From NCBI RefSeq assembly GCF_001941945.1, contig NZ_CP015584.1:248001-312000 (forward strand): a stretch of 64,000 nucleotides of DNA, given 5' to 3'. Made by a program: the position numbers and the translations under genes. Under the pieces are notes generated by a model that made no database searches, was not told the origin of the DNA, and saw only the letters and a list, made by a program, of their open reading frames with translations. Of the stretch, positions 1 through 64,000 are shown one piece after another. This stretch comes from Roseomonas gilardii. GTDB taxonomy: Bacteria; Pseudomonadota; Alphaproteobacteria; Acetobacterales; Acetobacteraceae. Each line of letters opens with the position of its first letter. Positions within the stretch are counted from its first letter, which is position 1.

Positions 1-114
1 TGGTCATCGCCTCGCTCCGGCCATGGCGGAAGCGCATAGACCCTGCCGGGAGCGCCGATGGCATCCTGGCGCATCTCCGGAGCCGTTTTGCGAAGATGTC
101 ACGGACGTCCCATG

Positions 115-2367
115 TCAGAGGAGTTTATCCGGCGTGATCGGGAAGTGCCGCACGCGCTTTCCGGTCGCATGCCAGACAGCATTGGCGATCGCGCCGGCCG
201 ATCCGGTGATGCCGATCTCGCCGACACCCTTGATGCCGAGTGCATTGACATAGGGGTCATGCTCCTCGACCAGGATGGCCTCGATGGAAGCCACGTCGGC
301 ATTCACGGGCACGTGGTAGTCAGCCAGGTTGCTGTTCATGATGCGGCCGGTACGCCGGTCCATCTCCGCATGCTCGTGCAGGGCGAAGGACATGCCCCAT
401 ATCATGCCGCCGTAATACTGGCTCCGCACCATGCGGGGATTGACGATCGTGCCGGCCGCAAAGGCCCCCACCAACCGCGCGACGCGCACCTGCCCCAGTT
501 CCGGGTCCACCCTCACCTCGGCAAAGACCGCACCATGCGCGTGCATGGCATGGGCTTCCTGCGCCGTGGGGTCGGATGCACTGCTGCCGCGGCCTTCGAT
601 CTCGGAAAGTCCCGCGCGTCCGAGGATCTCCCCGAAACCTTCGCTGCGGCTCTCGTCGTCACGACGATGCAGCCGCCCGGCGCGGGCGATGACGCCGGCA
701 TTGCCCGCACCGAACAGGGGCGAGTGTTCGTCCCCCGTCGCCAGCGCCGCCAGCTTCGCGATCACGTCGGCTCCCGCGGCATGGATGGCGATACCGGCGG
801 TCGCGGTATGGGCGGACCCACCGGCGATGCCGGCATCCGGCAGCCTGGAATCGCCGGCGCGGAACTCCACGCGCTCCAGCGGCAGGCCGAGCCCATCGGC
901 GGCGATCTGTGCCAGGGCGGTCCAGGCGCCCTGGCCCATGTCATGCGCGCCGGTCTCCACCAGGCCGCCGCCATCCTGTCGCAGCACCGCGCGGGCATGT
1001 CCCTGGAACATCAGGGCCGGGAAAGTGGCCGTGCCGACACCCCAGCCCACCAGAAGCCCGGCCTCGTCCTGCATCTGCCGCGGCGCCAGGGGGCGGGATT
1101 TCCAGCCGAAGCGCTCCGCGCCCTGTGCGTAGCACTCACGCAGCGCCTTGGAGGAGAAGGGCTTCCCGGAGATCGGCTCCGCCTCCGCGTAGTTCTTCAG
1201 GCGGAACTCCAGCGGGTCCATGCCGCAGACCCAGGCCATCTCGTCGATGGCGCTTTCCAGCGCGATGCTGCCGGTGGCCTCGCCCGGTGCGCGCATGAAC
1301 AGCGGCGTACCGGTGTCCAGCCGCACCGCGTCATAGGTCGTGGCGATGGCCGGGCTGGCGTAGAGCGTGTGCGCGATATCGGCCGCTGGTTCGAAGAAGT
1401 CGTCGAACGTGGAAGAATAGGTCCGCGCATGATGGCTGATGGCCTGTAGCGCGCCGGCGTCGTCGGCACCCAGCCGCAAGGTCTGGCGGGTCGCGGCACG
1501 ATGGCCGACCGGGCCATACATGTGCTCCCGCCGCAGCACCAGCTTCACCGGGCGATCCACCAGCTTCGCGGCCAGGATGCCCAGCATCTGCGGCCCCGCC
1601 AGCAGGCCCTTGGAGCCGAAGCCGCCGCCCAGGAAGGGACTGCGGATATGGATATTCTCCGCCGGGATGCCGAGCAGTTCCGCCGCGCGCATCTGCGCCA
1701 TGGCCAGGCCCTGGCTGGGCGTGTCGATCAGCAGCCGGTCGCCGTCCCAGGACGCCACGATCGCGTGCGGCTCCATCGCGTTGTGGAACTGCGCAGGGGT
1801 GTCGTAGGTGGCCTCCACCCGTCGCGCCGCGCCCATCAGGCCGGCTTCCACATCGCCCTTGCGGACGTCCGGCGGATTGCCGACCCCGACCGCCTTCGGC
1901 ACGAAGCTCTCTTCCGCGTCCAGCGACATGCGCGGCGCCTGGGCCTCATAGCGTGGCGCCAGCAGGCGCGCACCCTCGGCCGCCGCTTCCAGCGTTTCGC
2001 CGATCACCACGGCAATGGGCTGGTTGGCATAGCGGACACGGTCGTCCTGCAGCAGATCCAGGCGGAACGTGAAGGGGTTGGTCTTCTCGTCCGGATCGGC
2101 CGCCAGCGCCGGGCGGTTGCCGGGCGTCATGACCTCGACCACGCCGGGATGCGCCTTGGCCGCCATGACATCCAGCGCCACGACACGCCCACGCGCGATG
2201 CTGCTGACGGCCATCACCGCATGCAGCATGCCTTCCGGGTTGTTATCCGCGGCATAGCGCGCCGCGCCCGTGACCTTCAGGATGCCGTCCCGCCGGGTCA
2301 GCGGCTGGCCGATGCTGGAACCCTGCCGGAGATGGACCGGCGCCTGGGTAACGGCGATGTCACGCAT
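115..2367 (-). CDS. paoC: Molybdopterin-binding catalytic subunit of PaoABC-type aldehyde oxidoreductase
   Basis: Catalytic subunit of a xanthine-oxidase-family enzyme that hydroxylates aldehydes or N-heterocycles at a molybdenum centre, passing electrons to the FeS and FAD subunits encoded just upstream. The 750-residue protein has the usual aldehyde oxidase a/b hammerhead near the N-terminus (LTRRDGILKVTGAARYAAD) followed by the Mo-binding halves. The catalytic glutamate lies in the C-terminal GVGEIGITG motif. Length is close to E. coli PaoC (about 730). The frame stays open far upstream, but the start at MRDIAVTQ overlaps the FAD-subunit stop by 8 bp, as expected for a coupled operon; the upstream extension is an arginine/proline-rich shadow. 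Substrate cannot be read from sequence; PaoC is preferred over XdhB because of the partner FAD subunit. Confidence 0.88.
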   Translation of the reverse strand: MRDIAVTQAPVHLRQGSSIGQPLTRRDGILKVTGAARYAADNNPEGMLHAVMAVSSIARGRVVALDVMAAKAHPGVVEVMTPGNRPALAADPDEKTNPFTFRLDLLQDDRVRYANQPIAVVIGETLEAAAEGARLLAPRYEAQAPRMSLDAEESFVPKAVGVGNPPDVRKGDVEAGLMGAARRVEATYDTPAQFHNAMEPHAIVASWDGDRLLIDTPSQGLAMAQMRAAELLGIPAENIHIRSPFLGGGFGSKGLLAGPQMLGILAAKLVDRPVKLVLRREHMYGPVGHRAATRQTLRLGADDAGALQAISHHARTYSSTFDDFFEPAADIAHTLYASPAIATTYDAVRLDTGTPLFMRAPGEATGSIALESAIDEMAWVCGMDPLEFRLKNYAEAEPISGKPFSSKALRECYAQGAERFGWKSRPLAPRQMQDEAGLLVGWGVGTATFPALMFQGHARAVLRQDGGGLVETGAHDMGQGAWTALAQIAADGLGLPLERVEFRAGDSRLPDAGIAGGSAHTATAGIAIHAAGADVIAKLAALATGDEHSPLFGAGNAGVIARAGRLHRRDDESRSEGFGEILGRAGLSEIEGRGSSASDPTAQEAHAMHAHGAVFAEVRVDPELGQVRVARLVGAFAAGTIVNPRMVRSQYYGGMIWGMSFALHEHAEMDRRTGRIMNSNLADYHVPVNADVASIEAILVEEHDPYVNALGIKGVGEIGITGSAGAIANAVWHATGKRVRHFPITPDKLL

Positions 2368-3418
2368 GCAGCGGCACTCCGGCCGGGTGGGACAAGGGGG
2401 AAGCCGGCAGCGGGGGCAGGCGCTCGGGCGTGCCGGCCGCGGCCAGCAACAGGGCGCGGGCGGCGATGCGCCGGGCCAGTTCGATCTTGAAGCCGTTCCC
2501 GCCCGACGGGGCTGCGCCCTCCAGGGCCAGCGCGGCCGCCCGGTGGAAGGCTTCGGCACCCGGTGCCGCACCGGCCAGCGATTGTTCCGCCGCATGGGCG
2601 CGCCAGGGCTTCAGCGCCACGGCACCCAGCGCCAGCCGTGCCTCGGCGATCACGCCGCCCTCGATGCGCAGCGCGGCCGCTGCCGATACCACGGCGAAGG
2701 CATAGGAGGTGCGTTCCCGCAGCTTGATATAGCGGCTGTGGCTGGCGAAGCCCGCCGCGTCCGCCGGCAGGCGGATGGCGGTCACCAGCTCGCCCGGCCG
2801 CAGCACCGTCTCGCGCTGCGGCGTGTCGCCGGGCAACAGGTGGAACTTCTCCAGCGGCACGTCCTGCACACCGGACACACCGGCGATCTCCACCACCGCG
2901 CCCATCGCGGCCAGGGGCACGCAGAAGTCGGACGGGTTCGTGGCGATGCAGCTATCGCTCCAGCCCAGCACGGCGTGAAGCCGGTTCTCGCCGCCGCGCG
3001 CGTCGCAGCCGCTGCCAGGATGGCGTTTGTTGCAGGTGCTGGCGAGGTCGTAGAAATAGGCGCAGCGCGTGCGCTGCAGCAGGTTGCCGCCCACCGTCGC
3101 CGCGTTGCGAAGCTGCGCCGATGCGCCGGACAGCAGGGCCTCCGCCACGGCGGGATAGGCACGTGCAAAGGCACGGTCATGCGCCAGGGCGGCGTTGCGC
3201 ACCAGCGCACCGATGCGGAGGCCGCCATCGGCGGTGGCCTCGATGCGGTCCAGATCCGGCAGGCGGGTGATGTCCACCACCCGGTCCGGGACGCTGACGC
3301 CGCCCTTCATCAGGTCCAGCAGGTTGGTCCCGGCCGCCAGGATCGCCGTACCGGGCACGGCGCCAGCGGCCACCGCTTCCGCGACGCTTCCGGCGCGGAT
3401 GTAGTCGAAGGACTTCAT
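2360..3418 (-). CDS. paoB: FAD subunit with [4Fe-4S] motif, PaoB-type
   Basis: FAD-binding middle subunit (352 aa) of the Mo oxidoreductase. The FAD_binding_5 fold is indicated by AAGTNLLDLMKGG near residue 30 and ATVGGNLLQRTRC about residue 110. After that comes CNKRHPGSGC and a further cysteine in SDSCIATNPSD. This cysteine set is the insertion that binds a [4Fe-4S] cluster in E. coli PaoB and 4-hydroxybenzoyl-CoA reductase beta, and is absent from ordinary xanthine dehydrogenase FAD subunits. Gene order FeS-FAD-Mo, with a 4-bp overlap to the FeS gene and an 8-bp overlap to the Mo gene, indicates one transcript. The cluster assignment comes from motif similarity, not from experiment. Confidence 0.87.
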   Translation of the reverse strand: MKSFDYIRAGSVAEAVAAGAVPGTAILAAGTNLLDLMKGGVSVPDRVVDITRLPDLDRIEATADGGLRIGALVRNAALAHDRAFARAYPAVAEALLSGASAQLRNAATVGGNLLQRTRCAYFYDLASTCNKRHPGSGCDARGGENRLHAVLGWSDSCIATNPSDFCVPLAAMGAVVEIAGVSGVQDVPLEKFHLLPGDTPQRETVLRPGELVTAIRLPADAAGFASHSRYIKLRERTSYAFAVVSAAAALRIEGGVIAEARLALGAVALKPWRAHAAEQSLAGAAPGAEAFHRAAALALEGAAPSGGNGFKIELARRIAARALLLAAAGTPERLPPLPASPLSHPAGVPLHA

Positions 3419-3912
3419 GCCGCCTCACTCCGGGATGGGGCGTCCATGCGCGCCTGGGCGTCCAGCACGGCGGCGGCGATGCCGGCATAGGCTCCACAGC
3501 GGCACAGGTTGCCGCTCATGGCCTCCTTCACCCGCTCCGGGTCGTTGCCGGCCTGGGCTTCCTGGATCAGGCCGATGGCACTCATGATCTGCCCCGGCGT
3601 GCAGAAGCCGCACTGGAAGGCGTCATGCTCGATGAAGGCAGCCTGGACCGGGTGCAGGACATCCCCCTGCGCCACGCCCTCGATGGTCTGGACGGTGCTG
3701 CCGTCACAGCTCGCGGCCAGGGCTAGGCAGGCGTTGATGCGCTGGCCGTCCAGCAGGACAGTGCAGGCGCCGCACTGTCCTCGATCACAGCCTTTCTTGG
3801 TACCGGTAAGGTGCAGCCGTTCGCGCAGCAGGTCCAGCAGGGTGACGCGGGGGTCATCCAGCTCGATGCGGCGAGGCGTGCCATTGATGGTCATGGACAA
3901 GGACAGACGCAT
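3415..3912 (-). CDS. paoA: 2Fe-2S subunit of PaoABC-type oxidoreductase
   Basis: Small electron-transfer subunit with two [2Fe-2S] clusters. With the start at MRLSLSMTING (165 aa), plant-type ferredoxin cysteines are C42, C47, C50 and C62 (GCDRGQCGACTV...NAC). The helical domain carries QCGFCTPGQI and NLCRCGAY. The frame continues to 4053, but 3912 is preferred because a GGAGG lies 5 bases upstream and the family fold begins there. E. coli PaoA has a Tat signal; neither start here gives a recognisable one, so this complex is probably cytoplasmic. First gene of the operon, divergent from a TetR regulator. Confidence 0.88.
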   Translation of the reverse strand: MRLSLSMTINGTPRRIELDDPRVTLLDLLRERLHLTGTKKGCDRGQCGACTVLLDGQRINACLALAASCDGSTVQTIEGVAQGDVLHPVQAAFIEHDAFQCGFCTPGQIMSAIGLIQEAQAGNDPERVKEAMSGNLCRCGAYAGIAAAVLDAQARMDAPSRSEAA

Positions 3913-4102
3913 GCGGGCCTCCGACGAGGACTGTGGCACGGACAGGTTCAGGGCAGACGAAGACGTCCGGACTTGCTGACGCACTTCGTCCGGATCAGGG
4001 AAGATTGAGTTCCGCCGGCTTTTGTCGCAGCGTCGGCGCAGGATCTGAGACATTTATACGGAGGGTCCCTCCGCTTATCAAGGGGTGGAGGGCAGGCGCA
4101 GG

Positions 4103-4735
4103 ATGGTGGTTGATCAACTTGCAAGGAGGGCGCGAAAGCCCCGGGCCGATGCGGCACGCAACCGCGAACGCCTGCTGGAAGCGGCGAGCGAGGTCTTCAA
4201 CCTGGGCAGGGCCGACGCCAGCCTGGAAGCGGTAGCCAGACAGGCAGGCGTCGGTATCGGCACGCTGTACCGGCATTTCCCGACGCGCGAGGCCTTGTTC
4301 GAGGCGGTCTACCGCCGCGAGGTGCAACAGCTTGTCATCCTGGCGGAGCAGTTGCAGGAAGACCCCTCCCCCCTCCATGCGGTGCGGCGCTGGGTGCATG
4401 CGCTGGTGGGCTTCATCGCGATCAAGAAAGGCATGTCGTCAGCACTGGCCGTCGTGGCGCAGAGCTCCTCCGAGCTGGCGCAGTGCATGCTGGAGCAGAT
4501 GGTGCAGGCACTTGACAGCCTGTTGCGGCGCGCTGCGGCCGAGCGGCAGACCCGAAGCGATGTCGGCGCCGAGGACATCCTGCGGGCGCTGGTCGGGATC
4601 TGCTACATGCAGGATGGGCCGGACTGGCAGCCCAAGGTCCTACGCCTGGCCGATGTGTTCCTGGATGGGCTGCGGCAGGGCGGCCAGGACCGCTTTCAGC
4701 GGCAGGGCAGCGCCCTGTCCACCCAACTCCAATAG
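4103..4735 (+). CDS. TetR/AcrR-family transcriptional regulator
   Basis: 210-residue repressor-type protein. The N-terminal helix-turn-helix reads ILDAA-like RERLLEAASEVF, then ASLEAVARQAGVGIGTLYRHFPTREALF, the canonical TetR recognition helix, at about residues 20-70. The rest is a helical ligand-binding domain resembling the SbtR/TetR_C_11 type. The frame permits a GTG at 4085, but the ATG at 4103 has GGAGG at 4087-4091 upstream. It is divergent from the paoABC operon with about 190 bp between starts, so it probably controls that operon and itself; ligand unknown, possibly the aldehyde substrate. Confidence 0.85.
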   Translation: MVVDQLARRARKPRADAARNRERLLEAASEVFNLGRADASLEAVARQAGVGIGTLYRHFPTREALFEAVYRREVQQLVILAEQLQEDPSPLHAVRRWVHALVGFIAIKKGMSSALAVVAQSSSELAQCMLEQMVQALDSLLRRAAAERQTRSDVGAEDILRALVGICYMQDGPDWQPKVLRLADVFLDGLRQGGQDRFQRQGSALSTQLQ

Positions 4736-4759
4736 GCTCCCGCGCGAGAAGACCACGCT

Positions 4760-5188
4760 CTAGCCTCGGCGCCGGGAGCGGCGGCCTGCCGGGCGCTTGG
4801 TCCGTGCCTTGGGCGGCACTTTCTTGCCCGGTGCCATGGAAACGGGCTCGGCGGCGGGGATACCGTCCGTCCCGACATAGCGCTGAAGCGTCGCGTCAGC
4901 GGCAAGATGCGGATAGGTTTTCGCGCCTTTCGGCCATGTCCTCGCGAAGGCGGCCACTTCGGCGTGATCGTATCTGCGGATGGTCTGAACGAGGACGTAG
5001 GCCGCCTGCGCCGGCCTCAGCCGTTGCTGGCGCAGCAGGTGAAGATGCCACTCGCGGGCACGCAGAGGACACCAGTCCACCAGGGCCTCCTGCAAGGCTC
5101 GGCGCACCTCGACCGGCAGTTCCTCATAGGCGCGGTAAGGGTCGCCCTTGAGCTGGCTGTAGGGCTTGGCGGCCATGCTGTTGTCCAT
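4760..5188 (-). CDS. Small conserved hypothetical protein (DUF6525-like) with basic tail
   Basis: 142-residue protein with no signal peptide or membrane segment. The core (about residues 20-90) includes YEELPVEVRRALQEALVDWC and a helical stretch, reminiscent of the small alphaproteobacterial DUF6525 family; that match is from memory and tentative. The last 30 residues are strongly basic (KKVPPKARTKRPAGRRSRRRG), suggesting contact with nucleic acid or another polyanion. It converges on the TetR gene with 24 bp between the stops. Function unknown. Confidence 0.6.
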   Translation of the reverse strand: MDNSMAAKPYSQLKGDPYRAYEELPVEVRRALQEALVDWCPLRAREWHLHLLRQQRLRPAQAAYVLVQTIRRYDHAEVAAFARTWPKGAKTYPHLAADATLQRYVGTDGIPAAEPVSMAPGKKVPPKARTKRPAGRRSRRRG

Positions 5189-5322
5189 GGCCGCCTTCTA
5201 CCGGAGGGAAGGCCGCCGGAGAACCGCGACGCCAGCAGGTCTGGCCTCCCTGGCGAATGGCAGCACCTCGTCCACTCCACGACTGGCACCCCCGGCTTGC
5301 CCCCCTTCGGGGCCAACCCGTG

Positions 5323-6138
5323 TCAGGGGGAGTGATCCGGCGTCACGGTGGCAAGCCGCCGCAAACGTCCGGACAGGGAAGTCGCCCCATCCAGCAACAG
5401 GTTGATGTCATTGGCCGCCAGGATCAGCCGTGCCCCAAGGGACACCCCGTGCGATGCCAGCAGGGCTTCCGGCAGGCCGATCACGCCGAACACCTTGCCC
5501 GCGGACTGCGTGGCCCTCGCGATCCGGGTGAAGGCGGCATGGACATCCGGATGCTCCAATGCCCCCGGCCGCCCGAGATCCGTGGCCAGGTCATTGGCGC
5601 CGATCATGACGGCATCGATCCCCGGCACGGCGGCGATCGCCTCGATCTCCGACAGTCCGGCCACGCTCTCGACCATGGCGACCAGCGAGGTCCGGGCCTC
5701 GGCACGCGACATCATCTCCGGCACCGGCGGCATGTCGAAGCCGAAGCTGGGCAAGGGGCCGGGCACGGACCGCCGCCCATGGGGCGGGAAGCGACAGGCC
5801 TCCACGATCCTCCGCGCCTGGGCGGCGCTGTCCACATGCGGCACCACCAGCCCCTCGGCGCCGATATCCAGCATCCGTGCCAGATCGGGCACGTCCGGTC
5901 CCAGGGTCCGGATCAGCGCCGGCAGGCCGGCCAGTTGGGCCGCCACCGCCATGCGGCTGGCCTCCGCGAGGTCGATCGGCGCATGCTCCGTGTCGATCAG
6001 CAGCCAGTCGAAGCCGGCGCTGCGCGTGACGAGCACGATCTCCGGCCCGCGCAGCACGCAGGCCGCCAGGCCCAGCATGGAGCGCCCCTGGCGCAAGGCC
6101 TCGCGCAGCGACAAGGCAGGTTCCGGATTTCCGGACAT
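5323..6138 (-). CDS. HpcH/HpaI-family aldolase
   Basis: Class II (metal-dependent) pyruvate aldolase of the HpcH/HpaI fold, 271 aa, which cleaves 2-keto-4-hydroxy acids to pyruvate (or oxaloacetate) plus an aldehyde. Visible motifs: FDWLLIDTEHAP (catalytic-region Asp/Glu/His), LVVPHVDSAAQA, and metal-site segments VAMVES and IDAVMIGANDLATDLG. The start at MSGNPEPALS is chosen because it falls 4 bases after the stop of the upstream deacetylase gene; the longer frame overlaps that gene. Last gene of the long LacI-headed operon, so it probably supplies a terminal retro-aldol step. Confidence 0.85.
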   Translation of the reverse strand: MSGNPEPALSLREALRQGRSMLGLAACVLRGPEIVLVTRSAGFDWLLIDTEHAPIDLAEASRMAVAAQLAGLPALIRTLGPDVPDLARMLDIGAEGLVVPHVDSAAQARRIVEACRFPPHGRRSVPGPLPSFGFDMPPVPEMMSRAEARTSLVAMVESVAGLSEIEAIAAVPGIDAVMIGANDLATDLGRPGALEHPDVHAAFTRIARATQSAGKVFGVIGLPEALLASHGVSLGARLILAANDINLLLDGATSLSGRLRRLATVTPDHSP

Positions 6139-6142
6139 GGTT

Positions 6143-7060
6143 TCAGGCCCCGGGGTAAGGATGGGTGCTGGCCCAGTGCCGGGCGATCGCGGCGCGCGGG
6201 GCGATCCAGGCGGCATCGCCCGCGGCCAGGACATGGTCGAGGAAGCGCTCCAGCCCCGGCGCCCGGGCGGCGTGGCCGATCATGCGCATGTGCAGGCCGA
6301 CCGACATCATCTTCGGCGCCCCGGCCTCCCCCTCCCGGCGCAGCAGGTCGAAGCCGTCGCAAAGGAACTCCGCCCAGGCCCTGGGGCTCGCCAGCGCGCC
6401 CTGCATCTTGCTGTCGTTGGTGGCCAGGGAATAGGGCACGACCAGATGCCCTCTGCCGTCCACGGTGGTCCAGAAGGGCAGGTCATCGGCGTAGCTGTCG
6501 CTGTCGTACAGGAAGCCGCCGTGTTCGGCCACGAGACGCCGGGTGTTCTCCGATGGGCTGTAGCGGCAGTACCAGCCCTCCGGCCGGTGGCCGAGCGTCT
6601 GTTCCAGCGACGCGACCGCGCGCGCGATACGCTCGCGCTCCACCGCCTCGGTCAGATGGAAATGGTTCTCCCAGCGCCAGCCATGGCAGCAGATGTCGAG
6701 CCCCGCCTCGCGGATGGCCCGCGCCGCCTCGGGGTTGCGCTCCAGCGCCAGGGCGCAGGCGAAGATGGTGGGCTTCACGCCGCGTTCCGCGAAGATCCGC
6801 ATCAACCGCCAGAAGCCGGCGCGGCTGCCATACTCGAACATGCCCTCGGCGGCGAGGTCACGGCCCTGGATGCCCCGCCCCGGTCCGCTGGCATCGGAAA
6901 CGCCGGTCTCCGTCGCGCCGTCCCCGTCCCCGATGGAAGGCTCCGAGCCTTCCTCGTAGTTGATCACGAAGTTCACCGCCACCCGGGCGCCTCCGGGCCA
7001 GCGCGGGCCCGGCGTCCGGGCGCCATAGCCCACGAAGTCCCGTTCCACCTGATAGGCCAT
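6143..7060 (-). CDS. PuuE-like polysaccharide-deacetylase-family hydrolase
   Basis: 305-residue protein of the polysaccharide deacetylase superfamily, closest in layout to PuuE-type allantoinases, which open a cyclic ureide. It begins with FVGYGARTPGPRWPGGARVA, then VNFVINYEEGSE and EYGSRAGFWRLMRIF, all typical of PuuE, with CCHGWRWENHFHL and GWYCRYSPSENT in the active-site region. The start at 7060 has GAGAGG just upstream; a longer frame to 7177 has no such signal. Because its neighbours handle CoA esters and aldols rather than purines, the substrate may be another cyclic amide or imide. Confidence 0.8.
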   Translation of the reverse strand: MAYQVERDFVGYGARTPGPRWPGGARVAVNFVINYEEGSEPSIGDGDGATETGVSDASGPGRGIQGRDLAAEGMFEYGSRAGFWRLMRIFAERGVKPTIFACALALERNPEAARAIREAGLDICCHGWRWENHFHLTEAVERERIARAVASLEQTLGHRPEGWYCRYSPSENTRRLVAEHGGFLYDSDSYADDLPFWTTVDGRGHLVVPYSLATNDSKMQGALASPRAWAEFLCDGFDLLRREGEAGAPKMMSVGLHMRMIGHAARAPGLERFLDHVLAAGDAAWIAPRAAIARHWASTHPYPGA

Positions 7061-7112
7061 CGTCGATCCTCTCGCCACGAAGGCGGCGCGAAGGCCACCC
7101 GGAAGAAGGTGC

Positions 7113-7832
7113 TCAGGTCGCTTCCGCCGGCCTGGGCAGGACGGGCTGCCCCTTGCCGGTGACGGCGGTTTCGGCATAGCCGCGGCCGTAATGGGCTTCC
7201 AGCCGGACCTGCACGAGGTTCCACAGCGTGGTCAGCACAAGGTAGTACACGGCCGCCACGCAGTAGAGCTCCAGCACCTCGAATCTCTCCTGCATCAGCA
7301 CCTGGCTGCGCCGCATCAGCTCCTCCAGCGAGATGACCGAGGCCAGCGAGGTCGCCTTCAGCAACCCGTTCAGGGAATTGCCCAGCGGCGGGATGATCAG
7401 CCGCGCCACCTGCGGCATCTGCACTAGGCGCAGCGTCTGCCAGACCGAAAGGCCGAGCGCCTTGGCGGCCTCCACCTGGCCCTTGGCCACGCCCTTGAAG
7501 CCGCCCCGGATGGTCTCCGACAGATAGGCCGCCTCGTTCAGGCTCAGCGCCAGCAGCGCCGACGGCAGGACACCGAGCTTGATCCCGACCTGCGGCAGGC
7601 CGGTATAGATCAGCACGAGTTGCACCAGCAGCGGCGTGCCGCGGAAGATCCAGATATAGAAACGCGCGAAGCCCGTCAGCGCCAGGTTCTGCGACATGCG
7701 CATCAGGGCCAGCGCCGTGCCGAGGATCAGGCCGACGATCATCGTGGCGATGGTCAGTCCCACCGTGACCAGCACGCCCTGCAACAGATAGGCATTGGTC
7801 AGGTAGGACAGGAAAGCGTGGACGTCGAACAT
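7113..7832 (-). CDS. Polar amino-acid-type ABC transporter permease
   Basis: 239-residue inner-membrane permease of the His/Glu/Gln family with about five membrane spans. The N-terminal helix is LLQGVLVTVGLTIATMIVG. The EAA coupling loop is EAAKALGLSVWQTLRLVQMP, where an ATPase would dock. It sits 20 bp downstream of the binding-protein gene and shares its transcript. No ATPase gene is found in the operon, so a shared ATPase encoded elsewhere would be needed. Confidence 0.88.
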   Translation of the reverse strand: MFDVHAFLSYLTNAYLLQGVLVTVGLTIATMIVGLILGTALALMRMSQNLALTGFARFYIWIFRGTPLLVQLVLIYTGLPQVGIKLGVLPSALLALSLNEAAYLSETIRGGFKGVAKGQVEAAKALGLSVWQTLRLVQMPQVARLIIPPLGNSLNGLLKATSLASVISLEELMRRSQVLMQERFEVLELYCVAAVYYLVLTTLWNLVQVRLEAHYGRGYAETAVTGKGQPVLPRPAEAT

Positions 7833-7852
7833 CGGCCGGATCCTCCTGCGTC

Positions 7853-8689
7853 TCAGTTCGGGCCGGGGCCGCGGATGGCGAAGCGCGCGTCGGCGAGACG
7901 CGTCATGCCGAACTTGTCGAACAGCCGGTCATAGGTGCCATCGGCCTTCAGCTCGTTCAGCGCCTGCGCCGCCGCATCGGCCACGGCGCGGTTGCGGAAG
8001 GCGAAGGTGATGTCCGTCCCGAACAGCCCATGCAGCCAGATCTTCGCCACCTTCTTCTGCACGAAGTCGTTGGCCGTCTCGTCGATGTTGATCGCCGCCT
8101 CCAACTGCCCGGCGCGCAGCGCGGCCACCGTTTCGCTGGCGGTGGAGAAGGTGCGGAAGTCGATCGGCTTCAGCCCGCGCGCCACCATCTCGGCATTGAC
8201 CTCGCGCGACTTGCGCTCCTGGTAGGTCGCGCTCTCGATGCCCACCACATGGCCGGCGAGATCGTCGAACTTCGTGATCTCGAACTTGCTGCCCGGCAGG
8301 GTGTAGACGCTGATCGCCTGCTGGGCATAGGGCACCATGTAGAACAGCTTCGAGCGCTCCTCCGTCCAGAACAGGCCGGTGTTGATCGTGTCGAAGCGGT
8401 TGGCGCGCAGGCCGGGGATCATCGGCGGGAAATCCATGCGCAGGAACACCGGCTCCAGGCACATCTTCGCCGCCATGGCCTTCGCCAGTTCGACATTGAG
8501 CCCCTGAAGCTCGCCCTTGCTGTCCACGAACTGCTGCGGCGGCAGGGTCGGATTGATCGCCATCTGCCACTTACCCGCTTCCAGCAGATCCGTGGCACCA
8601 AGCCTGGCCTGACAGTTCTGGGCCTGGGCCGCGCCGCCGAGCAGGAGCGCGCCGGCCAGGCCGAGGAGGAAACGTCTCGTTCGCATCAT
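7853..8689 (-). CDS. Amino-acid-type ABC transporter substrate-binding protein
   Basis: Periplasmic SBP_bac_3 protein, 278 aa, with a signal peptide (MMRTRRFLLGLAGALLLGGAAQA, cut after AQA). The mature part has the two-lobed binding fold: INPTLPPQQFVDSKGELQG, RMDFPPMIPGLRANRFD, FWTEERSKLFYMVPYA. A GTG at 8704 is possible, but ATG 8689/8686 follows a purine-rich stretch and gives a normal signal peptide. It is clearly paralogous to the protein at 16112-16987. Ligand unknown; the operon suggests a carboxylate or cyclic amide rather than a standard amino acid. Confidence 0.87.
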   Translation of the reverse strand: MMRTRRFLLGLAGALLLGGAAQAQNCQARLGATDLLEAGKWQMAINPTLPPQQFVDSKGELQGLNVELAKAMAAKMCLEPVFLRMDFPPMIPGLRANRFDTINTGLFWTEERSKLFYMVPYAQQAISVYTLPGSKFEITKFDDLAGHVVGIESATYQERKSREVNAEMVARGLKPIDFRTFSTASETVAALRAGQLEAAINIDETANDFVQKKVAKIWLHGLFGTDITFAFRNRAVADAAAQALNELKADGTYDRLFDKFGMTRLADARFAIRGPGPN

Positions 8690-8785
8690 GGGATGTTCCG
8701 TCACAGGAGTTGCAGGCCCGGCCAGGAAGCGTCGGCCGTCACTTCGAAACGGAGAACGACAAGTATGCCGAGCAAGAAGCGTGCC

Positions 8786-9292
8786 TCAGCCCGCCTCCAC
8801 CTCGCGGCGGAGGATCAGGGAGGCATGCTCGGCCTCGATCACCACCTCGCCTCCGCCATTCACCAGTTCCAGCGCCTCGATGACCACGCCACGGTCCGGC
8901 TGCCGGCTCTCGCGCTTGCTCACGAAGCGGAAGCGGAGCTGGACGACATCCCCCGCCAGGACCGGGCGGCGGAAACGAACCTTGTCCCAGCCGAGGGAGG
9001 CGATGGAGGTGCTCTCATAAAGGCACAGCTCCGTCTTCAACCCCTCCATCAGCGACAACCCATAGAGCCCATGCGCGATCACGGCGGGAAAGCCCCGTTT
9101 GCGGCAGTAAGCCGCATCCGTGTGCAGCGGATGATGGTCGCGCGTCAGTGACGAGAAGCCGGCGATCTGCTCGGCGGTGATCGCGTGCGCCGCGCTGCGC
9201 CATTCCTCGCCGACGACGATGTCCTCCAGAAACAGGCTGCGTGCCGGTGCCGGACTGGCCGGGCCAAGCGGCATCTCGGACACGGTGCTCAC
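8786..9292 (-). CDS. MaoC-family hydratase
   Basis: 168-residue hot-dog-fold enoyl-CoA hydratase-like protein. The catalytic pair of the MaoC/R-hydratase motif is intact: D52 and H57 in LTRDHHPLHTDAAY, followed by the FPAVIAHGLYGLSL helix. It would hydrate the double bond introduced by the acyl-CoA dehydrogenase encoded two genes upstream. Its start overlaps the CoA-transferase stop by 4 bp. A 96-bp gap follows before the binding protein, possibly allowing a secondary promoter or processing site. Confidence 0.87.
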   Translation of the reverse strand: MSTVSEMPLGPASPAPARSLFLEDIVVGEEWRSAAHAITAEQIAGFSSLTRDHHPLHTDAAYCRKRGFPAVIAHGLYGLSLMEGLKTELCLYESTSIASLGWDKVRFRRPVLAGDVVQLRFRFVSKRESRQPDRGVVIEALELVNGGGEVVIEAEHASLILRREVEAG

Positions 9293-10884
9293 CGTGCCGC
9301 CTTCGGGCGCGGTGCCCGCATCTGGAATTCCTCATGCATGCCCATCGGGCCGGCGCGGAACAGCCGCTTGTCCATGGGCTTCAGCGACGGGCTCACCAGC
9401 GGCTCGAAGCCCATCTGGTCCAGCACATCCTCTCTCAGCCGCATCCCGGGCGCGATCTCGGTGAGCATGACGCCCTCCGCCGTCATCTCGAAGACGGCGC
9501 GCTCGGTGACGAAGGTCACGTCCTGGCCCTTCTCGCGCGCCAGGGGGCCGCTGAAGCTCACCTGCTCCACGGCAGGCACGAATTTCCGCAGCCGCCCCTC
9601 GCGCCGCAGCGTCAGCCCGTCCGGTCCCACCCCCATATCCAGCCCGCCGCCCGTGAGCGTGCCGCTGAAGACCAGGCTGGGCGTGTTCTGGGTGATGTTG
9701 ATGAACCCCCCCGCCCCGGCGAAGCGGTTGCCGAAGCGCGTGACGTTGACATTGCCCTGCGCGTCCACCTCGGCGAAGGAGAGGAAGGCACAGCTCAGAC
9801 CGCCGCCATCGTAGAAGTCGAACTGGTAGCCCTGGTCGATGATCGCGCGCGGATTGACCGCCGTGCCAAATTCGCGGGCATGGCCCGGCACGCCGCCGAT
9901 CACGCCCGCCTCCACGGTCAGCGTGATCAGCTCCTCGATCCCCTCCTCGGCCGCCACGTTCGGGATCATGGCCGAGACGCCGACGCCCAGATTGACCACA
10001 TCGCCCGGCCGCAGCTCCATGGCGGCCCGCCGCGCCATGATGCGCCGCTCGTTCAGCGGGTCCGGCACGATCGCCGAGAGCGGCGCCCGCGTCTCGCCGC
10101 AGCGGCTCGGGTCGAAGCGCGTCCCGAAGGTCTGCATCTGGTCCGGATCGACCACCAGATAGTCGATCAGATAGCCGGGGATCTTGACCATCTGCGGATG
10201 CAGCGCGCCGCGCCGCGCCAGGCGCTCGACCTGACAGATCACGATGCCGCCGGCATTGCGCACCGCCTGGGCGATCGACAGCTCCTCGCGCGTCGTCGCC
10301 TCGTGCTCCATGCTGACATAGCCGTCCTCGTCCGCCGTGGTGCCGCGGATGATGGCCACCCTCGGCAGGCCCGGCGTGCGGTACAGCAGCCACTCGCGGT
10401 CCCGCAGATGCACGACCTCGACCAACTGCTCCTCGGTGCGCGGATTCATGCGGCCGCCGCCGAGGCGCGGGTCCATGTAGGTCTGCAGGCCGACATGCGT
10501 CAGCACCCCGGGCTGGCCGGAGGCCATGGCCCGGCACAGCCCGCTCATCACGCCCTGCGGGAAGTTGTAGGCCTCGATATGGTTGCCGTCGATCAGCGCC
10601 ATGAACGGCACCTGCGGCCCGTAATGCCCGCCGATCACCCGCTTCACCAGGCCGCGATGCGCGAAGTGGCACATCCCGTGCTCGGTGGTGGCACCCAGGC
10701 CGGTCACATGGAACAGCGTCAGGTCATGCGGCCCGCGCCCCTCCAGGAAGCGGCGTTCCACCGCCTCGATCAGCACCTCCGGCACGCCGGTGCCGCCATT
10801 GCCGCCGATGATCAGGAAATCGCCGTCCTGGATCAGCGACGCGGCTTCCTCGGCCGCGACGATCCTGGGCCTCGACGCCACCAT
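9289..10884 (-). CDS. Family I acyl-CoA:carboxylate CoA-transferase (fused alpha-beta)
   Basis: 531-residue single-chain CoA-transferase with both halves fused, as in YdiF or propionate CoA-transferase. The N-half contains IIGGNGGTGVPEVLIEAVE; the C-half carries the catalytic glutamate in LTVEAGVIGG, the residue that forms the glutamyl-CoA thioester in this family, followed by GGGLSCAFLSFAEVD and NITQNT. It would activate the imported carboxylate to its CoA ester at the expense of another acyl-CoA. It begins one base before the acyl-CoA dehydrogenase stop region and overlaps the MaoC gene by 4 bp. Confidence 0.9.
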   Translation of the reverse strand: MVASRPRIVAAEEAASLIQDGDFLIIGGNGGTGVPEVLIEAVERRFLEGRGPHDLTLFHVTGLGATTEHGMCHFAHRGLVKRVIGGHYGPQVPFMALIDGNHIEAYNFPQGVMSGLCRAMASGQPGVLTHVGLQTYMDPRLGGGRMNPRTEEQLVEVVHLRDREWLLYRTPGLPRVAIIRGTTADEDGYVSMEHEATTREELSIAQAVRNAGGIVICQVERLARRGALHPQMVKIPGYLIDYLVVDPDQMQTFGTRFDPSRCGETRAPLSAIVPDPLNERRIMARRAAMELRPGDVVNLGVGVSAMIPNVAAEEGIEELITLTVEAGVIGGVPGHAREFGTAVNPRAIIDQGYQFDFYDGGGLSCAFLSFAEVDAQGNVNVTRFGNRFAGAGGFINITQNTPSLVFSGTLTGGGLDMGVGPDGLTLRREGRLRKFVPAVEQVSFSGPLAREKGQDVTFVTERAVFEMTAEGVMLTEIAPGMRLREDVLDQMGFEPLVSPSLKPMDKRLFRAGPMGMHEEFQMRAPRPKAAR

Positions 10885-10885
10885 C

Positions 10886-12028
10886 TCAGGCCATCTCCTT
10901 CTCGACCTGCCGCGCGATGATCAGGCGCTGGATCTGGTTGGTCCCCTCGTAGATCTGTGCCAGCCGCACGTCCCGGAACAGGCGTTCGATCCGGTACTCG
11001 CGCGAATAGCCGTTGCCGCCATGGATCTGCAAAGCGTTGGAGACGTGCTTCATCGCCATGTCGGTGGTGAAGAGCTTGGCCTGCGCGGCCTCCTTGGCGA
11101 TGGGCTGGCCCATGTCATAGAGGCGCGCGGCATGGTGGATCAGCATCCGCGCGGCAGCGATGTCGGTGGACATGTCGGCCAGCATGAACTGCACCGCCTG
11201 GAAGCCGATGATGGGCCCGCCGAACTGCTTGCGCGTCCGCGCATAGGCCACGGCATCCTCGAAGGCACCCTGCGCGATGCCGAGCGCCATGGCCGACATC
11301 ATGAGGCGGGAGAAGTTGAAGTTCCCCATGGCCATCTTGAAGGCGCCGTTCTCCGCTCCGACCAGCGCATCGGCCGGGGCGCGCACGCCGTCCAGCGTGA
11401 TCTGGCAATCCTCCAGCCCGTGCATGCCGAGGAGCTCTTCGTTCTTGCCGCGGAGGATGCCCGGCGAATGCCCGTCCAGCAGGAAGCAGGAGATGGCCTT
11501 GTGCCCGCCCTCCGCGCCCGTGCGCGCGAAGACCATCAGCGCATCCACCACGCCGCCCAGCGTGACCCAGGCCTTGGTGCCGTTGAGCACCCAGCCCTCG
11601 CCCTCGCGCCGGGCCGTGCTGCGCATCCCGGCCACGTCGGAGCCGTGGTCGGGTTCCGTGACGGCCGTGGCGGGGATGATGCTGCCATCCAATATGCCCG
11701 GCACCATGGCGCGCTGCCGCGCATTGCCATGATGATCCAGGAAGAGGGCCGCCTCCACCGGGATGGCGAAGGCATTGGCCACCGCACCGGAACAGCGCGC
11801 CAGCTCCTCCATGGCGATGCAGGCACCCATGGCGCCCAGTCCTGCTCCCCCGGCCTCCTCGCGCAGCGCCACGCCGAACAGGCCAAGCTCCGCGAGGCCA
11901 CGGTACAGCTCGCGGTCGAAGCGGTCGTCGCGATCGATCGCGGCGGCGCGTGGCAGGATCTCGCGCTCGGCGAAACGGCGCGCGGTGTCGCGGAGGGCGA
12001 TCTGCTCTTCGGTCAGGAAACGGTGCAT
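10886..12028 (-). CDS. Acyl-CoA dehydrogenase
   Basis: 380-residue FAD enzyme of the acyl-CoA dehydrogenase family, complete. The N-terminal helical domain starts with FLTEEQIALRDTARRFAERE; the middle beta domain has ATAVTEPDHGSDVAGM and WVLNGTKAWVTLGG; the C-terminal helical domain ends in ALQIHGGNGYSREYRIERL and RLAQIYEGTNQIQR, which holds the usual catalytic Glu. It introduces an alpha,beta double bond into the CoA ester made by the neighbouring transferase, transferring electrons to ETF. Spaced 9 bp from the tautomerase gene. Confidence 0.92.
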   Translation of the reverse strand: MHRFLTEEQIALRDTARRFAEREILPRAAAIDRDDRFDRELYRGLAELGLFGVALREEAGGAGLGAMGACIAMEELARCSGAVANAFAIPVEAALFLDHHGNARQRAMVPGILDGSIIPATAVTEPDHGSDVAGMRSTARREGEGWVLNGTKAWVTLGGVVDALMVFARTGAEGGHKAISCFLLDGHSPGILRGKNEELLGMHGLEDCQITLDGVRAPADALVGAENGAFKMAMGNFNFSRLMMSAMALGIAQGAFEDAVAYARTRKQFGGPIIGFQAVQFMLADMSTDIAAARMLIHHAARLYDMGQPIAKEAAQAKLFTTDMAMKHVSNALQIHGGNGYSREYRIERLFRDVRLAQIYEGTNQIQRLIIARQVEKEMA

Positions 12029-12037
12029 GTGCCCCTC

Positions 12038-12427
12038 TCAGGCCGGGTCGGCATCGCAGGAAAGCTGGCCGCCATGCGCCACCTCGTCCCGGGAACGGTC
12101 GAAGAAATAGACGGCGAGCGTCGCGGCGGGCACGCCATAGGCCTCGGCCAGCGGCGCCGTCAGCGCCAGGGCGGCGCGGCGGCGCTCCTCCACGCCCCGG
12201 CGATAGGCATGGACCTTCACGAAGATCCGCTGCGGCCTCTCCCCGGCGCCCCCTGCACCATGGATGCCGGCATGGGCGTAATGCGTCGCGGCCACGTCGA
12301 GGAAATAGATCGTCACCGTCTGCGGGCCGACCGAGAAGGCATCGCAGATCCCCTCGGTCACATGGCGCGCCACCCTGGCGCGGGCCTCGGCAGGCAAGGG
12401 AGGGGCGAGGACCTCGACATAGGGCAT
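12038..12427 (-). CDS. Tautomerase-superfamily protein with two tautomerase-like repeats
   Basis: 129-residue protein beginning Met-Pro (MPYVEVLAPPLP), so Pro-1 would be exposed after Met removal, the general base of the 4-oxalocrotonate tautomerase superfamily. Two similar halves are visible, each ending in a beta strand: TVTIYFLDVAATHYAHAG about residues 37-55 and ATLAVYFFDRSRDEVAHGG about 102-120. The frame remains open far upstream in antisense to the LacI gene, but only this start preserves Pro-1 and sits 5 bp after the LacI stop. It probably isomerises an enol or unsaturated keto intermediate of the operon's pathway. Confidence 0.78.
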   Translation of the reverse strand: MPYVEVLAPPLPAEARARVARHVTEGICDAFSVGPQTVTIYFLDVAATHYAHAGIHGAGGAGERPQRIFVKVHAYRRGVEERRRAALALTAPLAEAYGVPAATLAVYFFDRSRDEVAHGGQLSCDADPA

Positions 12428-12432
12428 GGGGA

Positions 12433-13467
12433 TCAGGCTTCCTGAAACGACGGGGCGGCGCAGGACTGGCGCTGGATCAGCCGGGCGCCGATGCGGAATT
12501 CCCGCGCCGTGGTGGAGGGCGTGGCACCGCCCGGCCGCAGGCGTTGCAGCAGGCGCTCGGCGGCAAGCTCGGCCAGGGCGCCCGCGCCGCTGTCCACCAC
12601 GCTGATGGCGGGGCGCTGCCAGGCGAAACCGGGCATGTCCTCGTAGCAGAGCAGCGAGATCCGGTCCGGCACGGCGATGTCGCGCTCGGCCAGGCCACGC
12701 AGCACGCCGAGCGAGGATTCGTGGTTGGCGACGAAGATGGCGCTGGGCGGATCGGGGCGGTCCAGCAACTGGCGGCATCCGGCGAGGCCGGTCTCCGGCT
12801 CGTACCGGCCGGCATGGACCAGCGTCGGGTCGAAGCGCAGGCCGGCCTCCTCCAGCGCGCGGCGGTAGCCGGACAGGCGCTCCCGGCCCGAGGTCGTCTC
12901 CTGCCGCCCCACGATCAGCCCGATGCGGCGGTGCCCCAGCTCCAGCAGGTGGTTGGTCCCAGCATAGGCGCCCTCCGGATCGGCGGCGAGGATGCAGTCC
13001 AGCTCCGCCGCCTCGTCGCGCCGGATGACGCCGATCACCGGGGTGCCGCCACGGTCCAGCGCGGCCAGCAGGGTGCCGTTGCGGCCGGTGGGGCAGATGA
13101 TCACCCCATCCGCCCGCTGCTCCTGCAGCGTGGCGATGGTTTCCGCCTCCTGTTCCGGATCGTCGGCCGTGATGCAGAGGATCGCCCGGTATCCCTCGGC
13201 CCGCAGCCTCGACTGCACCACTTCCGCCAGCACCCGGAAGGACGCGTTGGCGAGGTTGTGCACCACCAGCCCGATCAGCCGCGACGACCGGGTCTTCAGC
13301 CCGCGCGCCAGCGTGTTGGGGCGGTAGCCGAGTTCCGCCGCGATGCGCTGCAACCGGATCTCGGTGCCGCGGCTGGTCAGCCCGCCGCCGGCCAGCGCGC
13401 GGGAGGCGGTGCTCACCGACACCCTGGCGGCCTGGGCGACATCGCGGAGCGTGACCGTGGTCTGCAT
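12433..13467 (-). CDS. LacI-family repressor heading the operon
   Basis: 344-residue LacI/GalR regulator. The HTH is VTLRDVAQAARVSVSTASRALAG (written here in pieces: VTLRDVAQAARVSV, STASRALAG), then the hinge RPNTLARGLKTRSSRLIGLV and a periplasmic-binding-protein-like effector domain. The start at MQTTVTLRD is chosen over an upstream codon at 13509, which would run through the operator. Its stop is 5 bp from the tautomerase start, so it is the first gene of the catabolic operon and likely autoregulated. Two palindromes with the LacI-family central CG lie in the divergent promoter region. Confidence 0.9.
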   Translation of the reverse strand: MQTTVTLRDVAQAARVSVSTASRALAGGGLTSRGTEIRLQRIAAELGYRPNTLARGLKTRSSRLIGLVVHNLANASFRVLAEVVQSRLRAEGYRAILCITADDPEQEAETIATLQEQRADGVIICPTGRNGTLLAALDRGGTPVIGVIRRDEAAELDCILAADPEGAYAGTNHLLELGHRRIGLIVGRQETTSGRERLSGYRRALEEAGLRFDPTLVHAGRYEPETGLAGCRQLLDRPDPPSAIFVANHESSLGVLRGLAERDIAVPDRISLLCYEDMPGFAWQRPAISVVDSGAGALAELAAERLLQRLRPGGATPSTTAREFRIGARLIQRQSCAAPSFQEA

Positions 13468-13483
13468 GGCCGGAACATGCTCC

Positions 13484-13495
13484 GCAAACGTTTGC
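13484..13495. promoter_or_regulatory. LacI operator O2 (GCAAACGTTTGC)
   Basis: Perfect 12-bp palindrome GCAAACGTTTGC with the CG centre usual for LacI-family sites, 17 bp upstream of the LacI start. It is identical in core to the site at 13562-13577; centres are exactly 80 bp apart. Likely autoregulatory and able to support looping. Confidence 0.8.
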
Positions 13496-13527
13496 AGTGA
13501 CAAGCCCAAATTTACGGCAAATAGGGT

Positions 13528-13557
13528 TTGACCTTCCGGTCCCTGCCGACTTTTAAT
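13528..13557 (+). promoter_or_regulatory. Sigma70-like promoter for the DHDPS-family pair
   Basis: TTGACC at 13528-13533, then 17-18 bp, then TTTTAAT at 13551-13557. The predicted transcription start falls inside the adjacent operator, so repression by occlusion is expected. Elements are read by eye; strength is not known. Confidence 0.55.
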
Positions 13558-13561
13558 GCGA

Positions 13562-13577
13562 CCGCAAACGTTTGCGG
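13562..13577. promoter_or_regulatory. LacI operator O1 (CCGCAAACGTTTGCGG)
   Basis: Perfect 16-bp palindrome CCGCAAACGTTTGCGG, directly downstream of the -10 element and about 20 bp before the start of the first lyase gene. It shares its 12-bp core with O2, giving a two-operator divergent control region. Confidence 0.83.
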
Positions 13578-13595
13578 CATTTTCCCGGAATGACC

Positions 13596-14552
13596 ATGGA
13601 TCTGACTGGCATCGGCGGCGTCTGGCCCGCCTCCCTCACCCCCTTCGCCCCGAATGGGACGCCGGATGGGGCGATCGACGAGGCGTCGCTTCGCGGTCAT
13701 CTGGCCCAGCTCGCCGGAACGCCCGGGGTGCGCGCCCTCGTGGTCAACGGCCATGCCGGAGAGGCCACCTCGCTCGACCGCGCGGAACGCCGCCAAGTGG
13801 TGCAGATCGCCCGCCAGGTGGCCAGCGGCCGCGTGGGCGTGGTGGCCGGCATCGTGGCGGAGGACACGCGGGGCGCCTGCACCCTGGCGCGCGATGCCGC
13901 GGAGGCCGGGGCGGATGCCCTGCTGCTCTTCCCTCCCCTGCTCTTCGCCCAGGGCGCGGCGATGCGGCCGGAGATGGTGCTGCGCTTCGTCAAGGCGGTC
14001 GCCGAGGCCACCCCCCTGCCGATCGTGCTCTTCCAGCTCTCCATGGCCTCGGGCCTCGGCTACTCCACGGACCTGCTGCTGCAACTGTGCCGGGAGGTGC
14101 CGTCGATCATCGCGGTGAAGGAGGGGAGCGACATCCCCGCCACCTACGAGGCGAACCTCCATGCCCTGCGCGGGCTCGGCCGCCCGGTCACCGTGCTCAC
14201 CACCAACAACGGCTGGCTGATGGCCTCGCTCGCCTATGGCGGCGACGGCATCCTCTCGGGCATCGGCAGCGTCGCGCCGGGCCTGCTGGCGGAACTCTTC
14301 GCGGCCAGCCAGCGTGGCGACGTCGCCACGGCCCGGCGGGTCCAGGAACGGCTGCTGCCGCTCACCCGGGTCTTCTACCGCCGGCCGGGCCTCGACATGC
14401 ACAACCGCATGAAGACCGCGCTGCACCTGCTGGGCCTGCTGCCGCATCCCGATCCGCGCCCGCCCCTCCTGCCGATCACGCCGGCGGAGCGGGAGGAGAT
14501 CCGGCAGGCCCTCCTGGCCTCCGGACTGATGCGCGCCGCGGAAGCGGCCTGA
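13596..14552 (+). CDS. Atypical DHDPS-family lyase/aldolase (NGHAGE subfamily)
   Basis: 318-residue TIM-barrel protein of the dihydrodipicolinate synthase/N-acetylneuraminate lyase family, a class I pyruvate aldolase group. The Schiff-base lysine is present (K165 in AVKEGS). The canonical substrate motif G-T-T-G-E is replaced by NGHAGE (residues 51-56), and the family tyrosine (Y133 in DHDPS, usually in LYN.P) is Phe136 in VLFQLSM. The same changes occur in the paralogue at 18416-19348. The start at MDLTGIGG is preferred over the one two codons upstream because GGA lies 6 bases before it. The gene follows LacI operator O1. Reaction unknown; retro-aldol cleavage is plausible. Confidence 0.82.
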   Translation: MDLTGIGGVWPASLTPFAPNGTPDGAIDEASLRGHLAQLAGTPGVRALVVNGHAGEATSLDRAERRQVVQIARQVASGRVGVVAGIVAEDTRGACTLARDAAEAGADALLLFPPLLFAQGAAMRPEMVLRFVKAVAEATPLPIVLFQLSMASGLGYSTDLLLQLCREVPSIIAVKEGSDIPATYEANLHALRGLGRPVTVLTTNNGWLMASLAYGGDGILSGIGSVAPGLLAELFAASQRGDVATARRVQERLLPLTRVFYRRPGLDMHNRMKTALHLLGLLPHPDPRPPLLPITPAEREEIRQALLASGLMRAAEAA

Positions 14553-14567
14553 GAGCGGAGGGACATC

Positions 14568-15449
14568 ATGAAGACCTTCCGCGGCACCTACACGGTGATG
14601 ATCACGCCCTTCACGCCAGAGGGCGCGCTGGACCTGCCGGCGCTCCGCCGCTTCGTGGACTGGCAGATCGAGCAGGGCATCCACGGGCTGATCCCGCTGG
14701 GCTCCACGGGTGAATTCCTTTCCCTCTCCGACGAGGAGCAGGAAGCGGTGGCCGAGACGGTGATCCGGCAGGCCGCCGGCCGCGTGCCCGTGCTGATCGG
14801 CACCGGGGCGGAGGACACGCGCGAGGCCGTGCGCCTCAGCCGCCGCGCCGAGCGCCTGGGCGCCGACGGGGTGATGATCATCCCGCCCTTCTACTCCACG
14901 CCCACGGAGGACGAGCTCTTCCACCACTACAGCACCATCGCCGGGGCGATCGGCCTGCCGATCATGCTCTACAACAACCCGGCGACGGCGAATGTGGACC
15001 TGACGCCGCCGGTGGTGGCCCGCCTCTCGCGCATCGACAACTGCCGCTACATCAAGGAATCGACGCTGGAGGTCACGCGCATCCGCGACATCCTGCGCCT
15101 CTGCGGCGACAGGATGACGGTGTTCGGCGGCATCCTCGGCTTCGAATCCTTCGTGGAGGGCGCCGAGGGCTGGGTCGCCGTGGCCTCGAACCTCGCGCCG
15201 GGTCCGCTGGCCCGCCTCTTCACCCTGGTGGCCGACGAGGAGCGCATCCGCGAGGCGCGCGAACTCTACCTGCGCTACCTGCCGCTGATCAGCTTCGTGG
15301 GCGGCCATTACTACGTGGCCGGGACCAAGGCCCTGCTGGGCCATATGGGCCTGCCCGTCGGCGCACCGCGCCCGCCCCGCCTGCCCCTGCCGGCACCGCG
15401 CGACGCGGAAGCGCGCGAGATCGTGGCATCGCTTCGCCTCGCCATCTGA
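14568..15449 (+). CDS. Canonical DHDPS/NAL-family lyase
   Basis: 293-residue DHDPS-family class I aldolase with a standard active site: STGE at residues 46-49, Tyr135 in MLYNNPAT and the Schiff-base Lys163 in YIKES. It is second in a two-gene transcript, 15 bp after the atypical paralogue, with GGAGGGAC before the ATG. Because it sits in a catabolic regulon rather than with lysine biosynthesis genes, a catabolic role (for example a 2-keto-3-deoxy-acid or similar aldolase/dehydratase) is likelier than DapA itself. Confidence 0.87.
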   Translation: MKTFRGTYTVMITPFTPEGALDLPALRRFVDWQIEQGIHGLIPLGSTGEFLSLSDEEQEAVAETVIRQAAGRVPVLIGTGAEDTREAVRLSRRAERLGADGVMIIPPFYSTPTEDELFHHYSTIAGAIGLPIMLYNNPATANVDLTPPVVARLSRIDNCRYIKESTLEVTRIRDILRLCGDRMTVFGGILGFESFVEGAEGWVAVASNLAPGPLARLFTLVADEERIREARELYLRYLPLISFVGGHYYVAGTKALLGHMGLPVGAPRPPRLPLPAPRDAEAREIVASLRLAI

Positions 15450-15693
15450 TCCGGCCGGCGGAACGTAGCAACCCCTGAGGCGTGCGAGGCTCCGGCGTCG
15501 CGCTTCATGGCCAGCCCCGGGTGAGAGGCTCCGCCTCTCGCCCCGGACCCCCTCTCCGCCAGGATGCTGCGCACCCTGGACCCGATGAGCTGCCACTCGC
15601 GGCAACCATCAGCCGAAACGTCAGCCCTTCGGCCCGGACGGCAGCACCGGAAAAAAGGAAAAACACCCCGCCCACGCGCGTGGCACCCGCCGT

Positions 15694-15718
15694 CGCCGGA
15701 GAGCATCGCTCTCCGGCG
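15694..15718. repeat. Perfect 11-bp hairpin with 3-nt loop
   Basis: CGCCGGAGAGC, loop ATC, GCTCTCCGGCG. The longest of the series of tight hairpins in this intergenic region; not followed by a T-run, so it does not look like a simple terminator. Confidence 0.7.
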
Positions 15719-16009
15719 CGCTCCAGCCTCAACAGGCGCCAACGAACCGGGTCCAGGGCGCGCAGCGTCCTGGCAGATGGGGGGTATCGGGGGCGAAGGC
15801 GGAGCCTTCCCCCCGGGCCACGCATCCCGCCGCCGCACGGATCGAAACACGCCCCCAAACACCCCTTGCTTCCGGCCCCCCGCCCGGACTATAGGAATAA
15901 AATCAACACCCATCGCAACGTAACGTCCTTAGCTTCCGAGGCGAAGGCAGAAGCAACACCCGCTCGCCGCGGGGGCAGGGGCTCCGCGCCCATTCGGGCG
16001 AATAAAGGG

Positions 16010-16041
16010 CTAAAATCCTAAAACTCTAAAATGCTAAAGCC
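16010..16041. repeat. Four tandem octamers CTAAAANN
   Basis: Units CTAAAATC, CTAAAACT, CTAAAATG and CTAAAGCC are exactly 8 bp apart, in an AT-rich patch inside very GC-rich DNA. Flanked by GGG before the first unit and ending AGCCC, so the ends can pair (GGGCT/AGCCC). Confidence 0.75.
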
Positions 16042-16057
16042 CGAAGCGGCTCGCGGA

Positions 16058-16080
16058 GAGGAAGGCCCCTCGCCTTCCTC
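16058..16080 (-). terminator. Possible terminator of the binding-protein gene
   Basis: 9-bp stem GAGGAAGGC/GCCTTCCTC with loop CCCTC, 31 bp past the stop of the minus-strand gene at 16112. On the minus strand it is followed, after about 16 bases, by the T-rich complement of the octamer repeat. The offset makes it an imperfect intrinsic terminator. Confidence 0.4.
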
Positions 16081-16111
16081 CCACTGCGGACAGGGCGACG
16101 CCCGGCCGGCT

Positions 16112-16987
16112 TCAGGCCGGCCCGGTGCCGCGGATCGCGAAGGGCTGGTCGGCCGGGATCGGCGTCATGCCGTAGCGCTCGAACAGCTTGTCGTAGAAGC
16201 CCTCCTTCCGCAGCGCCGTCAGCGCGGCGGCCACCGCCTCCGCGACGCCCTTGTCGCGGAAGGCCATGGCGCTCGGCGCGCCGCCCAGGCGGAACAGCTC
16301 GGTGCGGACCATGCCGCGCTTGGTCATGTCCACGGCCATGTAGTCCAGCAACGCGGCCGCATCGCCCTGCCCGGCCCGCAACGCCCCCATCGCCTCGGTC
16401 GCGGTGGTGAAGCCACGGATGGTGATCGGCGCCTTGCCGCGCTTCACCATGTCGTCGCTCTGCGCACGCAGCCAGCGTTCCTGATAGGTGTTCACCTCGA
16501 TCACCACCGCCTTGCCGGAAAGGTCGTCCGGACCGGACAGCTTCAGCCCGCTGTTCGGCGGCACGGCGATGCTGATCGACTGCAACGAATAGGGCACCAT
16601 GTAGAAGAGCTTCGAGCGCTCCTCGGTCCAGAACATGCCGGTATGGATGCCGTCGAAGCGGCTGGCCTGCAAGGCCGGGATCATCGGCGGGAAGTCCATG
16701 CGCACGAAGGCCATCTGCAGGCAGAGCTTCTTCGCGACTTCGTTGCCGAGATCGACATTCAGCCCCTGCAGCTCGCCCTTGCTGTCCACGAACTGCTGCG
16801 GCGGCAGCGTCGGGTTGATGGCAAGCTGCAGCTTGCCGGCTTCCACGAGCTGCTTCGGCTGCACCGCCATCGCCGGCGTACAGCCCTGGGCGCGGGCGGC
16901 GCCGGGTGCGAGGAACAGGGCCGGTGCGGCGGCGCAGGCCAGCAGCATGACGCGGGCGACGTGGCGTCGCGTGCGGGATCTCAGCAT
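16112..16987 (-). CDS. Amino-acid-type ABC substrate-binding protein (orphan)
   Basis: 291-residue periplasmic SBP_bac_3 protein with a long signal peptide (HVARVMLLACAAAPALFLAP, cleavage near ARA-Q). The mature part shares long near-identical stretches with the protein at 7853-8689, for example INPTLPPQQFVDSKGELQG, FWTEERSKLFYMVPY and RMDFPPMIP. The start at 16987 has CCGGAGACATC before it; the longer frame would place 42 odd residues before the signal peptide. No permease or ATPase gene is adjacent, so it probably works with a transporter encoded elsewhere, perhaps that at 7113. Confidence 0.86.
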   Translation of the reverse strand: MLRSRTRRHVARVMLLACAAAPALFLAPGAARAQGCTPAMAVQPKQLVEAGKLQLAINPTLPPQQFVDSKGELQGLNVDLGNEVAKKLCLQMAFVRMDFPPMIPALQASRFDGIHTGMFWTEERSKLFYMVPYSLQSISIAVPPNSGLKLSGPDDLSGKAVVIEVNTYQERWLRAQSDDMVKRGKAPITIRGFTTATEAMGALRAGQGDAAALLDYMAVDMTKRGMVRTELFRLGGAPSAMAFRDKGVAEAVAAALTALRKEGFYDKLFERYGMTPIPADQPFAIRGTGPA

Positions 16988-17133
16988 GATGTCTCCGGTT
17001 CCTCGCGCCGCGGCGGGGCCGGCCGCGGTCCGCGTATGATGGACAAGGTTACGTTGCGGGATGCGGCGCGCCCAAGCGCGCGCTCTATCAGAACAGAGGC
17101 CCGCACTATGCACCGCGCGAATAGGGACGGCGC

Positions 17134-18042
17134 TCAGGCTCCCTCCTGTACCACGGGCAGCACTTCCCGCAGCGCCAGGCGCGCCTGTTGCAGGAAGGAC
17201 TGCACGAGCCGCGAGGGTGGCTTGTCCCGGGCCAGCGCGGCATAGACGGTGATCGGCGCGGCGGGGCGGAAGGGCCGCACGACGAGCGAATTGCCACCGG
17301 CCGCCGCCGTCAGCGGATCGACCACCATGGCGCCGAGCCCCTGCTCCACCAGCCGCATGCCGACATTCATGAAGCGCACCTCGATCATAGGCGCGAAAGG
17401 GTGCCTGGCCCGGTGGAAGGCATCGGCCACCAGCGCATGGATCCGCGTGCCGGCAGGCGCGGCGATCAGCGCGGTATCCCCCAGATCCTGCGGCGTGACG
17501 AAGGGCAGCGGCGAGAGCGGGCTGCCGGCGGGCGCGGCGCAGACCATCTCGAACTGCGCCAGCGGCCTCAGCTCGATGCCGGGGCGCGGATCGGGCTCCA
17601 TGACGAGGCCCACATGCGTGATCCCGGCCTCCAGCGCGTCCAGCATCTCCGTCATGGAACGGGTCTCGATCGACAGCGCCACCTTCGGATGCTTCGGCAC
17701 GAAGAGGCGCAGCGCCTGCGGCAGGAGGGATTCCGAGAGTTCCGCCGTGGTGGTCACCCTCACCCGGCCGATACGACTGCTGCGCAGGTCGCCCGCCTTC
17801 TGTCGGATGCCCTGGAACATCAGGAAGAGCGGCTCGCTGTCGAGATAGAGGCTCGTCGCCTCCTCGGTCGGGATCAGCCGGTTGTTGACGCGGTCGAAGA
17901 GCCGGAAGCCGAGATGCGCCTCCATGTTGCGGATGGCATTGCTCACCGCAGGTTGGGACATGCCGATCTCGCGGGCCGCGCCCACCGTCGTCCGCAGCCG
18001 CATCACCGCCCGCAGCACTTCGAGCTGACGCAGGTTCAACAT
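17134..18042 (-). CDS. LysR-family transcriptional regulator
   Basis: 302-residue LTTR. The HTH spans about residues 1-60 (LNLRQLEVLRAVMRLRTTVG, AAREIGMSQPAVSNAIRNME), with an effector domain thereafter (RVRVTTTAELSESLLPQAL). The start is MLNLRQ; upstream codons encode a Pro/Gly-rich artefact. It lies on the same strand as the CoA/lyase operon that ends at 18120 (77 bp away) and the binding-protein gene downstream, so it may control either. Confidence 0.88.
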   Translation of the reverse strand: MLNLRQLEVLRAVMRLRTTVGAAREIGMSQPAVSNAIRNMEAHLGFRLFDRVNNRLIPTEEATSLYLDSEPLFLMFQGIRQKAGDLRSSRIGRVRVTTTAELSESLLPQALRLFVPKHPKVALSIETRSMTEMLDALEAGITHVGLVMEPDPRPGIELRPLAQFEMVCAAPAGSPLSPLPFVTPQDLGDTALIAAPAGTRIHALVADAFHRARHPFAPMIEVRFMNVGMRLVEQGLGAMVVDPLTAAAGGNSLVVRPFRPAAPITVYAALARDKPPSRLVQSFLQQARLALREVLPVVQEGA

Positions 18043-18119
18043 GCCGCCGCCTCCGCCCTCCCCGCGCCGGGATGGCGGGGGTCGTGGCGGCACAAGCAGA
18101 AATCGCGCCAGGACGCCGT

Positions 18120-18419
18120 TCAGCGCCCCGTCGGCGCCAGGACCTGCCGCTGGAAGTTGCGGATATGCGGGGTGAGGTGCCGGAAGCCCTTCACGGCGGC
18201 GAATTCCGGCGTGTCATAGACCCAGGGCCCGGCGATCTCATAGACCGCGGCATAGCGCGGCCCGCCATCGTCCGAGACAAAGCGCCGGGCCGAGAGCCAG
18301 CCGGGGCAGCCCAGCAGGTCGGGGATATGCTCCTCCTCGTACCAGCGGTTGAACTCCGCCTCGACCTCCGGGGCCACATCCACCCGCACGATATGCAGCC
18401 AGGGACGATCCTCGGTCAT
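18120..18419 (-). CDS. DUF4286-family ferredoxin-like-fold protein
   Basis: 99-residue protein whose core RVDVAPEVEAEFNRWYEEEH followed by IPDLLGCPGWLSARRF is the signature of DUF4286, a small dimeric alpha-beta-barrel-like family. The WY..EHIPD segment probably lines a pocket. It is the last gene of the second CoA/lyase operon, overlapping the lyase gene by 4 bp. Such small proteins often act as isomerases or decarboxylases in catabolic operons, but no activity is established from sequence. Confidence 0.72.
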   Translation of the reverse strand: MTEDRPWLHIVRVDVAPEVEAEFNRWYEEEHIPDLLGCPGWLSARRFVSDDGGPRYAAVYEIAGPWVYDTPEFAAVKGFRHLTPHIRNFQRQVLAPTGR

Positions 18420-19348
18420 GATGCGAATCCTTCCATGCCGGCTTGCCCCAGGGCTTCCCGCAGGGCGTCGTACTCCGCCTCCCCGAGCGCCGGCAGCGGG
18501 GCGCGGCAGGCGGGCGAGGACAGGCGCCCCAGGAGGTGCAGGCAGGCCTTGAGCCTGGGCGTGGCGAGACCCGGCGGCGCGGTGCCATAGATGGCCCTGG
18601 CCAGGGGGGCCAGCCGCTCGTGCAGCGCCCGTGCGGCGGGCAGGTCGTGTCGCCGCACTGCCTCGTCCAGCGCCACCACGAGTTCCGGCACCACGGCGGC
18701 GAGGCTGACCAGGCTGCCGGCGGACCCCAGGGCGAAGCAGGCGAAAAGATGCTCGTCGCCCGAGGCCATCACCGCCAGCTCCGGACGCAGCCGCGCGGCG
18801 AGGCGCCGCGTGGTGTCGTAGGCATCCGCCTCCCAGCTTCCCTCCTTGATCGCCACGGCGCGGGGCAGGCGGAACAGCTCCGCCAGCACCTCCGGCGGGA
18901 AGAACAGCCCGCCCGAACGCACCGAGCCCTGGAACAGGAAGAGCGGCAGCGTGGTGGCGTCGTGAACCGCGCGGTGGTGCGCCAGCACGACCCTGGGATC
19001 GACCCCCGGCGCCCAGGAGAAGGGGGCGAAGATCATGATCGCGTCCGCGCCCTCCTCCGCCGCGTCCCGGGCCAGGCGGGCGGCGGCGGCGCTGCTCTCG
19101 GCGGCCACCCCGGCCACGATCAGCGCATCCCCGGCGGCGCGGCGGGCGATCCGGACAACCTGCCGGGCCTCCTCGCGCTCCAGCAGGACATTCTCGCCGG
19201 CATGGCCGTTCACCAGCAGGCCGCCGAGCCCCGGACAGGCGAGGACCTGTCTCGCATGGGCCTCCAGCCCGGGCGCGTCGAGGGCGCCATCCGGATGCAT
19301 GGGGCAGATGATGGAGGCATAGAGGCCCCGGAAGCGGTTCGCGCTCAT
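18416..19348 (-). CDS. Atypical DHDPS-family lyase (NGHAGE subfamily), second copy
   Basis: 310-residue DHDPS/NAL-fold protein, paralogue of the one at 13596-14552. It retains the Schiff-base lysine (K168 in AIKEGSWE) but has NGHAGE at residues 47-52 in place of the usual GTTGE, and Phe139 (FLFQGS) where DHDPS has its tyrosine. The shared departure in two unlinked operons, each beside a CoA-transferase, acyl-CoA dehydrogenase and MaoC hydratase, suggests a distinct enzyme type. Overlaps both neighbours by 4 bp. Confidence 0.82.
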   Translation of the reverse strand: MSANRFRGLYASIICPMHPDGALDAPGLEAHARQVLACPGLGGLLVNGHAGENVLLEREEARQVVRIARRAAGDALIVAGVAAESSAAAARLARDAAEEGADAIMIFAPFSWAPGVDPRVVLAHHRAVHDATTLPLFLFQGSVRSGGLFFPPEVLAELFRLPRAVAIKEGSWEADAYDTTRRLAARLRPELAVMASGDEHLFACFALGSAGSLVSLAAVVPELVVALDEAVRRHDLPAARALHERLAPLARAIYGTAPPGLATPRLKACLHLLGRLSSPACRAPLPALGEAEYDALREALGQAGMEGFAS

Positions 19349-19788
19349 GCGGCCGCCGGCGCCGGCTTCGGACGCGGGTATTTCAGCGTGGCGCGGGCCT
19401 TGAGGACTTCCAGCCCCGCCTCGTTGCGGGCGCTGGCCTCCCAGACGAGGCTCCGGGTCTCGGGATGGCGCTCGGCGATCCAGACCTCGATGGTGATGGT
19501 GTCGCCATAGAAGACCGGGCCGGTGAACCAGAAGCGGTCTTCCACCGAGACGCCGATGGTTCCCGCCAGTTCCGCGGTCAGGACGCTGGTGCAGAGGCCG
19601 GCCACCATGATCCCGGGCGCCAGCCGCCGGCCGAAGCGCGTGCCGGCGGCATAGCCCTCATCCACATGGACCGGCCCGAAATCGCCGGTGGCGGCGATGT
19701 AGAGGGCGCCATCCGCCTCGGTGACGGTCTTGCTCACCACGGCGCGGTCGCCGACGGCGAGGCTGTCGAAGGGCTTCGGGTCGTACAC
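19345..19788 (-). CDS. MaoC-family hydratase, catalytic partner
   Basis: 147-residue hot-dog-fold protein with the intact hydratase pair D36 and H41 (ATGDFGPVHVDEGYA), followed by RFGRRLAPGIMVAGL. It would hydrate the enoyl-CoA made by the acyl-CoA dehydrogenase of this operon. The gene immediately upstream encodes a similar protein with the catalytic residues changed, so the two may form a heterodimer. Confidence 0.86.
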   Translation of the reverse strand: MYDPKPFDSLAVGDRAVVSKTVTEADGALYIAATGDFGPVHVDEGYAAGTRFGRRLAPGIMVAGLCTSVLTAELAGTIGVSVEDRFWFTGPVFYGDTITIEVWIAERHPETRSLVWEASARNEAGLEVLKARATLKYPRPKPAPAAA

Positions 19789-19791
19789 CGC

Positions 19792-20217
19792 CTATGCCTC
19801 CGCCCGCACCGGCAGGAGCTCGGCCTCGCCCTCCATGACCGGGCCGTACCCGTCCAGCATCCCGGCCAGGCGAAGCCGCAGGGCCTGTCCCTCCACCGCG
19901 ATCACCTCGGCCGAGGCTTCGACACTGCCACCGACCGGCACCGGAGCGAGGAAGCGCAGGTCCAGCCGGCCGATCCGCCGGGAGGGTCCGCCCAGCCGCG
20001 CCAGGCAGGTGCTGGCCAGGGCGCCCAGGATCAGCTCGAAGGCCACCATCCCGGGCGTGCCCTCCGCCCGGGCGCGCACGGCATCGACATAGAGCGGCCC
20101 GAGATTGCCGGAAATGCCGGTGAAGAAGGCCTGCTCCGCCGAGGTCAGGGTCTTGCGGAAGGCGATCCGGGCGCCGGGTGCCGGGGTTTCCACCCCGGTG
20201 TCCGATGAGGCGCTCAC
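19792..20217 (-). CDS. MaoC-like protein lacking the catalytic Asp/His
   Basis: 141-residue hot-dog-fold protein aligned by eye with the next gene: ISGNLGPLYVDAVRA places Asn38 and Tyr43 where the active MaoC protein has Asp36 and His41, at the same spacing. The rest of the fold (PGMVAFELILGALAST, RIGRLDLRFLAPVPVGG) is kept. It is likely a structural or substrate-binding partner of the active MaoC encoded 3 bp downstream, as in heteromeric hydratases. Overlaps the dehydrogenase gene by 4 bp. Confidence 0.78.
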   Translation of the reverse strand: MSASSDTGVETPAPGARIAFRKTLTSAEQAFFTGISGNLGPLYVDAVRARAEGTPGMVAFELILGALASTCLARLGGPSRRIGRLDLRFLAPVPVGGSVEASAEVIAVEGQALRLRLAGMLDGYGPVMEGEAELLPVRAEA

Positions 20218-21377
20218 AGCGGCAGTCCGTGCTTCATGACGCCACGGGCGACGAGCATGCGATGGATCTCCGAGGTTCCGTCATAGATCCGCGTGACGCG
20301 GGCATCGCGGTAGATGCGTTCCAGCGGCAGGTCCTTGCTGTATCCGGCGCCGCCGAAAAGCTGGATGCCGCGGTCGGCCACGCGGCCCAGCATCTCCGAG
20401 GCGGTGAACTTCACCATCGAGACCTTGTCCCGCGGGTCGAGCCCCTGGTCGATCTCCCAGGCGGTGTTCAGCACCATCATCCGCGTCGCGAAGATCTCGG
20501 CCGCGGAATCCGCGATCATCTGCTGCACCATCTGGAAGTCGCCGATCGGCTGCCCGAACTGGCGCCGTTCCGTGGCATAGGTCCGCATCATCTCCAGCAC
20601 GCGGGAGGCCATGCCGACGCAGCGCGCCCCGATATGGCCCAGCCGGATGGCCGAGACGCTGCTCATGATCAGCCTGAAGCCGCCACCGACCTCGCCCATC
20701 ACCGCGTCGCGCGGGATGCGGCAGCCCTCGAAGCTCAGCTCGGCATGGCCGTAGCCGCGATGCCCCATCATCGGCTGCCGCCGGGCCATCGAGAAGCCGG
20801 GCGTGTCCCGGTCCACCAGGAACAGGGTAATGCCGCCGCGCGCCCGCTTCTCGCGGTCGGTCACGGCCATGACGATGGTGTAGTCGGCGATGTCGCCGTC
20901 GCTGATGAAGTGCTTGGTGCCGTCCAGCACCCACACGTCACCATCCAGCCGGGCCGTGGTGGTGATCGAGGCGGCATCGGAGCCGGCGCCGGGCTCGGTG
21001 ATGGCCATGGCGCAGATCTTCTCGCCCCGCACCGTGGGCAGGAGGTAGCGCTCCCGCTGCTCGTCACGGCAGGCCAGCAGCATGGGATAGACCTGCCCGA
21101 AGACACGGCGGATCAGCGCGTCGGAGGTCTGGCCCAGTTCCTCCTCCACCAGGCACATCTCCACCGTGGAGAGCCCGCCGCCGCCGCATTCGGCCGGCAT
21201 GTTCATGGCGAAGAGGCCAAGCTCCTGCGCCTTGCTTTTCAACACGCGGAGCTTCTCGGGCGGGATGTGGCCGAGACTCTCGACCTCCGCCTCCAGCGGC
21301 TGCACCTCCTGCGTGACGAAGCGGCGCACCGTCTCCTTCAGCAGTCGGATGTCCTCGGGGATGGAAAAGTCGATCAT
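20214..21377 (-). CDS. Acyl-CoA dehydrogenase
   Basis: 387-residue FAD acyl-CoA dehydrogenase. Recognisable segments: MAITEPGAGSDAASI, WVLDGTKHFISDGD and QLFGGAGYSKDLPLERIYRD. At the site of the usual catalytic Glu (YEGT) this protein has IYDGTSEIHR, so an Asp may act as base, as in some subfamilies related to ACAD10/11. Joined to its neighbours by 4-bp overlaps. It should oxidise the CoA ester produced by the CaiB-type transferase. Confidence 0.9.
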   Translation of the reverse strand: MIDFSIPEDIRLLKETVRRFVTQEVQPLEAEVESLGHIPPEKLRVLKSKAQELGLFAMNMPAECGGGGLSTVEMCLVEEELGQTSDALIRRVFGQVYPMLLACRDEQRERYLLPTVRGEKICAMAITEPGAGSDAASITTTARLDGDVWVLDGTKHFISDGDIADYTIVMAVTDREKRARGGITLFLVDRDTPGFSMARRQPMMGHRGYGHAELSFEGCRIPRDAVMGEVGGGFRLIMSSVSAIRLGHIGARCVGMASRVLEMMRTYATERRQFGQPIGDFQMVQQMIADSAAEIFATRMMVLNTAWEIDQGLDPRDKVSMVKFTASEMLGRVADRGIQLFGGAGYSKDLPLERIYRDARVTRIYDGTSEIHRMLVARGVMKHGLPL

Positions 21378-22585
21378 GTGGGCTCTCCCTGCCGGTCATC
21401 GGGCCAGGCGATGGCGCCCGCCTCCCGCAGCGACGTCATCTCGGCCGGCGCGTAGCCCAGGGAGGCCAGGATCTCGCGCGTCTGGGCCCCCAGCGGCTGT
21501 GGCGCCAGCCTGATCCCGGGCGCCTTGCCGTCATAGCGTGCGGGATGCGCGACCAGCGTCACCGGATGGCCGGTGACGCCATCCAGCGTGGCGAAGGCCC
21601 CGAGATGCTCCAGCTGTGGGTCCCGCGGCAGGTCGGCATAGTCCTGCACCGGCGCGTGCCAGATCTTCTCCCGCTCCAGCCCCGGCAGCCAGGCTGCGGT
21701 CGGTTGGGTGCGCAGCCTGTCCGTGACCAGCCGCGCGATCTCCTCGCGCCGGGTGAAGGCCCCGCTTTCCGCGATCCCCTCCAGCGCCGCAACGCCGATC
21801 GCCCGGCCGATCGCCGCCGGGGGCGACATGGAGAGGGCGAGATGCCCATCCGCCGTGGCATAGATGCCGTAGGGACCGGCGCTGAACCAGGAGGCGATGC
21901 CGCCCGGCGCGCGCGGCGATTCCGAGCGGGCGCCGTTCAGGAAGGCCGTCAGCGCCTCGGTCTGCAGGTCCAGCGCAGCCTGGAAGAGATTCACCTCCAC
22001 CAGCCGCCCCTGGCCCGTGCGCTCCCGCGCCACCAGCGCCGCCAGGATGGCCATCGCGTAGATCATCGCGGCGTGCTGATCGACGATCACCGCGCCCACC
22101 GGCGTCGGTCCACCTTCGGCCCGCCCTGTGCGGTTGGCCAGGCCCGACATGGCCTGGAGCAGCAGGTCCTGGCCCGGGCGGTCGCGATAGGGGCCGGAGG
22201 AGCCGAAGCCGCTGGCCGCCGCATAGACCAGCCGGGGATGGGCCGCGCGCAGCGTCTCGTGGCCGAAGCCCAGGCGCTCCATCGTGCCGGGGCGGAAATT
22301 CTCCATCACCACATCGGCCGTGCCGATCAGCCGCGAGACCACCTCGCGCCCGGCGGCACTCTTCAGGTCCACCGCCAGGCTGCGCTTGTTCCGGCCGGTG
22401 GAGAGGAAGTTGACGCTCTGCCCGCCCACGAAATGGTTCGCCACCGCCCAGTTCCGGTGGAATGCGCCCTCGGGGGGCTCCAGCGCGATCACGTCGGCGC
22501 CCAGATCGGCCAGGATCTGCGCGGCGAGGGGGCCAGCGAGGAAATGATTGAAACTGACGATACGCAGCCCGGCGAGGAGGTCCAT
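21374..22585 (-). CDS. Family III (CaiB/BaiF) CoA-transferase
   Basis: 403-residue CoA-transferase of the formyl-CoA/carnitine type, which swaps CoA between an acyl-CoA and a free carboxylate. The N-terminus is LLAGLRIVSFNHFLAGPLAAQ, then LADLGADVIALEPPEG, NKRSLAVDLKS and ENFRPGTMERLG; the catalytic Asp is in RPGQDLLLQAMSGLANRTG. The start is MDLLAGLR, because the upstream extension has no family similarity. First gene of the second CoA/lyase operon, preceded by a 13-bp tandem repeat. Confidence 0.9.
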   Translation of the reverse strand: MDLLAGLRIVSFNHFLAGPLAAQILADLGADVIALEPPEGAFHRNWAVANHFVGGQSVNFLSTGRNKRSLAVDLKSAAGREVVSRLIGTADVVMENFRPGTMERLGFGHETLRAAHPRLVYAAASGFGSSGPYRDRPGQDLLLQAMSGLANRTGRAEGGPTPVGAVIVDQHAAMIYAMAILAALVARERTGQGRLVEVNLFQAALDLQTEALTAFLNGARSESPRAPGGIASWFSAGPYGIYATADGHLALSMSPPAAIGRAIGVAALEGIAESGAFTRREEIARLVTDRLRTQPTAAWLPGLEREKIWHAPVQDYADLPRDPQLEHLGAFATLDGVTGHPVTLVAHPARYDGKAPGIRLAPQPLGAQTREILASLGYAPAEMTSLREAGAIAWPDDRQGEPT

Positions 22586-22680
22586 GAGTGATCCCTTGTC
22601 GCTGCCAGCACATCGCCGGCCTGGGCGAAGCATGCTCGGAGCAAGGCTTGTCCCCAAGCGCCCGAACCATTCGAAGTCAC

Positions 22681-22706
22681 CCTGCCTCTATAACCTGCCT
22701 CTATAA
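22681..22706. repeat. Perfect 13-bp tandem repeat upstream of the CaiB operon
   Basis: CCTGCCTCTATAA twice in succession, about 95-120 bp upstream of the CoA-transferase start. Read on the operon strand each copy is TTATAGAGGCAGG, offering a duplicated TATAGA-like -10 or a direct-repeat regulator site, perhaps for the adjacent LysR. Confidence 0.6.
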
Positions 22707-22825
22707 GCGGCGATGATAGGGAAGGCCGGGACGACGGGGGTCGTGCCCACCGCCCTCGGTCGCCCTGAACTTACCCTCGCCTTTCAGGAAGGAAGTCCAG
22801 GGACCATCCGTTCACGGCCCATGCC

Positions 22826-23725
22826 TCAGTCGTGCAGGTAGCGCGCATAGTCGCAGACACTACGGGCCACCTCGACAACCGAGGAGATGAAGGCATTCGG
22901 CCGGTCCGCCCGGAAGATCGCCGCGTAGGGAACCGGCGGCAATGGCGGCTTGGTCGTGATGATGGCCAGCTTGCCGTCCCGCACCAGGGAACCGAAGCAT
23001 TGCTGCGGGAGATAGCTGATGCCCAGTCCCGCGACGGTCAGCCCCACCATGGCCATCAGGCTGTCCGTGGCCAGCGTCCGCTTCAGGGGGAAGCCTTCCG
23101 AACGAAACCACTTCTCGAAGAACAGGCCCGACCCCGAGCCACGTCCCTGGATCAGGATCGGATAGCTGGAGAGGTCCTGCATGGTGATAGGGTCTGTCCG
23201 GGTCACCAGGCCAGGGCGCGCCATCCAGACGTTCTGCACGTCGGCGAGATGCGCGGCCACCATGTCCACATCCGCCAGCCCTTCCGGAGCGATGATCAGA
23301 TCCATGCTGCCATCGGCAAGTCTTTCATGGAGGTTCCGGCTCAGGTCCACCTCCGGTTCGATTGTGACTGCGGGGTAGGTTTCGCTCAGAGCCGATATCA
23401 GCTTGGGCAACCATGTGATGGCGCAGAGTTCCGTCACGCCGAGACGCAGGCGCCGGGCCGGCATCGGGCCACCGTTACGAAGTTCGGAGAGTTGGTCCTG
23501 CAGTGCCAGCATCTCGCGTCCGATCACCAGCAACTGCTCTGCCCATTCCGTCAGTCTGGCGCCACGCTGCGTGCGGTCGAACAATGGTTTGCCCATGGCG
23601 ACCTCAAGCTGCTGGATACGCTTGGAGACGGTCGACTGGGTCGTATTGAGCTGCGTAGCGGCGCGCTCGAACGATCCGAGCTCCGCGATCCAGTGAAGGG
23701 CCTCAAGCTGCTTCAAGGTGACCAT
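22826..23725 (-). CDS. LysR-family transcriptional regulator
   Basis: 299-residue LTTR. The N-terminal HTH runs MVTLKQLEALHWIAELGSFE then RAATQLNTTQSTVSKRIQQLE; the effector domain contains LRLGVTELCAITWLPKLIS and QGRGSGSGLFF. The gene is divergent from the RraA/DUF1932/MFS operon across 119 bp that contain a T-N11-A dyad, making that operon the first candidate target. It also lies upstream, on the same strand, of the CaiB operon. Confidence 0.9.
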   Translation of the reverse strand: MVTLKQLEALHWIAELGSFERAATQLNTTQSTVSKRIQQLEVAMGKPLFDRTQRGARLTEWAEQLLVIGREMLALQDQLSELRNGGPMPARRLRLGVTELCAITWLPKLISALSETYPAVTIEPEVDLSRNLHERLADGSMDLIIAPEGLADVDMVAAHLADVQNVWMARPGLVTRTDPITMQDLSSYPILIQGRGSGSGLFFEKWFRSEGFPLKRTLATDSLMAMVGLTVAGLGISYLPQQCFGSLVRDGKLAIITTKPPLPPVPYAAIFRADRPNAFISSVVEVARSVCDYARYLHD

Positions 23726-23771
23726 GGCACCGGCCTACATTCCATTTAGCGATGTTGTTGGATCAATTTTT

Positions 23772-23786
23772 ATCGTTTGTAACGAT
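23772..23786. promoter_or_regulatory. LysR-type T-N11-A dyad ATCGTT-TGT-AACGAT
   Basis: Perfect inverted repeat with 6-bp arms and 3-bp centre; T23773 and A23785 satisfy the classical LTTR spacing. It lies in an AT-rich patch between the LysR and rraA-like starts, with GATCAAT repeated at 23761-23767 and 23784-23790. Confidence 0.65.
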
Positions 23787-23844
23787 CAATATGAACTCTT
23801 ACCTCATTTAGAACACCAGATTCCGCCGGCTCAGGAGAACAGGC

Positions 23845-24480
23845 ATGGACGATACGACCGCAAGCCACTCTGCGACGCCGGTCTCGCCCGAGATCCTCGC
23901 CGCATTCGGAACAGCGGCCACCGCAGTGATCAGCGACAACCTCGCACGGCTTCCGGGTGCCGTCGGCCTGCGCCCGTTCCATCGAGGCGGCACGATGGTG
24001 GGCAGGGCGCTGACGGTCCGCACCGCCGCAGGCGACAACCTCGCCATCCACAAAGCTCTTGAACTTATTCAGCCAGGCGACGTGGTGGTTGTCGATGGGG
24101 GTGGCGATACCAGCCGTGCCCTGGTCGGAGAGATCATGGCCTCGATCGCGAAGTCTCGCGGAGCGGCAGGAATGGTGATCGATGGTGCCATCCGCGACGC
24201 GAAGGCCCTGTCCCGGTCCGACTTCCCGTGCTTCGCCCGCGCCGCCATCCATCGCGGGCCGTACAAGAACGGCCCGGGTGAGTCGAACGTCCCTGTCACC
24301 ATTGGCGGGATGGTTGTTCATCCGGGAGATATCGTCGTGGGCGACGAGGACGGCGTCGTCGCGTTTCCGCCTGCCATCGCAGCCGATCTGCTGAAGGCTG
24401 TGCAGGGTCAGGAAGCTCACGAGGCCGAGGTCCTGCGCAGCATCGCCGAGGGCCGTTACGTGGGTGCCTACGCCAGGTAG
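23845..24480 (+). CDS. RraA-like aldolase/decarboxylase
   Basis: 211-residue protein of the RraA/DlpA fold, which includes metal-dependent 4-hydroxy-4-methyl-2-oxoglutarate and 4-carboxy-4-hydroxy-2-oxoadipate aldolases. Key segments: VISDNLARLPG, GRALTVRTAAGDN, GDVVVVDGGGDTSRALVGE, VIDGAIRDAKAL (substrate and metal site, G-x-x-R-D) and DEDGVVAFPP. Residues of the aldolase subgroup are present, so an enzyme rather than an RNase-E regulator is likely. AGGAG precedes the ATG. Leads an operon with a DUF1932 dehydrogenase and an MFS transporter. Confidence 0.83.
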   Translation: MDDTTASHSATPVSPEILAAFGTAATAVISDNLARLPGAVGLRPFHRGGTMVGRALTVRTAAGDNLAIHKALELIQPGDVVVVDGGGDTSRALVGEIMASIAKSRGAAGMVIDGAIRDAKALSRSDFPCFARAAIHRGPYKNGPGESNVPVTIGGMVVHPGDIVVGDEDGVVAFPPAIAADLLKAVQGQEAHEAEVLRSIAEGRYVGAYAR

Positions 24481-24518
24481 CACCACCAGATCCGGCCATC
24501 CCTGGTAGGAAACACGCG

Positions 24519-25427
24519 ATGAATAGCTCAAGACAACAGTTCAGGTTCGGTCTCGTCGGCTTCGGTGAGATCGGAAGCACCGTGGGATCGGGACTGCGGA
24601 ATGCCGGCCTGGAATCCGTGGCCGCCTATGACAAGTTCGCATTCGACGGGCCGTTCTCGGAACTGATCCAGGAGCGTGCGCGCAAGTCAGGCGTGGTCCT
24701 GGTTCGCTCGAACCAGGAACTGGCGGATGCCGCGGACGTCATCTTCAGCGCGACGCCGGGCTCGGCATCCGTGGCGAGCGCTGCGTCCTTCGCTCACTGC
24801 CTGACCACCCGCCATGTGTTCGTCGATTTCGCGTCGGCCACTCCGAAGATCAAGCAGACGGTTGCCGAGAGGCTCGCCAGCACCGGCGCCTTGCTCGGCG
24901 ATGGGTCCATCGAGGGCACGCCGCTTCAGGGTTACAGCATGACGATGCTGTCGAGCGGACCAGCCGGGGCGAGGATCCGCGACCATCTGAATCCCTGGGG
25001 CATGAAGATCGAGTTCGTGGGCGAGGAACTGGGTACGGCTTCGGGGATCAAGATCCTGCGCTCCGTGCTGATCAAGGGCATCGAGGCGTTGCACGACGAG
25101 ATGCTCCTCGCGGCGCGCCGGTACGGTGTTGCCGACCGTGTCCTGGCCTCCGCCTCGAAGACCCTGGCACGCCCTTGGACGGACACGGTCCAGAGCCTGC
25201 TCCCGTCCGGCGTCATCCATGCGAAGCGCCGGGCCGAAGAACTGGAGATGTCGGCCGAAGCGGTGCGCGATGCCGGGATCGAGCCCACCATGGCGGAGGC
25301 CATCGTGAAGCGCCTGCGCTGGAAGGAGAGCCTCGGGCTGAAGGACCATTTCAACGGCGTCGTCCCTGCCACCACGGAAGAGGCGCTGGCAGCCATCGAG
25401 CGCAAGATGACGCAATCATCGTCGTAG
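24519..25427 (+). CDS. NAD(P)-binding dehydrogenase with DUF1932 C-terminal domain
   Basis: 302-residue protein of the 6-phosphogluconate/3-hydroxyisobutyrate dehydrogenase type. The N-terminal Rossmann motif is GLVGFGEIGSTVGSGL; DVIFSATPGSASV and HVFVDFASATPKIK follow. The C-terminal helical half with LGTASGIKILRSVLIKGIEAL is the DUF1932 domain. It probably oxidises or reduces a hydroxy acid handled by the RraA-like aldolase 38 bp upstream. AGGAAAC precedes the ATG. Confidence 0.83.
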   Translation: MNSSRQQFRFGLVGFGEIGSTVGSGLRNAGLESVAAYDKFAFDGPFSELIQERARKSGVVLVRSNQELADAADVIFSATPGSASVASAASFAHCLTTRHVFVDFASATPKIKQTVAERLASTGALLGDGSIEGTPLQGYSMTMLSSGPAGARIRDHLNPWGMKIEFVGEELGTASGIKILRSVLIKGIEALHDEMLLAARRYGVADRVLASASKTLARPWTDTVQSLLPSGVIHAKRRAEELEMSAEAVRDAGIEPTMAEAIVKRLRWKESLGLKDHFNGVVPATTEEALAAIERKMTQSSS

Positions 25428-25489
25428 AAGGTGGTGACGAATCAGAAGTGCCAGGAAGAAGTCTCCGGTAGGCAGCAGGAAGCCCGAAC

Positions 25490-26857
25490 ATGTCCCGACC
25501 GATGGCAGAAAGCGTCCCTGCCGTGACAACCCGCCGATCAGGCTTCCGCTGGGTCGTGATGGGGTTGATCTTCATCGTCTATACGCTTGCCGCGGCGGAC
25601 CGGGCGAATATCGGCATCGTTCTTCCGTTCCTGAAAGCGGAATTCCAGATGACCAATACAGAAGCGGGTGCCGTCGTCAGCCTGTTCTTCATCGGGTATT
25701 CCGTGGCGCAGATACCGGCCGGCTTCCTGGTCCGACGCTTCGGAGTGCGGACCGTCTTTCCGTTCTTCATGATCCTCACCTCCATCTTCACGGGCCTTCT
25801 CGGAACGGCTTCCAGCGCCTTTCACCTGAAGCTGAACCGCCTTGCCCTGGGTCTGGCCGAGGCGCCGCTGCCTGTTGCCATGCTGTCGACGATGAACCGC
25901 TGGTTCCCCCCGGCGGAAAAGGGAACGGCGGTCGGCATCTTCCTCGCCGCGGCGAAATTCGGGCCGGTCCTGGTGCCGCCGCTGGGCGCGCTGATCATCG
26001 CCTCGCTCGGCTGGAGCTACATCTTCTATATCTGCGCCGCGCCCGGACTGCTGTTCGCCGTCCTCTGGTACGTCCTCGTGGCAAACGATCCTTCGCAGAG
26101 CCGTTTCACCACTGAAGCGGAGGTCCTGCACATCCAGGCCAAGACCCCGCCGGCAGCGGTGGCTGGCAGAGGACCGGCCAAGCCGACGCGCGACCTCGGT
26201 TGGCTCGACCGGCTGATCCGGGCGCGCCGGGTGCGGCCGATCGCGACGGCATCGGAGACCTTCAGATCCGCGAACATCTGGGGGCTTGCCATCGGCTACC
26301 TCCTCATGACCGGTATCATCAACGTCATCCTCGCATGGTTGCCGACCTATCTGACGACGGTGAAGAAGCTCTCGATCATGAATGTGGGCTTCGTGGCGGC
26401 TGCCCCCTTCCTGGGAGCTGTTCTCGGCAACCTGCTGGGGGGAGTGTTCTCCGACCGCATGGTGGACAAGCGACGCAAGCCGACGATCATCATCACCGCC
26501 CTGTCCAGCGTCTTCATGATGTATGCCCTGGTCTATGCACCCAACGACCCGATCGCGCTCGCGGCGCTGCTCTTTGTGACGGGGCTTCTGCTGAACCTGG
26601 GATATTCCTCATTCACGGTCTATCCGGCCGGGCTGACGACCAAGGAAGCCTATCCCCTGGCGGTCTCGGTCGTTAACACGGGTGGACAGGCTGGCGGCGC
26701 GCTGCTTCCCTTCGTCACCGGCCTGATTCTCGACAGCTACAACTGGGATGTGGTGTTCCTGTTCCTTGCCGCCTCTTCGCTCGTGGCACTGGCCGTCATC
26801 AGTCTGGTCGTTGAACCGATAGATGGTGAGACTGGCCCAGGCCAGCAGAGAGCATAG
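25490..26857 (+). CDS. MFS transporter, anion:cation symporter (ACS) type
   Basis: 455-residue major facilitator with about 12 membrane helices. The first helix ends in AADRANIGIVLPFLKAEF, typical of ACS-family organic anion importers (tartrate, glucarate, phthalate), then AEAPLPVAMLSTMNRWFPPAEKG-like segment APLPVAMLSTMNRWFPPAE and a central loop of about 60 residues. It likely imports the acid degraded by the two enzymes encoded upstream. Complete, with AGGAAG before the start. Confidence 0.88.
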   Translation: MSRPMAESVPAVTTRRSGFRWVVMGLIFIVYTLAAADRANIGIVLPFLKAEFQMTNTEAGAVVSLFFIGYSVAQIPAGFLVRRFGVRTVFPFFMILTSIFTGLLGTASSAFHLKLNRLALGLAEAPLPVAMLSTMNRWFPPAEKGTAVGIFLAAAKFGPVLVPPLGALIIASLGWSYIFYICAAPGLLFAVLWYVLVANDPSQSRFTTEAEVLHIQAKTPPAAVAGRGPAKPTRDLGWLDRLIRARRVRPIATASETFRSANIWGLAIGYLLMTGIINVILAWLPTYLTTVKKLSIMNVGFVAAAPFLGAVLGNLLGGVFSDRMVDKRRKPTIIITALSSVFMMYALVYAPNDPIALAALLFVTGLLLNLGYSSFTVYPAGLTTKEAYPLAVSVVNTGGQAGGALLPFVTGLILDSYNWDVVFLFLAASSLVALAVISLVVEPIDGETGPGQQRA

Positions 26858-26980
26858 GACACGGCCGGAGTGGGGGAAATTGGCACATCAGGTCTCCCGG
26901 ATCATCCCGGCGCTCCATCGCGGACGCCATGGCGAACTCCAAACCGTTCGCCACCTTGAATCACGCGGCGCCGCAATGAG

Positions 26981-27014
26981 AATTCCTCGTGAGGCCTCAC
27001 AGTGACTTGGAATT
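26981..27014. terminator. Nested inverted repeat between convergent genes
   Basis: Perfect 12-bp palindrome GTGAGGCCTCAC at 26989-27000, itself enclosed by AATTCC (26981-26986) and GGAATT (27009-27014). Located where the MFS gene and the MetE-like gene converge, overlapping the latter's stop. A bidirectional terminator is plausible; there is no strong T-run, so a protein site is an alternative. Confidence 0.35.
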
Positions 27015-28131
27015 AACCCCAGACCTCCTGCGCCGTCTCAGCAACAAGACGAAGCTTCGCTCGCTGATTGGCCTCCGTGATCTCGTTTCCTTCGACCACG
27101 CTGGCAAAGCCGCATTGCGGGGAAATGGCCAAGCGATCCGGGTTCACATAGCGTGATGCCTGTTCGATTCGGCGCTTCAGATCGTCTTTGCTTTCGAGAT
27201 CAGGACGCTTCGTGGTGACAAGGCCGAGGACCACCTCCTTGTCGTCGGGGATCAGGCGGAGAGGTTCGAAACCACCGGAGCGGGGATCATCATACTCAAG
27301 AAGGAAGCGATCCACGTCGAGACCCGTGAAGCAGACTTCCGCTAACCCGTCATACGGCCCTTCGGAGGCGGCGAGGCCGCGAGCATTGCCCCGGCAGATA
27401 TGGATCGCGACCCGCGTCTCCACGGAACGGCCGCGAATGCAATCATTCACCCAGGCAACGTAGCGGCGCAGTCGTACTTCCGGATCGTCACCCTCCCGTC
27501 GCACACCTTCCTGCATTTCGGGTGACAGAAAATAGGCGAGGATCGGATCATCGATCTGGATATAGCGACAACCGGCGGCCTCCAACGCAGCGAGCTCCGC
27601 ACGGTAGATTGCCGCCACCTCGGCGAAGAAGATCTCGATATCGGGATAGGCAGCCTGCGATACAACGCCACGGCCACCGTGGAAGTGCAGGCGTGTAGGG
27701 GATGGGATGGTGATCTTGGCGGGGAGACGCGCCACACTTGCCGTAAAGGCATAATCCTTCACCGTGACAGGGCCGTCCGCACTGACGCGCCCGCTGGTGA
27801 TGACCTTCTTCGGGACATAGCCGTGATCGTGTCCGTGGCTGTTACCTGGCTGACTGAAGGCGGCGTCGTCACCCTCCCGAATGTCGATACCGCGAAGCTT
27901 GCTCACGAAGTCGATCCACCAGTTCTCGCGGCGGAACTCGCCATCCGTCACCACGGGCAGACCGATTTCTTCCTGAAGGCGTACCACTTCGCGGATTGCA
28001 TCGTCTTCCACACGCCGCAGCCCGGCTGCATCCAGTTTGCCCTGGGCATGGGCGTATCGCGCCTGATGCAGGCGCTGCGGACGTAGGAAGCTGCCGACGG
28101 TATCGGCACGGAGCAGGGATGTTCCGATCAT
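27013..28131 (-). CDS. MetE C-terminal-like zinc methyltransferase
   Basis: 372-residue protein resembling the catalytic C-terminal half of cobalamin-independent methionine synthase, a family that also includes coenzyme M and other alkyl transferases. It begins RADTVGSFLRP and has QIDDPILAYFL. The zinc ligands appear intact: H244 and C246 in AIHICRGNARG, Glu279 in FLLEYDDPRSG, and C340 in SPQCGF. A histidine-rich GNSHGHDHGY lies near residue 97. The start is chosen at MIGTSLLRAD. Its place beside a VanAB-like oxygenase suggests methyl-group or thiol chemistry linked to aromatic use, rather than housekeeping methionine synthesis. Confidence 0.8.
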   Translation of the reverse strand: MIGTSLLRADTVGSFLRPQRLHQARYAHAQGKLDAAGLRRVEDDAIREVVRLQEEIGLPVVTDGEFRRENWWIDFVSKLRGIDIREGDDAAFSQPGNSHGHDHGYVPKKVITSGRVSADGPVTVKDYAFTASVARLPAKITIPSPTRLHFHGGRGVVSQAAYPDIEIFFAEVAAIYRAELAALEAAGCRYIQIDDPILAYFLSPEMQEGVRREGDDPEVRLRRYVAWVNDCIRGRSVETRVAIHICRGNARGLAASEGPYDGLAEVCFTGLDVDRFLLEYDDPRSGGFEPLRLIPDDKEVVLGLVTTKRPDLESKDDLKRRIEQASRYVNPDRLAISPQCGFASVVEGNEITEANQRAKLRLVAETAQEVWG

Positions 28132-28144
28132 GTTCGGCCTCCGA

Positions 28145-29308
28145 TCAGCGCGCCGGGTCGCGCACGGCAGGGATCGTTTCAAATTCCACGTTGTGCAACT
28201 CGCCGTCCACACGCTCCACCTTTCGCATGTAGATATTCTGCACGATGTCCCGTGAACCGGCATCCACCGTCACCGGGCCACGCGGGCTTTCCCAGGACTG
28301 CCCTTTCATGGCTGCCAGCAGAGCATCACCACCACTCCTGCCATTCGTAGCCTCGAGAGCACGCTTCAGAAGCGTCATTCCATCCCAGGCGGAGACTCCG
28401 ACGACATTCGGCCGCATACCAGGATTCAGCCGCCGGAAGCGGGCGACGAAGGTTCGGTTCTCCTCGGACTGGTGGTGCGTGGCATAAGGCCCCCCGGAAA
28501 TCACTCCCAAGGCGGCATCGCCCATGTTGTTCAGGAGGTCATCGTCCGTCACATCCGACATGGCGATGATCCGGACCCCGCTTCGATCCAGGCCTCGTTC
28601 CACGAACTGGCGTATGAAGATGGAGCCGACGCCAGTGGGAACGAAAACGAAGACCGCTTCCGGATTCGCATCGGCCGCACGCTGCAGGAAGGGCGCGAAA
28701 TCCGGGCTGACGAGTGGTGCCCGCAACTTCGCAGAGATCTGCCCGCCGGCCCCTTCCAGCATCCGCGAGAACCATTCCTCCGCATCGAGACCGGGGCCAT
28801 AGTCGCTTACGAGCGTGACTACCTTGCGGACGCCCTGCCGCGCCGTCCAGATCCCGATGGTGCTGGCAATCTGCGGAATGGTCTGCGCCACCCGTACCAT
28901 GTAAGGCGAGCGATCCATGATGGAGGAAGTCGCGGCCACGAGGATGACCTGTGGTACCTTGCCACGGGCCGAAATTTGTGCCGCCCCCACGGCGGAGGGT
29001 GTGTTGCCATAGCCCATCAAGATATGGACACGCTCACGCGTCACCAGTTCCTGCGATAGGCGTAGTGCATTGTCCGCGACGCCGGCATCGTCGCGCGTGA
29101 TAATCTGCACCTGCCGTCCGGCGAAACGGTCCCCATGCGCGTCGATGAAGGTCTTGATCCCGGCCTCGATCTGCCGGCCATTGGTCTGGAATGGGCCGGT
29201 CAGCGGGATTACCAACCCCACACGGACGGGTTCTTCCGTCTGTGCCCTGGCTCGCGCTGACCAGAGTGCCGCCGTCGACAGGCCGCCGAGCACCGTACGC
29301 CTATGCAT
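28145..29308 (-). CDS. Branched-chain-amino-acid-type ABC substrate-binding protein
   Basis: 387-residue periplasmic binding protein (Peripla_BP_6), with signal MHRRTVLGGLSTAALWSARA and cleavage near ARAQ. The mature domain starts PVRVGLVIPLTGPFQTNGRQ and continues with LSQELVTRERVHILMGYG and KVVTLVSDYGPGLDAEEWF. Members near aromatic catabolic genes often bind aromatic acids. No permease or ATPase gene is nearby. It lies 13 bp upstream of the MetE-like gene and so is co-transcribed. Confidence 0.86.
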   Translation of the reverse strand: MHRRTVLGGLSTAALWSARARAQTEEPVRVGLVIPLTGPFQTNGRQIEAGIKTFIDAHGDRFAGRQVQIITRDDAGVADNALRLSQELVTRERVHILMGYGNTPSAVGAAQISARGKVPQVILVAATSSIMDRSPYMVRVAQTIPQIASTIGIWTARQGVRKVVTLVSDYGPGLDAEEWFSRMLEGAGGQISAKLRAPLVSPDFAPFLQRAADANPEAVFVFVPTGVGSIFIRQFVERGLDRSGVRIIAMSDVTDDDLLNNMGDAALGVISGGPYATHHQSEENRTFVARFRRLNPGMRPNVVGVSAWDGMTLLKRALEATNGRSGGDALLAAMKGQSWESPRGPVTVDAGSRDIVQNIYMRKVERVDGELHNVEFETIPAVRDPAR

Positions 29309-29405
29309 TCCGCTTCCATCCCCGATTTTGTCTTGCTTGATCTTGAACTTACCATCGCAGTCCAGAACTGCGGTGGTTATCATCCGTCATTGGTTCCGGA
29401 CGGGA

Positions 29406-30527
29406 TTAACGGGCTTCCTTCATGGCCAGGCGATACATGATCCGCCTCGCCATCAGACCCGGCTTGTCCGGGGCGAAGCTCAGGTCGAACTGATCCTCAC
29501 CATCCGTGCGAACAACCTCGTTGATCCATTCGAGGGCCTCCACATCCTCATAATAGGCCTGGGAATGGGCCTCGACCATGAACTTGTCGATCGCCGGATC
29601 GCCGGGAAGGTAGTCACGCGAGTTGAACCACCAATAATGGATCGAGTTGTTTGTCTCCGGCGTAAAGGCGTGGGTGATGTTGTAACGGTAGAGCGGTGGT
29701 TGTCCAGCATCCGGTTCGAGAACACGCACCTGCGCAAAAGCCGTATGAAGCGCCGGTGAGACGAAGCGAGCCTCGGAGGTTCGATCGACTCGCTTGTGCA
29801 TGATATTCGCAGGCTTGCCATAGACACCCGGGGGCGCCGAAGCCTTCAGCTCGCGCCTGATTACGACCTGGTTGTTCTCGGTCGAGGCCGTGAGCTTTGA
29901 GCGCGCATACTCCGGGGTGCCGACCGTATCCGGGTGCAGGAACGGAAAATGCGTCTGGTCAATCAGGTTCTCGTGCATCGCCACATAGTCGGACTTGATG
30001 TGGAAGCTTCCGGTGACCGTGCCCCAGGACGGGTTGTCGAGCCATGACGTGTCCGGGATCAGCGCTTCGTCGGCAAGGTCCGGCGCACCCATCCAGATCC
30101 AGGTCAGGGGACCACGGTCGACGGTAGGAAAGGTGCGCACCGTCGCCGTGGACGGGGCACGGGAAAGCGCGGGCATATGGGCGCAGACACCGTCCGCGCC
30201 GAACTCCATTCCATGATAGCCGCAGACCAGCCGGTCGCCCATAAGCTTGCCGCGCGCCAGGGGGAAGGACCGGTGTGGACACCGGTTTCGCATAGCCACC
30301 GGGGCCCCCGCTTGCGTGCGCCAAAGCACAACATCGACGCTTAGCAGCCGGCGGGCGAGCGGTACGCGGCCAAATTCCGACGATCGACCGGCAACGTACC
30401 AGCAGTTGTAGATGAGAGGGGTCGCGTGATTGGCGAAGCTTCCAGGATCGTGCGGCTCCATAGCAGTGAAGATCGCGTTATCCGTGGGATGTGGGAGCTC
30501 AGCGTGAGGCAGTTCGATCATATCCAT
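29406..30527 (-). CDS. VanA-like Rieske non-heme-iron oxygenase
   Basis: 373-residue oxygenase subunit of the vanillate O-demethylase/toluenesulfonate monooxygenase group. The Rieske cluster ligands are C83 and H85 (RCPHRSFPL) and C102 and H105 (VCGYHGMEF). The mononuclear iron site is N187, D190, H193 and H198 in HENLIDQTHFPFLHPD. The start at 30527 has GGGAGGG 8 bases upstream; the longer frame overlaps the reductase gene. With the reductase encoded 22 bp upstream it would hydroxylate or O-demethylate an aromatic acid, releasing formaldehyde if a methoxy group is attacked. Substrate not determinable. Confidence 0.9.
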   Translation of the reverse strand: MDMIELPHAELPHPTDNAIFTAMEPHDPGSFANHATPLIYNCWYVAGRSSEFGRVPLARRLLSVDVVLWRTQAGAPVAMRNRCPHRSFPLARGKLMGDRLVCGYHGMEFGADGVCAHMPALSRAPSTATVRTFPTVDRGPLTWIWMGAPDLADEALIPDTSWLDNPSWGTVTGSFHIKSDYVAMHENLIDQTHFPFLHPDTVGTPEYARSKLTASTENNQVVIRRELKASAPPGVYGKPANIMHKRVDRTSEARFVSPALHTAFAQVRVLEPDAGQPPLYRYNITHAFTPETNNSIHYWWFNSRDYLPGDPAIDKFMVEAHSQAYYEDVEALEWINEVVRTDGEDQFDLSFAPDKPGLMARRIMYRLAMKEAR

Positions 30528-30549
30528 GGCTTTAACCCTCCCTGTGCAT

Positions 30550-31521
30550 TCAGATGTCGAGTTCCAGAACACGCCCTTTGATGCGGGAGCAGCAGATGGT
30601 GATCTGCCTTCCTGCATCATGTTCCTCCTTGCTGAGGTAGCGGTCGCGATGATCCAGGCCGTCGCGGCATCCGATGACATCCGTGATGCACAGTCCGCAC
30701 TCGCCACGGCGGCAATCGGACAGCGTATCGACGCCAATGGATTCCAGCGCATCCAGTATGGTCGTGCCAGCGCCGACCTTGATCACGCGGCCGGACTTCA
30801 GCCGCACCTCGAAATCCTCGTCATCTGCCCGATGTGCGGAGTTGAACACCTCGAAGCGGATGCGCTCCCGGCTCCAGCCCAGGCGGGTGCCGGCATTCCT
30901 GAGTGCCTCGATCATTCCCCCCGGCCCGCAGATATAGGCCGTGGTTTCCTCAGCCTGTTTGGCCAGCAGCGCAGCGAGGTCCGGGACACCGTTGCGTTTC
31001 GATTCGTGCATAATCAGGCGATCCCCGCAAAGCCGTTCGAGCTCGGGGAGGTAAGCCATCGATGAGCGTTCGAGACCGGCGTAGAACACGCAGAAGGATG
31101 CCTTGCGAGCCTGCAGCGAGCGCGCCATCGCGAAGATCGGCGTGATGCCGATGCCACCGGCCACGAGCAGGGTATGAGGCTGGCTCCTTGAAAGGCGGAA
31201 CGCGTTGATAGGGTGCGAGACCCGAAGGCGCGTTCCGGGTTTGAAGCTGTCGTGGATGAAAGCGGAACCGCGAGGCCGGTTCTCGCGTTGCACCGCGATC
31301 CGCCAGAAGCCCTCTTGCATGTCGTCTGAATGTAGGGGACCGACCACCGAATAATGTCGCAGGAACTGCCCGTCTTCCCCACCGAAGCGCAGCTCGATAT
31401 GGCTGCCGGCCTCGACCATGGGCAAGCGCCTGCCATTGGCTGCGCCGATCTGGAATTCGGCGATGCGGTCGGTCAGGGCGCGCCGCGAGAGCACGACAGC
31501 GTCGAAATACTTGCTGTGCAT
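30550..31521 (-). CDS. VanB-like oxygenase reductase (FMN, NAD, plant-type 2Fe-2S)
   Basis: 323-residue phthalate-dioxygenase-reductase-type protein. The N-terminal flavin domain has RHYSVVGPL; the NAD domain has TLLVAGGIGITPIFAMA and YICGPGGMIEAL; the C-terminal plant-type ferredoxin has DCRRGECGLCITDV and the last cysteine in ITICCSR. This order is that of VanB/PDR. The start at MHSKYF is preferred because the 28 extra upstream residues have no family counterpart. Electron donor to the adjacent Rieske oxygenase. Confidence 0.9.
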   Translation of the reverse strand: MHSKYFDAVVLSRRALTDRIAEFQIGAANGRRLPMVEAGSHIELRFGGEDGQFLRHYSVVGPLHSDDMQEGFWRIAVQRENRPRGSAFIHDSFKPGTRLRVSHPINAFRLSRSQPHTLLVAGGIGITPIFAMARSLQARKASFCVFYAGLERSSMAYLPELERLCGDRLIMHESKRNGVPDLAALLAKQAEETTAYICGPGGMIEALRNAGTRLGWSRERIRFEVFNSAHRADDEDFEVRLKSGRVIKVGAGTTILDALESIGVDTLSDCRRGECGLCITDVIGCRDGLDHRDRYLSKEEHDAGRQITICCSRIKGRVLELDI

Positions 31522-31691
31522 TTTTCCTCCTGCGGCGATTCGCTCTGCCTTGTTGACCAGCCGGGGAGCCGCCTTGCGGGATCTAGATAGGCGCAGGCTG
31601 GACACAACTACTTATGCATACAGTGAAACAAGCATTGCGAATTCCGTATATTGCTGGGAAGGTGAGCACTTTCGTTGCCGGAAGCCCCGCG

Positions 31692-32915
31692 ATGAAGCCG
31701 AAAACCCTTCTGACAATCAGGCAGGTACGGGCCATCAATGCCGTGGCCCATCATGCCAGCCTGGGTCAGGCGAGCGAGCATCTCAATGTCAGCCAGAGCA
31801 GTCTCTCGCGCTATGTCGCCGAGGCAGAGCGTGTTCTGGGGCAGGCTCTGTTCCAGAGGGGATGGACAGGTATGGAGCCGACGTCCCAGGGTGAGATTGC
31901 CATTGCCCATTGCCGTCGCATGGTGCTGGCTATCGAGGACGCGCAGGCCGCGATCAAGTCGGGCGGCGCCCGGGTCGCGGATCTCGGGCACCACCTCACC
32001 TGGGAAATGCTCGAAGCCAACGATGCCGTGAGGGCGCAGGGAAGCGTGTCTCGGGCCGCACAGTACCTTCGGTGGTCTCAGCCTGACGTGAGCCGTGCTC
32101 TCGGGAAACTCACCGCCGCGATCGGCCGGTCACCATTCCGGCGGAGCCGTGCCGGCATGGCGGCAACCGGCGATGCCGACATCCTGTCTGGCCTCTATGG
32201 CAGGCTGGTGGCCGATGCGGTGACCATGCCCGAACTCCTGGCGGCCCTGACGGAGGAGGTGACCGGCCGTGTCGCCGTGGGCCTTCTCCCCTTCTCGGAG
32301 CAGGATGTCGTCACGACGGCGTTCGGGGAGGTTCTCCGGCGTCATAGGCATGTCCGCCTGCAGGCCGTGACCGGCAGCTATGCCGCTCTGACCGATGGCT
32401 TGCGGAAGGGCGAACTGGACTTCGTCCTTGGCGTGCTGCGCCGCCAGCCGGATCTCGACGCATTCGAGGAGATCCACCTCTATGATGAGGCCTTCGCCAT
32501 TGTCGTCAGAGAAGGCCACCGCTTGGCCCAGGGCAAACCCGCCCTGTGCGATCTCGTGAACGAGAACTGGGTGGTGGCGCCGCATGGCACTCCCAGCCGC
32601 CGGTACTTCGAGGAACTCCTCCTGCGAGAGGGCCTCACGCCGCCGGCACAGACCTGCGAGATCATCACCTTTCATCTCGCCGAACAGATGATCATACACA
32701 GCGATGCCGTTGGTCTCCTCACCTATTCGGAGCGCAGGCGCAACGCTCTCAGGCGGGAATTGAGGATCCTGCCCCTCGATCTTTCGGGTGGCATATGCCC
32801 GATCGGCCTGACCGTCCGCAGGCATCAGCACCTGACGGAAGCGCAACAGGCCTTTCTGGACATTCTGACCGGGGTCCGGGACCGGATCGTAGCCGGGCAG
32901 TGCCGCCGGATCTGA
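31692..32915 (+). CDS. LysR-family regulator with two tandem HTH domains
   Basis: 407-residue LTTR, about 100 residues longer than usual. A first winged HTH occupies about residues 7-64 (LTIRQVRAINAVAHHASLGQ, ASEHLNVSQSSLSRYVAEAE). A second follows at about 102-160 (LTWEMLEANDAVRAQGSVSR, AAQYLRWSQPDVSRALGKL). The usual effector domain covers about 195-400 (GRVAVGLLPFSEQDVVTTAF). GGAAG precedes the ATG at 31692; an ATG at 31614 in frame is an alternative. Divergent from the VanAB-like genes, so their probable regulator. Confidence 0.83.
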   Translation: MKPKTLLTIRQVRAINAVAHHASLGQASEHLNVSQSSLSRYVAEAERVLGQALFQRGWTGMEPTSQGEIAIAHCRRMVLAIEDAQAAIKSGGARVADLGHHLTWEMLEANDAVRAQGSVSRAAQYLRWSQPDVSRALGKLTAAIGRSPFRRSRAGMAATGDADILSGLYGRLVADAVTMPELLAALTEEVTGRVAVGLLPFSEQDVVTTAFGEVLRRHRHVRLQAVTGSYAALTDGLRKGELDFVLGVLRRQPDLDAFEEIHLYDEAFAIVVREGHRLAQGKPALCDLVNENWVVAPHGTPSRRYFEELLLREGLTPPAQTCEIITFHLAEQMIIHSDAVGLLTYSERRRNALRRELRILPLDLSGGICPIGLTVRRHQHLTEAQQAFLDILTGVRDRIVAGQCRRI

Positions 32916-33122
32916 TCCTATACCGAGCAGCAAAGGATTATCCGGAATTCGCAATGCTTCTTCCATAACCTGCATGACCCGACTCATCCGCAGGTCTCTA
33001 GAGATGATGCTGCCGGAGACTATCGCTCCCGATCATCGTTGGGCCGGCCCAGAAAGATCAGCAGCTTACATGTAGGCAGCGTGTTCAGACGTTGCTGCGG
33101 ACGTCATGGTCGGGAGGATGGA

Positions 33123-34355
33123 ATGGACGTTGTTGCGCGCGCACCGATCGCGCTGATGCCGGAAACAATGACCCGCTTTCAGATTGGCATTGTCGCACTC
33201 TGCGTTGCGATCGCTGGTCTCGATGGCTTCGACGTCTTGGTGGCAGCCTTCACGGCCTCGGCCATCGCCAAGGAATGGGCGCTGAATCCTGCTACACTTG
33301 GCGTCCTGTTCGGTGCAGGTCTCGCGGGCATGGGATTTGGAGCACTCCTGATCGCGCCGCTGGGCGACAGGCTCGGCCGCCGCCCGACCGTGCTCCTCTG
33401 CCTTGGCATCCTGCTCGCTGGCATGCTGGCATCTGCCTTTGCTCGCGACATCGGAGAACTGGCCCTGCTGCGTTTCCTCACTGGATTGGGCATCGGAGGT
33501 GTTCTGGCCAACATCAATGTCGTCGTGGCCGAATACGCATCGGAGCGCCGGCGCGGGCTGTGCGTTGCCCTTATGTCGGTGGGCTATCCGATCGGGGCAA
33601 CGCTGGGAGGAATGGCGGCGGTTTATCTGATCCAGATCTGGGGGTGGCGTTCAGTCTATGCCTTCGGTGGTCTCGTGGCACTGATCCTGATCCCCCTGAC
33701 AATGCGGTTGCTACCGGAATCCTTGTCGTTCCTCCGGGCTCGACGCCCCGCCGATGCGCTGGAGAGGGTTAATCGCATCCTTGCGCGGCTCGGATGCGCG
33801 CCGATGGCGACATTGCCGGCTCTCCCTCTCTCCAGCGAGCAGTCCATGTCGCGCGATGTGTTGGCGATTTTCCGGAGCCCGATGCGGGCAGGCACCATCG
33901 TCAGCAGCTTCCTCTACTTCTCTGTCATGGCGACCTGCTACTTCCTGTTGAGCTGGACCCCGAAGCTCCTGACGGATCTCGGGCTGAGCGTGAGCGGCGG
34001 CATTTCCGGGTCCCTCCTGATGAACGTCGGTGGCACGGCGGGATGCATCCTGTACGGCTTCTACGCGGAACGCTTCGGTGTGCGGCGGCTGGCGGTGTGC
34101 TTCATGGTAGGTCTGAGTGTCATGACGCTCGTGTTCGGAGTGCTGCCAGCGGATGCGATGCTGCTTCTCGTGGCAGCCCTGGCACTCGGGTTCTTCCTGC
34201 ACACATCCATCACGGTGCTCTACGTGGTGGTGCCGACTGTATTTCCGCCGACCTTGCGAACAACTGGTACAGGCTTCTCGTGGACTTGCTCCGGTTTAAT
34301 GGAGAGGTGTTGGATCAGCTGGCGGCCATCTTCTCGAACTGGGCCGGGCTTGTGA
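33123..34355 (+). pseudogene. Truncated aromatic-acid:H+ symporter (MFS, AAHS family)
   Basis: The first 386 residues match an AAHS-type MFS transporter: IAGLDGFDVLVAAFTASAIA in helix 1, APLGDRLGRRP in the loop 2-3 signature, and LPESLSFLRARRPADA mid-protein. At base 34281 the IS3-family element begins, and the frame runs 24 codons into it (WTCSGLMERC...) before stopping. The last one or two helices are therefore lost. GGGAGG lies 5 bases before the ATG. It probably once imported the aromatic substrate of the VanAB-like enzyme; activity now is doubtful. Confidence 0.85.
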
Positions 34356-35199
34356 AGTCGAGCGCGGAGTGGCGCCGGACAGGGTTGTAGAAACCATCGA
34401 TGTAGCGGCCGATAGCCTGCTCGGCATCCTGGCGTGTTTCGAACATGGTGCGCCAGACGAGTTCCGACTTCAGTGTCTTGAAGAACGTCTCAACCATGGC
34501 GTTATCGTAGCAATTTCCCTTGCTCGACATCGAGATCAGGATGCCGTGCTTTCGGAGTTCGGCCTGGTAGTCGGCGGAGCAATATTGGCTGCCGCGGTCC
34601 GCGTGATGGATCAGCCCTGGCGTCGGGCGGCGCATGATGAGGGCCTTGCGGAGGGCGGTCAGGGCCAGCTCCCGATGCAGCCGATCCGCCATGGCCCAGC
34701 CGACGGCGCGGCGCGCGAACAGGTCGATGACCACGGCCAGATACAGCCAGCCTTCGCAGGTCCAGATATAGGAGATGTCGCTGCCCCATTTCTGGTTGGG
34801 ACCCTCCGCCGAGAAGTCCTGGTCCAGCAGGTTGGGCGCGACCGGCCAGGCATGATGGCTGTCGGTGGTCCGCTTGAACCGCCGCTTCTGCCGGGCGCGG
34901 AGGCCGTTCTCCCGCATCAGGCGGGCCGTCCGGCGGCGCCCGACAGCCAAGCCGCTGTCCTGCAGTTCCCGCGTCATCCGCGGGCTGCCGTAGGTGCCGT
35001 TGGACAGCGTAAACGCCGAACGGACATGGGCCAGCAGCACCATGTCCTCGTGCTGGCGGCGGCAGGCCGGGCGGCCCCTCCAGGCAAAGTAGCCGCTCTG
35101 GCTGACGCCAAGAACGGAGCAGAGACGGTGCACGGGGAACTCCTCTTTCGCCGCATCGATGAGCGCGAACCTCACCGACTTCCCTCCCGAGCGAAAAAA
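34315..35199 (-). CDS. IS3-family transposase OrfB (DDE integrase domain)
   Basis: Catalytic half of the transposase, reached from orfA by -1 frameshifting; the frame is shown from the slip site. HTH_21 region (FPVHRLCSVLGVSQSGYFAW) then an rve integrase core. The DDE residues are D in WGSDISYIWT, D in HHADRGSQY and E in NAMVETFFKTLK. The C-terminus RRHSALDFTSPAQFE is typical. No stop or frameshift interrupts it, so the element may still be active. Confidence 0.9.
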   Translation of the reverse strand, partial: FFRSGGKSVRFALIDAAKEEFPVHRLCSVLGVSQSGYFAWRGRPACRRQHEDMVLLAHVRSAFTLSNGTYGSPRMTRELQDSGLAVGRRRTARLMRENGLRARQKRRFKRTTDSHHAWPVAPNLLDQDFSAEGPNQKWGSDISYIWTCEGWLYLAVVIDLFARRAVGWAMADRLHRELALTALRKALIMRRPTPGLIHHADRGSQYCSADYQAELRKHGILISMSSKGNCYDNAMVETFFKTLKSELVWRTMFETRQDAEQAIGRYIDGFYNPVRRHSALDFTSPAQFEKMAAS

Positions 35200-35465
35200 G
35201 CCGTGGCTCGCTTGAGGATGTCCCGCTCCTGGCGAAGGATCTCGTTCTCCCGCCGCAGCCGCTTCAACTCGGCCGCGACGTCCTCCTGACCCGAGCGGTC
35301 CGGCGCATCGATCTGCCGGTCCCGGCTCCGGCTGATCCACCGCACCAGCGTCGACAAACCAATCCCAAGATCCTCGGCGATCTCACGCTGGCTCCTCCCG
35401 CTCGTCCGGACCAGCCGGACTGCCTCGTCCTCAAATTCCTTCGTGAACCGTCTCGGCTGCGTCAT
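35172..35465 (-). CDS. IS3-family transposase OrfA (HTH)
   Basis: 97-residue DNA-binding half: RRFTKEFEDEAVRLVRTSGR, then SQREIAEDLGIGLSTLVRWI as the HTH and a leucine-zipper-like coil ELKRLRRENEILRQERDILK. It overlaps OrfB and ends shortly after the slippery sequence, giving an OrfAB fusion on frameshifting. Confidence 0.9.
   Translation of the reverse strand: MTQPRRFTKEFEDEAVRLVRTSGRSQREIAEDLGIGLSTLVRWISRSRDRQIDAPDRSGQEDVAAELKRLRRENEILRQERDILKRATAFFAREGSR
35193..35199 (-). other. Programmed -1 frameshift heptamer T TTT TTC
   Basis: On the minus strand the orfA codons GCT TTT TTC contain T TTT TTC in the X XXY YYZ register. A -1 slip gives TTT TTT and enters the orfB frame exactly (GGC TTT TTT CGC). 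The orfA stop lies about 20 bases downstream. Confidence 0.8.
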
Positions 35466-35516
35466 GGAGTTCCTCTTGCCTCATCAGGAACCCTCCACTT
35501 TTTCGAAGCAAGTCCA

Positions 35517-35985
35517 TCTGCGCCTGCAGCCGCATCACTGGAGTGCGGCCTATGCCTGTCTCGGCGAGCGCAACCGCGAAGCGGGTCTGCGAATCTGTCC
35601 CGTCGCCACCCTGGGCGGCGGCGATGCGGCGAAGCAGATGAACGTGGAGTTCCGCGCCACCGATGCCACGGCCAACGCCTATCTGGCGCTGGCTGGCCTG
35701 ATCACCGCCGGCCTCGCTGGCTTGGCGGAAGAATTGCCGCAGCCAGCGCTGGTCAATGCCGATCCGTCGGAACTGTCCCCCGAGACCCTTGCGGAACGAG
35801 GCGTGCGCCGCCTTCCGGGAGACCTGCCAGCGGCGCTGGAGGCGTTCCAGGCGGATCCGGTCCTCATGGGCTGGGTCCCACCGCTGCTGGCGGGCTGCCT
35901 GCTCTCGGTGAAGCGCAAGGAGATGTCACTGGTGCACGGGCTTGACCCAGCCGCGCTCTGCGAACGCTACCGGGCGGTGTACTGA
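35517..35985 (+). pseudogene. 5'-truncated glutamine synthetase (C-terminal third)
   Basis: Immediately after the IS end the sequence encodes the C-terminal part of a GlnA-like ligase: LRLQPHHWSAAYACLGERNR, then MNVEFRATDATANAYLALAG and SVKRKEMSLVHGLDPAALCE. About 155 residues remain of roughly 450; the N-terminal beta-grasp and most of the ATP site are missing. The subfamily resembles FluG/gamma-glutamylamide-type synthetases. It ends in TGATG, overlapping the next gene, so it was the upstream member of that operon. Confidence 0.85.
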
Positions 35986-36746
35986 TGCCCTTGCTTCAGC
36001 CCGGGGAGCCACCGGCCTTCACCGTGGAGAATCCCAGCGGCCGCTTTCCATGCCTGCTGCTCTGCGAGCATGCCAGCCGCCGGATCCCGCAGGCGCTGGG
36101 CGATCTCGGCCTGCCCGCCGGCGAGATCGAACGGCATATCGGCTGGGATATCGGCGCGCTCGTCATGGCGCGCCGGCTGTCGCGACTGCTGGATGCGGCA
36201 CTCTTCTCCACGGGATATTCCCGCCTGGTCATAGACTGCAATCGGCCGCTCGAAGCGCCCTCCTCCATCCCCGAGCGCAGCGAAGATACGGTCATCCCCG
36301 GCAATCTCGGCCTTTCCCCGGCCGATCGGGCCGCGCGGCGGGACGAACTCTTCCTGCCTTTCCACAACGCGGTCGCGCTGCATCTGGATACGCATGGGGA
36401 ACGGCGCTGCGTCATGGGCGTCCATAGCTTCACACCACACTACCGGGGTGAGACGCGGCCCTGGGAGGCGGGGTTCCTTTATGCCAGTGCCCGTCGGCTC
36501 GCGGCGCCCCTCATGGACGGGCTTCACGCCCAGGGTTTCGAGGTGGGCGACAACGAGCCCTACCGGATCGATCCGGCGGAGGATTACACGGTGCCCGTGC
36601 ACGGCGAGGCGCGTGGCCTGCCTGCCCTTCTGATCGAGATCCGGCAGGACCTGATCACGACGGAAGCCGATGCGAGGGCCTGGGCGGACCGGCTGGCGCC
36701 GCTGATGCGCGATGCGGTCGCCAATATCGGGGAGCACACACCATGA
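35985..36746 (+). CDS. N-formylglutamate amidohydrolase family protein
   Basis: 253-residue FGase-family amidohydrolase. Typical pieces are LLLCEHASRRIPQALGDLGL, HIGWDIGALVMARRLSRLLD, YSRLVIDCNRP and LHLDTHGERR; the acidic and histidine residues there bind the metal and substrate. It hydrolyses N-acyl amino acids such as N-formylglutamate to the free amino acid. It overlaps the glutamine synthetase remnant by one base and the M20 gene by 4 bp. Upstream promoter elements were probably lost with the IS event, so expression may now depend on the IS or read-through. Confidence 0.86.
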   Translation: MPLLQPGEPPAFTVENPSGRFPCLLLCEHASRRIPQALGDLGLPAGEIERHIGWDIGALVMARRLSRLLDAALFSTGYSRLVIDCNRPLEAPSSIPERSEDTVIPGNLGLSPADRAARRDELFLPFHNAVALHLDTHGERRCVMGVHSFTPHYRGETRPWEAGFLYASARRLAAPLMDGLHAQGFEVGDNEPYRIDPAEDYTVPVHGEARGLPALLIEIRQDLITTEADARAWADRLAPLMRDAVANIGEHTP

Positions 36747-38041
36747 CCCAGGAAGCAGCGGTGCGGGCCGCCGTGGCCGCGGATACGGACTGGATGCAGG
36801 CGTTCCTTGCGCAGCTGGTGCGGACGCCGAGCGTGAACCCGAAATTCGAGGCCGATCCGGCCCTGAACCGGGAGGCAGAGGTCCAGAACATTCTGGAGGA
36901 GGAGTTGCGGGCACTGGGCTTCGCCACCAGTCGGCAGGAGCCGCTCCCGGGGCGGCCGAACCTGATCGGCCTGTGGCCAGGCGGGCAGGCCAACAGCTTG
37001 GCCCTATGCGGCCATGTGGATGTCGTGCCGGTGGGCGATGCCTCGGTCTGGGTGCATGCGCCTTTCGGCGCCGAGGTCGCCGATGGCCGGATGTACGGGC
37101 GCGGCACAGTGGACATGAAGGCCGGGTTGGTCGCCTGCCTCGCCGCCTGCAGGGCCTTTCGCGCCCTGGAGATCCCGCTTTCGGGACGCCTGGAGTTCCA
37201 TGCGGTCGTAGATGAGGAGGCTGGTGGCTTCGGCGCCATGGCGGCAGCGGCGCGGGAGCCGCGCCCCTCGGCCGTGCTGGTGGCGGAAGGAAGTGGCAAC
37301 GCGGTCCGGCCCTGGGTCGGCGGCCTGGACTGGGTGCGGGTGACGGTCCGTGGCCGCAACGGGCATTCCTCGCGCCGCTTCGCCTCTATCTACCCGTCGG
37401 AGGCCGCGGCGGGCATTCCCGTGCGCAGCGTCAACGCGCTCGAACTCGGTGCGCGGGTGCTGGCTGCGGTGCAGGCGCTGGAGGTGCAATGGGGTCGGGA
37501 GAAGCGCTTCCCCTATCTGCCTGCTGGGATGAACACGATCTCGCCCGGCATGATGATCGCGGGCGTGGGCATGGGCGCCGACGGGTTGCCCAACGTACTG
37601 AATAACCCGGGCATCGTGCCGGACACCTGCGTACTGGATTTCGACCTGAAGTTCCTGCCGCATGAGGATCCGGTCACCATCCGGCGGGAATTCGAGGAAG
37701 CGCTCCTGCGGTTTGCCGCCACCGACCCCTGGTTGGCCGAACATCCGCCGCATGTGCAGTGGGATCTCTACGGCCTGCACTTCCCGCCCGTAAATACCCC
37801 GGTCGATCATCCGCTGGTCGAGGCGCTGGTGGAAAGCCGGAAAGCGGTAGGCCTGCCGGTGCAGCTGGAAGGCATGCTGGGGGTGACCGATGCCGCGCAT
37901 TACGCGGCGCGTGGCATTCCTGGCGTGGTGTACGGTCCTTTAGGCGCGAATGCGCATGGGCCGGACGAGTACGTGATTGTGGAAAGCGTCGTCGAGGCCG
38001 CGCAGGACATCGCCGCAACTATTCTTCGCTACTGCGGATGA
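36743..38041 (+). CDS. M20 family metallo-peptidase/deacylase (ArgE/DapE-like)
   Basis: 432-residue zinc hydrolase. Metal ligands sit in LALCGHVDVVPVG (His, Asp), YGRGTVDMKAGL (bridging Asp), VVDEEAGGFGA (catalytic and bridging Glu pair) and GANAHGPDEYV (His). The lid domain lies in the middle, with GRNGHSSRR. It removes acyl or aminoacyl groups, as do ArgE and DapE. With the amidohydrolase and glutamine synthetase remnant it suggests degradation of an N-acylated glutamate-like compound. Confidence 0.86.
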   Translation: MTQEAAVRAAVAADTDWMQAFLAQLVRTPSVNPKFEADPALNREAEVQNILEEELRALGFATSRQEPLPGRPNLIGLWPGGQANSLALCGHVDVVPVGDASVWVHAPFGAEVADGRMYGRGTVDMKAGLVACLAACRAFRALEIPLSGRLEFHAVVDEEAGGFGAMAAAAREPRPSAVLVAEGSGNAVRPWVGGLDWVRVTVRGRNGHSSRRFASIYPSEAAAGIPVRSVNALELGARVLAAVQALEVQWGREKRFPYLPAGMNTISPGMMIAGVGMGADGLPNVLNNPGIVPDTCVLDFDLKFLPHEDPVTIRREFEEALLRFAATDPWLAEHPPHVQWDLYGLHFPPVNTPVDHPLVEALVESRKAVGLPVQLEGMLGVTDAAHYAARGIPGVVYGPLGANAHGPDEYVIVESVVEAAQDIAATILRYCG

Positions 38042-38415
38042 GGTGAGAACGACTGTCCCGGTATCACCAAATTCAGCATTGTCAACTCAGTGAAGCCGAT
38101 GCTGGGTTTGCATGGCATTGGAGTGGAGTTACCGGGACTGGAGAGGGGGCCAGAGAGAAGCCGCGTGCGGGAGCCAAGTGCGGAGTGTAAGCACTTGGCA
38201 TTGTAGAAGCTCTCGATGAAGGAGGACACAGCCATGCAGGCTCGGTCCTGCGAGGCGAACGACCGACAGCCCTCTACGCGGTCGGTCTGGGCAACCCAGT
38301 TCCAGATCGCCTGCACCGAGGGTTCGAACTTGTCTGCTCGGGGCAGACACGACACGATGCAGCGCAAGCCAGGAATGCCCGCGCTCGAACGGGGACAGGG
38401 AGTAGAGATCACACC
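38042..38415. other. Gene-free stretch with transposase scraps
   Basis: No intact gene. The minus strand holds decayed IS3-like pieces (see the entry at 38173-38331). The last 80 bp are leader to the acid phosphatase gene. Confidence 0.6.
38173..38331 (-). pseudogene. IS3-like transposase remnants
   Basis: Two short fragments in one minus frame: SVQAIWNWVAQTDRVEG, resembling the HTH of IS3-family OrfA, and a few codons later SSFIESFYNAKCLHSALGSR, the tail of OrfB (compare IERFYNPRRRHSALG). Nearly the entire catalytic core between them is missing, so an internal deletion has occurred. It differs from the intact IS at 34281. Confidence 0.6.
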
Positions 38416-39801
38416 ATGCAAGCTGAGACCAAGATTGCACTCGCCATCGCTTTTGCACTGGCGTCCTCGCCGGGCATGGCCCAGACGCCCGTCAACCTGG
38501 AGGCACTAAAGGGCCTCGCGCCGGTTGCCACCATGACGAAGACTCATGCCGGCCGTGCGGCCCTATCGTCCAACCTGGCGATGACGGGGGCGATCCAGAC
38601 CGGTAGCCTGCCCCAGACCACGCAGCTGCCCTTCCATAGCCAGCAGCAGCAGGCGCTGCGCGACGCCTTCATCACCGACGGCAACCTGGCGCAGCTCGCC
38701 GAGGGGTTGGGCACCACGCTGGGCGCAGCATACCAGGCGCGGGCACACTACGTCGACCGCAACCACTTCACCAGCATCTCGCCTGCCATCGCCAATCTGA
38801 TTGCCTACACCAATGCCACCACCGGGCAGGATTCCAACTCGGGCAAGTACTTCTTCGCCAACCTCACCACCGACGGCAAAACGCCAGCGTCGGCAGAGGC
38901 AGCGGAGATGCTGAAGGCCCGCGGCGGTCTGTCCGACCCGTTCGGCACCAGCTATAGCCGGCCGGGTGGCTCGCCGGGTTCGAACGCATTCGGCAACTCC
39001 CGTCCGTTCCAGACGGAGCCGGTGGTGCTGCCCATCATCGGGCCGGACTATTTCAACGCCCCGTCCGATAACGTGGTGTACAACCGCGGGCCGACCATGA
39101 ACCTGGTGGACAGCCCGTCCTATCCCAGTGGGCACACGACCTACGGCTACATGGGCTCGCTGGTGCTGGCTGTGCTGGTGCCGCAGCGCTACCAGCAGAT
39201 GATCGCGCGCGGGGCGGAGTACGGCAACGACCGCATCCTGATGGGCGCGCACTATACGATGGACGTGCTCGGTGGCCGCACTCTTGCCCTCTACGACTTG
39301 GCACATCTGCTGGCCAACGACCCGAAATACGTCAATCGCCCCCTGCTGAGTGACCCTGCGCCCCAGGGGGCGGTGTCGCCACCTTCCAACACCATTGCCG
39401 ACTACCGGGCCGCCATCACGAGCGCGCGCGACGAGCTGACGGTCGTGCTGGAAGCCGCCTGTGGCAAGAAGGTGGATGCCTGCGCTCAGGAGGATACCGG
39501 CCGCTTCAGCGACCCAGCCCTCAATGCCGCTGCCTACACCGCGACCCAGACTTATGGCCTGCCGGTCGTGTACCCGGAAACGGCTGGCAAGATCGAGGAC
39601 GTGGGCAAGGTGGCGCCGGAGGCCGGATACCTGCTTACCGTCGCCTTCCCCTATCTGTCGCTGGACCAAGCCAACCAGATCCTGACGGAAACCGAAGGTC
39701 CGGGCGGTGGCTTCCTGGACGATGGCTCCGGGTTCGGCGTGTACTCCCGCCTCAACCTGTATGCGGCGGCCGGCCGCGCAGCGGCAATGGCGCCGAAGTA
39801 G
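38416..39801 (+). CDS. Secreted class A acid phosphatase (PAP2 superfamily)
   Basis: 461-residue protein with signal peptide (TKIALAIAFALASSPGMAQ). The vanadium-haloperoxidase/PAP2 motif is split as usual: SYPSGHTTYGYMGSLV with PSGH at 237-240, and EYGNDRILMGAHYTMDVLGG with Arg273 and the phosphate-transfer His279. The N-terminal HFTSISPAIANLI belongs to the same family. It is longer than PhoN-type enzymes (about 250), with extra N- and C-terminal segments. Periplasmic release of phosphate from organic esters is likely. It stands alone between transposase remnants, hinting at transfer as a cargo gene. Confidence 0.85.
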   Translation: MQAETKIALAIAFALASSPGMAQTPVNLEALKGLAPVATMTKTHAGRAALSSNLAMTGAIQTGSLPQTTQLPFHSQQQQALRDAFITDGNLAQLAEGLGTTLGAAYQARAHYVDRNHFTSISPAIANLIAYTNATTGQDSNSGKYFFANLTTDGKTPASAEAAEMLKARGGLSDPFGTSYSRPGGSPGSNAFGNSRPFQTEPVVLPIIGPDYFNAPSDNVVYNRGPTMNLVDSPSYPSGHTTYGYMGSLVLAVLVPQRYQQMIARGAEYGNDRILMGAHYTMDVLGGRTLALYDLAHLLANDPKYVNRPLLSDPAPQGAVSPPSNTIADYRAAITSARDELTVVLEAACGKKVDACAQEDTGRFSDPALNAAAYTATQTYGLPVVYPETAGKIEDVGKVAPEAGYLLTVAFPYLSLDQANQILTETEGPGGGFLDDGSGFGVYSRLNLYAAAGRAAAMAPK

Positions 39802-39814
39802 TCGGCTGTGAACA

Positions 39815-39846
39815 AACCGATCAGCCTGAAGCGACGCTGATCGGTT
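39815..39846 (+). terminator. Hairpin downstream of the phosphatase gene
   Basis: Perfect 11-bp stem AACCGATCAGC/GCTGATCGGTT with a 10-base loop, beginning 13 bp past the stop. No T-run follows, so intrinsic termination is uncertain. Confidence 0.45.
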
Positions 39847-40713
39847 AGCGTTCTGCTGGGTCGGGGCGCCGGAGCAGGATGTCCAGCCGAGCGACCAAGA
39901 AAGCCCTGAGGTGGGATCTCGGTCGGGAATGACGATCTCGGCCGATGTCCGGCTCTATAGCGTCTCCCCCGTCGCTTCGCTGAATCAGGCCCGGCGTCCG
40001 CCCGTTCGAGAATCTGCTCGATGGCCAGGGACCGGCATCCCGTCGGGAGCACGGGCCTAGGCAAGGCACTGATCCTCGACCTGCCGGAAGCGCAGTGGGA
40101 GGAGTTCGTCAGCCGTGGCCGCGCAGGCCCGGTGCGCGTCGGCGGCAAGGCGCGGCTGGAGCACATGCGGCTCTATGCAGCACGAGCGGGGAGCTTCCGA
40201 CCCTGGGGAGAACGAGCTGGAGATGTTTCTGTGTCGCCGCCCCACAGCCGCTCCACGGGCCGGAGAGCAAATTCCGCCAGCGTGAAGGCCAGCCACCCAG
40301 CCAGCGCCGTGATACCGATGGCGAGCAGCCTGCGTATTCCGACGGATGCCAGCCGGTGATTCCGAGGCAAGCCACCGCCCTCCAGAGATAGTGCAGCACG
40401 CCATTGATGCGCAGAAACACCTTATCGAGGTGCCAAGTGGCGCCCGGCTTCGGACGGCGATGTCCCGTTCCGCCAGGATCAGTTCCACATCATGCAGGCG
40501 CAGGCTGAACACGTGATAAAGCCAGACCGTATGGCTGATGATCTCCGCCGGGAAGCGGTATCCAGGATAGGTGGCGGGGTCTGACGTCATCTCGTCAGGC
40601 TGACCCGGCTCGACCGTCCCGACTACCGCCCAGCAACTTGCCAACGCCGATCCCGGAGATCGGCCTGGCTTGACCTTGGTGCCGCCCGCGCGCCTGCGGT
40701 CCCCGGTCCAACC
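39847..40713. other. Gene-free region with decayed mobile DNA
   Basis: About 870 bp without an intact gene. It includes an IS6-type transposase remnant (40370-40590) and, on the same strand, a 65-codon fragment (40173-40370) with one hydrophobic helix (LLAIGITALAGWLAFTLAEF) resembling the tail of an acyltransferase-3 membrane protein. The first 170 bp show nothing recognisable. Confidence 0.55.
40370..40590 (-). pseudogene. IS6-family transposase remnant
   Basis: The N-terminal part reads YPGYRFPAEIISHTVWLYHV and LRLHDVELILAERDIAV. After a deletion and frame change the next recognisable part is PKPGATWHLDKVFLRINGVL then HYLWRAV, the start of the IS6 catalytic domain with its first Asp. The rest is gone. 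The join removes about 30 codons found in intact IS6 transposases. Confidence 0.75.
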
Positions 40714-41457
40714 CTATCGGTTCACGCTGACCTGATACTGGAACGCATCGGCTCGGTAGTAGAGCTGCTCCGCATCGATCGGCGTGCCGCCCGCATCATG
40801 TGTCAGGCGCTCGATCCGCAGGAGGGGCGCTCCTTCCGTCACTTCTAGCAGGGTGGTGAGGGGCGGGGCCGCCGCGATGGCACCGATGACGAGATCGGCC
40901 CGGCCCAGCCGCACGGCGAGATCCCCCTCCAGCATCGCGAAGACATCGCGGCTTTCCAGATCCATGTCGGCGAGCCGCTGGCCGAGAGCCGAGGGGAGCC
41001 AGGTGTCTTCCACCGAGAGGGGCGCCTCATCGAGCAGCCGCAGGCGACGGATGGCCGTCACCGGAGTGCCCTCCGGCAGATGCAGCCGCTCGGCAGCATA
41101 GGCCGTCGCCGGCTCCTCCCGCACATGGAGGACGCGGTTGCGGATGCTCCTCCCCGTCGCGGCCATGGCCTCGGCCAGCCCCTGCAACGCATGGAGCGGC
41201 TGCACCGCGCGCGGGCGCGCGACGAACCAGCCCTTGCCAGGCACCGCAAAGGCCAGGCCTTCCCGCGCCAGCTCCCCGACGGCCCGCCGGACCGTGATGC
41301 GAGACACGGAAAAGCGCGACTGCAGGGCTGCCTCGGAGGGCAGTTGGTCGAAGGTCTTCAGCCGGCCGGCGGCGATATCCGACCGCAGCGTATCCCGGAT
41401 CACGTCATAGAGCGGCCGGGGGTAGGCCGTATCGCCGCCTGCTCCTTCTGTCGTCAC
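40714..41457 (-). CDS. GntR-family (HutC/UTRA) transcriptional regulator
   Basis: 247-residue regulator: winged HTH at about residues 15-80 (PSEAALQSRFSVSRITVRRA, VGELAREGL), then a UTRA ligand-binding domain (LHLPEGTPVTAIRRLRLLDE; LTHDAGGTPIDAEQLYYRAD). Divergent from the NitT/TauT transporter-amidohydrolase operon with 83 bp between starts; it probably represses that operon until the transported substrate or its product binds. Confidence 0.88.
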   Translation of the reverse strand: MTTEGAGGDTAYPRPLYDVIRDTLRSDIAAGRLKTFDQLPSEAALQSRFSVSRITVRRAVGELAREGLAFAVPGKGWFVARPRAVQPLHALQGLAEAMAATGRSIRNRVLHVREEPATAYAAERLHLPEGTPVTAIRRLRLLDEAPLSVEDTWLPSALGQRLADMDLESRDVFAMLEGDLAVRLGRADLVIGAIAAAPPLTTLLEVTEGAPLLRIERLTHDAGGTPIDAEQLYYRADAFQYQVSVNR

Positions 41458-41530
41458 ATGGCTGCCTTTCTATGCAGGTCAGTTCGTCCGAGGGATCTTT
41501 TTGCCCATCTCTTACAGGATTTCCTCTGTT

Positions 41531-41555
41531 ATGACGAGATATGACTAGTTATGAC
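41531..41555. promoter_or_regulatory. Three ATGAC boxes at 10-bp period
   Basis: ATGAC begins at 41531, 41541 and 41551, one helical turn apart, with a near-palindrome ATGACTAGTTAT (41541-41552) in the middle. They lie in the GntR/permease intergenic region and run over the annotated permease start, making a plausible operator for the GntR regulator. Confidence 0.5.
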
Positions 41556-42347
41556 GTGGCATCCGCTGAGAGACAATGGGAGCCTCACTTGATCAGGATG
41601 CTCGGCCGCGCCGGCCGCGTGCCCGCCGCCCTCGCGGGCGCCGTGCTCATCTGGTGGGTTCTCAGCGCCTTGCCGGGCGTGAATCCCGTCTTCCTGCCGA
41701 ACCCACTTGCCGTCGCCCGTGCCTTCGTCGAGCTGTGGCAGGACGGGACCCTTCTTGGCGACCTGCGCGTTTCGCTCGGGCGCGCGGCCATCGGCTTCGC
41801 CATCGGCTCCATCCTGGGCGTGCTGGTGGGGTTGCTGACATCGCGCACGCGCCTGATCGGCCATGCCGTGACGCCCATGCTGATGCTGCTGCGGCCCATC
41901 CCCGCCATCGCCCTCGTGCCGCTCGCCATCGTCTGGTTCGGCATCGGGGAGGGATCGAAGCACTTCGTGATCGCCTACACCGTCTTCCTCGCCGTCTGGC
42001 TCAGCACGCATCACGGCGCCTCCTCCGTCGCGGGCACCTATATCCGCGCCTCCCGCTCTCTGGGCGCCGGCCATCTGCGGGAGTTCTTCGAGGTCGTGGT
42101 GCCCGCCGCCGCGCCGCATATCGTGGCGGGCCTGCGCATGGGGGCGGCGTTGGCCTTCCTCTCCCTGGTCGCGGCGGAGCTGACGGGTGCCTCCTCCGGC
42201 ATCGGCTTCCGCATCCAGGAGGCGCGCCAGTTCATGCAGACCGACGTGATGTTCGTGAACCTGATCCTCCTTGGCGTGCTCGGGGCGGCGCTGGATGCTG
42301 CCTTCGTCGCCGCCAGCCGCCGCCTCGTGCACTGGGAGGTCATGTGA
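41541..42347 (+). CDS. NitT/TauT-type ABC transporter permease
   Basis: 268-residue inner-membrane permease of the SsuC/TauC family with about six helices. The EAA-type loop is SLGAGHLREFFEVVVPAAAP. The start is uncertain: ATG 41541 lacks a clear ribosome site and overlaps the putative operator, while ATG 41598 (MLGRAGRVPAAL) begins just before the first helix. Its final ATGTGA overlaps the GTG start of the ATPase gene. Part of a complete importer with the next two genes. Confidence 0.86.
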   Translation: MTSYDVASAERQWEPHLIRMLGRAGRVPAALAGAVLIWWVLSALPGVNPVFLPNPLAVARAFVELWQDGTLLGDLRVSLGRAAIGFAIGSILGVLVGLLTSRTRLIGHAVTPMLMLLRPIPAIALVPLAIVWFGIGEGSKHFVIAYTVFLAVWLSTHHGASSVAGTYIRASRSLGAGHLREFFEVVVPAAAPHIVAGLRMGAALAFLSLVAAELTGASSGIGFRIQEARQFMQTDVMFVNLILLGVLGAALDAAFVAASRRLVHWEVM

Positions 42348-43135
42348 GCACCGCCCCGCTTTCCGTCGGCGAAGTCCGCGCGACCGCGGCCGAGGTCCTC
42401 TTCATGGGCCGCCGCGGGCCGGTACAGGCGCTGGCCCCCACGGACCTGCTTCTGCGGCCGGGTTCCTTCACCGCGCTCATCGGCCCCTCCGGCTGCGGCA
42501 AGTCCACCCTGCTCAACGCCATCGCCGGCTTCGCGCCCCTGTCCGGCGGCGTGGTGACGCTGGATGGCCGCCCCATCCGCGGACCTGGCCCTGAGGTCGG
42601 CGTCGTCTTCCAGCAATATGCGCTGTTCCCCTGGTTCACCGCGCGCGGGAATGTGGAATTCGCGCTCAAGCGGCTCGGCCATTCCGCCGCTGACCGGCGC
42701 CGGACGGCGGATGGCGCGCTGGCGGAGGTCGGCCTCGCCGGACGGGGCGATTCCTATCCCGGCCAGCTTTCGGGCGGCATGAAGCAGCGCGTGGCGCTGG
42801 CGCGCACCCTGGCGGCGCGGCCCAAGGTGCTGCTGATGGACGAGCCTTTCGGGGCGCTGGACGCCCAGACCCGGGCCTCGATGCACGAGTTGCTGCTCGG
42901 CGTCTGGGAGGCGCACCGCACCACCGTGCTCTTCGTCACGCATGACGTGGACGAGGCGCTGGTGCTAGCGGATCGTGTCCATGTCATGGCGGCCGGCCCC
43001 GGCCGGATCATCGAGACGATCGAGCTGGGCGATCGTGCCGCCCGGGTCGGCGCCGAGGTGGGTCCCGAATATCTCGCCCAGCGCAACCGCATCATGAGTC
43101 TCCTCCGCCACGCGTCCCCGGCCGAGGCGGCCTGA
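42344..43135 (+). CDS. NitT/TauT-type ABC transporter ATPase
   Basis: 263-residue ATPase with Walker A GPSGCGKST, Q-loop VVFQQYALFPW, signature LSGGMKQRVALAR, Walker B VLLMDEPFGALD and switch His in VTHDVDEAL, as in SsuB/TauB. The start is GTG at 42344, overlapping the permease stop, with GGGAGG just upstream; the same frame is open much further but only as a shadow of the permease gene. Energises import with the permease and binding protein. Confidence 0.9.
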   Translation: MSTAPLSVGEVRATAAEVLFMGRRGPVQALAPTDLLLRPGSFTALIGPSGCGKSTLLNAIAGFAPLSGGVVTLDGRPIRGPGPEVGVVFQQYALFPWFTARGNVEFALKRLGHSAADRRRTADGALAEVGLAGRGDSYPGQLSGGMKQRVALARTLAARPKVLLMDEPFGALDAQTRASMHELLLGVWEAHRTTVLFVTHDVDEALVLADRVHVMAAGPGRIIETIELGDRAARVGAEVGPEYLAQRNRIMSLLRHASPAEAA

Positions 43136-43146
43136 CCCCTATCCCG

Positions 43147-44142
43147 ATGGACCGACCGATGACCCGCGTCACACGCCGAGCCCTTGCCGGCTCCCTCCTC
43201 CTCGCCCCCGCGATCATCCCCGGCCTGGCGCGTGCCCAGGCCGCGCGGCCCGTCCGGGTCGGCGGCGGCCTCTTCGCCGAGGCGCCGCAATTCGCGCTGG
43301 CGCAGGAGCGTAACCTGTTCGGGGCTGCGGGCCTGGCTCCGGCCGTCACCAACTTCCCCACCGGGCGGGAGGCCTTCGAGGCCTTGATCGGCGGCCAGGT
43401 CGATCTCGCGATGATGGCGGAGTTGCCTGTCGTGGTCGGGGCACTGCGCGCGCAGAAGTTCGGCGTTGTCAGCACGCTGTCCCGCTACAAGGGCATGCGC
43501 ATCGTCACGAAGAAGCGGGACGGCGCGGCCCCCACGCTGGCCTCGCTGGCGGGTCGGAAATTCGGCGTCACGCTGGGCACCAACACGCATTTCATGCTGA
43601 TGACGGAACTGGCTGCGGCCGGCATCCGGGCCGAGATCGTCAATATCGGCCCGCCCGACCTCATCGCGGCCCTCGCGCGCGGCGATGTGGATGCGGCGGC
43701 CCCCTTCCCGAACGCCTATGCCGGGGCGCGCCGCGCGCTGGGCGCCGACTATGCCGAGATTCCCGTCACGACCTACCAGCCGACCTATCTCCTCGTCGCC
43801 TCCGAGCCCTTCGCCCGGGACGTCGATGTGACAGGCCGTTTCCTTTCCGCCCTGCTCAGGGCCGAGGCGGCCATGGCGACCGAGACCGAGGCGGCGCAGG
43901 CGGCGGTCGCGAAGCTGGCGGGCCGGGCGCAGAACCTGGAGGCCGTGCGCGCGGCCTGGCCCGATTACGATGCAAGGATCACCCTCGACCGGCCGCTGCT
44001 CGACCTGATGGAGCGCGAGGGCCGCTGGCTGGCCGAGACCGGGGCTGCCCGTGGCGCTTCCGCCGACCCCGCTGTCTTCCGCGCGGCGATCGCGGAGGCG
44101 CCGCTGCGCGCCGTGAGCCCCGATCGCGTGACCCTGGGCTGA
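43147..44142 (+). CDS. NitT/TauT-type ABC substrate-binding protein
   Basis: 331-residue periplasmic binding protein with a Tat-like N-terminus (TRVTRRALAGSLLLAPAII, cleavage near ARAQ). The mature part: RVGGGLFAEAPQFALAQERN, FPTGREAFEALIGGQVDLAM, and a second-lobe GVTLGTNTHFMLMTELAAA. Ligands of the family are sulfonates, nitrate, or thiamine-like pyrimidines. The adjacent amidohydrolase suggests a nitrogenous heterocycle or aminated compound rather than a sulfonate. Confidence 0.86.
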   Translation: MDRPMTRVTRRALAGSLLLAPAIIPGLARAQAARPVRVGGGLFAEAPQFALAQERNLFGAAGLAPAVTNFPTGREAFEALIGGQVDLAMMAELPVVVGALRAQKFGVVSTLSRYKGMRIVTKKRDGAAPTLASLAGRKFGVTLGTNTHFMLMTELAAAGIRAEIVNIGPPDLIAALARGDVDAAAPFPNAYAGARRALGADYAEIPVTTYQPTYLLVASEPFARDVDVTGRFLSALLRAEAAMATETEAAQAAVAKLAGRAQNLEAVRAAWPDYDARITLDRPLLDLMEREGRWLAETGAARGASADPAVFRAAIAEAPLRAVSPDRVTLG

Positions 44143-44145
44143 TCG

Positions 44146-45549
44146 ATGCCGTCCCTTTCGCCCGAGATCCTGTCCGCGCCCCGCCTGCTGCTGCGGCCGG
44201 GGCAGGTCCTGCTGCCGGAAGGCTTCGCGGCGGATATCGCCGTCCTGGTGGAGAATGGCCGCTTCGCCGCGGTCGGCCCGGCCACCGCGATCCTCGCCGC
44301 GAATGCGGACCTCGTCCCCATCGACCTGCCGGATCATGCGCTGATGCCCGGCTTCATCGACGCGCATCATCATCTGACGCAGGCCATCGGCAAGTCGCTC
44401 GCCTTCGGGGAGCCCTCCGAGATCTTCCGCCGCATCTGGGTGCCGATGGAATCCCATCTGGGCGGGGAGATGGCGTGGCTCTCCGCGAAGCTCGCGGCGT
44501 TGGAGGCGTTGCGCGGCGGCTTCACGACCGTGGTGGATGCCGGGACGCGGCACGAGGGCGATCTCGATCCCATCGCCGTGGCGGTCCGGGAGGCCGGGCT
44601 CCGCACCGTGCTCGGCCTGATCTGCAACGATGCGGCGGGGCCGGAGCCGGCCGATCCGGCCCCGATTCTCGCGCGGGCGGAGCGGCACCTTGCCCGTTGG
44701 GGCCAGGACAGCCTGGTCCATCCCTCCCTCGCCATCTCCATCCCGGAGGTGGCGACCGATGCCATGCTGCACCGGGTCGCCTCCCTCTGCGCCGAGGCGG
44801 GCGTGCCGTTCCAGACCCATGCCAATGAGCATCTCGTCGCCGTGGAGCGCTCGCTCGTCGCGCGCGGGCTTCGGCCGGTGGAGCATCTGCGGGCCGCCGG
44901 CGCGCTGAACGCATCGGCGCTCCTGGCCCATGCGACCCTGGTCACGCCGCGCGAGATCGGCCTGCTGCGCGACAGCGGCGCCGCGGTGGCCTATTGCCCC
45001 GTTGCCTCGCAGTGGAAGGGGAACGCCGTTGCGCCCGCCACCGCCATGCTGGAGATGGGCGTGCCGCTGGCGCTGGGCACCGACGCCACCCGGAGCGATG
45101 CCTTCCGCCTGCTCGACGCGGCGGAAGCCTCGCAGCGCCTTGCCTATGGCATCCCGCAGGGCGACTTCTCCTGCGGTGGCGGCTGGCCCTGGATGGTCCA
45201 CGCCACCGCGGCCTCGGCGGACACGCTCGGCCTCGGCGCTGTCACCGGCCGCGTCGCGCCGGGCCTCGCGGCCGATTTCCTTCTGGTGGACCTCGCCGTA
45301 CCGGAACTCGTGCCGTCGCGGGACCTGATGTGGGAACTGACCCGCTTCGGCAACCGCGACCAGATCGAGGCTGTCTTCGTCGCGGGCCGCCTCCGGCTCT
45401 GGCACGGCTGGCCCCTGGACTGGGACGCGCGTGCGGCCATGCGGGAGGTGGCGGCCCGCGCCGGGGCCGCCGTCGCCGGTTCGCCGATCGTCAAGATCCA
45501 CCCGCTCTCGGCAGCCCATCGCGCCGCCGCGGCCAGCGGCACGCACTGA
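44146..45549 (+). CDS. Amidohydrolase-superfamily deaminase/chlorohydrolase-like enzyme
   Basis: 467-residue metal-dependent hydrolase of the TrzA/AtzA/SAH-deaminase group. Metal ligands: H74 and H76 in FIDAHHHLTQ, His in FQTHANEHL, His in LLAHATLVTPRE, and Asp in ALGTDATRSDAF. The N-terminal beta-sandwich precedes the barrel. It probably deaminates or dechlorinates a ring compound imported by the transporter encoded upstream. Follows the binding-protein gene by 3 bp. Confidence 0.85.
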   Translation: MPSLSPEILSAPRLLLRPGQVLLPEGFAADIAVLVENGRFAAVGPATAILAANADLVPIDLPDHALMPGFIDAHHHLTQAIGKSLAFGEPSEIFRRIWVPMESHLGGEMAWLSAKLAALEALRGGFTTVVDAGTRHEGDLDPIAVAVREAGLRTVLGLICNDAAGPEPADPAPILARAERHLARWGQDSLVHPSLAISIPEVATDAMLHRVASLCAEAGVPFQTHANEHLVAVERSLVARGLRPVEHLRAAGALNASALLAHATLVTPREIGLLRDSGAAVAYCPVASQWKGNAVAPATAMLEMGVPLALGTDATRSDAFRLLDAAEASQRLAYGIPQGDFSCGGGWPWMVHATAASADTLGLGAVTGRVAPGLAADFLLVDLAVPELVPSRDLMWELTRFGNRDQIEAVFVAGRLRLWHGWPLDWDARAAMREVAARAGAAVAGSPIVKIHPLSAAHRAAAASGTH

Positions 45550-45567
45550 CCGCCCCCAGGGATCGTT

Positions 45568-46293
45568 ATGCTCCTCGTCATGACCTGCATCGCGCTGGTG
45601 GCGGCCGGCGCCGCGATCCAGGTCGCGGTCGGTGCCGGCCTCAGCATCGTCTGCGGCGCCGCGCTCTTTCTCTGGCTCGGCACCGGCGCCGGCGTGCCGG
45701 TCCTCCTGCTGCTCAACCTCCTCGTCTCCATCCTTGGCACTGCCCTCGGCGGGGTGCGGTTGCGCTGGGGGGATGTGGCCCTGGCATCGGGCTCGATCCT
45801 GCTGGGCTGCGCGGCGGCTGCCCTGTTGCCGCCAATCCCCGAGGCCGCGCTGAAGGCGATGACAGCCGCCGTCCTGCTCCTGGCCGCCTTGCCGCGCCGG
45901 CCGGCGCGCGGCGCCGCGCCCGCCTCCGATCAGGGCTGGAAGGGCATCGCCGGAGCCGGCGTCGTGACAGGCATGCTCACCCTCTGGACCGCCAGCCCCG
46001 GCCCGGTGACCCCCGTCGCGCTGGCCCGCGCCGGGCGTTCCGGCAACGAGGTGCGGCGCGTCATGCAGCCGGTCTCCTGCGTGGGGTATGGTGTGGCCCT
46101 CGCGGTCACCGGCCTGCCCACCACCAGTGCCACGGGGGCTGGCATTCTGTGGAGCCTGATCGCCGCCTGTCTCATCGGGGCGGGCTGCGGCTTCACGCTA
46201 CGGCCCAGGATCGAGCCGGGCCGCGTCGTCAAGCTGATCCGCCTCATCGCGGTGGTGGCTGCCGGGCTGCTTCTGCTCTCGCTGCGGACCTAG
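45568..46293 (+). CDS. TauE/SafE-family membrane permease
   Basis: 241-residue hydrophobic protein with about seven to eight helices, for example MLLVMTCIALVAAGAAIQVA and GIAGAGVVTGMLTLWTASPG. The GAG/ASPGP pattern in each half is typical of TauE/SafE. These transport sulfite, sulfonates or organic acids, often outward. Last gene of the operon, 18 bp after the amidohydrolase; it may export the reaction product. Confidence 0.82.
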   Translation: MLLVMTCIALVAAGAAIQVAVGAGLSIVCGAALFLWLGTGAGVPVLLLLNLLVSILGTALGGVRLRWGDVALASGSILLGCAAAALLPPIPEAALKAMTAAVLLLAALPRRPARGAAPASDQGWKGIAGAGVVTGMLTLWTASPGPVTPVALARAGRSGNEVRRVMQPVSCVGYGVALAVTGLPTTSATGAGILWSLIAACLIGAGCGFTLRPRIEPGRVVKLIRLIAVVAAGLLLLSLRT

Positions 46294-46705
46294 GGCAGGT
46301 CCCGGGACCGCATCGGCGGCCGCCTGGCCGGATCACAGGCCGTGCCCCTGGCTGTGATGTCAGGGCGCCAGCCGAGGGGCGGATGCTGGCCGATGAGGTC
46401 ATGGAAACGACGGTCCACATCGATCGCGGACATGGCCGGTCTTCCCGCCAGCAGGTGTTGTGACAGATGAACCGATGTTCCATTGCCTGTTCGATATGTT
46501 TCTGGAAGCCGTTCCTGGACCTCCACGGACACGCGCAAGCCTCATTCATGCTCGATTGATGATTTCGGATTGATCATCCAGGCCAACACAGCCGCATTCT
46601 TCTTCCCGAGGGGCGCATTATGCTCGAATGCCTCTCAAGTTTTCTCCCGATTCCTGAAACGCCGGTTTAGCCTCCAGTGCCGGACAAGCCCTGGAGAATG
46701 CCGCC
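46294..46705. other. Intergenic region upstream of the peptide-type transporter cluster
   Basis: About 410 bp with no convincing gene on either strand. The 3' part is relatively AT-rich (46470-46640) and presumably holds the promoter for the 46.7-61.2 kb cluster, but no clear -35/-10 pair was singled out. Confidence 0.5.
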
Positions 46706-48391
46706 GTGACCGCCCCGAAGCTCTCGCGCCGCGCCCTGCTCGCCAGTTCCAGCCTTTTCCTGTTGCCCATCCTCGCGATGGGCAGCGCCCTCGCCGCCAC
46801 GCCGGGGGACAAGATCCGCAAGATCACCCTGCTCTGCGCTGCGCAGGCCAGCGACCCGCAGGAATTCCAGGCAGCACAGCTGATCGCCGCCGCATGGCGG
46901 CAGCTTGGCCTCGATGTCGAGGTCAAGGGCCTGCCGCGGCCGCAACTCTCGGATGTCGTCTGGAACAACCGGACGAAGTGGGACACCACGATGTGGCGCA
47001 TGGTCGGTCGGCCAGAGCGGAGCGATCCCGACGAGTTCACCTTCAACTTGTACAACCCGGCCACCATCGCCACCGGGTACAACTTCGTGGCCTACAACAA
47101 CCCGGATTTCCAGAAGCTCGCTGAGGCGCAGCGGGCGCAGCCGGATCCGGAAAAACGCCGTGAGCTGCTGTACCAAGCGCAGGACATGATCAATCGGGAC
47201 CAGCCCTATCTGTTCCTGGTCTATCCCAAGAATGTCCTTGCCTATGACAAGTCCGTCTGGAAGGCGGAGAGCATCGTCGAGCAGAGCGGCATCGGCATCC
47301 GCAACTTCTGGACCTTCCTGCGCGCGGAACCGGCCGGGGCGAAGAAGGACATGGTCTGCAACGCCGCCGAATCGCTGATCGCTCTGAACCCGCTCTATAT
47401 CAGCGGTGCCATCGACAGCTGGGTGACCGAACTGATCTGGGACCGGCTGATGCGGGTCGGCCCCGACGGCCTGCCGCAGCCCTGGGCGGCGGAGACGGTG
47501 ACGCAGGTCGATCCCGCCACCATCGACGTGGTGCTGCGCCAGGGCCAGACCTGGCATGACGGGAAGCCCGTCACCGTGGAGGATGTGGTCTTCTCCTTCG
47601 AGGCGCCGGCGACCAGCGACAAGTCGCCGATGTACAAGCCCTTCGTGGAGAACATCGCCTCGGTGAAGGCGGTGGACGAGCATACCGTCCGCTTCGTGCT
47701 GAAGACGCCGAGCGCGGCCTTCATGACTTCGACCCTGGCCAAGATCAACCTGACGCCCAAGCATGTCTGGAGCCCGATCCTGGCCGATCTGGCGAACAAG
47801 CCACAGAATGCCGAGACGGTGCAGGAGGAGCGCCCGATCGGCTCCGGCCCCTTCAAGGTGGCCCGCTTCAAGCTGAACGAGGAGATCGTGCTGGAGGCCA
47901 ATCCGGCGCATTGGGAAAAGCCCCGGATGGATCGCTGGATCCTGCGGGTGATCACCAATACCGGTGCCGCCCTCGGCATGCTGCCGCGCGGCGAGATCAA
48001 CTTCCTGACCGACTACCGGGGCGATCCGAAGCTGCTGGCCGATCTCGCCAGGAACAATCCCAGCATCCAGGTCGTCGCTACCACGGATATGGGTTTCCGC
48101 TTCGTGGCGCCGAACGCGCGCCGCCCGCCCTTCGACGACGTGCGTTTCCGACGCGCCCTTTCCCTCGCCATCAACCGCCAGCTCATGGTGGCGGCTGCCT
48201 GGAACGGCTTCGCGGCCCCTGCCAATTCCTTTGTCTCGCCGGCCCTGCAGTTCTGGGCGAAGCCCGGCATCGATGATCTGAAGCCGAACATGGCCGAAGC
48301 GAAGAAGCTGCTGGAGGAGGCGGGCTATGTGATCGCCGCTGGCAAGCTGCATTACCCCGCCGGAGTGAAGGAAACGCAGACGGAAGGCTGA
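46706..48391 (+). CDS. Oligopeptide-type ABC substrate-binding protein with permuted lobe order
   Basis: 561-residue SBP_bac_5 protein with Tat-like signal (LSRRALLASSSLFLLPILA). The part normally C-terminal comes first, residues about 40-205: AAQLIAAAWRQLGLDVEVKG, SDPDEFTFNLYN, YNNPDFQKLAEAQ, RRELLYQAQDMINRDQPYLF. The part normally N-terminal follows, about 215-555: LIWDRLMRVGPDGLPQPWAA, GQTWHDGKPVTVEDVVFSFE, RPIGSGPFKVARF, and VRFRRALSLAINRQLM, ending AKKLLEEAGY. Total length is normal for the family, so each half occurs once. GTG start with GGAG 9 bases upstream. First gene of the transporter operon. Confidence 0.85.
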   Translation: MTAPKLSRRALLASSSLFLLPILAMGSALAATPGDKIRKITLLCAAQASDPQEFQAAQLIAAAWRQLGLDVEVKGLPRPQLSDVVWNNRTKWDTTMWRMVGRPERSDPDEFTFNLYNPATIATGYNFVAYNNPDFQKLAEAQRAQPDPEKRRELLYQAQDMINRDQPYLFLVYPKNVLAYDKSVWKAESIVEQSGIGIRNFWTFLRAEPAGAKKDMVCNAAESLIALNPLYISGAIDSWVTELIWDRLMRVGPDGLPQPWAAETVTQVDPATIDVVLRQGQTWHDGKPVTVEDVVFSFEAPATSDKSPMYKPFVENIASVKAVDEHTVRFVLKTPSAAFMTSTLAKINLTPKHVWSPILADLANKPQNAETVQEERPIGSGPFKVARFKLNEEIVLEANPAHWEKPRMDRWILRVITNTGAALGMLPRGEINFLTDYRGDPKLLADLARNNPSIQVVATTDMGFRFVAPNARRPPFDDVRFRRALSLAINRQLMVAAAWNGFAAPANSFVSPALQFWAKPGIDDLKPNMAEAKKLLEEAGYVIAAGKLHYPAGVKETQTEG

Positions 48392-48396
48392 GCGTC

Positions 48397-49371
48397 GTGC
48401 CCTACCTGATCCGGCGCCTGCTGCACATGGTCTTCGTGCTCTGGGCGATCGCCACGGTCGTCTTCCTGATGTTCCGCCTGATGCCGGGCGATCCGAGCAC
48501 GGCCTTCATCGATCCCACCTTCACTGAGGACCAGCAGCGCGAGATCCGGGCGCAGTTCGGGCTGGATAGGCCGCTGCCGGAGCAATACCTCGTCTATCTG
48601 GGCAATCTCCTGCGCGGCGAGTTCGGGCTCTCCTTTCGCCAGCGTCAGCCGGTTCTGGGCCTTGTCCTCGACGTCCTGCCGAACACCCTGCTGCTGACGG
48701 TCAGCGCGCTGCTGGTCGCCTATCTGATCGGCACGGTGCTGGGGGCCCTGATGGCTTGGCGGCGTGGCGGGGCCTTCGAGGCGGTCGCGGTGCCGGTGGT
48801 GCTGGCGACCCGGGCGGCTCCGGAGTTCTGGGTCGGCATGGTGATGCTGGCGGTCTTCGCCTTCGGCCTTGGCTGGTTCCCGTCGGGCGGCGCCAACACG
48901 GCCGGGGCGCAGTACGGCTCGGAGTGGTCGCGTGTCCTCTCGCTCGACTATCTCCGCCATCTCGCTCTTCCGGCCCTGACGCTGGCCATCTACCTGCAAG
49001 GGCTGCCGGCGCTGCTGATGCGCTCCTCGATGCTGGAGGTGATGCGCGAGGAGTTCGTCACCATGGCGCGCATGAAGGGCCTCTCCGAACGCTCGATCAT
49101 GATGCGCCATGCCGCGCGCAACGCGTTGCTGCCGCTGGTCACCGCCTTCGCCCTCGGCTTCGGCCAGTCCGTCGGCGGCAACGTGGTGGTGGAGAACGTC
49201 TTCTCCTGGCCCGGCCTCGGCCGCCTGCTGGCCGACGCGATCGCGGCCAGCGACTATCCCCTGGCGCAATGCGCCTTCCTGCTGATCGCGCTGGTGCTGG
49301 TGCTGATGAACTTCCTGGCCGATCTCCTTTATGGTCTGCTCGACCCCCGGGTGTCCCATGGCCGGGGCTGA
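48397..49371 (+). CDS. Oligopeptide-type ABC permease, DppB-like
   Basis: 324-residue inner-membrane permease: first helix LLHMVFVLWAIATVVFLMFR, the DppB signature RLMPGDPSTAF and periplasmic QFGLDRPLPEQYLVYLGNLL, then the EAA loop MKGLSERSIMMRHAARNALL. GTG start 5 bp after the binding-protein stop. Partner of the DppC-like protein. Confidence 0.9.
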   Translation: MPYLIRRLLHMVFVLWAIATVVFLMFRLMPGDPSTAFIDPTFTEDQQREIRAQFGLDRPLPEQYLVYLGNLLRGEFGLSFRQRQPVLGLVLDVLPNTLLLTVSALLVAYLIGTVLGALMAWRRGGAFEAVAVPVVLATRAAPEFWVGMVMLAVFAFGLGWFPSGGANTAGAQYGSEWSRVLSLDYLRHLALPALTLAIYLQGLPALLMRSSMLEVMREEFVTMARMKGLSERSIMMRHAARNALLPLVTAFALGFGQSVGGNVVVENVFSWPGLGRLLADAIAASDYPLAQCAFLLIALVLVLMNFLADLLYGLLDPRVSHGRG

Positions 49372-50278
49372 GGCGGGCGTGGCGGCACTGCCTGCCCTGG
49401 CACCGGACACCCCGCGCACCGGCGCCTGGCGTGCCTTCCGGCAGTTGCGGCGCGATCCCTATGCGCTGGCCGGCCTGGCCATCTACCTCGTCTTCGTGGC
49501 GGTCGGGCTCGGTGCGGACTGGCTCGCCCCCTACGATCCGATGGAGATCCTCTTCGCCCCGGACGGCAACCTGGCCGCCGCCCTGCCGCCCGGCGCGGAG
49601 CACTGGCTCGGCACCACCAATCTCGGGCGGGACATCTTCTCGCAGCTCGTGATGGCCACCCGGCCCTCCCTGATCGTCGGGCTCTCGGCCGCCGTCGCGG
49701 TGGCCACCATCGGCACGGCCGTCGGGCTGCTGGCCGGGTATTTCGGCGGCTGGATCGATCAGGTCCTGATGCGGCTGGTGGATCTGATCCTGGGCCTGCC
49801 CTTTCTGCCCTTCGTGATCGTCGTCACCGCCCTGCTGGGTCCGGAACTGCGCAACATCGTCCTGGCCGTGGTGCTGCTGCTCTGGCCGAACGCGGCCCGG
49901 GTGATCCGCAGCCAGGTCCTGACCCTGTCCCAGAGGCAATTCGTCGAGGCCGCCCGCGTCACCGGTGCCAGCGAATGGCGGATCCTCTTTGTCCATGTCG
50001 CCCCGGGCGTCTTGCCCTTCTCCGCCCTCTACGGGGCCTTCGCCGTCGGCTGGGCGATCATGGTGCAGGCCAGCGTCTCCTTTCTCGGCTTCGGCGGCAG
50101 CGAGACGATCTCCTGGGGCACGATGCTGCAGGACGCCTATGCCTCGCAGGCGCTGGACCGGGGGCAGTATGCCTGGTTCCTGCCGGCGGGGCTCTGCATC
50201 GTCCTGGTCGTCCTGGCGGGGTTCCTTCTCAGCCGGGGCTACGAGGAACTGCTCTTTCCCAAGCTGAGGGACGAGTGA
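49358..50278 (+). CDS. Oligopeptide-type ABC permease, DppC-like
   Basis: 306-residue permease with the OppC N-terminal helix (DPYALAGLAIYLVFVAVGLG), HWLGTTNLGRDIFSQL preceding the core, and the EAA loop EAARVTGASEWRILFVHVAP. The start at MAGAEAGV overlaps DppB by 14 bp; a GTG-like codon upstream is less likely. Confidence 0.9.
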   Translation: MAGAEAGVAALPALAPDTPRTGAWRAFRQLRRDPYALAGLAIYLVFVAVGLGADWLAPYDPMEILFAPDGNLAAALPPGAEHWLGTTNLGRDIFSQLVMATRPSLIVGLSAAVAVATIGTAVGLLAGYFGGWIDQVLMRLVDLILGLPFLPFVIVVTALLGPELRNIVLAVVLLLWPNAARVIRSQVLTLSQRQFVEAARVTGASEWRILFVHVAPGVLPFSALYGAFAVGWAIMVQASVSFLGFGGSETISWGTMLQDAYASQALDRGQYAWFLPAGLCIVLVVLAGFLLSRGYEELLFPKLRDE

Positions 50279-51309
50279 TGGGCGAGCTTCTGGCGGTCCG
50301 CGACCTGGCGGTCGCCTATGGTGGCGGCGCCGTACATGCGGTGGATGGCGCCAGCCTCTCGGTGGCGCAGGGGGCTATGCTGGGCCTCGTCGGCGAGTCC
50401 GGCTGTGGCAAGACCACCCTGGCCCGCGCCCTGATGGGGGTGATGCCGGCCGGGGCGGCGGTAACCCGCGGGGAGATCCTGCTGGACGGCACGGACCTCG
50501 TGGCCCTGCCGGCGACGGAGCGGCGCGCCCGCCTGTGGCGGGAGATCGCCTTCGTGCCACAGACCGCGATGAGCGCCCTGGACCCGGTCTACCGCCTGCG
50601 CGACCAGATGCGGGAGGTGCTGTGCGACCGCGGCGGGCTTTCCCGTGCCGAAGCCGATGCACGGGCGGCCGAGATGTTCCGGGCGGTCGGCCTGCATCCG
50701 CAGCGCCTCGCAGACTATCCGCACCAGTTCAGCGGTGGCATGCGCCAACGCGCCGCCATCGCCCTGGCGCTGGCGCTGAGGCCGAAGCTGGTGATCGCCG
50801 ACGAGCCGGTCACCGCGCTGGACGTGATCGTGCAGCGCCAGGTCCTCGACACCTTCCGTTCGCTGAGCACGGAGCTGGGGCTTTCCGCCATCATCGTGAC
50901 CCACGATATCAGCGTGGTCGCCTATCTCTGCGAGCAGGTCGCGGTGATGTATGCCGGGCGCGTGGTGGAGCATGGCCCCACCGGGACGGTCCTGGAACGA
51001 CCGGCGCATCCCTACACGATGGGACTCATGAACGCCTTTCCGGACCTGGAGAGCGAGGAAGCCGTCCTCGCCTCCATCGAAGGTGCGCCACCACCGCTCT
51101 CCAGCCCGCCACCGGGTTGCCGCTTCGCCCCGCGCTGTCCCTTCGCGATGCCGGTCTGCAAGACGACCAGCCCCGAACCCGTCACCCTGGATGACGCACC
51201 CTCCGGCCTCCATTGGGCAGCCTGCCATCGCGTGGAACAGGCATCCGCGCTGCGCCAACTGGCGCGGGTGGCAACGACCTGGCAGGGTGTCGCGGAGCCA
51301 CGTGCATGA
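50278..51309 (+). CDS. Oligopeptide-type ABC ATPase, DppD-like
   Basis: 343-residue ATPase: Walker A GESGCGKTT, signature FSGGMRQRAAIALAL, Walker B LVIADEPVTALD, switch VTHD. The C-terminal oligo_HPY segment has the cysteine group CRFAPRCPFAMPVC that can bind an FeS cluster in this family. ATG overlaps the DppC stop in TGATG. A longer frame upstream is a shadow of DppC. Confidence 0.92.
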   Translation: MGELLAVRDLAVAYGGGAVHAVDGASLSVAQGAMLGLVGESGCGKTTLARALMGVMPAGAAVTRGEILLDGTDLVALPATERRARLWREIAFVPQTAMSALDPVYRLRDQMREVLCDRGGLSRAEADARAAEMFRAVGLHPQRLADYPHQFSGGMRQRAAIALALALRPKLVIADEPVTALDVIVQRQVLDTFRSLSTELGLSAIIVTHDISVVAYLCEQVAVMYAGRVVEHGPTGTVLERPAHPYTMGLMNAFPDLESEEAVLASIEGAPPPLSSPPPGCRFAPRCPFAMPVCKTTSPEPVTLDDAPSGLHWAACHRVEQASALRQLARVATTWQGVAEPRA

Positions 51310-52322
51310 ATGCCTCGCCGCTCGCGGATTCCTCCGTCCATCGAAAGCCGATCGTCGAGGCCTGGGGACTGTCGAAGCATTATCCCACCTCGCGCAGCCT
51401 GCGGCAGGCGCTGCGGGGCCAGAGGCCCATGCTGCGTGCGGTGGATGGCGTGGACCTGACCCTGCGCCCCGGCGAGAGTGTCGGCCTGGTCGGTGAGTCG
51501 GGGAGCGGCAAGACGACGATCGGCCGCCTGCTGCTGAAGCTGACGGAACCGAGCGCCGGGCAGCTTGCCTTCGAGGGTCAGGACCTCGCCCGCCTCGATC
51601 GCCGGGGCATGCGGCTGTTCCGCCAGCGGGCCCAGCTTGTCTTCCAGAACCCCTTCGATGCGCTGAACCCGCGCTTCAGCATCGGCCGCACCATCGCGGA
51701 GCCCCTGCTGAACACCGGCGTGCCGAAGGCCGAGCATGCCGCGCGCGTGGCCGAGAGCCTGCGCACCGTGCATCTGGGAGACCCCGCGCGCCTGCTCGAC
51801 CGCATGCCGCACCAGCTTTCGGGCGGACAGCTCCAGCGCGTCGTGCTGGCGCGCGCACTGGTGCTCCATCCGCGTTTCCTGGTGGCGGATGAACCGGTCT
51901 CGATGCTCGACGTCTCGGTGCGTGCCGGAATTCTCAACCTGCTGCGCGAGCTGCGGGACCGGCTGGGCCTCACCACCCTTGCCATCTCGCACGATCTCAC
52001 CCTGGTGCGGTATGTCTGCGAGCGGACCCTGGTGATGTATCTCGGCAAGGTGGTGGAGGATGGACCGACGGCACGGGTGATCGCCAGCCCGGCGCATCCC
52101 TATACCACCGCGCTGATCCGCGCGGTGCCGCGGCCGCAGGTGGCGCAGCCGCGGGATGCCCTGCCGCTGCATGGCACGCTCGGCGATGCGGTGGAGCCCG
52201 GCGGCGGATGCCGGTTGCGCCATCGCTGCCCACACGCCTTCGCGCGCTGCGCCGCCGAGGAACCTCCCCTCACCGAGATCGCGCCGGGCCACCGCGCCGC
52301 GTGCCATCTGCATGCGGCGTGA
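51306..52322 (+). CDS. Oligopeptide-type ABC ATPase, DppF-like
   Basis: 338-residue ATPase: Walker [10 protein letters not shown], signature [15 protein letters not shown], Walker [13 protein letters not shown], switch ISHD, and C-terminal [14 protein letters not shown]. The ATG overlaps the DppD stop by 4 bp. Pairs with DppD to drive the importer. Confidence 0.92.
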
Positions 52323-52350
52323 CAACGAGGTGGATCGGGAGGGCACCGTC

Positions 52351-53115
52351 ATGGACTACACGATCGCGGCCGTGGACCGCGCGCTGGCGCTGCTGGAACT
52401 GGTGGCGGAGCATCCTGGCATCGGCATCAGCGATCTCGCGCGGCTGAGCGGGGACACGAAGACGATGGTGTTCCGCATGGCGACGACGCTGGAGGGCCGC
52501 GGCTACCTGCACAAGGACAGCGAGACGCGCGGCTATACGCTGGGTCACAAGCCGCTGCTGCTGAGCGAGAAGATGCAGCACCAGATGCCTCTGCTGCGGG
52601 TCGCGAATCCCGTGCTGGACGATCTCGTGGCCCGGACGCGGGAGAATGTTTCGCTGTTCGTGCGCGAAGGGCAGCAGTCCGTCTGCGTGGGCATCCGGCA
52701 GTCGCCCCAGCCGATCCGCCTGTATGCCGAGCTCGGCCGCCAGGGGCCGTTGCATGTGGGTGGCGCTCCGAAGCTCCTCCTCGCCCATGCGCCGGCGGAG
52801 ATCCAGGATGCCGTGGCCGCCGCGCCGCTCGACCGCTTCACGCCGGAGACCATCACCGACCCGCAGCGGCTTCGCGAGCGCCTCGGCCGCATCCGCGCCC
52901 AGGGCTACAATGTGAGCCATGGGGACCAGGATGCCGGCGCCTTCTCGGTCGCCGCGCCGGTCCGGGACCATGCCGGCAAGGTCATCGCCGCCATCTCGGT
53001 CGCTGGGCCGCAGTCGCGCCTGAACGAGGACCTGGAACGTCTCTATGTCCGGATCGTCCTGGACGCGGCGGGCGATGTCTCGGCGCGCCTGGGCTGGCGG
53101 GACGCGGCGGCGTGA
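52351..53115 (+). CDS. IclR-family transcriptional regulator
   Basis: 254-residue regulator. N-terminal winged HTH: AAVDRALALLELVAEHPGIG, ISDLARLSGDTKTMVFRMAT, RGYLHKD; C-terminal GAF-like effector domain: GQQSVCVGIRQSPQPIRLYA, QGYNVSHGDQDAGAFSVAAP. The start at 52351 has GGGAGGG upstream; the open frame before it overlaps DppF. It lies within the cluster between transporter and enzyme genes, so it probably controls both. Confidence 0.9.
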   Translation: MDYTIAAVDRALALLELVAEHPGIGISDLARLSGDTKTMVFRMATTLEGRGYLHKDSETRGYTLGHKPLLLSEKMQHQMPLLRVANPVLDDLVARTRENVSLFVREGQQSVCVGIRQSPQPIRLYAELGRQGPLHVGGAPKLLLAHAPAEIQDAVAAAPLDRFTPETITDPQRLRERLGRIRAQGYNVSHGDQDAGAFSVAAPVRDHAGKVIAAISVAGPQSRLNEDLERLYVRIVLDAAGDVSARLGWRDAAA

Positions 53116-53197
53116 TTCGGCCCGGCACCCCAACCGTTCCGGCCGGGCATCCGCCGCGCGGGACCACGACCGGCATCTGCCCGATGGAGACCCAGCC

Positions 53198-54970
53198 ATG
53201 AGCGACACCCCATCCAGACTCTGCGATCCGGTCACGCTGGAGATCGTGCGGGGCGCGATCCGCGCGGCGCAGGCGGAGATGGAGGCGCTGATCGAGCGCA
53301 CCGCGATGTCAGCCTTCATCCGGGAGAAGAAGGATTTCTACACCGCCCTCTTCGATGCCGAGGGCGTGATGGCGGTCTGTTCCAACAACCCGATCTTCGG
53401 CGACATCACGAGCCCGGTCTTCCGGGACTTCGCGCCGGACACGATGCGGGACGGCGATCTCTACTGGTACAGCGACTGCTATGGCTCACGCGGCGCGGTC
53501 AGCCATTCCAATGACCAGGTCTTCCTGGCGCCCGTCTTCCTGGACGGGCGCCGCGTGGCCTTCGTCATGGGCTGGGCGCATTTCGCCGATATCGGCGGCA
53601 TGCGCCCCGGATCGATCAGCCCCGATGCGACCGACATCTTCCAGGAAGGCATCATCGTGCCGCCGACGAAGCTGATCGCGGCGGGCGAGACCAATGCCGC
53701 GGCGTTGAACATCTTCTTCCGGAATTCCCGCTATCCGGACAGCGCACGGGGCGACACGCGGGCCATGATGGCGGCGGTGAATCTGGGCGTGGCGCGGATG
53801 CGCGAGATCGCCGGCCGCTTCGGCGCCGATGTGCTGGCCGATGCGCTGGCCCAGCTCCTCGACCGGACGCGGGAACTGGTGCGCGCGAAGCTGCGCGAGA
53901 CCTTTCCGGTCGGCACCCACCGCTTTACCGACCGCATCGACGGCGATGGGCACGGTTCCGGCACGCTGCGGCTGCGCTTCGCCCTGACGCGGACGGAGGA
54001 GGACCGCTTCATCCTCGATGCCACGGAGACGGACGACCAGTCGCCCGGCCCGGTGAACTTCCTGATGAACCCGGATGTGCCGGGCATGGCGCTGGGACTC
54101 TATTTCCTGGGGGGCGATCCGAACCAGGTGATGAATGCCGGGGCGCCCCGCGCGCTGGACGAGGTCCGGCTGCGCGATGGTTCGCTGCTGCAGCCGCGCT
54201 TCCCGGCGGCGCTCGGCATGCGGGGCCTGACCATGATGCGCATGCTGGCGGCGATGAACGGGCTGATCGCCGTGGCCGGGGGCAATGCTCCCGCCGCCCA
54301 TGCCGCCTATGTGGTGATGCTGCTGCGCGGGATGGCGGGGGGGAAGCACTTCCTGATGAGCGATGGGATCGGTGTCGGCTATGGCGCACGCAGCTTCGCC
54401 GATGGCAATGACGCGGTCTATTTCGTGGCGCAGGAGAATTATCCGGTCGAGTTCCTGGAGGGCGAGTACCCGGTGCGTCTGCGCGAGTACGGTCTGAACC
54501 GCGACAGCGGCGGGCCGGGGCGGTGGCGCGGCGGCTGCGGCATCGTCCGCGAATACGAGATCCTGGCCGAGGAGGCGATGCTGGCCATCCGCATCGACGG
54601 GGTGGAGAACCCTCCCTGGGGTGCCGAGGGCGGCATGTCCGGCGGGCCCGGCCGCGTCGTGGTTAATCCCGGCACGCCGCGGGAGCGGGTCCTGCGCCCG
54701 CTCTCCGATGGCAACCGCGTCGTGAAAGGGGAGGTCCTGCGCATCGAGACGGGCGGGGGCGGCGGGCGCGGCCATCCCTTCGACCGGCCGCCCGAACTGG
54801 TCCTGGCCGACGTGCTGGGCGGCATGGTGAGCGAGGCCGCCGCGGAGCGCGACTATGGGGTCATGGTGCGGGATGGCGTGCCCGACCTGCTCGCCACCGC
54901 CGAGCGCCGCGCGCAACGGCCTGCTGGCGCCGCCTTCCACCGGGGGAGCTATGCAAATGTCCTCGACTGA
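53198..54970 (+). CDS. hyuB: Hydantoinase B/oxoprolinase family subunit
   Basis: 590-residue HyuB-family subunit of ATP-dependent hydantoinase/oxoprolinase-type enzymes. Characteristic pieces: DPVTLEIVRGAIRAAQAEME, FIREKKDFYTALFDAEG, GDLYWYSDCYGSRGAVSHSN, FAHIG-like FADIGGMRPG, and C-terminal RDSGGPGRWRGGCGIVREYE. It acts with HyuA to open a cyclic amide with ATP hydrolysis. The start at 53198 (MSDTPSRL) has GGAGA upstream. Overlaps hyuA by 14 bp. Confidence 0.9.
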   Translation: MSDTPSRLCDPVTLEIVRGAIRAAQAEMEALIERTAMSAFIREKKDFYTALFDAEGVMAVCSNNPIFGDITSPVFRDFAPDTMRDGDLYWYSDCYGSRGAVSHSNDQVFLAPVFLDGRRVAFVMGWAHFADIGGMRPGSISPDATDIFQEGIIVPPTKLIAAGETNAAALNIFFRNSRYPDSARGDTRAMMAAVNLGVARMREIAGRFGADVLADALAQLLDRTRELVRAKLRETFPVGTHRFTDRIDGDGHGSGTLRLRFALTRTEEDRFILDATETDDQSPGPVNFLMNPDVPGMALGLYFLGGDPNQVMNAGAPRALDEVRLRDGSLLQPRFPAALGMRGLTMMRMLAAMNGLIAVAGGNAPAAHAAYVVMLLRGMAGGKHFLMSDGIGVGYGARSFADGNDAVYFVAQENYPVEFLEGEYPVRLREYGLNRDSGGPGRWRGGCGIVREYEILAEEAMLAIRIDGVENPPWGAEGGMSGGPGRVVVNPGTPRERVLRPLSDGNRVVKGEVLRIETGGGGGRGHPFDRPPELVLADVLGGMVSEAAAERDYGVMVRDGVPDLLATAERRAQRPAGAAFHRGSYANVLD

Positions 54971-57008
54971 CGCCTCGCCGCGTTCCCTTTCCGTCGCGGT
55001 GGACATTGGGGGCACCTTCACTGACATCACCATCCAGGACGGCGCGACCGGGCGCGCCTGGACCGCCAAGACACCCTCCACACCCCATGATCCATCGGAG
55101 GCCTTCCTCGGCGGCGTCCGCCTGGCACTGGAACTGGCCGGGGGCGATGCTGCCGCGGTCGGCCGCGTGCTGCATGGCACCACGGTTGCCACCAACCTCA
55201 TCCTGGAGGGCAAGGGGGCGAGCACCGCGCTCGTCACCACCAGGGGGTTCCGCCACGTCCTGGATATCGGCCGGCAGGACATCCCGCGCCCCGTCAACCT
55301 CCATGCCTGGGTGAAGCCGCGCCGCCCCGTACCGCCATCCCGCGTCTTCGAGGTGTCGGCGCGCATCGCGGCGGATGGCGCGGTGCTGCTTCCCCTGGAC
55401 GAGGACTCGGTCCGGCGCGCGGCCGAGGCCTGCCGGGCGGCTGGCGTCAACGCGGTGGCGGTCTGCCTGCTGCACGCCTTCACCAAGCCGGAGCATGAAC
55501 GCCGCGTGGTGGAGATCCTGCGCGGGGCGCTGCCCGGCGTGGCCGTCACCGCCTCCTCCGACGTGCTGCCGGTGGTGCGGGAGTATGAACGCTCGCTGGC
55601 CACTATCCTGAACGCCCAGGTCATGCCCGCCATCTCCACCTATGTCCGCAGGCTGGAGGAACGTCTGGCGGAGGAGGGAATCGCCGCGCCGCTGCTGCTG
55701 ATGAAGAGCAATGGCGGGGTCGCGGGCGCAGCCTCGATCCGCCGCGCCCCGGCAGTGACCGCGCTGTCCGGTCCGGCCGCGGGGGTGGTCGGGGCACAGG
55801 CGGTGGCCGCCGCCGCGGGTCTTCCGGACATCATCACCGTCGATATCGGCGGCACCAGCGCGGATATCTGCCTGATGAAGGATGGCACCGTCGGACTGAC
55901 CCAGAACGGCAAGGTCGGCGAATGGCCGCTGCCTCTGCCGATGGTGGACATGGTCACCATCGGTGCCGGAGGAGGCTCCCTGGCACGCGTGGCCGAAGGT
56001 GCCCTCGCCGTGGGGCCGGAGAGTGCCGGCGCGCAACCCGGCCCGGCCTGCTACGGACGAGGGGGCGGCCTGGCCACGGTCACGGATGCGCATGTCGTGC
56101 TGGGCCATCTGCCGCCGAGCCTGCTGGGTGGCCGCATGCGCCTCGACGTGGCGGCGGCGACGGCGGCGGTGCAGCGGCATGTCGCGGAGCCACTGGGCAT
56201 CGACCTGCACGCGGCGGCGCGCGGCATCCTCGCCATCGCGGATTCCAACATGGTCGGTGCGGTGCGCGTGGTCTCCGTGGAACGCGGGCATGATCCGCGC
56301 GACTTCACTCTGGTCCCCTTCGGCGGCGCCGGGCCATTGCATGGCTGTGCGCTCGCCGATCTCCTGGGTATCCGCACCGTGCTGGTGCCGCCCTCACCCG
56401 GCGTGCTCTGCGCCCAGGGCCTGCTCGCTGCCGATCTGCGCGCGGAGTTCAGCCGCAGCCTGCGCGGCGGCGAGGATGTGGCCTCGGTGGAGGAAGGCTT
56501 CGCAGCGCTGGAGGCCCAGTCGGCCGCCTGGTTTGACGAGGAGGAGGTGCCGCCGGAGCGGCGGGAAACCAGCCGCGTGGCACTGATGCGCTATGCCGGC
56601 CAGGGGGGCGAACTTGCCGTGCCCTGGCCCAGCGGACGGGAGGCCGCCGCCGAGGGTTTCGCCGGGCGGCACCGCGCCCTCTACGGCTTCGACCTTCCCG
56701 GGGCCGTGGTCGAGCTGGTGACTCTTCGCGTCGAGGCGGCGGGACGGCTGGGAGGCGGCATCACGGCGCCGCTACCGCCGGGCCGGGGAGCGGAATCCTA
56801 TGGCCGGCACAACGTGCATTTCGCCGGCGGCACGAGGGAGGCTGCGCTTTACGATCGCTCGGCCCTGGGCGCCGGGGACCGCTTCGCCGGGCCGGCCATC
56901 GTCACCCAGCTCGACGCCACCACGCTGGTGCCGCCGGGCTGGCAGGGGCGGATGGATGCCTGCGGCGCCCTAATCCTGGAGCGCGACCGGGAGGGGGACA
57001 CGCCGTGA
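54957..57008 (+). CDS. hyuA: Hydantoinase A/oxoprolinase family subunit
   Basis: 683-residue HyuA-family ATPase subunit. The actin-like fold starts VAVDIGGTFTDITIQDG (first phosphate loop); later VLHGTTVATNLILEGKG, SNGGVAGAASIRRAPAVTAL, ITVDIGGTSADI (second phosphate loop) and PFGGAGPLHGCALADLLGI. ATG 54957 is favoured over 54951 because GGGGAG is then about 8 bases away. Forms the complex with HyuB; substrate possibly a hydantoin, 5-oxoproline-like or other lactam. Confidence 0.9.
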   Translation: MSSTDASPRSLSVAVDIGGTFTDITIQDGATGRAWTAKTPSTPHDPSEAFLGGVRLALELAGGDAAAVGRVLHGTTVATNLILEGKGASTALVTTRGFRHVLDIGRQDIPRPVNLHAWVKPRRPVPPSRVFEVSARIAADGAVLLPLDEDSVRRAAEACRAAGVNAVAVCLLHAFTKPEHERRVVEILRGALPGVAVTASSDVLPVVREYERSLATILNAQVMPAISTYVRRLEERLAEEGIAAPLLLMKSNGGVAGAASIRRAPAVTALSGPAAGVVGAQAVAAAAGLPDIITVDIGGTSADICLMKDGTVGLTQNGKVGEWPLPLPMVDMVTIGAGGGSLARVAEGALAVGPESAGAQPGPACYGRGGGLATVTDAHVVLGHLPPSLLGGRMRLDVAAATAAVQRHVAEPLGIDLHAAARGILAIADSNMVGAVRVVSVERGHDPRDFTLVPFGGAGPLHGCALADLLGIRTVLVPPSPGVLCAQGLLAADLRAEFSRSLRGGEDVASVEEGFAALEAQSAAWFDEEEVPPERRETSRVALMRYAGQGGELAVPWPSGREAAAEGFAGRHRALYGFDLPGAVVELVTLRVEAAGRLGGGITAPLPPGRGAESYGRHNVHFAGGTREAALYDRSALGAGDRFAGPAIVTQLDATTLVPPGWQGRMDACGALILERDREGDTP

Positions 57009-58429
57009 GCCGCGAGGACGCCCTCGCCGCGGCCCGCGACCTGCTGGAGGACGGCCGCTATCTCGACACGCTGGCCCGCCGCGTGGCGCTCCGCACGGCC
57101 AGCCAGGACCCGGAGAGTGGTCCGCATCTGCATGCCTATCTGGCGGGGGAGATGCTGCCCGACCTTCAGGCGCAGGGCTTCGAGGGAAGCATCTTCGCCA
57201 ATCCGACCGGCCAGGGCGGACCCTTCCTGATTGCCAGACGCATCGAGGACTCGTCCCTGCCGACGCTGCTGACCTATGGCCATGGCGACACCGTCCTGGG
57301 CATGGAAGGGCGCTGGGAAGAGGGCCTTTCCCCCTGGGTGCTGACCCGGCGTGGCGAGCGCCTCTATGGCCGAGGCGTGGTGGACAACAAGGGCCAGCAC
57401 ACCGCCAACCTGATGGCGATGGAGGCGGTGCGGCAAGTCCGGGGCGGACGCCTCGGCTACAATGTCACGCTGCTGCTGGAGACCAGCGAGGAGGTGGGTT
57501 CCCCGGGCATCGAGGAGATCTGCCGGGAACGGCGCGAGCTTCTGGCCGCCGACGTACTGATCGCCTCGGATGGGCCGCGCCTCGTGCCCGAGGTGCCGAC
57601 CCTCACCCTCGGCACACGGGGCGCCATCAACTTCGATCTTCGCGTGACCTATCGCGAGGGCGGGCATCATTCCGGCAACTGGGGCGGATTGCTCGCCAAT
57701 CCCGGCATACGGCTGGCCCATGCCATCGCCAGCCTGGTCGGGCCGGAAGGGCAGGTGCTGCTGCGCGACCTCGTGCCGGAACGCATTCCCGACAACATCC
57801 GCCGCGCCCTGGCCGAATGCCGCGTCGATGGCGGCGCGGATGGGCCGGCGATCGATCCCTGGTGGGGCGAGCCCGGCCTGTCCGCCGCCGAGAAGGTCTT
57901 CGGCTGGAACACCTTCGAGGTCCTGGCCTTCCGGACAGGCAATCCGGAGGTCCCCGTGAATGCCGTGCCGCCCGAGGCCTTCGCGGCCTGCCAGATCCGC
58001 TACACGGTGGATCGCGAGGTCGAGACTTTCCTGCCCGCCATCCGCCGTCACCTCGACGCGAAGGGTTTTTCCGACGTCACCATCCACGCCGTGAAGAGCG
58101 GCGCCGAATGGCGTGCCACGCGCATGGACCCGGACGGCCCATGGCCGAGGCTGGTCGCGGAATCCATCCGCCGCTCCACGGGGCGGGCCCCCATGATCGT
58201 GCCCAATGCCGGCGGTTCCCTGCCGAATGACAGCTTCGCCGTCACGCTGGGCCTGCCCACCATCTACATCCCGCATTCCTATAGCGGCTGCTCGCAGCAC
58301 GCCCCGAACGAGCACGCGCTGCTGCCCCTGGTGCGGGAAGGGCTGGAGATCGCCGCCGGGGTCTTCTGGGATCTGGGGGAGACATCCTGGCCCAGCCGTC
58401 AGGACACGCCCCGTCAGGACACCCCATGA
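57005..58429 (+). CDS. M20 family metallopeptidase
   Basis: 474-residue zinc peptidase/deacylase. Ligands: LTYGHGDTVLG (His, Asp), YGRGVVDNKGQHTANL (bridging Asp), LLETSEEVGSPG (Glu-Glu) and CSQHAPNEHALL (His). GTG start overlaps the hyuA stop region. The C-terminus is a tandem RQDTPRQDTP from a small DNA duplication. It probably hydrolyses the open-chain amide produced by HyuAB, as carbamoylases of this fold do in hydantoin pathways. Confidence 0.88.
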   Translation: MSREDALAAARDLLEDGRYLDTLARRVALRTASQDPESGPHLHAYLAGEMLPDLQAQGFEGSIFANPTGQGGPFLIARRIEDSSLPTLLTYGHGDTVLGMEGRWEEGLSPWVLTRRGERLYGRGVVDNKGQHTANLMAMEAVRQVRGGRLGYNVTLLLETSEEVGSPGIEEICRERRELLAADVLIASDGPRLVPEVPTLTLGTRGAINFDLRVTYREGGHHSGNWGGLLANPGIRLAHAIASLVGPEGQVLLRDLVPERIPDNIRRALAECRVDGGADGPAIDPWWGEPGLSAAEKVFGWNTFEVLAFRTGNPEVPVNAVPPEAFAACQIRYTVDREVETFLPAIRRHLDAKGFSDVTIHAVKSGAEWRATRMDPDGPWPRLVAESIRRSTGRAPMIVPNAGGSLPNDSFAVTLGLPTIYIPHSYSGCSQHAPNEHALLPLVREGLEIAAGVFWDLGETSWPSRQDTPRQDTP

Positions 58430-59802
58430 GCCCCTTCGTCTCCCGCCGCCGGATGCATCTGGGGGCCTTCTTCTTCACACCTGGCAGCCATGCCGCGGGC
58501 TGGCGCCACCCGGAGGCCGTGCCGGAGACGGACATGTCCTTCGCCCATTATGTCCGCATGGCACAGACCGCCGAGCGGGGCCTGCTCGACTGCCTCTTCT
58601 TCCAGGACACCGCAGCGGTGAACGGCAGCGCCGCGTTGCATGGCGGCTCCCCCTGGCGTCCCGCATCCGGGCGGCAGGTCTTTCCGGAGCCCGCCACGCT
58701 GATCGCCGCCCTGGCGCCGGTCACGGAGCAGATCGGGCTGGTGGCGACGGCCACCACCACCTATGGCGATCCCTATACCATCGCACGGCGCTTCGGCACG
58801 GTGGACCATCTGAGCGGCGGGCGTGCCGGATGGAACCTCGTGACCTCGCAGATCGAGGACGAGGCGCTGAACTTCGGCTTCGAACGCCATCCGGATCATG
58901 CCGAACGCTACCGCCGCGCCGAGGAGTTCTTCGATGTCACCGCCGGGCTCTGGGACAGTTTCGACGAGGGCGCCTTTCCGCGCGACAAGACCAGCGGTGT
59001 CTTCCTGGACCCAAACAAGGCCCATATCCTCGATCACCGGGGGGAGCATTTCAGGGTTCGTGGCCCGCTGAACCTGCCGCGCTGTCCGCAGGGGAGGCCG
59101 GTGATCGCTCAGGCCGGCTCCTCGGAGGCCGGCATGCGCCTCGCCTCCCGCATCGCCGATCTGATCTTCACCGCGCAGAGCGTCCTGCCCGAGGGGCAGG
59201 CTTTCTACCGCGGCATCCGCGCGCAGGCGGCCGCCCATGGCCGTGACCCGGACCATGTGCGGATCATGCCGGGCCTGCTCGTCATCCCTGGCGAGAGCGA
59301 TGCCGAGGCCGAGGCACGTTATGACAGCCTGACCGGGCTGATGGACGATGCCGCCGCCCTGCCCCTCCTGGCGCGGCTCTGCGGCGACCTCGACATTCGC
59401 GACCATCCGCTCGACGGGCCCTTGCCGGACCTTCCTCCCAGCAATGCCGCCCGGGCGCGGCAGGCGCATATCGTGGACAAGGCGAGGCGGGAAGGCCTGA
59501 GCATCCGGCAGGTCATCCGCTACATGGCCACCTCGCTCGGTCACAACATGGTGGTGGGCTCGCCAGCGCGGATTGCCGATGTGATGCAGGAATGGTTCGA
59601 GAATGGGGCCTGCGACGGCTTCACCCTGCTCTTTCCGTATTATCCGCGCCCGCTGGAGGACTTCGTCTCGCTGGTGGTGCCGGAGCTGCAGCGGCGCGGC
59701 CTGTTCCGCACGGCCTATGAGGGCCCCACGCTGCGGGAGAAGCTGGGGATCCCCGCACCGCCGAGCCGATATGCGGCGCGGCCACCGGCAGGCCCGGCCT
59801 GA
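58426..59802 (+). CDS. NtaA/SnaA/DszA-family FMN-dependent monooxygenase
   Basis: 458-residue bacterial-luciferase-like monooxygenase of the nitrilotriacetate/pristinamycin/dibenzothiophene-sulfone group. Motifs: HLGAFFFTPGSHAAGWRHPE, LDCLFFQDTAAV, GLVATATTTYGDPYTIARRF, GRAGWNLVTSQIEDEALNFG, QAGSSEAGMRLASRIADLIF. It uses reduced FMN from a separate reductase, not found in the window. ATG overlaps the M20 stop by 4 bp. Confidence 0.9.
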   Translation: MSPFVSRRRMHLGAFFFTPGSHAAGWRHPEAVPETDMSFAHYVRMAQTAERGLLDCLFFQDTAAVNGSAALHGGSPWRPASGRQVFPEPATLIAALAPVTEQIGLVATATTTYGDPYTIARRFGTVDHLSGGRAGWNLVTSQIEDEALNFGFERHPDHAERYRRAEEFFDVTAGLWDSFDEGAFPRDKTSGVFLDPNKAHILDHRGEHFRVRGPLNLPRCPQGRPVIAQAGSSEAGMRLASRIADLIFTAQSVLPEGQAFYRGIRAQAAAHGRDPDHVRIMPGLLVIPGESDAEAEARYDSLTGLMDDAAALPLLARLCGDLDIRDHPLDGPLPDLPPSNAARARQAHIVDKARREGLSIRQVIRYMATSLGHNMVVGSPARIADVMQEWFENGACDGFTLLFPYYPRPLEDFVSLVVPELQRRGLFRTAYEGPTLREKLGIPAPPSRYAARPPAGPA

Positions 59803-59852
59803 CAGATCCCGATCTCGGTCGGCGCAACCACGGACAGGGTGCAGCACTCGCC

Positions 59853-61214
59853 ATGAGCAGGAAGCAACTGAAGCTCGGTGCCTTTCTCAGCGTGCCTGGG
59901 AACCACCTCGCCGCCTGGCGGCATCCGGACGCCGTCACTGAGACGGATATGGATTTCGACTGGTACATGCGCCTGGCCCAACTGGCGGAGCACGGGAAGT
60001 TCGACACGATCTTCTTCCAGGACACGGTCGCGGTCGGTGGCAGCGACAAGCTGGCGGAGGGAAATCCGACACGCACCAAGCTCTGCCGGATCGTGAAGCT
60101 GGAGCCGACCGCGACGCTGGCTGCCTTGGCCGTCGGCACCACGCATATCGGGCTGATCGCCACGGCGACCACGACCTACAACGAGCCCTACAACATCGCC
60201 CGGCGCTTCGCGACCATCGACCATATCAGCAAAGGCCGTGCCGGCTGGAACCTCGTTACCTCGCAGATCGAGGACGAGGCGGGTAACTTCACCGCCGATC
60301 CGCACATGGCACATGCGCAGCGTTACGAGCGCGCCACGGAGTTCTATGACGTGGTCGCCGGCCTCTGGGACAGTTGGGAGGACGATGCCTTCCTGCACGA
60401 CAAGGAAAGCGGCCGATATTTCGACCCGGCGAAGATGCATTTCCTCCATCACCGGGGAAAGCATTTCTCCGTGCGGGGGCCGCTGAACGTTTCCCGCACG
60501 CCGCAGGGCCGTCCGGTGGTGGCACAGGCCGGCTCCTCGGAGCCGGGGCGCGAACTCGCGGCACGTACCGCTGACATCGTCTTCACGGCACAGACCGAAA
60601 TCGAGGATGCCCGCGCCTTCTACACTGATGTGAAGGGGCGCATGGCGAAGTACGGTCGGCACCCGGACGAGATGAAGATCATGCCCGGCTTCTCGCCGAT
60701 CGTCGGCCGCACGATGGAGGAGGCGCAGGCGAAGTTCCAGAGGCTGCAGGACCTGTTGCCGGACGATGTCGCCCTCTCGTCCCTGGACCGCTTCACGCGC
60801 GGCATGGATATCGAGCAGTATCCGATGGATGGTCCCATGCCGGAGCTGCCCGAGACCAATGCGGCCAAGGCGCGGCGCGATCTGATCATGACCATGGCGC
60901 GACGGGAGAAGATGACTCTGCGTGAGGTGGCGCGCAGCGTTTCCGCAGCCCAGGGGCACCGCATGCTGGTCGGCACGCCGGAGTACATGGCCGATCAGAT
61001 GCAGGAATGGCTGGAAACCGGGGCAGCGGATGGATTCAACGTGATCTGCAACTACTACCCGCAGCCGCTGGAGGAGTTCGTGGAACTGGTGATTCCTGAA
61101 CTGCAGCGCCGTGGCATCTTCCGTACGGAGTATGAAGGCCGCACGCTGCGGGAGAATCTGGGTCTGACGCGTCCTTCCAACGCCTTCGCCAAGACCCACC
61201 GCGACAGGGGATGA
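59853..61214 (+). CDS. NtaA/SnaA/DszA-family FMN-dependent monooxygenase, second copy
   Basis: 453-residue paralogue of the preceding gene, with the same order of motifs (KLGAFLSVPGNHLAAWRHPD, FDTIFFQDTVAV, GLIATATTTYNEPYNIARRF, GRAGWNLVTSQIEDEAGNF). The two differ mainly in residues 45-75 and the C-terminus, suggesting related but distinct substrates. 50 bp after the first copy with a weak ribosome site. Last gene of the cluster. Confidence 0.9.
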   Translation: MSRKQLKLGAFLSVPGNHLAAWRHPDAVTETDMDFDWYMRLAQLAEHGKFDTIFFQDTVAVGGSDKLAEGNPTRTKLCRIVKLEPTATLAALAVGTTHIGLIATATTTYNEPYNIARRFATIDHISKGRAGWNLVTSQIEDEAGNFTADPHMAHAQRYERATEFYDVVAGLWDSWEDDAFLHDKESGRYFDPAKMHFLHHRGKHFSVRGPLNVSRTPQGRPVVAQAGSSEPGRELAARTADIVFTAQTEIEDARAFYTDVKGRMAKYGRHPDEMKIMPGFSPIVGRTMEEAQAKFQRLQDLLPDDVALSSLDRFTRGMDIEQYPMDGPMPELPETNAAKARRDLIMTMARREKMTLREVARSVSAAQGHRMLVGTPEYMADQMQEWLETGAADGFNVICNYYPQPLEEFVELVIPELQRRGIFRTEYEGRTLRENLGLTRPSNAFAKTHRDRG

Positions 61215-61874
61215 AGAGGCCTATATCGCGCAGTACTGCTTGGTTCCGCGCTTTGCCAACGGATGGCTGCTTCTTCCGCTAAAGTGGATCTCGGCAGGCT
61301 GGATATGATGGCCCAGGAGCGGCAATCTTTCGACATTCCGTCTGGCAAAGTCACTTTCGAGGCACAACAGCTTCGCGCGAGGGCCAGCTAGCCTCGCGCC
61401 CCATGGACGCCCCGCCGCCCTCGGATGCCCCTGCCCCGCCTGCCTCCCCAGCGACGCCGGCGAGCAGGGTGCCGACCTCGCCCAGGTGATGTGACGGACC
61501 CGGCACTGCTCCGTCGAGGTCGCGCTGGGCTATCTGCGACCGGTGGACCTGTGGCGGAACAATGTCACCAGAAGGGTCTTTGCCCGGGCGAAGAAGCAGG
61601 ACTGACGAGGGGCGCCGGCAATCATAGCACTCTTGGTGGACTGCTGAAAACCCCGGCGGTGGCTGATGTTCGGCCGTGATTCGTTACGGCCAGCGTCTGG
61701 CAAGGCCGGGCGCCCGGAGGGCAATTCCTGGTGGCGCATCTCCAGCCTGCGCCTCGATGGCATTCCGGGTGCACCGCCGGTCGGATGGACGGATGTCTAT
61801 GTCGACGACGCCTATGCCTGTAGGCGCCGCCTGAATACTGAATCTTCCGCATTTCCCGTGCTGATGTTTGGGCA
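61215..61874. other. Gene-free stretch downstream of the monooxygenase cluster
   Basis: No intact gene. The first 275 bp show no protein similarity apart from a 42-codon frame at 61263-61391 without a clear ribosome site. A recombinase tail lies at 61491-61605. From 61606 to 61874 nothing is recognisable. Confidence 0.55.
61491..61605 (+). pseudogene. Tyrosine-recombinase-like C-terminal remnant
   Basis: Short frame RTRHCSVEVALGYLRPVDLW RNNVT is best read in two parts: CSVEVALGYLRP matches the region with the catalytic Tyr of phage-integrase-family recombinases, and VDLWRNNVTRRVF resembles their tails. It begins after an in-frame stop and ends at TGA 61603-61605. Too short for certainty. Confidence 0.45.
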
Positions 61875-62582
61875 TCAAGCGGCGAGAACACGGGCGCGGA
61901 GGAGAGCGAAGCCCGCCCGGCCATACATGGTGCGCTTGATCATCTTGAGGCGGTTGATCTGTCCTTCGGCAGGGCTGGAGGTCTAGGGTAGGTCGAATGC
62001 TGCCTGCACCGCGGCGAGGTCGCGATGCAGGCCGGTGGCAAAGCCCGCGAGAAGGGTGGCATTGGCCGCGCCCAGCACATCCTGAAGCGAATCGTCACCG
62101 TCCCGGCGCAGCACGCGACGGAGGCGTCGCGCCACCGCGAGCGCCTGACCCACTGCCGGAAGCTCGGCCGCCACCTGCGCGACAAGCAGGCGCTCGGGTT
62201 CGGGCAGCGCCTCCGGTTCCATGCTCATAAGGCGGGCCAATCCGCGACCTTCCGGTGCCCGCCATGACGGCGCCGCCGGCGCTTGCGGCCACGATTCCGC
62301 CCTGCGTGCCAAGGCCCAGTCGCGCACCATGCTCATGCCACAGGCAAAGCCACAGGCTCGCAGGTCACGCCAAAGCCGCGCGGCGTTGTGGCAGCCCTCG
62401 GCCCAGCGCCGCTCCAGCCATGCCGCATGCGGGTCGAGGAGGCTGTCGTGGGATGCTGGCGCAGCCGGCCGGCGAGGGTATCGGGCTGACGATCGGGCAG
62501 CAGGTCGACGACCCGATTGCGCTCGAGATCAACGAGAATGGTTCCGTAGCGACGTCCACGACGCCAAGCCCAGTCGTCGAGG
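61875..62582 (-). pseudogene. Degenerate ISL3-family transposase
   Basis: N-side piece: DDWAWRRGRRYGTILVDLER and VVDLLPDRQPDTLAGRLRQH, the start of the ISL3 DDE domain. After a deletion that removes most of the catalytic core and shifts frame: AAWLERRWAEGCHNAARLWR and DLRACGFACG. The C-terminal part continues to FDLP, then a TAG at 61983-61985 where the family has Trp, then TSSPAEGQINRLKMIKRTMY and GRAGFALLRARVLAA. Inactive by deletion and nonsense mutation. Confidence 0.8.
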
Positions 62583-62911
62583 CCCATCTGCACGGCGATC
62601 AGCATACTGGAAAGCGTGTTCGTCTCCGCCGCGATCAACGGCTTCACCCCGGCAAGCAGGAAGGCACGGTCCAGCAGGCCGCGCGTGGTGTTCGGCGGCG
62701 CCGGAAATACCAGTGGCACTGCCGCCAGTTCGCGCAGGGCCACGCCTCCTGCCGTCATCGGTGCCCCCCCTTGCCGGCACACGAGGAAAAGGCGCTGCCG
62801 GAAAAGCGGCTGGCTGAGCGCGGGCTGGGCGACATGGATGGTCGCCACTGCACGCGAAAAGCTCCCCGCCTCCACGATGCCGACGAAGTAGCGAAGATGG
62901 CGCAGTTGCAA
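62582..62911 (-). pseudogene. Decayed LysR regulator fused to the ISL3 remnant
   Basis: HTH start LQLRHLRYFVGIVEAGSFSR, AVATIHVAQPALSQ, then a jump to effector-domain sequence (LFLVCRQGGAPMT, LLDRAFLLAGVKPLIAAETN, TLSSMLIAVQMGL). About 90 codons between HTH and effector domain are lost and the C-terminus is replaced by transposase sequence at about 62582. No good start codon remains. It is divergent from the carboxymuconolactone-decarboxylase-like gene and may once have regulated it. Confidence 0.75.
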
Positions 62912-63378
62912 GCGGCATGGCCCTCCACGGATGGCATTGTGGCGGCCGGACCACGGGGTGAGCAGGGCCTGGAGGATGTTACGGACGTGGATGCTTCCAG
63001 ATGAGAGAGGATGTCTGGCGGGGAGTCCTGACCATCTCGCGGGATCCAGCGGTTGCGGCAAGACCACGTTGGGCATCATGGTGCTGGTCTGACGAAGCCC
63101 AATGCCGGTGTGGTGAAGCGGACGGTGGGGCTGAAGCCGCCATGGCTGCAGAAGCCCCCCTTATTTCGTCACCTCTCGCAGCCAACGGAAGCGCAGCCAA
63201 CGACGCAGCGAACAGGGCCCGCTACCGCTCCCGACGGCACGGCGACGGGCTGACATGACACAGAGTCAATGTCACGATCGTCAAACGGGAATAGAGCTTG
63301 AGCGTTCCGGGAAAATGGATATGCGGCACCGCAGCATCAATGTGCAGGGCGGTAGCAGCGGCACAAGGAGACCCAGCT
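62912..63378. other. Intergenic region upstream of the CMD-family gene
   Basis: About 465 bp with no convincing gene; contains the inverted repeat at 63251-63274 and the ribosome site of the next gene. Confidence 0.5.
63251..63274. promoter_or_regulatory. Imperfect dyad TGACATGAC/GTCAATGTCA
   Basis: Arms TGACATGAC (63251-63259) and GTCAATGTCA (63265-63274), complementary except for one extra A, about 105 bp upstream of the CMD-family start. A plausible activator or repressor site left over from the LysR control region. Confidence 0.4.
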
Positions 63379-63945
63379 TTGCGACTTCCCCTGATTCCAC
63401 CGAACGACCTCAACGCAGAGCAGAAACCTCTCTATGAGGACATGCTCAAGGGTATCTCCAGCAACTTCAACGCCTTTCAGGTGAAGCGGGAGGACGGCGC
63501 ATTGATGGGGCCCTGGAACCCCTGGTTGCACGAGCCACGTATCGGAAAGGCGATCTGGGAACTCACCCTCGCCCTGACCGCCGAGGCGAGCCTGCCCGAC
63601 AACCTGCGGCAGATCGCCATCCTGGTGGTAGGGGCTCATTTCAAGGCTGCCTACGAGCTCTATGCGCATATCGCCGTGGCGGAGAAGGAGGGCATGAAGC
63701 CCGAGCGGCTTGCGAGCCTTGCAGCGGGCGTGAAGCCGGTGGATTTCTCGCCGCAGGAGAGCGTGGTCTATGATTTCTCCCATGCATTGGTACGAGGTGG
63801 TGTGCTGCCGGAGCCAGTCTACAGGTTGGCGGTCGACAGCTTCGGTCAACATGGGACCAACGAGCTCATCTATTTGGTCGGTCTCTACAGTCTCGTGTCC
63901 ACGACGCTGAACGGCTTCAACGTCCCGGTCCCGGAACGTGACTAG
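63379..63945 (+). CDS. Carboxymuconolactone decarboxylase (CMD/AhpD-like) family protein, TTG start
   Basis: 188-residue helical protein of the CMD/AhpD superfamily: PLIPPNDLNAEQKPLYEDML, LRQIAILVVGAHFKAAYELY, AHIAVAEKEGMKPERLASLA, TNELIYLVGLYSLVSTTLNG. The AhpD CxxC pair is absent, so a decarboxylase or isomerase-type role is likelier than peroxidase. TTG 63379 is chosen because AAGGAG lies 8 bases upstream and family similarity begins there; no ATG fits. Complete within the window. Confidence 0.8.
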   Translation: MRLPLIPPNDLNAEQKPLYEDMLKGISSNFNAFQVKREDGALMGPWNPWLHEPRIGKAIWELTLALTAEASLPDNLRQIAILVVGAHFKAAYELYAHIAVAEKEGMKPERLASLAAGVKPVDFSPQESVVYDFSHALVRGGVLPEPVYRLAVDSFGQHGTNELIYLVGLYSLVSTTLNGFNVPVPERD

Positions 63946-64000
63946 GACGGCAGGCGCAAGGGCTCCGGCCGCTTCGGCCTGCGCCACGAACACACCATTC

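Follow-up and report, generated by a model that had tools for sequence, protein, structure and literature searches.

Can the substrate-binding protein of an ABC importer carry the two halves of its chain in reverse order, and if so, how did its gene arise? This question is raised by a gene in a window of 64,000 nucleotides from Roseomonas gilardii (contig NZ_CP015584.1, positions 248,001 to 312,000), the whole stretch of DNA that was analyzed and to which all coordinates refer. It is uncommon for a natural circular permutation to persist as a family. An earlier note, made from the sequence alone, proposed that the gene encodes a circularly permuted oligopeptide-binding protein in a dpp-type operon. 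The features of the locus are collected in Table 1.

Table 1. Features of the permuted gene and of the genes that follow it
Feature	Position	Strand	Basis
Circularly permuted SBP_bac_5 (cluster C) substrate-binding protein, 561 aa, GTG start	46706..48391	+	ORF, Pfam, phmmer, rotation test
Putative export signal, residues 1-33	46706..46804	+	Twin-arginine-like SRRALL, then hydrophobic stretch; limits by eye
Ancestral C-terminal segment, residues 51-185 (ordinary model 368-495)	46856..47260	+	Rotation test
Junction uniting ancestral C- and N-termini, residues 186-209	47261..47332	+	Rotation test, alignment
Ancestral N-terminal segment, residues 210-541 (ordinary model 27-352)	47333..48328	+	Rotation test
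New C-terminal tail, 20 residues	48329..48388	+	Alignment
DppB-type permease	48397..49371	+	Family profile matches
DppC-type permease (ORF as listed, start unrefined)	49331..50278	+	Family profile match
DppD-type ATPase (start unrefined)	50194..51309	+	Family profile match
DppF-type ATPase (start unrefined)	51300..52322	+	Family profile match
IclR-family regulator (start unrefined)	52222..53115	+	Family profile matches
Hydantoinase B/oxoprolinase (HyuB)	53195..54970	+	Pfam match
Hydantoinase A/oxoprolinase (HyuA)	54951..57008	+	Pfam match
M20 family metallo-hydrolase	57005..58429	+	Pfam match
Two adjacent luciferase-like monooxygenases, downstream, at the end of the operon-like run	58426-61214		Pfam match

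Order of the two halves

The 561-aa protein has one Pfam match at E ≤ 0.001, PF00496 (SBP_bac_5), with an E-value of 5.6e-73. This match is split into two stretches, the better of which pairs residues 257-546 with profile positions 2-283. When the protein was compared with PDB sequences using phmmer, residues 226-542 aligned with residues 34-345 of AppA (1xoc), and residues 60-183 aligned with residues 380-498 of the same protein. A linear SBP_bac_5 alignment in the normal order was looked for and the match does not follow it; the late segment of the family precedes the early one.

The order was also examined by a rotation test. The profile for this test has 514 positions and derives from 11 paralogues with the ordinary order in R. 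gilardii, which were the best loci after the permuted gene among the 59 places that matched in this genome. The native sequence aligned to this profile in two separate stretches (Table 1), with 52 bits for the late segment and 236 bits for the early segment. After the sequence was rotated in silico, one stretch covering model positions 31-495 was obtained with 287 bits. No part of the protein is duplicated, and about 15 model positions are unmatched at the cut.

These results bear out three points of the earlier note, namely that the halves stand in reverse order, that each part is present once and that the arrangement implies a circular permutation, since two native stretches become one after rotation. 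The possibility that the N-terminal 200 residues are a different domain was tested, and they correspond to the ordinary C-terminal segment. The note had placed the two segments at about residues 40-205 and 215-555. The order of these segments stands, but the profile supports 51-185 and 210-541 as their limits. The note also had the protein end at AKKLLEEAGY, but the actual end is 20 residues further on (VIAAGKLHYPAGVKETQTEG). This C-terminal tail is probably a remnant of the loop that was cut by the permutation. At the level of sequence, the 561-aa protein was confirmed to be an SBP_bac_5 (DppA/OppA-type) binding protein with its halves swapped.

A broader profile of permuted sequences, A2, was used to search the R. 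gilardii genome; all 21 members of its alignment match SBP_bac_5. Among the 64 places that matched, the permuted gene alone spans both halves. The remaining places cover either the early half only (58) or the late half only (5). With more than 50 SBP_bac_5-type match places in 5.4 Mb, this genome has a large set of peptide-type importers. The permuted gene is under purifying selection, as its dN/dS against five relatives is 0.07, 0.13, 0.15, 0.15 and 0.33.

Relatives with the same order and their origin

A search for homologues with the same order found relatives in Acetobacteraceae, in further families and on haloarchaeal plasmids. Within the same family, 24 of 200 genomes (R. gilardii included) match at E ≤ 1e-60. 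Twenty of these, again counting R. gilardii, have one near-full-length stretch, which in G109 contains an internal stop, and the other four have a partial or interrupted match. Interrupted frames were seen in L027 (G109), L029 (G018) and L030/L036 (G055), and the two frames of G055 meet near the linker between the halves. The order sample gave matches in 21 of 299 genomes. Presence is patchy, as only one of the nine other genomes of the genus listed in the order sample carries the permuted gene. Another genome of the same genus (G341) has two permuted SBP genes, L052 and L060, on the same strand and about 5.7 kb apart from start to start.

The class sample gave matches in 14 of 385 genomes with profile A1 at E ≤ 1e-70 and in 15 genomes, apparently of the same 385, with profile A2 at E ≤ 1e-60. 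A full-length permuted match (E ≤ 3e-183) is present in 13 of these 15, R. gilardii included, and the other 12 of the 13 belong to nine further family codes. One of the 13 (G600) has an additional early-half match. The two remaining genomes have a fragment at a contig edge (G492) and an early-half match that was read as ordinary (G658). In the phylum sample, the one genome of 299 that matched at E ≤ 1e-70 was R. gilardii itself, and no case was found elsewhere in that sample.

Phyla outside Pseudomonadota were sampled through plasmids only. The permuted protein used as a query matched 24 records of the plasmid collection, and in 23 of these a single place accounts for 80% or more of the query. 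The bacterial sources are Roseomonas, Neorhizobium, Microvirga, Nitratireductor, Ketogulonicigenium and Maritalea, and the haloarchaeal sources include Halalkalicoccus, Haladaptatus, Halarchaeum and Halorussus. Five divergent permuted queries were also run against the plasmids, and the matches listed (the best 40 of 47, 43 of 43, 20 of 56, 20 of 32 and 12 of 32) come only from Alphaproteobacteria and haloarchaea. Cytobacillus was among the remaining matches of these searches, and the one locus examined (L081) has the ordinary order. Permuted relatives reach down to about 25% identity. In the phage collection, one record exceeded 80% coverage, in two joined pieces.

Seventy proteins were scored against the ordinary-order profile. 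Of these, 55 are permuted, including two second copies of the same record, and 14 are ordinary, including the 11 used to build the profile; a fragment (L027) is undecided. The ordinary order was found in L081 (Cytobacillus), L082 (Deinococcus) and L090 (Rhizobium daejeonense). L083, from a plasmid of Haloarcula sp. JP-L23, had been chosen as ordinary or unsure; this was rejected, as it is permuted by the same scoring. In L083 (3080-5110) the old termini are linked by about 98 residues with repeats rich in T, E and R, and the stretch has no annotated transporter genes. The early segment ends at model positions 352-364 in the permuted proteins and the late segment starts at 350-397, mostly 357-373. 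Many permuted proteins have a G-x-L-x-Y-P motif soon before the chain end (GKLHYP in the R. gilardii protein). In the alignment, the cut site coincides with an extended loop in several ordinary relatives, which places the new ends at a point where length changes are already tolerated in the family.

A tree was calculated from rotated sequences of 53 permuted and 24 ordinary proteins, 22 of the latter from the same class. All 53 permuted sequences lie on one side of a branch with a support of 94/72. This grouping is present in 92% of 200 bootstrap trees and lacking in 8%, and the tree contains long branches. The ordinary sequence nearest to the permuted side is the Cytobacillus protein (L081). 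After removal of 19 long or near-duplicate sequences, which left 36 permuted and 22 ordinary, the support was 94/95, and a quick tree with L081 removed as well gave an SH-aLRT of 100. The trees fit one origin of the permuted sequences, with support that is good but short of decisive. The permuted order is taken as the derived state, because the described structures and the PDB alignments shown have the ordinary order. The presence of these proteins in archaea and in a bacterial class suggests horizontal transfer.

We consider it very probable that the protein serves a Dpp-type importer and that one ancient circular permutation of a cluster C protein gave rise to its gene. Of the possible routes, a tandem gene duplication with later loss of the outer parts would be the likeliest. 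An unlikely alternative is that two different, neighboring SBP paralogues recombined, which would have fused a late half from one source with an early half from another. The product would have the same topology as a true permutation but a mixed ancestry. The ranking of the 24 ordinary sequences by one half does agree only loosely with that by the other (Spearman 0.36, p 0.09), and L081 comes first for the early half but fourth for the late half. L081 nevertheless ranks high with either half, which together with the complementarity of the halves, save for the loop of about 15 positions, argues against such a chimera. Since scores of far relatives are noisy, the weak correlation of ranks is weak evidence both ways.

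It is quite improbable that several independent permutations occurred at a loop that tolerates new ends. The variable length of this loop in ordinary members and the distance between haloarchaea and Alphaproteobacteria would agree with repeated events, but the permuted proteins share one breakpoint, and in three trees a single branch separates them from the ordinary sequences. That damage to the locus, its mis-assembly or an N-terminal domain of other descent only mimics a permutation is hardly credible: interrupted frames occur in three relatives (G018, G055 and G109) but not in the R. gilardii gene, whose frame is open and under purifying selection, the same order is found in many genomes, the score of 52 bits given above ties the N-terminal part to the ordinary late segment, and chance or an assembly fault is very unlikely because relatives keep the order from 85% to about 25% identity with dN/dS of 0.07-0.33.

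Operon and candidate ligand

The permuted gene heads an operon-like run, and the two permeases and two ATPases that follow it (48397-52322) complete the arrangement of a Dpp/Opp-type importer, in agreement with the dpp-type operon of the earlier note. Farther downstream are a regulator and several hydrolases (Table 1). The closest NCBIfam model to HyuB is caprolactamase subunit beta, which it matches far under the cut-off. Upstream, a cluster on the same strand (41541-46293) contains ABC permease and ATPase genes identified by eye, an NMT1-like binding protein and an amidohydrolase identified by Pfam, and a TauE/SafE-like membrane protein seen by eye, with no Pfam match at 1e-10.

The surroundings of homologues were mapped in 12 annotated plasmid loci with a permuted gene, which were hand-picked from the matches. 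ABC transporter genes lie directly 3′ of the permuted gene in 11 of the 12, the exception being L083. The permuted gene is annotated as "ABC transporter substrate-binding protein" in all 12 loci. At least one of an M20, M28 or M81 family member, a creatininase, a D-aminoacylase or HyuAB is found in the flank of eight loci (not in L078, L083, L087 and L089). Near the permuted gene of Maritalea (L078), an NtaA/DmoA-family monooxygenase is annotated. Similar neighbors, namely an M28 peptidase, an IclR regulator and a membrane dipeptidase, were observed in L082, a plasmid locus of Deinococcus peraridilitoris with the ordinary order.

From these neighbors, we tentatively suggest that the ligand could be a small amide-type compound on which the HyuA/HyuB and M20 enzymes encoded in the operon act, perhaps a hydantoin, oxoproline, an N-acyl or N-carbamoyl amino acid, or a short or modified peptide. 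This is a guess, because the count of eight in 12 loci comes without a background rate and the ordinary L082 locus is alike.

Predicted topology and place among binding proteins

The permuted protein is homologous over both halves to DppA, OppA, AppA and NikA (cluster C, PF00496) and shares their type of operon with two permeases and two ATPases, but the order of its halves is swapped. None of the best 60 of 112 matched PDB sequences covers the permuted profile in one stretch. The DppA equivalog NF043070 was matched with 115 bits against a cut-off of 1005, and NCBIfam equivalogs in general are far below their cut-offs.

EppA from Chelativorans, also a cluster C protein, has hinge strands at residues 295-302 and 531-538 and a second lobe, Domain III, at residues 303-530; its domains are contiguous and its order is thus the ordinary one (PMC7312458). 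In the alignment to PDB sequences, the cut of the permuted protein maps to residues 368-386 of the DppA precursor, within the C-lobe. Because the cut is inside the second lobe, both crossings between the lobes can remain. The earlier note's proposal that the permutation moves the hinge is therefore unsupported. Both chain termini would have moved from the first lobe to the second. We infer that the chain would run from the second part of lobe 2 through a hinge strand to the old C-terminus, then over the linker to the old N-terminus, and on through lobe 1 and the other hinge strand to the first part of lobe 2. The new ends would lie in a surface loop of the second lobe, with a short linker uniting the old ends. 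The protein probably retains its fold, the hinge of two strands and the closure of a Venus flytrap. By homology and from the operon, the protein would be exported through its N-terminal signal, capture its ligand by closure and deliver it to the DppBCDF-like complex encoded downstream.

In DppA, R383 and D436 hold the termini of the dipeptide and meet the scoop loop of DppB (PMC12136057). R383 lies at the cut, in an unaligned gap, and extrapolates to Q47 of the permuted protein. D436 corresponds to R102 in the phmmer alignment, in which the PDB chain has an R at 436 and is apparently an engineered mutant, or to E104 if counted back by hand without gaps from the DPD motif. Loss of the dipeptide-anchoring residues was considered as a pointer to another ligand and dropped, as the placement of the gap is ambiguous. 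When the scoop region was compared between permease partners of permuted and ordinary proteins (without the R. gilardii sequence), nothing diagnostic was found.

Among the matches listed, open-access titles and the starts of abstracts, TpMglB-2 (Tp0684) of Treponema pallidum was the only natural permuted ABC binding protein recognized. It is a circularly permuted Cluster B glucose-binding protein whose family is conserved and for which its authors proposed the suffix c (Cluster Bc) (PMC4990184). Both TpMglB-2 and the present protein are ABC-importer binding proteins in which a natural circular permutation is shared by a whole family, but TpMglB-2 belongs to another cluster, is cut elsewhere and has gained a fourth lobe crossing. 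In the permuted cluster C protein, where the cut is within the second lobe, no crossing should be added. Its sole Pfam match, PF00496, also sets it apart from the sugar-binding Cluster B. A lipobox pattern was found in six of seven haloarchaeal permuted sequences and in none of 46 others, so that 47 of 53 are without it, with start codons picked mechanically. Membrane tethering, an idea raised for TpMglB-2, was rejected as a general cause of such permutations, because the lack of a lipobox in the 46 non-haloarchaeal sequences argues against it. Among the open-access articles listed, none was found that describes a permuted cluster C protein.

The permuted proteins appear to be an ancient lineage, so far overlooked, within a very common family of transporters. 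We moderately favor the idea that they form an unnamed subclass of cluster C ("Cluster Cc") with a single origin, which later passed between Alphaproteobacteria and haloarchaea, in part at least by horizontal transfer, and became specialized for amide-type compounds. For those who annotate genomes, they are a warning that linear profiles cover permuted proteins only in part. If the predicted topology is true, termini on the second lobe would alter the order of export and folding, and in the lipid-anchored archaeal members a different lobe would be tethered. Such proteins may also be a scaffold for biosensors in which the chain ends have to be on the second lobe. The transporter family in which the permuted order occurs is among the most common, and this order has persisted through deep divergence in two domains of life. 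It provides a natural experiment on whether the order of the chain matters for the folding, export and docking of flytrap proteins.
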